Shown piece after piece: positions 1 through 33,916 of a stretch of 33,916 nt of DNA. The translations under genes and the position numbers were made by a program. The notes beneath the pieces were generated by a model. That model was not told the DNA's origin, did no database searches, and saw only the letters and a list, made by a program, of their open reading frames with translations. Numbering within the stretch: the first letter of the stretch is position 1; the number at the start of each line of letters is the position of its first letter. The DNA comes from Ectocarpus siliculosus (Eukaryota > Sar > Phaeophyceae > Ectocarpales > Ectocarpaceae). The stretch covers positions 1-33,916 of the forward strand of contig FN648831.1 in the NCBI GenBank assembly GCA_000310025.1, in the 5' to 3' direction.

Positions 1-1265
1 AACCCTAACAGGGATTCTATCCTCAACCCTGTTTTCAATCTCCAACCCTGTTTTCAGTGACACCTGACAAAATAGGGGCCCTAAGCCAAGACATACACAG
101 TGAAAACAGGGATTCAATCCTCAACCCTGTTTTCAATCTTCAACCCTGTTTTCAATCTTCAAGCCTGTTTTCTGTGACACGAGACAAAATAGGGGCCCTA
201 AGCCAAGACATACACCGTGAAAACTGGGATTCAATCCTCAACGCTGTTTTCAATCTCCAACCCTGTTTTCTGTGTTACGAGACAGAAAGGGGGCCCTAAC
301 CCAATCTGAGATCCTGTTATCCATCTCCAATCCCGTTTTCTGTGGCACGTGACAAAAAGGGAGCCCTAAGCCAAGACATACACCGTGGAAACAGCGATTC
401 AATCTGAGATCCTGTTTTGAATCTCCAACCCTGTTTTCTGTGACACGTGACAAAAAGGTGGCCCTAAGCCAAAGCATACATCGTGAAAACAGCGTTTCAA
501 TCTGAGATCCTGTTTTCAATCTCCAACCCTGTTTTCGGTGACATGTGACAAAAAGGGGGCCCTAAGCCAAGACATACACCGTGGAAACAGTGGTTCAATC
601 TGAGATCCTGGTCTGAATCTCCAACCCTGTTTTCTGTGTCACGTGACAAAAGGGCGCCCCAAGCCAAGGCATACACCGTGAAAACAGCGTTTCAATCTGA
701 GATCTCGTTTTGAATCTCCAACCCTGTTTTCTGTGACACGTGACAAAAAGGGGGCCCTAAGCCAAGGCATTCACCGTGAAAACAGTGTTCCATTCTGAGA
801 TCCTGTTTTCAATCTCCAACCCTGTTTTCTGTGACACGTGACAAAATGGGGGCCCTAACCCTAACCCTAACCCTAACCCACCGTGAAAACAGCGTGAAAA
901 CAGCGTTTCAATCTGAGATCCTGTTTTGAATGTCCAACCCTGTTTTCTGTGACACGTGACAATATGGGGGCCCTAAGCCAAGGCATACACCGTGCAAACA
1001 GCGTTTCAATCAGAGATCCTGTTTTGAATCTCCAACCCTGTTTTCTGTGACACGTGACAAAAAGGGGGCCCTAAGCCAAAGCATACATCGTGAAAACAGC
1101 GTTTCTATCTGAGATCCTTTTTTGAGTCTCCAACCCTGTTTTCTGTGACACGTGACAAAATGGGGGCCCCTAAGCCAAGACATACACCGTGAAAACAGTG
1201 TTTCAATCTGAGATCCTGTCTTGAATCCCCAACCCTGTTTTCTGTGACACGTGACAAAATGGGGG
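1..1265. repeat. Subtelomeric ~98-bp tandem repeat array
   Basis: About 13 units of a ~98-bp repeat. The core GACAAAA recurs at about 351, 449, 547, 645, 742, 840, 958, 1056, 1153 and 1252, so the spacing is 97-99 bp except for one 118-bp step. Each unit carries a CACGTG palindrome just before GACAAAA, then GGGGGCCCTAAGCC, then a CACCGTGAAAACAG block. The CCCTAA in every unit looks like a degenerate telomere motif. The leftmost units (1-300) are more diverged. This fits a telomere-associated repeat at a left chromosome end. Short open frames in the array are not genes. Confidence 0.95.
853..880. repeat. Embedded telomere repeats (CCCTAA)4
   Basis: Four perfect CCCTAA copies followed by CCCA interrupt the 98-bp array and account for the single 118-bp step. 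The orientation is that expected at a left-hand telomere (G-rich strand running outward as TTAGGG). The following CGTGAAAACAG is also duplicated. This suggests a former chromosome terminus, or a telomere-repeat insertion, that was later buried. Confidence 0.9.
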
Positions 1266-1282
1266 CCCTAACACTAACCCTG

Positions 1283-1830
1283 CATGAAAAGTGGTTCCGT
1301 CTTTTTTGTCGTGCTCACACAGTACGTCTGGATGAGTGTTTGAAAAACGGTCCCAAGCAAATTCTTTATGGTGGAGACAATTTGTCAATACAAGCCCAAA
1401 CAGAGGCGGCGAAATGGTCCAAGTGTGGGGGAAGCAATGGGCGTGAGGCAGCGGTGCTTCACCCGCTGATTTCTCGAGCCCCTCTGCATGAAACGTAGTT
1501 CCGTCTTTTTTGTCGTGCTCACACAGTACGTCTGGGTGAGTGTTTGAAAAACGGTCCCAAGCAAATTCTTTATAGTGGAGACAATTTGTCAATACAAGCC
1601 CAAACAGAGGCGGCGAAATGGTCCAAGTGTGGGGGAAGCAATGGGCGTGAGGCAGCGGTGCTTCAACCGCTTATTTCTCGAGCCCCTCTGCATGAAAAGT
1701 GGTTCCGTCTTTTTTGTCGTTCTCGCACAGTACGTTGGGGTGAGCGTTTGAAAAATGGTCCCAAGAAAATTCTTTATAGTGGAGAAAATTTGTCAGTACA
1801 ACCCAAAGCCGGGGGGGCATTTCTGGAGTG
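1283..1830. repeat. Left copy of the 203/204-bp satellite (about 2.6 units)
   Basis: Units begin with CATGAAAAGTGGTTCC at 1283, 1487 (CATGAAACGTAG) and 1691, giving a period of 204 bp. The same family forms arrays at 25844-26204 and 31526-33916. A CCCTAACACTAACCCTGC telomere-like junction (about 1266-1282) links it to the 98-bp array. The last unit decays around 1800-1830 into unrelated sequence. The ~84-114-residue open frames on both strands only reflect a unit with few stop codons. Confidence 0.93.
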
Positions 1831-2002
1831 TTTTTTGGTCAATGTATGTGTTTTAGTTCAGGTGGGTGCAGCAGAGTATCTCCGGTAGACCGTTGCCGAT
1901 TTTGTTTTTTGTTTTTGCTTGTTGTAGCTGGTAAGAAATGGGTGGATCATGAGATTGGAAATCAAAATCAACAACGATCTCGGTGTTGAACCAGCTGTAC
2001 AA
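1831..2002. other. Unique spacer, no gene seen
   Basis: T-rich spacer between the satellite and a single stray 98-bp unit. I see no conserved coding frame, RNA gene or mobile-element end here. Confidence 0.4.
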
Positions 2003-2120
2003 GTCAGGACATACACCGTGAAAATAGGGTTGTATCCCGAGATCCTTTTTTGAAACCCAAACCCTGATTTCTGTGCGACATGATAAAAAGGGGGCCCTAA
2101 CCCTGACCTAACCCTATCCC
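2003..2120. repeat. Solitary 98-bp subtelomeric unit plus degenerate telomere repeats
   Basis: ACATACACCGTGAAAATAGG, then TGATTTCTGTGCGACATGAT, then GGGGGCCCTAACCCTGACC reproduces one diverged unit of the array at 1-1265. It ends in degenerate CCCTAA sequence at about 2095-2120. It is an isolated relic separated from the main array by satellite. Confidence 0.85.
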
Positions 2121-2526
2121 GTCCCCAATTGCTGCCTGTTTTGTCCCGAGTGCCTCTCGGTTCCCTCCTCTTGTGGTCCATCCGGAAGACTCCCAAAAAA
2201 TGTCTCTGCACAAGCCACCGCATGCTTGCTCGCTTCGTTCTAACGCAACAGACCATTTACTACGGTAACTACCCCGAATCGAGCGCCCCGACCAAGACTG
2301 GAGCCGAAGTGTCAGTACTCAGTTAGGCACGCCTGGGCGCTATTACAGGTGTGTTGGTAGACGACGAAGGAAGCGGTCAGCCGCGTCTTGGCTCCGTGGT
2401 GCGTGCGTCAGGTTAAGGAAACCGGTTCTTGGCGAACGAGAGGGAGGAAACAAATTAAACAGCCCGGCAATTCGCCACCCGGGGTTGTGGAACCCGAACA
2501 TTCCCGCCCAACTAACCTCGGAGACT
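2121..2526. other. Unique stretch, no supported gene
   Basis: Open frames of 60-70 codons exist on both strands, but none has a recognisable domain, a paired splice site or a second copy. A weak relation to the sequence upstream of the right-hand module (30407-30600) could not be established by eye. Confidence 0.35.
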
Positions 2527-3408
2527 GGCAGAACCATGCAAGAGCCTGGCTAGGACGTTGACGGGGGCGAAGGACGCGTGTCGCGTACTTCAGGACACGA
2601 CGACCGTACCGAGAAAAGTACAAGAACCGGGAAACTACGAATTAGGGGACGCCGCAGTAGAGGTGGAGACCGATCTGGAGCAGGCCGGAAACGCCGAGAG
2701 GGATTCGAGGGGGCGTAAGGTGGTGCACCCAATGACGGTTTGGCATCCAAGACGACAACGCACGCCGGCGGGGACAAGACATCACCGGAAAGGTCACGGA
2801 AACGCAAGCAAGATGAAAGACGCGGCGTTAGTCCTCCGAAGACACGTGTTCAAGGTGACACGCGGAGGAGCGCTCCTCGTAGCACTTGGGAGTTCGGGTT
2901 GCAGGCTGCAAGAAACAGGACAAGAGACAGCGGTAGCCAGGAGGGCAACCGAGCGAACGTTCGATTCCGCCCGCTGCCTGTGTGTGAACTGTTGAACATG
3001 AAGAAATATGTGACGATTCGCAAGGACCCTTTCAACCGGGTAGGCGTGACTTGGAAGACCAAAACGAGAATAGCCACAAGAGGAAACAAATCGGCAGTGG
3101 AGTTACTTGCCGGGACAGCGCGGCAGCGTACAAAACTCTCTGGGCAGTGTACAAAACTCTCTGGGCCATGTACAAGTACGCCGGGCCTGGTGTAGTTGGT
3201 TGAGAGGTACTACGACAGGGTTCGTGTTGATAGTTGCGCTAGTGCTTGCCTATTGCCGTTGTCATGAGCGTGGGAGAAACTGGCCTGGTGTTCTTGGTCG
3301 AGAGAAACTACGCCTGGGTTCGTGTTGTTGGTTGATAGAATCCGGGTAGGTTATGGCCGGTTGTCCTCAGCGTGGGAGGATCCTTCATAAGAAGGCCGAA
3401 TCGGTACG
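2527..3408 (+). repeat. Left copy of the 0.87-kb duplicated module (5'-truncated element relic)
   Basis: This aligns nearly end to end with 30602-31467, the region downstream of the large gene at 26209-30407. A run around 2875-2995 is almost identical to about 30950-31070. One frame is open for 247 codons in the right copy but carries a TAA here at about 2717-2719. Substitutions between the copies are spread over all three codon positions, so protein constraint is not evident. The second half holds an imperfect ~100-bp internal repeat (about 3185 and 3285) and a 23-bp duplication at about 3128-3175 that the right copy lacks. A scrap of the 203-bp satellite follows at about 3458-3490. It looks like the 3' part of the larger element, lacking its gene. 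Confidence 0.85.
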
Positions 3409-4462
3409 GAGGTGTTGTGCGAAAAACTAAAAGCGTGCAAGAATGAGAAACACCAAAGGCGGGAAGTTCTTTATAGTAGAGAAATTTTGGTTATAGAAGG
3501 CCGTTCTGGAACATCTCATATGAACGCAACTAAACTCCAATTCAATATTCAATTCAATGTAAACTCCGCAGGTAAACGCGGGAAATGATCCGAACGTGAA
3601 CTATCAAAATCCAATTGATCAACATTCGACTCCATATAACCCCCACAGGGAAAACGCCGAAAATCCAGACACACACTACCAAACCCTCTGTCCGAAATAC
3701 TGCTTGCCGTACTGCGGCGGACACCATGGTATCACATCCCCCCCCCGTGATTCCCGACAGCAGTGCAACAATCAATCGTGATTCCGCAACATCCAGCGTG
3801 CCACTTCTACATCTAAAGTCATTAGATTTAACTCCAAACCGAAACAAGAAACCAGTCTCCATTGAAGAGTAAAAAGCCTTTACATGCGGACACGTCAGGA
3901 AAATATTCAGGAAAATATTCAACAGTACAGTTCTAGCATACTGAATGCAGAAAATACATCCAACAGCCCCCCTGCTGTGCCGCCCCCCGGATTTGCAAAC
4001 AACTATATATCGGCAAGAGATAGCTCCGCAGGTCAAACGCAGTAGACAAAACATCAATCTGAACGCAGTAGACAAAACATCCCCAGTGCATCTCATCACC
4101 ATCCCCATCATCCCCCATCATCATCGGTGCACTGCAACAAGTAAGAAAATAAAACTTCTCGTGCTGCTACCGGGACCATGGCACAACACCCCCCCCCCCC
4201 CCATACTTCTCGGGGGCAGTACGGCAAGAGCACTCCTCGTACGCTGCACGAGCGGTAAAAATACGAAAACACGTACTATACCAACAGAACACACGAAACC
4301 CCCTAGATTTCCGTAGATCCGTATTTTTTGCTGAGCGCAGGTATCATAGAGGTAGCTCATGAGAGCCCGAGGTACGGGGGATCCCATAGCTCCCAAATTA
4401 TCATGTCACAGGTAACGTTCCTCCGTGTATCACACCAACCGCCGTATACACCAAACAGGATA
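3409..4462. other. Gene-poor spacer
   Basis: It contains a satellite scrap (TTCTTTATAGTAGAGAAATT near 3470), a doubled AGGAAAATATTC (about 3897-3920), a doubled 20-bp block ending AGACAAAACATC (about 4040-4085) and a run of 14 C (4189-4202). Open frames of up to 185 codons on the minus strand have no recognisable motif and poor protein-like composition. I call no gene. Confidence 0.4.
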
Positions 4463-5391
4463 TTACTCGTGGCCTTCCACCTTTTCCTTTTCGTCGAGAA
4501 GGGGAAAGTGGACGCCCAGAGCGCTGGACACGCGGTAGTCCTCAATGGTGCCACGGAAAGCTTCGAACCCTGCCATAACCTCGTTTCCATTCTCGTCGTA
4601 CATCGGGCGGGCCGTTTCACCGAGGAGTCCGGACAAGGCCGGGTTCTCAACGTCCAGCCCGTCCACCAACACGTCCATCTGCCAAAAGTCGAGGTCAGGG
4701 AGAACGCGTCCATCCCAGTCTAGCTCCCCGTCGCCCTGGTAGTTGACGCCAGCATCGAGGCGCACCGTAAGAGTAGGCGACTCAATTTTGAAGATGGCGT
4801 GGGTAGATTGCATGTCGGCGAGGTCGTTCTCGGCGATGTACTTGGCGCACCAGCGGGGTGCCGGCATGTGATTGGACTTTAGGATCCAGTCTTCGAAGCT
4901 TTCGCTGTTGTCTAGCCGGCGCCTACCCTCTAGCATCTCCTGGTACATGCGGCCCCATATCTTGTGACCGCCGAATTTCCGGCACTCCACCGGAAGGTTA
5001 GTTGCAGACACTGAGATGGCGCCGTCTCCAACTGACACCTGCCTGGAGAATTGCAGAAGCCCGTTTGCTTCCTGGTCGTCGACAAATATACGCAGTCCGC
5101 CGTTCGCAAGGCAGGGCGAGACGCCCTCAGGACAGCCGTCCGTGTCGGTGGTGTAAGGGTTTTGGACCTCGATCACCAGAGAGTGGCCCTTCGACATAAC
5201 GGCCAGGCTTGTAACCAATTGGCGGTCGGGGAACTCGTCGGGCAGAGGAGCGGTGACGCGAACGTTGATATCGAAATCGGTGACATCGTCCTTGATCAGG
5301 GAGTACCAGCCGCCGTCCACCCCGGACCAGTTGATCCTCTGGCCACGAAGACCTTGCATGTGGGGATCTCCTTCGACCCCCCCGCCCCCCT
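4463..5391 (-). CDS. Terminal exon of a GDPH/SGVDGGW (VWD-like, root-cap-like) protein gene
   Basis: A 309-codon exon ends at TAA. The frame is open upstream of the first ATG (5359) and reads GGGGVEGDPHM, then GLRGQ, then INWSGVDGGWY. It stops upstream at 5402-5404. A CAG acceptor at 5394-5392 would start the exon in phase 1. GDPH with a following W-SGVDGGW is the opening signature of VWD-like extracellular domains, which I recall from stramenopile proteins. Near the C-terminus (about residues 240-285 from the ATG), SGLLGETARP and the following segment resemble plant root-cap/LEA-type domains. There is no membrane segment and only four cysteines. I infer a secreted or cell-surface protein. 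The signal-peptide exon should lie at higher coordinates, but I could not find it in 5400-6500. The gene may therefore be 5'-incomplete or have a long first intron. The coding assignment is strong and the exact function is unknown. Confidence 0.8.
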
Positions 5392-5404
5392 CTGACGATT
5401 GTCA

Positions 5405-5860
5405 TGAGAACCAATTTAGAGCGAATGAAGACAACGAATGGCGGAGCCGTAAGTCAAGTCCGGGAGAGGAAAATGCACGAGATATGGAAACTAGACGTGC
5501 CGTCCATAATCTACCGAATAACATGCAGCACAATCAATGACTATTTGCAGAATCACCAGTTCTTCCTGGATCGAACGTGCGCTGGTTGAAAACAACATGA
5601 CAATAGAAGTCCAAACCAAACATTTAACATTTATATGTGTTTCGTGTGTATATGGATATGGATATATAACTTTCCGAAATGTAGATTTTGCCGGCTCTCA
5701 TCCAGATTCCTTATGTCAGCGAAACAGCAAAGCGGCGTTCTGTCAACCTTTTTCGGTGTTGAATTGAATGGCGAGTCGAAAAGTAGGGCCCACTCAATGA
5801 CAGCAGGGTCATTCTTGTCCACCTGTGACAGGTCTAATTTCATTTGCGGGTCACGATGCC
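5405..5860. other. Region upstream of the GDPH exon, no exon identified
   Basis: This lies 5' of the minus-strand GDPH exon and should contain its upstream intron or promoter. I find no ATG followed by a hydrophobic leader with a phase-1 donor. A TATGGATATGGATATATAAC run lies near 5650. Confidence 0.35.
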
Positions 5861-8800
5861 TGTTATTATCGCGCCGAGAGATAGGGTTAAAGCTGGTGGT
5901 ACAGATGTGCACCATATGCGCGCTGTGCTGCAAAGCAGTGCGACAACACGATCCCCGGCACACGTTGGTTGTTCTTGGTCTCCTTCCCCGCGACCCTCCA
6001 CCAGCCTCAACAACGTGGAACAAAAGCAATATGAGACGGCTCCGCTTTCAAGCAGGCGGGAGCCTTATTAAAAGGGTAAACGGCTGCAACGGGGTTCACA
6101 TAGCGTAACAGTGCTGCGCGTTGCAAAAACAAAATTATATACGCACAACGAGGCATCCAACGGAAACTTGTACCCCCCCCTGGAAACTCTGCAAAGCAAG
6201 CCGCGAGGTCCGTGCAGTGCGTGCAGTGCTCACAGTGCATCAACGTCGACAGAGTTTGCCTTTGTTGCATTTGCTTGTGTGTGAATAGACGGTGGCAGTG
6301 ACGACGATAGGTTCCTTCATGCCCACAAAGTTCCAGAGACATCGCTTCGTTCTATTCAAGGTATAGTCTATAAAAGAGTATCAGCGCCCGGGCTTCGTTG
6401 TCCCCCGGGAACACAAAGCACTTTTCGAGTGTGGTTTATTTTGTCTCTTGTTCAAGCCAGAACGAGGTAGACAAAAACTGTGATGGCGAAAAGAGCTTAT
6501 TGGTTGTTGGAAAAGCCGGGTTGTTTTTTTGTCCCACAGTGTCGCGGTGCAACAACACCGTACAGGTGGGTTCCAGTTGAAGATATGGTGCGCGCCAAAT
6601 ACTCATGCTTGTCTTGAATTGCATGATGCAACGTAATTCAAAGTGCTGCTCAACCGAGGAAGAGGCAGCTAGAAGATGCGAGGTCTTCCGTTATAAACAG
6701 ACTTGACACACCTAGGCATGACGCCTGCGCGTGGATGCCATTGACGTTGCATCCTTGTCTACAGAGTGCTGATCGTGCCCGCCAAACAATAGTGCAATAC
6801 TTCACGCCGTGAAAACCCGGTAAAATTTTCCGATGACGGTGATACGGACCATTTTACAACACCGAAGCTGATTGTATGTTTTCCGGCGTACAACAAGCTT
6901 TTGTGCAGCAAGCCAACGCGATTCGGCAGCCATCGATCTTACCGGGGGTCGGAGTAGGCTCTGGTTGTGGCAGGAACATGGAGAGTAGCACCGAGGATTG
7001 ACCCAAGGGTGGCAATGAGAGGATAGCACCGAGGGGGGACGTCAGGCATGAACGCAGCGTCGAATAAGTCCGGGCGGGCATCAATTTGGAAAAAGCGTGC
7101 CTTAGACGTTGACCTAAATCCCGAACATCAACCCATCACATCAACCCATCGACTTTCTAGGAAGCTCGTCGCAATAATCTTGGTACCAGGCGGGAAGATG
7201 GTGAGAAATTGGGAGTGGAATGCAGGAGCTAAAGGTGTGCACCATATGCACGCAGTGCTGCGCAGCAGTGCGATATCGCGATCCCCTGCACACGTAGGCT
7301 GGTCTTGGTCTCCTTCCCGGCGACGTGCCACCAGCCTCAACAACGTGGCACAAAGCAATATGAGACGTCTCTGCTTTCAAGTAGGCGGCAGCCATATCAA
7401 AAGGGTTGAAATACTGCGACGGGATTGATACTTCGTACAGAATGCTGATCGTGCCCACCAAACAACAGTGGAATACTTCACCATGGTGCGGTGCTGGTGG
7501 TTGAAGGATCACCGACAGCAGCCCCGAGGGTGCCAACGAGAGAGATGGCAACGAGAGCGTAGCGTAGCACGGAGGGGGAACGTGAGCCATGAACGCGGGG
7601 CCCACTGAGTGGGGGGCAGATACACAGTGAAAATATGGATGCGAAACTGTTTCATGTATATCCCAATCATTGCGATCAGACATAACCCATCCACATTCTA
7701 AGTAGCTCGTCGAAAGAATGTTGTTGCCATGGGGAGAATAATTGTGGGAACTTAGGAATTGAATAGTATGGCCAACTCCAAACACCTACGCTCATAGGCT
7801 GCTGTCATTTTGCAGGTCGCGTTTGGTTCTGTGTGCGATGCAACTCATCACGCCGGGGGGGGTCTGCGGGTTGCAGGCGCTACAGATGTGTACAAGATGC
7901 AGGAGGTGCCGCGAAGAAGTGTGGCAACGACGACCCCCGTTCTTGATCCCTTTCCCGGCGACGCGGGATAAGAGCAATATGAGACGACTCCGTTTCCAGC
8001 AGGCGGCCTCCGTATCAAGGGTTGAAATACTGCAACGGGGTTGATGTTTCGTAGAATGCTGATCGTGCTCCCCAAACAACAGTGCAAATACTTCACGCTG
8101 AGACTATTCTGGCAAGCAATTCCGATCACGGTGCTTTGGACCATACTACAACACCGAAGCTGATTGATTGAATGCTTTCCGTCACGAACACCCAGAACAA
8201 CACCGAGGATAGCACCGAGGATGGGGATCCGTGAGGAATGAATGCGGCGTCGAGTAAGTTCGGGCGGATATCAATTTTGCAAATGCGTGTGTATGTCGTT
8301 GATGTATATCCCGGACATCTTAATGAGACGTTAATCCATCGACTTGCTCAGAATCTTGTCGCAACCACCTTAGACGGGCAGATGGTGACTATTTGGGAGT
8401 AGAATAGGTAGCAGGGCCAACTCGAAACTCCGCGAAAGGAGTCAATATATCTTTCTGTCAACAGGCCGCAGTTCGTTTTCGTCCCATCACCAGCCTCAAC
8501 AACGTGGGATAAGGGCAATATGGGCCGGTTCCGCTCTCAAGCAGGCGGCAGCAATACCAAAAGGTAAAAAGGCTGAAATGGGGTTGACATCGGGTACAGA
8601 ATGGCGAATACTCCACGTCGAGATTATCTGGTACGAAGTACGAAATTCCGATGACGGTGATCTGGATCATTGTACAACGCCGAAGCTGATGGTACGTTTT
8701 TCGACGTACAACAATCGTATGTGCAGCAAGCCAACGTGATTCGGCCACCATCAGTCTTACCGGGGGTCGGAGTAGGTTCTGGTGGCGGTAGGAACACCGA

Positions 8801-9020
8801 GAGTAGCATCGAGGATAACACCATGGGTGACATCGAGAGGGTAGCATCGAGGGGGACCGTAAGGCATGAACGCGGCGTCGACAAAGTTCGGGCGAATATC
8901 ACTTTGAAAAAGGCGAGCGTCGATACTACTAACATATTCTTGACGAGACGTTATCCCATCGACTTTCTGCGCAAGTCGTTGCAACAGAAGTGGTGCGTAG
9001 GTCGAAGGCACATTTTGTAG
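5860..9020. repeat. Chain of diverged ~0.6-0.7-kb tandem repeat units
   Basis: Four or five diverged units share the same order of blocks. These are CACCATATGC..GTGCTGC (about 5910, 7240, 7885), CAATATGAGACG (6025, 7357, 7975; CAATATGGGCCG at 8516), AATGCTGATCGTGC (6767, 7441, 8054), CAACACCGAAGCTGATT (6858, 8149, 8676), a TAGCACCGAGG minisatellite with GAACGCGGCGTCGA, and CCATCGACTTTCT (7145, 8945). The first unit is interrupted by a ~650-bp block (about 6114-6760). Reading frames shift between units, so I treat the region as noncoding repeat and do not call its 60-210-codon frames. Confidence 0.75.
6114..6760. mobile_element. Possible ~650-bp insertion within a repeat unit
   Basis: Sister units read through a CAGAATGCTGATCGTGCC junction. 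In the first unit that junction is split between ACAGTGCTG (6108-6116) and ACAGAGTGCTGATCG (about 6760-6774), with unrelated sequence in between. The two partial copies of ACAG..TGCTG could be a target-site duplication. I see no terminal inverted repeats or coding capacity, so the type is unknown. Loss of this block from the other units is the alternative. Confidence 0.35.
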
Positions 9021-9897
9021 GCGAAGGAGGTGCAGCTGGTTGTAGCCCGGGCTGGACGTGGTAAGTATCACGATTCATCGATTCCGATACGATGCAACAA
9101 GGCGCTCGTTCCCACAGGTTCAAGGATACGTCGGATCAGCGGAATGGAAACGCATCGCACGTACTTCCAAGCATGCTGCTTGCCCGCGTGAGTCTTAGTG
9201 TCAGTTGTACTTCCATAACCTGAGGCGTCTCCGCCGCAGCGCACTTGATCGATCATGATCAGAGCTACAACAGCAATCTAACGGCACCGAGAAGGTCAGC
9301 ATCGGCTACTACTATTCGGTCAGAGTACTGAGTGTGTATTGGAGACTGTCACAAGAAGCGCAATGCTCTGAGGCGGGAGATACTACTGTATTCGTGCCCA
9401 GTACCTCCCACCAAGCAAATAGTGGTCCATGCTTCTGTGGACGACCCAGCTCACTACCCCGGCTGCGACCGTCTTTGCCAGCCGAATCAACACCAGTACA
9501 AACAACGGCAGTTGGCGCCCGGAAACGCTGAGAACTGCTGACGTCGAGCCCTGGAGAGACACCATCCCCTGGTACTCACAGATGTCCGCAATCCATGGAA
9601 GGAACTGTCTACCGGTCGGAGATTCGTTCAACCCAAAGTCCAACCCGAAGGATTGACGGGTACAGTCTCTGCTCGCGTGTTCTTTTTGCCACCGTCATCC
9701 TCAACTGAATACGCTACCCATATACACGAGGGCGCCGCGACCCAAACGCCTCGGCATGATTGATCTTACCCGTGCTTGTCGTGTAGTCGTTGTCTGATGA
9801 CGATGGCTCTGAGGTTAGCACCGAGAGCGTAGCACCGAGGGGGCGCATAAGGGACGAACGCGGGTCCGACACAATCGGGGCAGATGTCAATTTGTGA
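9021..9897. repeat. Head-to-tail duplication, copy 1
   Basis: The copy begins GCGAAGGAGGTGCAGCT and is directly followed by copy 2, which begins with the same words at 9898. Long stretches are identical, for example around 9090-9300 against 9975-10180 and 9540-9720 against 10380-10560. A plus-strand frame ending about 9656 (DTIPWYSQMSAIHG..LPVGDSF) and a minus-strand frame (GRQLPLFVLVLI) are preserved in both copies. The differences I compared do not favour one strand, so no gene is called. Confidence 0.88.
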
Positions 9898-10735
9898 GCG
9901 AAGGAGGTGCAGCTAAATATTATAGTTGTAGCCCAAGATGAAGTGGTAAGTATCACGATTTGTCGATTCCGATACGATGCAACAAGGTGCTCGTTCCGAC
10001 AGGTTCAAGGATACGTCGGATCAGCGGAATGAAATTTGCCCGCGTGAAGCCAAGTCGTAGTGACGGCTGTACTTCCATAACCTGAGGCGTCTCCGCCGCA
10101 GCGCACTTGATCGATCATGATCAGAGCTACAACAACAATCCGACGGCACCGAGAAGGTTAGCATCGGCTACTACTATTCCCGTCAGGATATTGAGTGTAT
10201 ATTTTTGAGACTGTGGCGAGACAAACGGTGTGTATTCGTACCCAGTATCTCGCACCAAGCAAAAAGTGGTCCATGATCCTGTGAACAACCCACCTCACTA
10301 CCCCGGCTGCGACCGTCCTTTCCAGGCAAATCAACACCAGTACAAACAATGGCAGTTGGCGCCCGAAAACGCCGTCCAATACTGACGTCGAGCCCTGGAG
10401 AGACACCATCCCCTGGTACTCACAGATGTCCGCAATCCATGGAAGGCACTGTCTACCGGTCGGAGATTCGTTCAACCCGAAGTCCAACCCGAAGGATTGA
10501 CGGGTGCAGTCTCTGCTCGCGTGTTCGTTTTGCCACCGTCATCCTCAACTGAGTACGCTACCCCAATATTCGTACGACACACGAGGACGCCGCGACCCAA
10601 ACGATTCGGCATGATTGATCTCACCGAGTATCACTGATGACCATGGTATACCGAGGTTAGCACCGAAAGGGTAGCGCCGAGGGGATGCACGAGGCACGAA
10701 CGCGGGGCCGACACAATTGGGGCAGTGCAAGTTGG
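9898..10735. repeat. Head-to-tail duplication, copy 2
   Basis: Direct adjoining copy of 9021-9897, slightly shorter because of a deletion in the first third and an internal indel near 10200-10240. It ends, like copy 1, in the TAGCACCGAGG-bearing block. A related but more diverged unit follows at 15450-15632. Confidence 0.88.
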
Positions 10736-11242
10736 TCATGAAAATCCCCAAGCAGATGCAGCACTAACCGATCGACCGCCTACGGGGCTCGTCATCAATC
10801 CCGTCCCCAGGCTGTCAGGACCACCAAATTGAAACGATTTCCACACACGAAAGGAAAGATAGCTCCGGCAACCGTTGTGCATCTGCCTGAGCGCTGAACT
10901 TCACACTGCACGGGAAGGTGCTGGCACCTAACAAAACAGCAGCAGCCTCCACACGAGCATTCTTCACACACCAGCAAAAGCTACCTGAAACCTCCAAGAC
11001 TACGGATGAAGTGTGGACCCCTCCGCCCCACTGGCGGAGGGGACATTGCTCAACATAGATACCCGACGATCGGGTAGGGTATAGGGATGTTCTAATAATA
11101 GTTGACCAGTGACGGGCAGATGGTTATTCTTGCTCAATCTCGAAAGACTTGTCGCGCAACGCGGTTCGTGATGTGTCTTCAGAGTCTGACTTGTACATCA
11201 GCGACTATTGGGATGAACATGAACGTGAGCACGACGAGTGAT
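10736..11242. other. Spacer with segment duplicated at about 15860-16150
   Basis: GATGCAGCACTAACCGATCG and CCTCCAAGACTACGGA here match GATGCAGCATTTATTTACC and CCTTCAAGACTATGGA downstream in the same order, which marks the left part of a ~5-kb segmental duplication. A cysteine-rich minus-strand frame (10800-10980) is not conserved as protein in the second copy, so it is not called as a gene. Confidence 0.5.
11018..11042. other. Perfect 10-bp GC-rich hairpin
   Basis: CCCCTCCGCC (11018-11027) and GGCGGAGGGG (11033-11042) are exact inverted repeats around the 5-base loop CCACT. It lies about 200 bp past the stop codon of the minus-strand gene ending at 11243, so it may be a 3'-end RNA structure. 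No function is shown. Confidence 0.6.
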
Positions 11243-11611
11243 CTACATGGGCTCTGGGGTTTGCGCGAAACCTGTGTCGCGGTGTGAGCTCGTTTCCCAT
11301 TTTCTCCCGGCACATATCAGGGGACAATCTAGTGCAGTACATCATCTAACGGAGGACGCTGGTGGTAGTTGCCCCACGCACGGTCTTACCTGTACAGCAC
11401 TTCGTTTCATCGCAGATGCCGCCGCAGTCTTCGTCATCGCCAACGTAGATAGGAATCGGTACCAAGCATTCTCCATCCCAATGAAAGCATAACTCTGCAG
11501 GACAGGACAAGTCGCCAGGACGGACGACGGAACAACCACCCGTCCAAGCAAGCATTTGGGGACAGATACGATAGCAACTTGCGTCACACCGTCGGGTTAC
11601 AGGCCATTCGT
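11243..11611 (-). CDS. Small cysteine-rich secreted-type protein A, two 3' exons (5' end not found)
   Basis: Exon 11611-11390 is 222 nt, opens after a GCTGTAG acceptor in phase 1 and closes at ACAG|GTAAGA, an excellent donor, again in phase 1. It encodes 74 residues with 11 cysteines, including RRCDASCYRIC, LSCPAELC and DEDCGGICDETKCC. After a 118-nt intron, a CACAG acceptor opens a 29-nt last exon ending TPEPM and TAG at 11243. The YVGDDEDCGGICDE stretch resembles the cysteine module of the two downstream paralogues (DC..GCDCED), but the protein is longer and more cysteine-rich. I found no signal-peptide exon between 11640 and 12960, so the gene may be a 5'-truncated relic or its first exon is unrecognised. 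I infer a disulphide-rich extracellular peptide. The function is unknown. Confidence 0.55.
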
Positions 11612-13080
11612 CTACAGCGTTTAGTTTCACACCGGGAGTCCACCCTCACGTGCCGCGCTCCCGACCCCCACGAACGCTGTAGGAAGCGCAGGTCAGGCGG
11701 TGGTGGCGGTGGGCACATTAGGTTGTATTTCCTTTCTCATGGCATATTTTTTTAACTTCATGGAACTCTCCCTAGAAATATGGTCATCACCACATGGTCG
11801 CACTCAACTCCCAGTCGTATCCGCGCGGGTATTGCGCTGGCAAGACTGATGTTGCCATGGTTTTCGGTTGTAACACTCCAACTCACTCTGCGTTTTATGA
11901 ATGGTCGTCGCGTCGTGACGCATTACTTGTGTTTCAGTATGGAAATCCAAAGAGGCAAACATTTGGTTTTGGGTACAGCCAAGTACAGCAGTGTGGACCA
12001 GACATCGAACACCCAAGAACGTTTCCTACCGCGACGACCATGACTGCATGAGATACCTGCTGCGACGACGAAGCATGCTTCAATGCGATGCGAAAAACCG
12101 TGTGCACGTCGTGCACCTGTCACATGATGCTGCCGACTAACAGATGCACATATTAATATAGGTGTCGCCATACTTGTGGGCTCCACACGAAGGACCCCTG
12201 GGGAATATCTCCTACATCGCGCACCACTACAAGGAAACCGAAATGTGACGATTGACATGGTAATATTCCTACGTATATTGGTGCGGCCCAGTACGACGTA
12301 GCGTTTGGTTATGTCGTAAACCTTTGTTGTGTGTGTTGGAATATTTGGCACTACCGTAGCTTCAGCATTAGGTAGTCAGTTTGACTAGTTCAAATATTGT
12401 CAATGTCGCTATGTCATGTAGTAGGTAAAATTCCGTATGGTCTGTCATACTCGGAATATGGAGACATGGTTGATGTTCTGTGTTTCATATCCAGAAGTAA
12501 TCTGCATTGCCTAGATTTCCAGAAAAAATATGTCACAGTGCAAGTAGCTCAGACTTGCGTGCTCGGAAATATATATGCATCGGGTAGTTGTCGCAAGTGC
12601 CTCTGACTCACATGTGTGCTACTCCGTTTTCAAGGGGAGCCCGGGCGCCAGGAGAATGTCCGTGTTTGGCGATGGGGGGGGGGGGGGGTTCTACCTCTTC
12701 CTATCGTACGCACATATGGACGCTTCTCGTCAAGGGCAAACAGCTGATCCTGGCTATACAGAGAGTGGAAATGAAATGAAAATTGAAACGGACAGACGCA
12801 GGCGACAATTTCCGAGGCGGGGAACTCTACTTCTGTAGGTTGTTGCGGCCCCCTGTGTTTGATTGATCGTTCTCAATTGTTTTTACCGCGTTGCGCAAGG
12901 CTGTTAAACATAGGAATGCCTGCAAGGGAAATAGGGCCAGCAGGTGTTGGTTCACCAAGGGAATACGTGAGGCATGATCGCGAGGTCCGCACGGTGTGGG
13001 TCAGAACCTAATGCGTTAATGAAAAACAATTGCATATTCAAGGCGATTAAACGGCGCACGCTCCCGCCACTGAATACAAG
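11612..13080. other. Intergenic or upstream region of gene A
   Basis: I searched it for a leader exon matching the 94-nt, phase-1 signal-peptide exons of the paralogues and found none convincing. It includes a run of 15 G (12674-12688) and a weak copy of the dispersed repeat near 12940. Frames of 60-140 codons have no support. Confidence 0.4.
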
Positions 13081-13126
13081 CGCCTGACCAGACCATGAAG
13101 CAATGCACATCATTTGTGACCATCAC

Positions 13127-14084
13127 CTATCCGCGAAGGGTGCTGTTCGGGATGGCGACAACAGCGCATTTGGTTGGGGTTGGGTATGTAGACGTGTCTG
13201 TGACACCGGACACCTATCGCGACGCACAAGATTTTGATCGCCAGAGACTAGGTTAAACTACACCCGATATCCATGGTGTCAATACCGTTGCTCGTTGGTG
13301 ATCATGTTTCACTTTACCTCCACATTTTCCGTCGGCGTTGCACACCAGTTCATCTTCGCAGTCGCACCCATCTCCGGTGAAGCAATCTTCGCCGAGGGAT
13401 TTAGCGCTTTTTTCTAAAGGCACAGAGAAAGGGTCAGAAACGCAGACGAAAGACAAAAAGTGTGGATCAAGAAGACTTCCAGAACCGCCCATCGCAAAAC
13501 AACCGAAGTGAGGCGTCCCAGGCGTGACTGCCCGACAATCGGGAACTTCACATAGGGTCACAACAGACTTCGTCGTCTCGAGAATGGTCAACAATCAAGA
13601 ACTACGTCCAACGAACGATTTCGATGAGACGGAAACCAAACTAAATAGTGTAACTCGTGCCCGTTTGAGCGTACGTTCCAACGTGCGTGCCACCTGCCAG
13701 AAGGAAAACGTTGTTAGCATCATGTTCTCGCCGCAACCGGGCGCTTACACTTGGCCCTCGGGTTTCCCTGTGTCGATGCGTTCTAACCTGTGCATGTTCC
13801 GTTCGCGCAGCACTCTGAAGAGCATTGTGAGTCCTGGGTGCACACTGTACGGTTTCAGACACGAACAAAGCGAGGGCAGACACTGAGGTCGTGGGTTTTG
13901 GATCTTTCTAGGAGTTGAGTGTTGAGTTAGGGTTAGGGTGTGGTGCTAGAAAATGATTGGCACCCTATTTTTTGGAACTAGAAACTTGACCAAAGAATCT
14001 GCGCTTGGAGACTTGATACGTATGTGGCATCAACCAAACCACAGCGACAACAACTGGGAAGAGCGGCAGGCGGTCAAACTTCAT
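13127..14084 (-). CDS. Small secreted cysteine-rich protein B (multi-exon)
   Basis: Exon 1 (14084-13991, 94 nt) starts MKFDRLPLFPVVVAVVWLMP, a clear signal peptide, and ends at G|GTCAAG in phase 1. The cysteine exon (13413-13318, 96 nt) follows a pyrimidine-rich tract and CTTTAG, encodes GEDCFTGDGCDCEDELVCN then ADGKC, and ends GAG|GTAAAG in phase 1. The last exon (13197-13127, 71 nt) follows a CACAG acceptor and ends IPNSTLRG-TAG. Joined, these give 86 residues. An optional 42-nt exon (13527-13486, VTPGTPHFGCFAMG) is also phase 1-1 and keeps the frame, giving 100 residues. Exon lengths and phases match gene C at 18276-19593 exactly, apart from 6 nt in the last exon. I infer a secreted disulphide-stabilised peptide. 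The family is not recognised and the role is unknown. Confidence 0.68.
13927..13938. repeat. Interstitial TTAGGG dimer
   Basis: TTAGGGTTAGGG occurs within intron or flanking sequence of gene B, in the orientation opposite to the terminal CCCTAA repeats. It is short enough to have arisen by chance, but it could mark a repaired break. Confidence 0.6.
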
Positions 14085-15449
14085 CGAAGCATGCCGGACA
14101 CAGTTTAGGTTGAACCACCCAACGTCGTGTGGTGTATCGTGCCGCAAAAAGAAAATCGGTACTATCGGTGCAAGCAACTTGACGTACTGTAGTCCTATTC
14201 CACCTGCCGGTACGGCTGGTACCACCGGATTCGGACGACAGCTATTAGTCCAAATACTAGAGCGGAGAAATTCTACAATAATCTGGAGGTTTCTTCACAA
14301 GAGATTCCGAAATTTGAGACACAGAAGTGGAGAACCAAACCAAATGCCATCACCATAGAAAGTGCGGCTTGGCATGGCTCTCGGAAGCATTTCACATGTC
14401 AAATGCGGCTCGGTGAACTGAGGAGGGGGGTTAGCAAGGGCACGAACGGCCCCTGAAAATACGCGACAGCGGACTAGCTAAACGATAGCACTGCTGTATC
14501 GAACAGGTATTTGTCCTAGGGAAAGATATCAATATCAACGAGCATCGTGCATGGTGTTCGTGTCGGCCATCTACAAGTACATATCTGGGACTTGCAAGAT
14601 ACACCTTCCGTACAAAACTGCACGCCATACGGTTCGACACCATGAATCTCACCATCGGGTCCTGTTGATCGTGGCATCGAGGATAGCACCAAGGATAGCA
14701 CCGAAGAGATACCCGAGAAAAGAAGGCGGGGGCGACTGAGTGGGGCAGGTATTAATGGGAAATATCATGCAATCTGTTTCACGTAAATCCCAAACGAGCG
14801 ACACGGAACGAATATGCCCGTTCAACAACGAGGGTCTCGTCGCCGATCTTTGTCCTAACCCCAAGACGATGTTCACCCCCAGGTGAGTAGTACTACTGTA
14901 CCACAACCAAAACACTCGTGAACTCTACCGTCGCTAGCATTCAGACCATAGTCGCCGACACATTATTTGCATGGGAGTAACCTTGGTGGGCTATCCAGCT
15001 ATGTAGTGCAAGAAGCCGGAGTGCGAAATTTCATACCATACGATATCCCAGCACGCAACAGTCACGCGTCATCTAAACAGCCATCTAAACAGCTCGAAGT
15101 AGTGGAAACATAGTAGCACGCCATCTAAACAGCTCTAAGTAGTGGAAACATGGTAACACGCCCGCGTTCGAAGCTGGTACATTCCATATGGGCTTGCCAA
15201 ACGAAACGAGCACTGGGGGATAAAATATCCCCTGTGCCCTACGAAACGAGTACGGTGGGGGATAAATGCCGTTTGTTGTGCCTTGTACAAGGATACGGAA
15301 CACTCGCCTACTACGTCCTGATACACACTCGTACGCAAACACATTGTGCCCACCAGAACTTAATCGGCAATAGCATGTTCTCGAAATTTTTCCAGTCCGA
15401 GTATGTCGGTGATGATGCGGGCCATGTATACTGGATACAGTACCTATTC
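14085..15449. other. Region upstream of gene B, no supported gene
   Basis: It should hold the promoter of gene B. It contains one copy of the dispersed repeat (14670-14757), a ~41-bp duplication with GCCATCTAAACAGCTC at about 15078 and 15120, and a palindrome GGGGATA-AAA-TATCCCC at 15216-15232. A 188-codon plus-strand frame runs into the repeat and is not called. Confidence 0.4.
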
Positions 15450-16150
15450 CTTTCGTACAACACACGTAGGTGCAGCGAACCAAACGACTCGGTACCATTT
15501 TTCTTACCAGTGGGCGGCGTAGGTGGCTCTGATGATCGCACCATGGGTAGCACCGAGAGGGTAGCACCGAAGGGATACGTCAGGGACGAACGCAGGGCCG
15601 ACAGATTTGGGGCACATACCGACTTAGATATACATAGTTGTCGTTGTTGTTGTCTGTACATAAAAAACCGTTCCGTTCTCTCTGCTCAGTACCTTCTTTT
15701 GTCCGTACTAGTCTAACACTTGACGGGGTCGATTCCCGTGGTCACAGGCTAACTTACCCAAACAAAAAGGTATACGAAAGTAAAATGGACCCGAAGGGTA
15801 CGCAAGCCAATAAAGTATATGGTGCAAGTTGTGTATGGTAATCCCAAGAAAGTGATGCAGCATTTATTTACCCATCGACCGTGTTCGGGGGTCGTCATAC
15901 AGCTCGTCATAAATCTCGTCCGCAGACTGTCAGGAATCATCACGCACAAGACAGCGACCCCATTCAACACCCATGCGCTTTTCGGATGGGGAGCGAGCGA
16001 ACATAGCTCTGTCCAGCGAAGTGCTGACTCCGTAGTGTAGGACGAGGGCGGACACCCAACAAGGCGATAGCCTGCAATCCAACATTCGTACGAACAAGAA
16101 AATCTACCTAAGACCTTCAAGACTATGGAGAAAGTATTAGTGCGGGTCGA
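15450..16150. repeat. Second copy of the 10.56-11.01-kb segment
   Basis: CGTACAACACACG, the TAGCACCGAGAGGGTAGCACC block (15540-15632), GATGCAGCATTT, GACTGTCAGGA and CCTTCAAGACTATGGA occur in the same order as at 10570-11010. With the gene B/C pair this supports a ~5-kb segmental duplication. The 307-codon minus-strand frame at 15749-16672 overlaps this repeat and is treated as fortuitous. Confidence 0.65.
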
Positions 16151-18174
16151 AAGCGACCGTCCACCATAGGTTGATCGCATCTTGCACTCATTGTCAAACA
16201 TGATATCTTGGCTCGATTGGGGGTGCGATGTTCGTTCGCAGTCGTTCGTCGTCAAGGAAAGAACCAAATTAAACACACGGAGAATGTAGCAGAGGAATGT
16301 ATCACAGGCAGGCGCCAGCAAGGAAAGACGGCGCCGTATTCTACCGCACGGACACGCGGCAGGACCGCGAGTGGGTGTAGGGGCCTCTTGGAGACTAACC
16401 TTTTTAAGTGTGGCCATGGATCGGGACGACACAAGGTGTAGTGTTCGGCAAAAATACTCTGTTTCGAACTTTTTCTTGTTTCGGTCTGGTCTTCTATACC
16501 CTTGCCACTTATTGTACCTGTAGAACCGCAATCTCAGGTACTCGAAGGACTTCTTTCTCATTTTGGGTTTGACAGAATCCAAAGCTTCAGGGTGCCCAAA
16601 ATGATGGAACCTCTTCGTTGAGGGACAGCCGCAAAGGGAATGATCGCCCCCTCTGTCACAAGAACTCAGCACGTGTTTCGTCCGAAAATGTATGAGGTAC
16701 GTAGAACGAGAATCAAACTATCCACTTGCTGTGTGATCGTTCTGACGCTCCAAGCACTTCACTACGAAATACGCACCTCGCTTGCTGATCAGCGGGGAGA
16801 CTATGGTGGCAGATACTGGATGAGAGACAATATCCACACCCCGATTGAGTCTTGCGTCTACATGTAGAAAGCCTTTTTGCGGTACCAATTGGTGGTAGCC
16901 AGCGATTTATTGTGACCACCTCGCTACAGTAGTTGTCTCTGCGATACGCCCGCTAAGACTCTGTGGACACAAGGCTTGAACAGAATAGTAACACATGCGA
17001 CTCCTCCTCTCGACCGAGGGGGCCCCGCAGTACGCAATACGTTCCGGGTATCCCAATATAAACAGTATGGCAATTCGAGTTGTTTCAATAAACCTCGGTT
17101 CGCTTTGTCTACGCCTTTGTCTACGCCTTAAACACCTCAGCTCCAAAATAAAGCTAATCGGAGGTGACATGTAGCAAACGTCAAGGACTTCCACCTCTAG
17201 ATACTGTAGAGTTGCTGAAGGATGCCCGGGTTTTACAACATCGGTGGTAGAGACAATTAGTAATACAACACATGATACAGTGGAGGATTTCGAAAATTCC
17301 AGTGGATCATTGCCGTAGAAGGTCATCACCTTAGAACGTCTCCCTGGCAATAGCTTTTTAAGACCAAAAACAAACAGGGGCCGGGCGAAGAGGGATTTTA
17401 ACAGCAAAACAAGGGGCCCGCGGCGGGGCTGTTGTTCCGTCGTAACACATGCTATTTTGTCTGCACAATGCACCCTACACAGTTGCTTCCTGCGAGTGAG
17501 ACTACCTGTTTCGTTCACTTCGTTACGGTCGTTGTGTTCTTTCGACAGCAGATTTAGCAAACAGGGGCAGGGCTTCTTTGGCACGATTTCCGACAAACGT
17601 GATCATGCTGTGATTTGGCCAATGAAAGCGAAGCAAGGGCCACCTTCATATGTCTCATATCAAGCTCTTTTAGCGTGTAACGCCTCAACTTTCCGGACTA
17701 CAAGCGCGGAACCAACACCAACTTGGACATGTGGTCCGGCCCGGTCATGAACCCCACTCTTGCGACTGAACTTTGAGATGGTTTTTCTTCGCGGAGGGGT
17801 TACATGGACTTGATGATGACAGCCACCCCGGCAACCCATCACTACCCAGAAAGCCGAGTCGAGGAGTGAATTCCTGTGTTCTGGGTGGACTCGGCAGGAT
17901 TCGGAATACGGCTTTAGTTTTAAGTCGCTGCGTCTGGCACCTGAGGGAGTCGCGGGATTAGCGAACCCAACGTCTAATTTCAACATTCGCTCAAGATGGA
18001 GAAGCGAATCCAAACGTGGGCGCCATACATACCTGTACATCACTTGTCCGATCATCCGATCGGCGGGCTTGTGCCAACAAATACGGTATCACGATGTACG
18101 GCGAACTCGATCACGATGGGAGTATTCTCCCTTGCTGAGAAAGCCACACACCAACAACCTGACGTACGCTCCCA
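16151..18174. other. Gene-poor region downstream of gene C
   Basis: Minus-strand frames of 229 (16907-17596) and 131 codons occur. The first has no ATG at its nominal start and no recognisable domain. A GTCTACGCCTTT duplication lies at about 17107-17128. I looked for a paralogue of the gene A exon here, as the segmental duplication predicts, and did not find one. Confidence 0.35.
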
Positions 18175-18256
18175 CTACTTAGCACAAGCGCATTGCCAAG
18201 CCATGAAGCAAGGCGCTACTTAGCACAAGCGCATTGCCAAGCCATGAAGCAAGGCG
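18175..18256. repeat. 41-bp tandem duplication
   Basis: Two exact or nearly exact copies of a 41-bp unit (18175-18215 and 18216-18256) containing AGCACAAGCGCATTGCC and CCATGAAGCAAGGCGC. It lies just 3' of the stop codon of gene C on the minus strand. The corresponding place in gene B has a single copy, so it is a recent duplication. Confidence 0.88.
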
Positions 18257-18275
18257 CATCTTTCCTAGTCACCTC

Positions 18276-19593
18276 CTATCCGCTAAGGGCAGTGTTGGGG
18301 ATGGTGGTGATAGCGGATTTGCTTGGTCTAGCCGAGGCTACTGCGACCGGCCACAGCAGCGTTGTTCCTTGATGTCATATTTTCACCAACCTTCACATTT
18401 ATGGTCGCTGTTGCACACCAGGTCATCTTCGCAGTCACATCCATCCTCGGTGTAGCAGTCTTGTCCGACCCCAATATAGCTTTTCCCTACAGCGGCACGG
18501 CACGTACGCCAGAACCACAGAGGACAAAATGACGCACGGGATTATGAAGCCTTGCACGACCACCCATCGCAAAACTCTGGAAGGGAATTGACTCAGGCGT
18601 GACTGTCTAACGCTTGGGAACGTCATCGTGGAACAACAGTGATGGTTTTGAACTTCCCAGAGCGTGACGGCCGTATTCAACGTTACGAGAAACTGTAAAT
18701 GAAGCACACTGTTCGACTATGTGGCGAAGAACTATTCTCTGCCGGACAGCCCAAACACTACAATGGTCTACTTGGTTGTGCGTGATTTCCAACGTGCATA
18801 TTATGAGGTAGGGGGCAACATAGCACGCGCCACGTTCTCTCGACGTTCCCTACACATCCGGGTGGATACAGCGAAGAAAGCGTTGGCCGCCGGGTTTCCC
18901 AGTGTCGGCATGTTCTTACAGGTGCAGATGGCAGGTTCTGGATAGGTCGAGCAGCACCGCGAGTGGCAGCCTGTGTCCTGAGTACACGCTGTACGGTTTT
19001 AGAAAGGGAGAAAATGAGGGCAGACACAGGCGGCGGGGTGTGGCAATAGAATACGATGCTGGGCAAAGAGGTGGCCGACCGCGGTGTTGAGAATCGTTCT
19101 ATATTCGAAAGAACGTGACGCGATACGCATGCTATGCCTCAACGGGCGATACAGGGATAAGAACGGAAACAGCGGCACGTTTCGAATTTTCCCTCCGACA
19201 TCTAAACCTTAACTATGTGACAGTCCTGCCTGGTTGTACGTAGTGAATACTGACATAATATGGGCGAGAAAGAGGCAGCTTATTCGGTCAGAGCATGATG
19301 ATTTTTGCACAATGAATGGCGATGATACAACAAACCAACAAAAACGAGAAACGTGCTTTCAGCGAAGCGGTCTTTTCGGTATAAGGCGACGATAGCTTCC
19401 TAGGCTTGCAATAGAAGGGCCAAGAGAGCAATGGACACGTGACAAATTCTCAGACGGAGCCTCGCTCCACTTCCACTTCGTGCTTGGCGACATTCTTACC
19501 GTCCCCAAAGACTTGCCCGAGGGCCCTTTTCGAGGAGACCAGCACGCATAGCACCACCGTCACAAATACTGTAGGTGTCCTTGACAATTGCAT
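18276..19593 (-). CDS. Small secreted cysteine-rich protein C (multi-exon)
   Basis: Exon 1 (19593-19500, 94 nt) encodes MQLSRTPTVFVTVVLCVLVS and then SKRALGQVFGD, a strong signal peptide, and ends GACG|GTAAGA in phase 1. The cysteine exon (18486-18391, 96 nt) follows CGCTGTAG, encodes GQDCYTEDGCDCEDDLVCN then SDHKC, and ends GAAG|GTTGGT in phase 1. The last exon (18340-18276, 65 nt) follows GTCGCAG after a 50-nt intron and ends IPNTALSG-TAG. Joined, these give 84 residues. A 42-nt exon (18602-18561, VTPESIPFQSFAMG) matches the optional exon of gene B. The core DGCDCED-LVCN-D-KC is retained with silent codon changes relative to B, which supports selection on the protein. The first intron is about 1 kb. 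If unspliced, exon 1 alone reads 46 residues to a TGA. The function is unknown; it is probably a secreted disulphide-rich peptide. Confidence 0.7.
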
Positions 19594-19599
19594 CTTGAG

Positions 19600-20812
19600 G
19601 TCCTGCGAGGGTAAAGAATCATCACGTGCAAACGCATGTAGGTCGCATGAAACCCGTGCCTAACGAAGACCGAACGAACTGGTCCAACCATCAAGTACTA
19701 ATGTAGAGTCGTCTTGGATGGCTTCTTGTCGTTTTGCGTTCCGAGAGCTGACAATATCGTGTTAATTTTCACTCTCTCTCATCGTTTCGATGCCTTGGGG
19801 ACGCCCCTGTCCACCGTTTCCAATGCCTGTTTCGTGCGATACCAAAATTGCTCGGTAAGGCTGGACTGCTGTTTCATGTCCGTTTTGAGCTCTCGACGTT
19901 CGTATGCATACATACAGGGTTGGGTGATACCACGCTCAGAACGTTCGGAAGTCCCTAAGCAGGACGAGAGATCGCGCCTTACTCATAACTGCGCTCCGCT
20001 ACTTCGATTCCGCGGCTCTACTCTAGCGGAACACGAGTTTTCGGCGAATTTGTGTAAGTAAACAAAGTATGGAGCGTCTTGAACGTCACAGTTACTGCTA
20101 AACTACAGTTTCTACTTCGGGTTTTTCCAGTATCGACAAAAACGGAAGCCAAGGTGGTGATTGTGATGGACCGGGATTATCGGAAATAACAACGACGACA
20201 AGCACCCGGAGAACTCCGCATGTTCTGCAACACTGCTGCTGGCCTATCGGCTGGCGTAGTGACTGGTGGTGGCCACCCCGACGATGCCACTCACCCGTCA
20301 AGAGGCTGTACGCCCTCTGTTGTGGTTTCTCCTCCTCGTATTATGCAGAAACGATTGTTTTGTACGAAAGCATCACGCATTCGGAGGCAGCTTTAGTCTA
20401 GCTGTCCTAAATATTTGTACCAACGCAGCCGTGCGCCACAAACGTCCTCGTTGTCAGGATTAGGATATGTAGTAACACCGCACCAAAGTCGATAATTTTG
20501 ATGATCGATGGTGGAAGGTTGAGGTTGGCCAAGTCGCATATCCATACCAAGAGCACGAGGCTGGACAAAGGTTTCTGACTGAGAGGTTGCCACATGACGG
20601 GAATTCAAACGTCTTGTACTTTACATGTTGTAGATTCGGACATGGATCGGTAGTCATCACATGCAGGACGCGAGTTTGTTCCGAGGAAAAATATGGTTGG
20701 CTGTGTGTTTCTCAGCAAAAACAAATTACAGATGTCGAACACATGGGCCATATGGTCAGCCAGATTTCCAGTATATCTCCGGAGTAGTACATGTAGAAGA
20801 GTCCACGAACAT
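19600..20812. other. Region upstream of gene C, no supported gene
   Basis: Open frames of up to 115 codons on the plus strand (19714-20061) have no motif or paralogue. A pyrimidine tract with CGCAG six to seven bases before the gene C ATG could be a 5'-UTR splice acceptor. Confidence 0.35.
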
Positions 20813-21160
20813 TCAACCGTTCATGGAACCTTTGGTCGAAACAGAAATTGTGATGGGCCACGGATCAGGAAGCCCGGCCTTTTCCCCTTCATCCCACATG
20901 GAAAATATAGGCTCAGAGTGTCGGCCTATTGCAACACGATGGCGTGTCTGATTAGTATCAATTTCCCATCTCCTAGCCGTCTCCTCGTAGCCTTTTAATG
21001 TGAAGACAACAGCAAGACTTTGGTGGCCAGTGTACTTCCTGGCCAGTCCCTTGGGTGCAGAAAATATGGAGCGCACATGCGTTGTAATGTCTGGGCTGCA
21101 TGTAACGGGAAGAAATGTAGCTACGCGCCCCTGAACTGCTGTAGGTTCGTTATATGCGCG
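20813..21160 (-). CDS. Possible hypothetical exon (about 115 codons)
   Basis: The minus-strand frame through NEPTAVQGRVATFL, SIFSAPKGLARKYTGHQSL and KGYEETARRWEID has a protein-like composition and ends at TGA. CTACAG sits at a plausible acceptor position near its 5' end. No ATG gives a convincing start, no domain is recognised, and no partner exon is found, so it may be a fragment or fortuitous. Confidence 0.25.
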   Translation of the reverse strand, partial: RAYNEPTAVQGRVATFLPVTCSPDITTHVRSIFSAPKGLARKYTGHQSLAVVFTLKGYEETARRWEIDTNQTRHRVAIGRHSEPIFSMWDEGEKAGLPDPWPITISVSTKGSMNG

Positions 21161-21181
21161 CGCGCACGTGCCACTGAACAA

Positions 21182-22209
21182 CCTCCCTTCGCATTGACGA
21201 ACTTGCTGAGCAGTTCAATCTTGAGCACGTAACCACATACATTGTTCACTTTTACCCCAGCCCAGTTGGCAACCGTAGACGTTATTGGGTCGAGTTATTG
21301 CTATGTAGGTGAATTTACGTTCGTCTCTGGGCGGAAGAGCCGAACATGTCGAACTCCTTCAGTCCGGATATCGCACTGAAGCGCCCCAACGTGTGGCTAC
21401 GAGGCCTGTCTCGGGATCGGTCTGACGGTGAAATCGACATGCCCTTTCGACGACGCCACCGAGTGATATGTGAACGTACAGGGCGTTGCGGTATCTCCCA
21501 AATTTGTCAATGTTTATCCTGAGGGGTCCTAGAATGCATCATACTCACTCTACTTCGCGGTTGGACAACCACGTGCATCCTGACGAGTCGTGTGATGCAT
21601 GATACTCACACTTCTGTCACGCTCGGATGCCCACCCTTGTGTTACCGGTATGCACCGACGACATGCGCCCCATTCAGGTATCGATCTCCAGGTACATGTC
21701 CCACACCAAACGTGGATGAGATTTGAACCAAGACGTGCGGCCGACAGCGCTCAATACCACTCGACAGCCATGTGGCCATCGGTGAGGCTTGGTGGTGCTT
21801 GCCCTCGATTTCAACTTCGTCGGCCTACCCCAAACGCAAGATGACATCTGTCGAGGGAAACTGCAAGAGATCGGCCACTCCTAACAGGTCGTCTTCCTTC
21901 TTCTTAATCTTCTTCTTCCTATCTTCCTCGCAAACATTCACCGTCATCCATCTCGGTGTGGCCGCCCGTCCCATTGGGTGGCGGGGGGCCAATCCTTAAC
22001 CTTAGTTTATTGTAATGTCTGCACTTTTGACCGCGGGTAAACCGCCAGCTTATTGTTGGTGGTATGGTCTTGTGGCCCCCGGCACTTCGTTCGACCGGCC
22101 AAAGAAAACATGATAAACGTATGTAGAAATCAACACACAAAGACACCAGCGACACGAAACAGACGCTATTTGGTATGCACTCCTGTGGTGTCATTGCACA
22201 TGATGTGTG
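21182..22209. other. Unique spacer, no supported gene
   Basis: It contains a CTTCTTCTTAATCTTCTTC pyrimidine tract near 21895 and a repeated CGTGTGATGCATGATACTC / GAATGCATCATACTCAC pair near 21530-21610. I see no coding or RNA feature that I can support. Confidence 0.35.
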
Positions 22210-22481
22210 TGTGTGGGGGCGAGTTTGACTCATACCAGGGGTTACGTGCATTCTTAACGCCCGAACTGAACACGGTCCACCATCGACGATACGCTGCAGG
22301 ACCATTCTTCTGGCTCCCACCACCGTGACAGACAGCGGCTGTGGACAATCCGCAAGAGGTTGCGATCCTTGACATGAAAGGGAGCCTGGGGGGAGCGAAC
22401 TACTGGGTAGGACTGCACGAGCTAGTGGACATAATCCTTGAGCGTCTTGGAAAGGAAGCCCTGTGGACCAAGCGCACGTGA
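22210..22481 (+). pseudogene. Coding-like remnant with an in-frame TGA
   Basis: One plus frame reads GEFDSYQGLRAFLTPELN, then YAAGPFFWLPPP, meets TGA at 22326-22328, and continues QTAAVDNPQEVAILDMKGSL, then YWVGLHELVDIILERLGKEA to a TGA at 22479. The composition is strongly protein-like on both sides of the first stop. Either the stop is a mutation in a decayed gene, or the second half is an exon entered through CAG at 22329-22331 and left at CAC|GTGAGG. I do not recognise the family. Confidence 0.4.
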
Positions 22482-23354
22482 GGCTTGTACTGCCAGCAGG
22501 TCAACTATGAAGGCGACATTCGCGAAGAGCGAGAGGGCACAGGAGGGTGAAGCATCGGCCCCCGAGCCACCAGTGGGCTGGGGGGGCATACGGTGTGACA
22601 GATATCGAGTAGGTCTACTGCGAGAACGGCCGACGTGTGCTGCGCCGCTATGGTCGATGCTTTCAATAATTTACTACATTCTGTTGTACTGTAGTGCAGT
22701 ACGTAGTTCGGGACCACCTCTCGACCATTTCATTTCGTGGGCAGACTAATATTCTAATCATTCAAGAAACTTCGTGTTCAAAGCATTTGTTGCCCATACA
22801 ACCAAAACGCGCGTCACCATTGGCGTGACCAATCAATCGGTGCGGCAATAGTCGATCCGTCTAATTATTTCGTCCAAGCCATTGACGACGGCAACGATTG
22901 CAACTTGATGAAGCATACTGCTGTTGGAAGGAGGAAAAAGAGGACTACTTACAGTACATAGAGCGATTACTTCGAGTACATAACACCGTACGTAGCCCAC
23001 ATGGTAAGGCCCCGAAAGAAGAGTTAAGTATTTTGTGTGATTAATACAAACAAACAACGTGAGGAGCTCTGGACAAACGCTACGGACATGGGCCTGCGAA
23101 CAAAAATGGAAAAATAGGTAACAAACCCGGCCTCGGACTCGGGGCGGATCAGAGCTGCGCACGCCTGCCCAACACCTACACTATTCCATAGTGAAGAATC
23201 CACAACCATGGGAAGAACCACGTATGTATATAAATAATGTGATAAACACCGCCAATGAGTGCCCTTCAACCGGAACCAGTTTACTCCTAAAGCAATAGGA
23301 TATGTGCTTTGGAAGGGGCCTTTCATTGGACATCGCACCGGCCATCGCACCGGG
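22482..23354. other. Unique spacer, no supported gene
   Basis: The frame starting near 22500 (STMKATFAKSERAQEG) could continue the remnant upstream only through a 22-nt gap, which is too short for an ordinary intron. No further support was found. Confidence 0.35.
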
Positions 23355-23443
23355 GTCGGAGAGATCGCACCAGGGTGCGACACAACACACGAAGAAATTC
23401 ACAATCAAGTAAAATCGATCGCACCCGGTGCCATCTCTCCGAC
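23355..23443. repeat. Inverted repeat / hairpin, ~26-bp arms
   Basis: The left arm 23355-23381 (GTCGGAGAGATCGCACC..) and right arm 23418-23443 (..GGTGCCATCTCTCCGAC) pair with only a few mismatches around a ~36-base loop. Extra CATCGCACCGG copies precede the left arm at about 23331-23354. It could be a decayed MITE or a hairpin RNA. No target-site duplication was identified. Confidence 0.65.
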
Positions 23444-24464
23444 TACTACACATGATGAACATGATCATGTACGGGAGATAGATTGTTTCTCTGCTCAAAC
23501 GCATAGAAAAAATGTTTTCCGGTGGTGGTGTTAGCACATGCAGGTACTTTCCGGTGGTTTTGGGGCACGTACTTTTTTGGTGCGTGATCTCTGTACAACA
23601 AACTAGACGTTGTGCTTGCTGCGGTGTTGTTTCTCGCCGAATACGCCTGTTCGATTTTATGTTCTCCGGCGGTCGCATTACTTGATTTATTTGTTGTGCG
23701 TCTCCGCTCTTCGAACGAATGAGCACAACTTTTCGTACACATCAGATCATTCCTCTCATCTCAAACCTCCACCCGCACACAAGCTTGCCGCACATACTTC
23801 TCATCGCCATACAGCCTACGAGCGTAGGGGCGACCGCCGAGCGGTACGCCGCAAAGCGCCCCTCCATGTAGTAGTATGTCCGGATTTCTGCCTTCTTCGT
23901 CTGCGCCCCGGAAAACTTCGACGAGATTTTGGGACAAAAGCCAACGACTACAATCTTAAGAGGGAACATCGAAAACTCTTACCTCTCCCAGTCGACGATG
24001 ATTGATTACTGTGTCGCTGCTCGAGGCTGGTGCCACTGCTGCTGTCCTACGTGATAGCCTGTCGAGTCAATCAAGCCGCTGTCAAGACGGGCAGGGTGGG
24101 AAGAGAAGTTTTGTTGGGGTTGGGCTGGCTCAGCGCGGGGGGGGAGGTGTGTGTGGAAGGTATGCATGTGTGCTTGTGTTCACACTCGCTCTACCTGCGG
24201 CACGCAATTAATTGCAACAACGCGGGACAACAATTGATCGACAACGACTAGAAGTCAGCTGCTGTAGTGCAGCCGGATGGGTTAACCAATACTACTTGCG
24301 TCGGCAGACCTCCACAAACATGTGATATTGTAACTTTGCAGCTTTTCGGTTTATGACTTGCGTTCATCAGGTGACGAAAAATCATGTCATATTCGACTCT
24401 TGCACGAAAAATAGACCGGCCTCTACCTCGTATGTCGCTCGCAAAGGTGTGGTGTACATTAGTA
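23444..24464. other. Unique spacer, no supported gene
   Basis: Frames of up to 131 codons on the plus strand are basic and low in protein-like features. The only structured motif is a short GGTGGTGTTAGCACATGCAGG / GGTGG direct echo near 23520-23555. Nothing else can be supported. Confidence 0.35.
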
Positions 24465-25165
24465 CTCGGGAGTATCTCTGGAAAAATAAACTGATTCGGG
24501 GTCGGCCAGAGTCGGAATAACACTCTGTCTACCATTTCCGGTTTCCGACCCAATGCGTTCTTCTCCATATCGATCGGCGTGCGAGTTCTCTGAATACTCC
24601 TTTGGTATTAGAAGGTAGAATGGGTGTAGCTTGTGCACATCTAGCATTTCTGGGTGGCGTCTTCTTTGCACACCGAGTTCGAGTTCACACTTCGACCCGA
24701 GGAAGCACAGCAGGTCGGCAGAACTCTCGGATCCTTGGTTGGGTGAATGAAAAATGATAACTAACGAAGACAATACTATTGTGTATTTTTCAACCACTGC
24801 AGTTCAACAAGCTGAGCTCGGGGGTCAGCACACCGGACTGTATTGTAGACGCGTTCCAATATAACACCTATTCATTGCGGAGTATATATATAAATTACGG
24901 AGTAAATAATACATTAAAATAGTGATTCGGGGTCGACTGCAGTCGGAATAATGAGTCCTTTGTTATATTCGTTTCAATCTCCGATTTCCGAATCAATGCG
25001 TTCTCCACGCCGGAATGCGATTTCTCGGGACATTTCCTTGGGTAAATAGATAGGTAGGTATAGTATGTGTAGCTTCGGCACTGCGGGCTAGCTTTTGGGT
25101 GACCTCATATTTGCACACCGGCTTCGCAGCACGCGACCCGAGTTGGACGGCAAGATCTATTTTAA
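24465..25165. repeat. Tandem pair of diverged ~0.3-kb repeats
   Basis: Copy 1 (about 24465-24715) and copy 2 (about 24880-25165) share GGAGTAT, TGATTCGGGGTCG..GTCGGAATAA, CCGA..CAATGCGTTCT, TGTGTAGCTT, TTTGCACACCG and CGACCCGAG in the same order. Indels break the reading frames between copies, so it is treated as noncoding. Confidence 0.7.
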
Positions 25166-25578
25166 GTTACAGTACATGGTAGCATCAATCAAAGCTCGAA
25201 ATCAGTCCAATTCAATTGGAACAAGTCGTCATTGACCAGCTTTCACATTGAACCACCTGCCTCCGGCAAACTTGCCCTGCCGCCTCCTCTAGCACTGCAC
25301 AACAGGGAACATAACACAGTCTCGCAAATCTACTCGGAGCCTTGGTCTTCTTGTTGTAGGGTGACGTTTGGCTGGACCAATCGACCAGACGGACGGGCGA
25401 CTGGCGGGCTATAATACTAGCGGCTGCTCCTGGGTCATGCATGCGAAGATTGCGAAAATGACCCTGTTGTGTGCGGGGTGTCTGCCATCTCTCGGGCATC
25501 TCCACAGCTCCCCAGCGCCAGCAGCGCCAGTGGTGATGCACACCATGCGAGAGCGGGACGCCAAAGCACCGAGGCCCT
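25166..25578. other. Junction spacer before the internal subtelomere-like block
   Basis: Unique sequence with a doubled CCAGCGCCAGCAGCGCCAG near 25513. No gene is supported. It ends abruptly at the first 98-bp unit. Confidence 0.35.
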
Positions 25579-25845
25579 GACCCGACCCTGTTTTTAAACT
25601 CCAACCCTGTTTTCTGTGACACGTGACAAAATGGAGGCCCTAACCCAACACATACACCGTGAAAACAGGGATTCATCCCCAACCCTGTTTTGGATCTCCA
25701 ACCCTGTTTTCTGTGACACGTGACAAAAAGGGGGCCCTAAGCCATGACATACACCGTGAAAACAGTGTTTCAATCTGAGATCCTGTTTTCAATCTCCAAC
25801 CCTGTTTTCTGTGACACGTGACAAAAAGGGGGCCCTAACCCTAAG
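25579..25845. repeat. Internal copy of the 98-bp subtelomeric repeat (about 2.7 units)
   Basis: CCAACCCTGTTTTCTGTGAC, ACGTGACAAAA and GGGGGCCCTAA recur with the ~98-bp spacing seen at 1-1265, in the same orientation. The block closes with CCCTAACCCTAAG and passes directly into the 203/204-bp satellite, as at the left end of the window. Confidence 0.93.
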
Positions 25846-26204
25846 TGTGGGGGAAGCAATGGGCGTGAGGCAGCGGTGCTCAACCGCTTATTTCTCGACC
25901 CCCTCTGCATGAAAAGTGGTTCCGTCTTTTTTGTGGTGCTCGGAGCGCACGTGTGGGTGAGTGTTTGAAAATTCGCAACAAGCAAATTCTTTATAGTGGA
26001 GAAAATTTGTCAATACAAGCCCAAACGGAGGCAGCGAAAAGTTCCAAGTGTGGGGGAAGCAATGGGCGTCAGGCAGCGGTGCTTCAACCGCTTATTTCTC
26101 GAGCCCCTCTGCATGAAAAGTGGTTCCGTCTTTTTTGTCGTGCTTGGAGGGTACGTCTGGGTGAGTGTTTGAAAAATCGCAACAAGCAAATTCTTTATAG
26201 TGGA
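25844..26204. repeat. Internal copy of the 204-bp satellite, interrupted
   Basis: About 1.8 satellite units (CATGAAAAGTGG at 25908 and 26112, period 204). Homology stops inside the unit at TTCTTTATAGTGGA (26204). Satellite sequence resumes at about 31524 with GTCAACACAAGCCC, the next part of the unit after a few missing bases. The 5.3 kb in between is therefore embedded in the satellite. Confidence 0.9.
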
Positions 26205-26208
26205 TGTC

Positions 26209-29200
26209 ATGTCAAAGTGGTATCCCAGCAGACGACGCCCAAGCTTCCGGAACCTGCAAGAGTTCAAGGAGAAGGTGTGCATGAAGCGAACGCTGGATGA
26301 TTCCGGTCAACCAATCGGGGAGGAACTCCACATCCTGACCATGAACCATTTCTTGGCGATCTGCCCATCTGCCGAAGACGGGACGGACGAGGGAAACCAA
26401 CAGGCAAGGTGTCCTGTGCGGTTGGCGATACCAATGTCATAATTCGCTTTGGTTTTACCACTGGTGTATGCACTTTGGCCCCTAAGACTGGTCAGTACCC
26501 TAAACCTATTTGTAGGCTGCAAGCGGACCGTAAGCCCAACGCGGACACATCCAAGTTGTGAAAAATACCGTCCCCGCACCGCGAATGTGTAGCTAATCCA
26601 ATTTAGACCTATTCATGCAGAACTACAGAAAAATCACTTTTAGAACGTACGCGTGTCTTTCTGTGGACGTGGCGCTTCTTTGCAGTCTAAGTCCGAGGAC
26701 CGGCAGGGAGACAAGAGTGCAGGGGGGGGGCAGGAAGAAGGGTCACAGAGCAGCGGACCCGGAAGTGACTCGGAAAACGAGACGAACCGGCCCTCGGGAG
26801 GGGGGAAACCAGGCAGACCCAAGGGTAGCTCAGGCAAAAGCAGGTCCAACCAGACCGAGGTGGGTCCCCAGACTTCATACTTTCTAAGAGTCAACCTGTG
26901 AGGAACTCGTTTGTCATTTCGTCAAAAGTATCCTAACCTTGTTGCCGACGAAAGGGATCTCTTCCAAGGTGAACGTGCCCAGTGTACGAATAGTATTGGA
27001 TACTTAACAAGCAAAGCAAGATTTCAAATCTGGGCTGAGGTCGAGAATCACCGCAATCTAGGGCCCTTCAAAAAGTAAACGTTTTCCTGCCTGATCGCTT
27101 TTCTAGGTGTTAGACGACATCACGTGATTGTAAAGGGGGGCCAGCAGGACCGCACGTGACCACCCAGCCGATTGCAGCCGCACATTGCCTAGGCGCATGC
27201 TGTTTCTAGCAGTCAAGCGATATCGTGCCATTGTCAGCAGAGGTGGCGAACAAAGCAGAGACCGCGAAGGAGGTGTAGGTTAGTTGATACATGTTCACAG
27301 CAGCAGTAGTTGGTGAGTGATAAGTAACAATCAATGTGGCATGCATCCGGCCCGCGGGTTGCGTCCGCATCCAATAATCCAGAAAAGAACATCAATGGGT
27401 TAGCGATAGTCTTGCTTGTGACCACGGCACTATGACACAACGGCTACCAGTTCAATCTCACATCATGAGGACACTGATATGGCACGGATGTCTCTGGGCG
27501 TTCCGCGTCTTGGGTGTTGAGGTGCAGAGATGGATGAGCTTTCGAAGGCGCTTCGAGGCGGCAGCAGAAGCCACACCAGCTGGCGGCAGACTGATGATGC
27601 ACGAAAACATCAACTGCAAAAAATAAAAAACAAGGCTCTACATTCCACCTGCGGTGCCCCTCGAAATTAAAGCGCACTACGTATTTTCACTCGTTGATTG
27701 TCGGTCAGCCGGTTAGCGCGGTCGATGCTAATACCATTCCTCCCGTGGACGCACACGTCTGAAGACAGTCTGAAGACAGTTACATCTATCAGCTGTCGCC
27801 CATTGTAGCTACAATGTCTTCCCTCTCTAACTCAAATCCCAGGAAAGTCAAAGCCCGCCCGAAGGCAGACGTGTATTGACCGTATCGAGGACGCTCGGAT
27901 ATCGCCATGCTAGTAGCTGGCTTGAATTGTTCCAGTATCTCATCTTTAGATGAAGACAGGTAACAACTGAGTAAACCCCGCGACTGCACGGCCGGACTAA
28001 GGAAATCGGCTGTTTTCTGCAAGAATCATGCAATACCCTAAGTCACACAGGAGTGGGTCAATTCACAACTTCATTCCGAACGTGGTGTACGCCCTTCCAG
28101 GGACGTGAGGATGTCAACAATACCCAAGGGATGGCCAAGAAGGGTATGAGAGCATCCCAGGACCGAATACAAAAGAGTTGGCGAGCGGGGAGGAAGGACC
28201 TGCTGTACTTGAAGACAGTGTCAAAAAAGAAGCAGACGATGCCACTGGGAGACTCATACAATCCAAGAGCTCCGCGGCTACTCTCAGAGGACTACAAGTG
28301 GGGAATGGCATCATCTGCTTTGCCGTCCAGCCTGAAGTGGGACGACACAGCGCCAGTAGACATCGACTACGCAAAGTACTGCCTGCTCGTAGAGGACGTA
28401 GGCACGAAGGTGCTTCTGCACCACGATATTCTGAGCCATTTCATGCCTCAAGTGCGTAATCTCAACCTGCCCAAGTACGTCAGTCCACTTTTCCTTACCC
28501 GAGGACCCGGCCTGACGTACGTGGTCATACAGGCGGACGAGGAAGAGGTGGAAAACGGCGAGACAACCGTGGAAGAGGAAGTTGGGAAGGCCCGCGACGA
28601 GTTTCTCGATGCCTTTAACCGCGAAGCACCGGGTGTAGTCCTAAGACGCCCATCTCGACCCGACCTGATTTGCCGCAGTCATCAGAGCGTCAGCGGCATG
28701 CTGTTGCAGCGGGTTCTTCTAGATGTGGGATTCGACGTTGTTTGGCACCTGGAGTGGGGGATGAAATGCCCAGCAGGCGACTTGGCCGGGTTGGACGATG
28801 CCGCCGAGCGAGCGCGTGACAGGGTCAACGCGGACGAAAATCCGACGGAGTCGAATACATTCGATGTGGCAACAACTCTTCCCACGACACAGGTTCCCCT
28901 CGTGACTTGCTGGCCACTCCAAAATCGTGGTGCGGGGGACGACCTGGCTCGTCGAGGAGCGACAAGGATGAGATGCTACGCGCAAGCGCCAGGTCTTTTC
29001 CACCTGCCGTTTGGGTCCACGCAAACGCGCGGAGCGACACCGTGGGAAGGGGAAGGAGTAACAACGCTTACCGTGTACAGCAAGTGGGATCACGTTCTGA
29101 GGGCCTGGGGTAAGTTCACCTGGGCAGTCCCAAATTCACACAAGAAAGCCGGCAGTAACTTGAAGTACTTGCGGGGGATGATCGATCAGCTCGTGACAGA

Positions 29201-30407
29201 AGACGGTATGAGGTTCATCAAAGAGAACGGGCTGGGGCTCAGGCTTGAGGCGCGGGTGCTGGCTGTGACGGCACGCGAAGCGGAAGCGAAAGTGAGGGAT
29301 CTGGGCCTCCTTCATCCTGAAGCAGCGTGGACCGAATTGAGACAGTATCACGATCGTCCGGTGAAGGATCAAACCGGGAGCGGGACTACAACGCAAAAGC
29401 ACCTTCCTCTGTGGCTTCTGCGACCTGAGGTAATCTTGGCGAACGCGATGAGGGTGGTGCAGTCCGGAACCGGCTTGTCGTTCCCAAGAAGCCGCCCGCC
29501 GCCTCTGGCGCTCGTGAAACGGGCAGGGGTGGATGCGATGGCGGCCGTTGGGCGGACCCATAACAGTTGGCGGGCTTATGATGGGCTCAAACAGAAAGAG
29601 CCTTCATGGTGGGTCCACGACCACGAGTTCAAGCGCAACGTGGAAGCAGCAACCCGAAGACGTAATCCTTCGAGGCGCGCAAGAAAGCCCGCAATCGTGG
29701 ACGAACGGAAAGATGACATTGATGGAGACTTGTATGCTGACTGCGGGGAAGACGAAAGCTCAGGGTCTAGGGAAGACCTGTCTGCAGAGGACACACCGTC
29801 TGCCGGTCCAACGGCAGACACGAACGCCAACGGACGGTCGACCGACACGCCCATCATGGCGTCGGACGGGGATAAGCGCGCGGGACGTGAACTTGGTGGT
29901 AACGTCCGTGGCCGTGGAAGAGGTGAAGGTGTTCCAGGAGGACCTCCGAACGACAAAGATGCGCAAGAGTCCGGGGAAGGATCGTTTGAAGGACGTTTTG
30001 CGGGAAGAAAGCCGACTAGTGCGCCACCTGCTCCAGATTTCGTCGGAAGCGACCCTCACGAAGAGAGCCCCCTGCGGGAGTGTGAGTATGACGACGAGGA
30101 CACCGAGCTAGAGTTAGGCGAAGGCCATGATGACTTCGGCTCTGGCGGCGTATACGACGATGACGACGCCGGTGGGGATGATGGGGCCTTCGACTTCGAT
30201 ATCGCTGACGGCACTTTCAATTCGCCTGGAGAGTTCGTTCCCGTCGCTGGACGCGACGATGAGGAGGAGCGGCAGGAGGATGGGCCGGTGGATGAGAGCG
30301 GCGAGGAACCGGAGGAGGAGAAGTCAGGGCAGGAGGAGGAGCAAGTCGATGCCGCTGCCGAGCCTTACTCTCCCAATGACGATGATGGAGAGTGCGTGAT
30401 GGTGTGA
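26209..30407 (+). CDS. Unrecognised ~891-residue protein: basic/AT-hook-like N-terminus, acidic C-terminus (3 exons)
   Basis: Proposed exons are 26209-26403 (65 codons, MSKWYPSRRRPSF..), 26686-26859 (58 codons) and 28101-30407 (768 codons plus TGA). All junctions are phase 0. Intron 1 would use a GC donor (CAG|GCAAGG) with acceptor CTTCTTTGCAG. Intron 2 uses GAG|GTGGGT and CCCTTCCAG. Exon 2 is Ser/Gly-rich with KPGRPKGSSGKSRS, an AT-hook-like motif. In exon 3, roughly the first 500 residues look globular (for example LKWDDTAPVDIDYAKYCLLV and FDVVWHLEWGMKCP). A basic patch (RRRNPSRRARKP) and an RGRGRGE run follow, then about 130 residues rich in Asp and Glu. An ATG at 28131 with good context is an alternative start for exon 3 alone. 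No known domain is recognised. A DNA- or chromatin-associated role is only an inference from the motifs. Confidence 0.6.
26860..28100 (+). other. Proposed intron 2 of the large gene
   Basis: 1.24 kb with no clear coding content. A 64-codon ATG-started frame at 27432-27626 (MTQRLPVQSHIMRTLIWHGC..) could be an extra exon or fortuitous; it has no motif. A TCTGAAGACAG duplication lies near 27758-27780. Confidence 0.35.
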
Positions 30408-31138
30408 GCCAAAGTGAGGGGGACAGGTTGGGGCCGGACACGCGGGGTGCTGGTAGGGTAAATGAAACGGTCGGGCCTTCACCAATCGACTCAAGTGCTG
30501 GCGAATTGGTAGATGGCGCGAGTCCTCCGCGAAGCAGTGCTTTCGGTAGGGACGACGACGCAGTGGAAGTCGGGGTGAGCGGCACATCGGAAGTTTTTAC
30601 TGGCCGAACCACACAAGAGCCGGACTCGGACAGTGGCGGGAGAGAAGGTCGAGTGTCGCTAACTTCAGGACACGATGACCGTACCGAGACAAGTACAAAG
30701 ACCGGGAAACTACGAGTCCGGGGACGTCGCGGTAGAGGTGGAGACCGAACTGGAGCAGGCCGGAAACGCCGAGAGGGCGTCGAGGGGACACAAGGTGGTG
30801 CTTCCAATGACCGTGTGGCATCCACGACGACAAGGCACGCCGGCGGAAACGAAACATCACCGGAAAGGTCACGGAAACGTAAGCAGGATGCAAGACGCGG
30901 CGTTAGTCCTGCGAAGACACGTGTTCGACGTGACGCATGGAGGAGTGCTCCTCGTAGCACTTGGGAGTTCGGGTTGCAGGCTGCAAGAAACAGGACAAGA
31001 GACAGCGGTAGCCAGGAGGGTAACCGAGCGAACGTTCGATTACGCCCGCTGCCTGAGTGTGAACTGTCGAAAATGAAGGAATATGTGACGATTCGCAAGG
31101 CTCCTTTCAACCGGGTAGGCGTGACTTTGGAAGGCTAA
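30392..31138 (+). other. 247-codon open frame without ATG, overlapping the gene's stop
   Basis: It begins at GTG, overlaps the end of the large gene by 16 nt in another frame, and has no ATG until near its end (KMKEYV). The product would be Arg/Ser/Gly-rich (RGRRGRGGDRTGAGRKRR). The homologous frame in the left copy has a stop, and differences between copies show no codon-position bias. It could be an alternative C-terminus reached by splicing or frameshift, but it is more likely 3' untranslated or structural sequence. Confidence 0.3.
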
Positions 31139-31467
31139 AACGAAAGACGGCAACAAGAGGATAAATATCGGCAGCGGAGTTACTTGCCGGGACAGTACGG
31201 CCGTGTACGAAACTCTATGGGCAATGTACAAGTACGCCTGGCCTGGTGTAGTTGGTTGAGAAGGCACTACGCCGAGGTTACTGTTGATTGTTCCGTTAGT
31301 GCTTGCCTATCGCCGGTTGTGCTAAGCGTGGCATAAACTGGCCTGGTGTTCTTGGTCAATAGCAACTGCGCCTGGGTTCGCATTGGTGGTTGATGTTAAC
31401 CGGGAAGGTTCTCGCCGGTTGTCTTCAGCGTGCGAGGATTCCTCATAAGAAAGCCGAATCAGGACGG
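30602..31467 (+). repeat. Right copy of the 0.87-kb duplicated module
   Basis: Counterpart of 2527-3408 (see there). Here it follows the intact large gene and is followed by 203-bp satellite. The most conserved core is about 30950-31075. The tail repeats a GCCTGGTGT..TTGGT motif at about 31240 and 31343, which is the same internal repeat as in the left copy. Confidence 0.85.
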
Positions 31468-31525
31468 CATGTGGGTCTACCCGGGAAATTCATAACTGTG
31501 CAGAAAATGAGAAAACCTGGCAGCG

Positions 31526-33916
31526 GAGTCAACACAAGCCCAAACGGAGGCAGCGGAATGGTCCAAGTGTGGGGGAAGCAAAGGGCGTCAGCCAGCGGTG
31601 CTTCAACCGCTTATTTCTCGAGCCCCTCTGCATGAAAAGTGGTTCCGTCTTTTTTGTCGTTCTCGCACAGCGCGTCTGGGTGAGTGCTTGAACAATCGCA
31701 ACAAGACAATTCTTTATAGTGGAGAAATTTGTCAATACAAGCCCAAACGGAGGCAGCGAAATGGTCCAAGTGTGTGGTAAGAAATGGGCGTCAGCCAGCG
31801 GTGCTTGAACCGCTTATTTCTCGAGCCCCTCTGCATGAAAAGTGGTTCCATTATTTCTGTCGTGCTCGCACCGCGCGTCTGGGCGAGTGCTTGAAAAATC
31901 GCAACAAGACAATTCTTTATAGTGGAGAAATTTGTCAATACAAGCCCAAACGGAGGCAGCGAAATGGTCCAAGTGTGTGGTAAGAAATAGGCGTCAGGCA
32001 GCGGTGCTTCAACCGCTTATTTCTCGAGCCACTCTGCATGAAAAGTGGTTCCGTTATTTCTGTCGTGCTCGCACCGCGCGTCTGGGTGAGTGCTTGAAAA
32101 ATCGCAAAAAGCATATCATTTCTAGTGGAGAAATTTGTCAACACAAGCCCAAACGGAGGCAGCGAAATGGTCCAAGTGTGTGGTAAGAAATAGGCGTCAG
32201 GCAGCGGTGCTTCAACCGCTTATTTCTCGAGCCACTCTGCATGAAAAGTGGTTCCGTTTATTTCTGTCGTGCTCGCACCGCGCGTCTGGGTGAGTGGTTG
32301 AAACATCGCAACAAGACAATTCTTTATAGTGGAGAAATTTGTCAATACAAGCCCAAACGGAGGCAGCGAAATGGTCCAAGTGTGTGGTAAGAAATGGGCG
32401 TCAGGCAGCGGTGCTTGAACCGCTTATTTCTCGAGCCCCTCTGCATGAAAAGTGGTTCCATTATTTCTGTCGTGCTCGCACCGCGCGTCTGGGTGAGTGG
32501 TTGAAAAATCGCAACAAGACAATTCTTTATAGTGGAGAAATTTGTCAATACAAGCCCAAACGGAGGCAGCGAAATGGTCCAAGTGTGTGGTAAGAAATGG
32601 GCGTCAGCCAGCGGTGCTTGAACCGCTTATTTCTCGAGCCCCTCTGCATGAAAAGTGGTTCCATTATTTCTGTCGTGCTCGCACCGCGCGTCTGGGCGAG
32701 TGGTTGAAAAATCGCAACAAGACAATTCTTTATAGTGGAGAAATTTGTCAACACAAGCCCAAACGGAGGCAGCGAAATGGTCCAAGTGTGTGGTAAGAAA
32801 TGGGCGTCAGGCAGCGGTGCTTGAACCGCTTATTTCTCGAGCCCCTCTGCATGAAAAGTGGTTCCAATATTTCTGTCGTGCTCGCACCGCGCGTCTGGGC
32901 GAGTGGTTGAAAAATCGCAAAAAGCATATCATTTCTAGTGGAGAAATTTGTCAACACAAGCCCGAACGGAGGCAGCGGAATGGTCCAAGTGTGGGGGAAG
33001 CAAAGGGCGTCAGCCAGCGGTGCTTCAACCGCTTATTTCTCGAGCCCCTCTGCATGAAAAGTGGTTCCGTTATTTCTGTCGTGGCTCGCACCGCGCGTCT
33101 GGGTGAGTGCTTGAAAAATCGCAACAAGACAATTCTTTATAGTGGAGAAATTTGTCAATACAAGCCCAAACGGAGGCAGCGAAATGGTCCAAGTGTGTGG
33201 TAAGAAATGGGCGTCAGCCAGCGGTGCTTGAACCGCTTATTTCTCGAGCCCCTCTGCATGAAAAGTGGTTCCATTATTTCTGTCGTGCTCGCACCGCGCG
33301 TCTGGGCGAGTGCTTGAAAAATCGCAACAAGACAATTCTTTATAGTGGAGAAATTTGTCAATACAAGCCCAAACGGAGGCAGCGAAATGGTCCAAGTGTG
33401 TGGTAAGAAATGGGCGTCAGCCAGCGGTGCTTGAACCGCTTATTTCTCGAGCCCCTCTGCATGAAAAGTGGTTCCATTATTTCTGTCGTGCTCGCACCGC
33501 GCGTCTGGGCGAGTGGTTGAAAAATCGCAACAAGACAATTCTTTATAGTGGAGAAATTTGTCAATACAAGCCCAAACGGAGGCAGCGAAATGGTCCAAGT
33601 GTGTGGTAAGAAATGGGCGTCAGGCAGCGGTGCTTCAACCGCTTATTTCTCGAGCCCCTCTGCATGAAAAGTGGTTCCGTTATTTCTGTCGTGCTCGCAC
33701 CGCGCGTCTGGGTGAGTGGTTGAAAAATCGCAACAAGACAATTCTTTATAGTGGAGAAATTTGTCAACACAAGCCCGAACGGAGGCAGCGAAATGGTCCA
33801 AGTGTGTGGTAAGAAATGGGCGTCAGGCAGCGGTGCTTGAACCGCTTATTTCCCGAGCCCCTCTGCATGAAAAGTGGTTCCATTATTTCTGTCGTGCTCG
33901 CACCGCGCGTCTGGGC
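31526..33916. repeat. 203-bp satellite array (about 12 units, continues beyond the window)
   Basis: CATGAAAAGTGGTTCC starts units at 31631, 31834, 32037, 32240, 32444, 32647, 32850, 33053, 33257, 33460, 33663 and 33866. The period is 203 bp with two 204-bp units caused by single insertions. Each unit holds AGCGGTGCTT[GC]AACCGCT, a 6-bp stem with a 6-base loop. Units 32037 and 32850 carry a variant block (GCATATCATTTCTAG in place of GACAATTCTTTATAG). Because 203 is not a multiple of 3, the recurrent 84-codon frames cross from one unit into another frame of the next, which argues against a repeated protein. Confidence 0.97.

Follow-up and report, generated by a model that had tools for sequence, protein, structure and literature searches.

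The window analysed here, 33,916 nucleotides of Ectocarpus siliculosus contig FN648831.1, carries a series of small cysteine-rich exons on its minus strand, and raises the question of whether these encode separate secreted peptides or parts of something larger. A sequence-only reading had described two peptide genes, B and C, each with a leader exon, one cysteine exon, a short terminal exon and an optional 42-nt exon, as well as a third gene, A, with an eleven-cysteine module, all located in a subtelomere. The subtelomeric placement is borne out by a satellite in the window, in agreement with the Ectocarpus subtelomeric satellite, which has the same monomer length and TTAGGG content (PMC11541908). 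Based on comparisons to three paralogues (B', C' and C8, where C' is the copy on C134), which were used to correct the models of B and C, we propose as the probable, if not assured, explanation that C, and probably B, are small secreted-peptide genes, and that A belongs to a separate modular family (Table 1). A literature search of titles and abstract openings returned no paper on B, C or A.

Table 1. Features of the window, in window positions.
Feature	Position	Strand	Remarks
98-bp satellite with CCCTAA motifs	302..1271	.	subtelomeric repeat
D-like exon, terminal exon of neighbouring gene	4463..5391	-	GDPH motif; phase 1 start; stop at end; D-like modelled fold
Module A exon, shorter reading (preferred), 105 nt	11390..11494	-	phase 1-1; six cysteines; putative exon of D-like gene family
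Module A, longer reading, 222 nt	11390..11611	-	eleven cysteines; frame present
B terminal exon of earlier model, 71 nt	13127..13197	-	acceptor and stop not kept in B'
B exon 3, 96 nt	13318..13413	-	cysteines 6-10; donor GTAAAG; GT/AG borders, phase 1
B exon 2, 57 nt	13788..13844	-	phase 1-1; cysteines 1-5; absent from earlier model
B candidate leader exon, 94 nt	13991..14084	-	donor GTCAAG; hydrophobic; counterpart in C-type genes is intron 1 sequence
C terminal exon of earlier model, 62 or 65 nt	18276..18340	-	doubtful; acceptor matched in C' alone
C exon 3, 96 nt	18391..18486	-	cysteines 6-10; GT/AG borders, phase 1
C exon 2, 69 nt	18920..18988	-	phase 1-1; cysteines 1-5; absent from earlier model
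C exon 1, 94 nt	19500..19593	-	start codon and signal-peptide-like leader; ends phase 1

The 94-nt leader exons and 96-nt cysteine exons of the earlier three-exon model, with their GT/AG borders and phase 1, are present in both genes, as is the common core DGCDCED-LVCN-D-KC. The model nevertheless overlooked exon 2, which displays a AACCGTACAG acceptor and an open frame in 5/5 copies. Jointly, exons 2 and 3 encode one ten-cysteine domain in a single consistent frame, and all ten cysteines and the open frame are retained in each of the five copies found in the host genome (B, C, B', C' and C8), distributed over three loci, two of them subtelomeric. The earlier description of small, cysteine-rich, phase 1-1 genes with a leader resembling a signal peptide holds up. 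The family had not been recognised, and here too no family library matched the domain; PDB sequence searches and a five-sequence profile run against the PDB gave no match, and the ten-cysteine alignment found no homologue in viral contigs. With Pfam opened to E up to 10, the earlier C model returned Amnionless (E 0.13) and the B and B' modules returned TIL (E 7) and DUF5885 (E 2.7), all of which were rejected as chance-level hits.

As nucleotide identity is about the same in exons and introns, the case for coding rests on frame, cysteines and indels. Within types, the domain exons are free of indels, as compared to one indel per 39-52 nt in the noncoding parts. In neutral simulations, with change at the flanking noncoding rate and 20,000 runs for each of the pairs B-B', C-C', C-C8 and C'-C8, the cysteines were kept as observed with P 0.0001-0.002. 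Runs that were stop-free, kept the cysteines and reached the identity made up 5e-5 for B-B', and there were none for the other three pairs. Judging from these sequences, five copies at three loci, the protein pattern of the ten-cysteine domain is conserved beyond neutral expectation, and the B and C genes look real and maintained by selection. The label 'fast-evolving' found no support in the dN/dS check: NG86 gave 0.27-0.61 on exons 2 and 3 (ten pairs), and YN00, computable for two of the ten, gave 0.69 and 0.92, i.e. weaker constraint than NG86.

The short terminal exon fared worse, being conserved at best in C'. There, as compared by eye with C, the acceptor is kept, the tail is similar and the stop is different, and the acceptor is missing from B' and C8. 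The 6-nt difference claimed between the last exons of B and C holds with the acceptor at 18340 but becomes 9 nt with that at 18337, and the optional 42-nt exon could not be placed. Exon 3 has GTAA in four of the five copies; the donor in C, GTTGGT, is weak, and read-through there yields the tail GW-stop. Among the five copies, no conserved exon was found after exon 3, and the read-through tails differ.

The leader exon of C aligns without indels in all three C-type copies (donors GTAAGA in C and C', GTGAGA in C8), is the sole hydrophobic ATG exon in a scan of 19001-19900, and reaches a Kyte-Doolittle 9-residue maximum of 3.38; NG86 dN/dS for the leader pair C'-C8 is 1.22. We note a sixth leader copy, on C229, in which start and donor are lost. 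For B, the candidate leader (maximum 3.09) is the only one within 13885-18300, with the donor list of the scan widened to include GTCAAG. Its counterpart in B' is open and hydrophobic, uses another in-frame start and would be 115 nt long, and B' also contains a second, weaker candidate. B and B' show 10 mismatches in 88 positions here (P ~0.008 against background, 0.11 given ten changes). As it is supported by two copies that start differently, and its donor is weak, the B leader is a possible exon.

The leaders had been described as diverged versions of one another, yet by alignment test those of B and C are not homologous. A C-type leader was not found upstream of B, where no score in six alignments exceeded the highest from 20 shuffles, and the B leader sequence aligns with C-type intron 1 instead, hence the common 94-nt length looks coincidental. 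It is conceivable, if rather doubtful, that a leader swap took place, B retaining the ten-cysteine domain, gaining a signal-peptide exon from sequence that its paralogues have as intron, and losing the C-type leader. If so, the secretion signal of a secreted peptide would have been replaced through the birth of an exon inside an intron, in a subtelomeric duplicate.

Exon shuffling had been invoked on the basis of the symmetric phases. As the similarity between B and C extends through introns and flanks, these are segmental gene duplicates and not products of shuffling, and their exons were not found to move independently of the introns. The idea of symmetric exons used repeatedly suits module A far better. 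Module A does have phase 1-1 and an open 222-nt frame with eleven cysteines, as claimed, but the 105-nt exon fits other copies better and is preferred. In 20 of 25 copies examined, the shorter reading has an AG acceptor, a donor, a length divisible by three and phase 1-1 (four lack the AG there and one lacks an intact end), and the 5' phase of the longer reading varies, being 1 in the window and 0 at GTGTCAG or GGTTTAG (C32, C66, C117 and C142). Module A is probably shorter than first drawn, with six cysteines rather than eleven. The longer reading gave no usable structural model (pLDDT 37). Related sequence occurs at 31 places in the genome, some in tandem arrays of ~858 bp, and one copy on C93 is frameshifted. 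Of the 22 best D-like matches, 9 are preceded by such sequence at a distance of up to 10 kb, accounting for fifteen of the 31 places; the smallest gap is 557 bp. By these predicted borders, the modules are single symmetric-phase exons, repeated and combined, as in an exon-shuffled modular family, and on this exon structure we assign module A to a separate modular family, as one of its exons and not as an independent gene.

The D-like exon has 84 matching stretches in the genome. Its AF2 model (pTM 0.74, mean pLDDT 66.7) aligns to MUC5AC in VIA-align with Z 11.2 (rmsd 2.7, 142 aligned) and to D domains with Z 8.3-11.2 over 129-144 residues; D domains, luciferase, a pigment protein and RGMB head the ranking, after which Z drops from 7.2 to 3.9; Foldseek alone was weak (best E 7.3e-3). 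The exon is hence predicted from the model to adopt a D-domain fold. It is called D-like, and not filed as a von Willebrand D member, because no Pfam family matched at E up to 1; NCBIfam likewise gave no match, and the D-like alignment found no homologue in viral contigs or in bacterial and archaeal genome contigs. Together, the A and D-like family probably encodes a matrix or adhesive protein.

Alternatively, the C leader, the ten-cysteine domains of C and B, module A and the D-like exon may form one long secreted modular protein ending at the stop at 4463. These elements do follow in order on the minus strand with phase 1 possible at all junctions, the order is the same on C134, and in 2/3 loci a same-strand D-like exon is located downstream of the B and C genes. 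Such a continuation would also suit the GTAA of exon 3, the poorly conserved terminal exons of B and C, the similar ends of close copies of the D-like exon, and the failure to find a leader exon common to D-like genes in ten loci. However, none of the D-like matching stretches lies near the C8 copy, indicating that a C-type gene can stand alone, B has a candidate leader of its own that is open in B' as well, the gaps would mean introns of 1.8-6 kb, and none of the 31 A-related places is on C134, so that we judge a single long gene unlikely.

The variable terminal exons and start codons, the degraded leader copy on C229 and the frameshifted A copy on C93 are also compatible with B and C being decaying subtelomeric copies, with expression limited to some family members elsewhere; the intact cysteines and open frames of all five copies and the neutral simulations speak against such decay and render it improbable. 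As for the original gene model, in which five (C) or six (B) cysteines follow the leader, its frames and GT/AG borders exist and C' is readable with a similar tail. Nonetheless, it omits an exon whose borders and five cysteines are all conserved, leaves the core with an odd cysteine number and relies on a terminal acceptor that two paralogues lack, making it very improbable as it was drawn.

In the explanation that we prefer, small secreted-peptide genes in C and probably B, the hydrophobic leader would direct the peptide into the secretory pathway, and the ten cysteines would pair into five disulfides, giving a compact domain some 50-54 residues long. The peptide may then act extracellularly, whether in the cell wall or on adjacent cells or microbes, possibly as a ligand or defence peptide, and a role in defence, signalling or adhesion, as proposed earlier, may be envisaged. 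The copies would have spread through segmental duplication, with the leader of B differing and lying in sequence that corresponds to an intron of C. To our knowledge, few secreted peptides with roles in signalling or defence have been described from brown algae, and B and C, with their gene models now corrected, represent a small family open to testing. A second modular family, with tandem exon arrays, is indicated by A and the von Willebrand D-like exon.

Compared to known systems, the ten cysteines follow the order of the Dickkopf CRD2/prokineticin/colipase fold of animals, in which cysteines 3 and 4 are likewise adjacent (CC) and 7 and 8 form C-x-C. Cysteine spacings equal those of human DKK1 at 5/9 (C-type) and 4/9 (B-type), with permutation P 0.0008 and 0.012, respectively, values that do not allow for this family having been singled out. 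Sequence-profile likeness to DKK1 was not detected (hhalign probability 0.5%, no such Pfam match), two loops are much shorter here (5 vs 16 and 5 vs 17), and the CRD1 domain was not seen. EsV-1-7/IMMEDIATE UPRIGHT proteins are cysteine-rich too, expanded in brown algae and abundant in the host genome (150 matches above cut-off), in keeping with a brown-algal source; PF19114 (EsV-1-7) gave no match in the scanned proteins at Pfam E up to 10. The D-like exon resembles von Willebrand factor D domains (mucins, VWF, FCGBP) in GDPH motif and modelled fold, but contains a long middle stretch without counterpart in the aligned chains. Von Willebrand D domains are accompanied by C8/TIL/E modules, in place of which module A is found here. 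Brown-algal LRR-ROCO genes, according to PMC11378527, are exon-shuffled with 72 bp exons of phase 2, and exon-module turnover is described there for candidate immune receptors. They share with module A repeated one-exon modules of symmetric phase, whereas the A exons are phase 1-1 and putatively extracellular, and B and C are whole-gene duplicates. The A/D-like family would extend this exon-module turnover to likely extracellular proteins.

The two ten-cysteine genes of the window, B and C, constitute a real, modest and unnamed family with corrected gene models. With the 96-nt exon of B as query, five places were detected at E up to 10 in the searched genome (189 Mb, in which the window is contig C279): B and C themselves, their copies B' and C' on contig C134, and a C-type copy on contig C8, here also called C8. 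The five-way alignment reveals that the leader and the 96-nt exon flank a further exon. It follows the common acceptor AACCGTACAG, measures 57 nt in B and B' and 69 nt in the three C-type copies, and is of phase 1-1 in 5/5. Joined, exons 2 and 3 encode one domain with ten cysteines in all five copies, spaced 5-3-0-4/8-11-5-1-5-5, i.e. they are two halves of a single domain, with five cysteines apiece. The leader exon of C and the 96-nt cysteine exon proposed in the sequence-only reading are retained, but the 57/69-nt exon had been missed. The previously assigned terminal exon is doubtful, as judged by eye from the alignment: C' has the acceptor and a similar tail with a different stop, but the acceptor is absent in B' and C8, and the B stop codon is CAG in B'. 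Read-through past exon 3 yields the tails GW, GNVKI, GKVKI and GNDKT, each followed by a stop, and a longer tail in B; the donor of exon 3 is GTAA in four of five copies and GTTGGT in C.

Coordinates of features in the window
Feature	Position	Strand	Remark
CCCTAA repeats and 98-bp satellite	302-1271		
GDPH-motif terminal exon	4463-5391	-	von Willebrand D-like modelled fold
B exons 1 (candidate leader), 2, 3	14084-13991, 13844-13788, 13413-13318	-	
C exons 1, 2, 3	19593-19500, 18988-18920, 18486-18391	-	
203-bp tandem array	31528-33915		

B and C show coding constraint, cysteine conservation and a hydrophobic leader. Four pairs (B-B', C-C', C-C8 and C'-C8, the C-type runs including the leader exon) were simulated neutrally, 20,000 runs each, at the pair's own noncoding rate, with mismatches of 0.216-0.291 and one indel per 39-52 nt. 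Across pairs, a fraction of 0.05-0.24 of the runs remained without stop, 0.0001-0.002 retained the cysteines as observed and 0.0001-0.012 attained the observed amino-acid identity; jointly, this occurred at 5e-5 for B-B' and in 0/20,000 runs for each C-type pair. Exons without any indel have a probability of 0.001-0.02 under neutrality. NG86 dN/dS is 0.27-0.61 for exons 2 and 3 (ten pairs) and 0.51, 0.52 and 1.22 for the C-type leader, and YN00 gives 0.69 and 0.92 for two pairs. As raw nucleotide identity is also similar in B/C exons and introns, what is constrained, and moderately so, is the protein pattern.

The leaders of B and C had been taken for diverged versions of one leader, a view that we abandon. 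B-leader DNA aligns with the first intron of C' and C8 (alignment scores 44-56 vs shuffle maxima of 34-38) and, weakly, with that of C (36-40 vs 34; 200 shuffles each), which argues that the two leaders are distinct exons occupying different sites. Nor was a C-type leader found in the 4.4 kb upstream of B (six alignments, all at or below the best of 20 shuffles), where the previously assigned exon is the sole hydrophobic ATG exon in a scan with GTCAAG among the donors. The B-leader frame is likewise open in B', where it keeps the GTCAAG donor and has its in-frame start 21 nt farther upstream; the region holds one additional, weaker candidate exon. The B and B' leaders differ at 10/88 positions, with no indel; the identity attained is improbable at the background rate (P about 0.008) but unremarkable for just ten changes (P 0.11). 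The C leader aligns free of indels in C, C' and C8, with good donors. A sixth C-type leader copy, at C229:50666-50743, some 540 bp from the end of the contig, has lost start codon and donor. The possible leader swap between B and C types is unusual and testable.

Window and C134 share five collinear DNA pieces from 13059 to 19683, 71-75% identical and covering about two thirds of the stretch, as well as a sixth, inverted piece (19704-20029). The similarity takes in introns and intergenic DNA, and the duplicated unit is a chromosome segment. PMC11541908 describes, adjoining the telomeric repeats of Ectocarpus, a subtelomeric satellite that carries TTAGGG motifs and has a length of about 98 bp. 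Like the window, C134 is a subtelomere, since its first 2 kb match the window's 98-bp satellite; the B/C segment has been duplicated between subtelomeres. At 25581-26300, distant from both contig ends, 97/98-bp satellite recurs as an internal island, followed by 203-bp-type repeat, which suggests past exchange between chromosome ends. Stretches within 21672-25576 are 89-93% identical to C93 and C134, closer than the B/C segment, and may represent a younger duplication or a mobile element. An uninterrupted 810-codon frame (27975-30407, plus strand) has an acidic C-terminal part and gives no Pfam hit (E up to 1). The EsV-1-7 motif, of a family expanded in brown algae according to PMC7457493, has 150 genome matches above cut-off (150 scored of 880 candidates). 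The genome is taken to be that of an Ectocarpus-like brown alga.

The cysteine module of gene A belongs to another family. The longer exon assigned previously (11611-11390, eleven cysteines) would start in phase 1 in the window, but at the nearest upstream site in phase 0 in C32, C66, C117 and C142. Exon borders were compared in 25 copies at the examined loci: an acceptor is common to 20, in 19 of these at the same site, TCCTGCAG or close, and acceptor-donor lengths are 105-153 nt, divisible by 3 and of phase 1-1, with six cysteines in 16 copies and seven in four. The remaining five lack AG at the acceptor position (four) or an intact end (one). In-frame stops lie directly 5' of the acceptor in two copies and further upstream in two more. 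Because of these shared borders, the stops and the non-uniform phase of the longer exon, a 105-nt exon (11494-11390) is the preferred model.

Queried with the C66 module, the genome has 31 A matches (E up to 1). At C32 and C66, a GDPH exon is preceded by A exons; among the 22 best GDPH matches, 9 are preceded within 10 kb by a same-strand A match, and 15/31 A matches occupy such a position. On C93, three other A copies are downstream of a GDPH exon; A exons recur there with a spacing of about 858 bp, and a frameshift affects one of the ten matches. Clusters of the A-type single-exon module occur at C93:108994-123096, C56:3035-13161 and C344:3929-14019; the C93 copies are nearly identical, and copy number is possibly variable. 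GDPH exons form a large family of terminal exons: 84 stretches of the genome match, some being parts of one gene, and they occur both near the ends of contigs and inside them. In 12 of 13 examined exons, a possible acceptor would yield phase 1, some with alternatives; the divergent C33 copy allows phase 0 only. The endings are alike in close copies (GHE or similar) and different in divergent ones. The AlphaFold2 model from 15 sequences (pTM 0.74, mean pLDDT 66.7) finds FCGBP and mucin D assemblies as best Foldseek matches, at E 0.007-0.03 and none at 0.001 or better. VIA-align 2 gives Z scores of 11.2 for MUC5AC, 10.7 for VWF and 10.5 for FCGBP, followed by Cypridina luciferase (9.1), an insect pigment protein (8.6) and RGMB (7.2-7.9), then 3.9. 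The predicted fold is von Willebrand D-like; as Pfam does not recognize the exon, we refrain from calling it a von Willebrand D member. The modular A-plus-GDPH family is more widespread than the B/C family and merits separate study; its exon arrays are unusual and testable.

The findings on B/C and module A do not overturn known biology. No family matching the ten-cysteine domain was found in Pfam, NCBIfam or PDB, in agreement with the sequence-only reading, which did not recognize the family. The B/C peptides would most likely be secreted and fold by way of five disulfides, acting outside the cell or in its wall; the target may be a neighbour cell, the wall or a microbe. The cysteine order is that of Dickkopf CRD2, for which PMC6425005 gives a colipase fold, ten conserved cysteines and a relationship to prokineticins. 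The likeness gains no support from profile comparison; against DKK1, 5/9 spacings are equal for the C-type (permutation P 0.0008) and 4/9 for the B-type (0.012), both uncorrected for family choice. By analogy, and without being assigned to that family, the domain may operate as Dickkopf does, i.e. as a small, disulfide-locked extracellular ligand.
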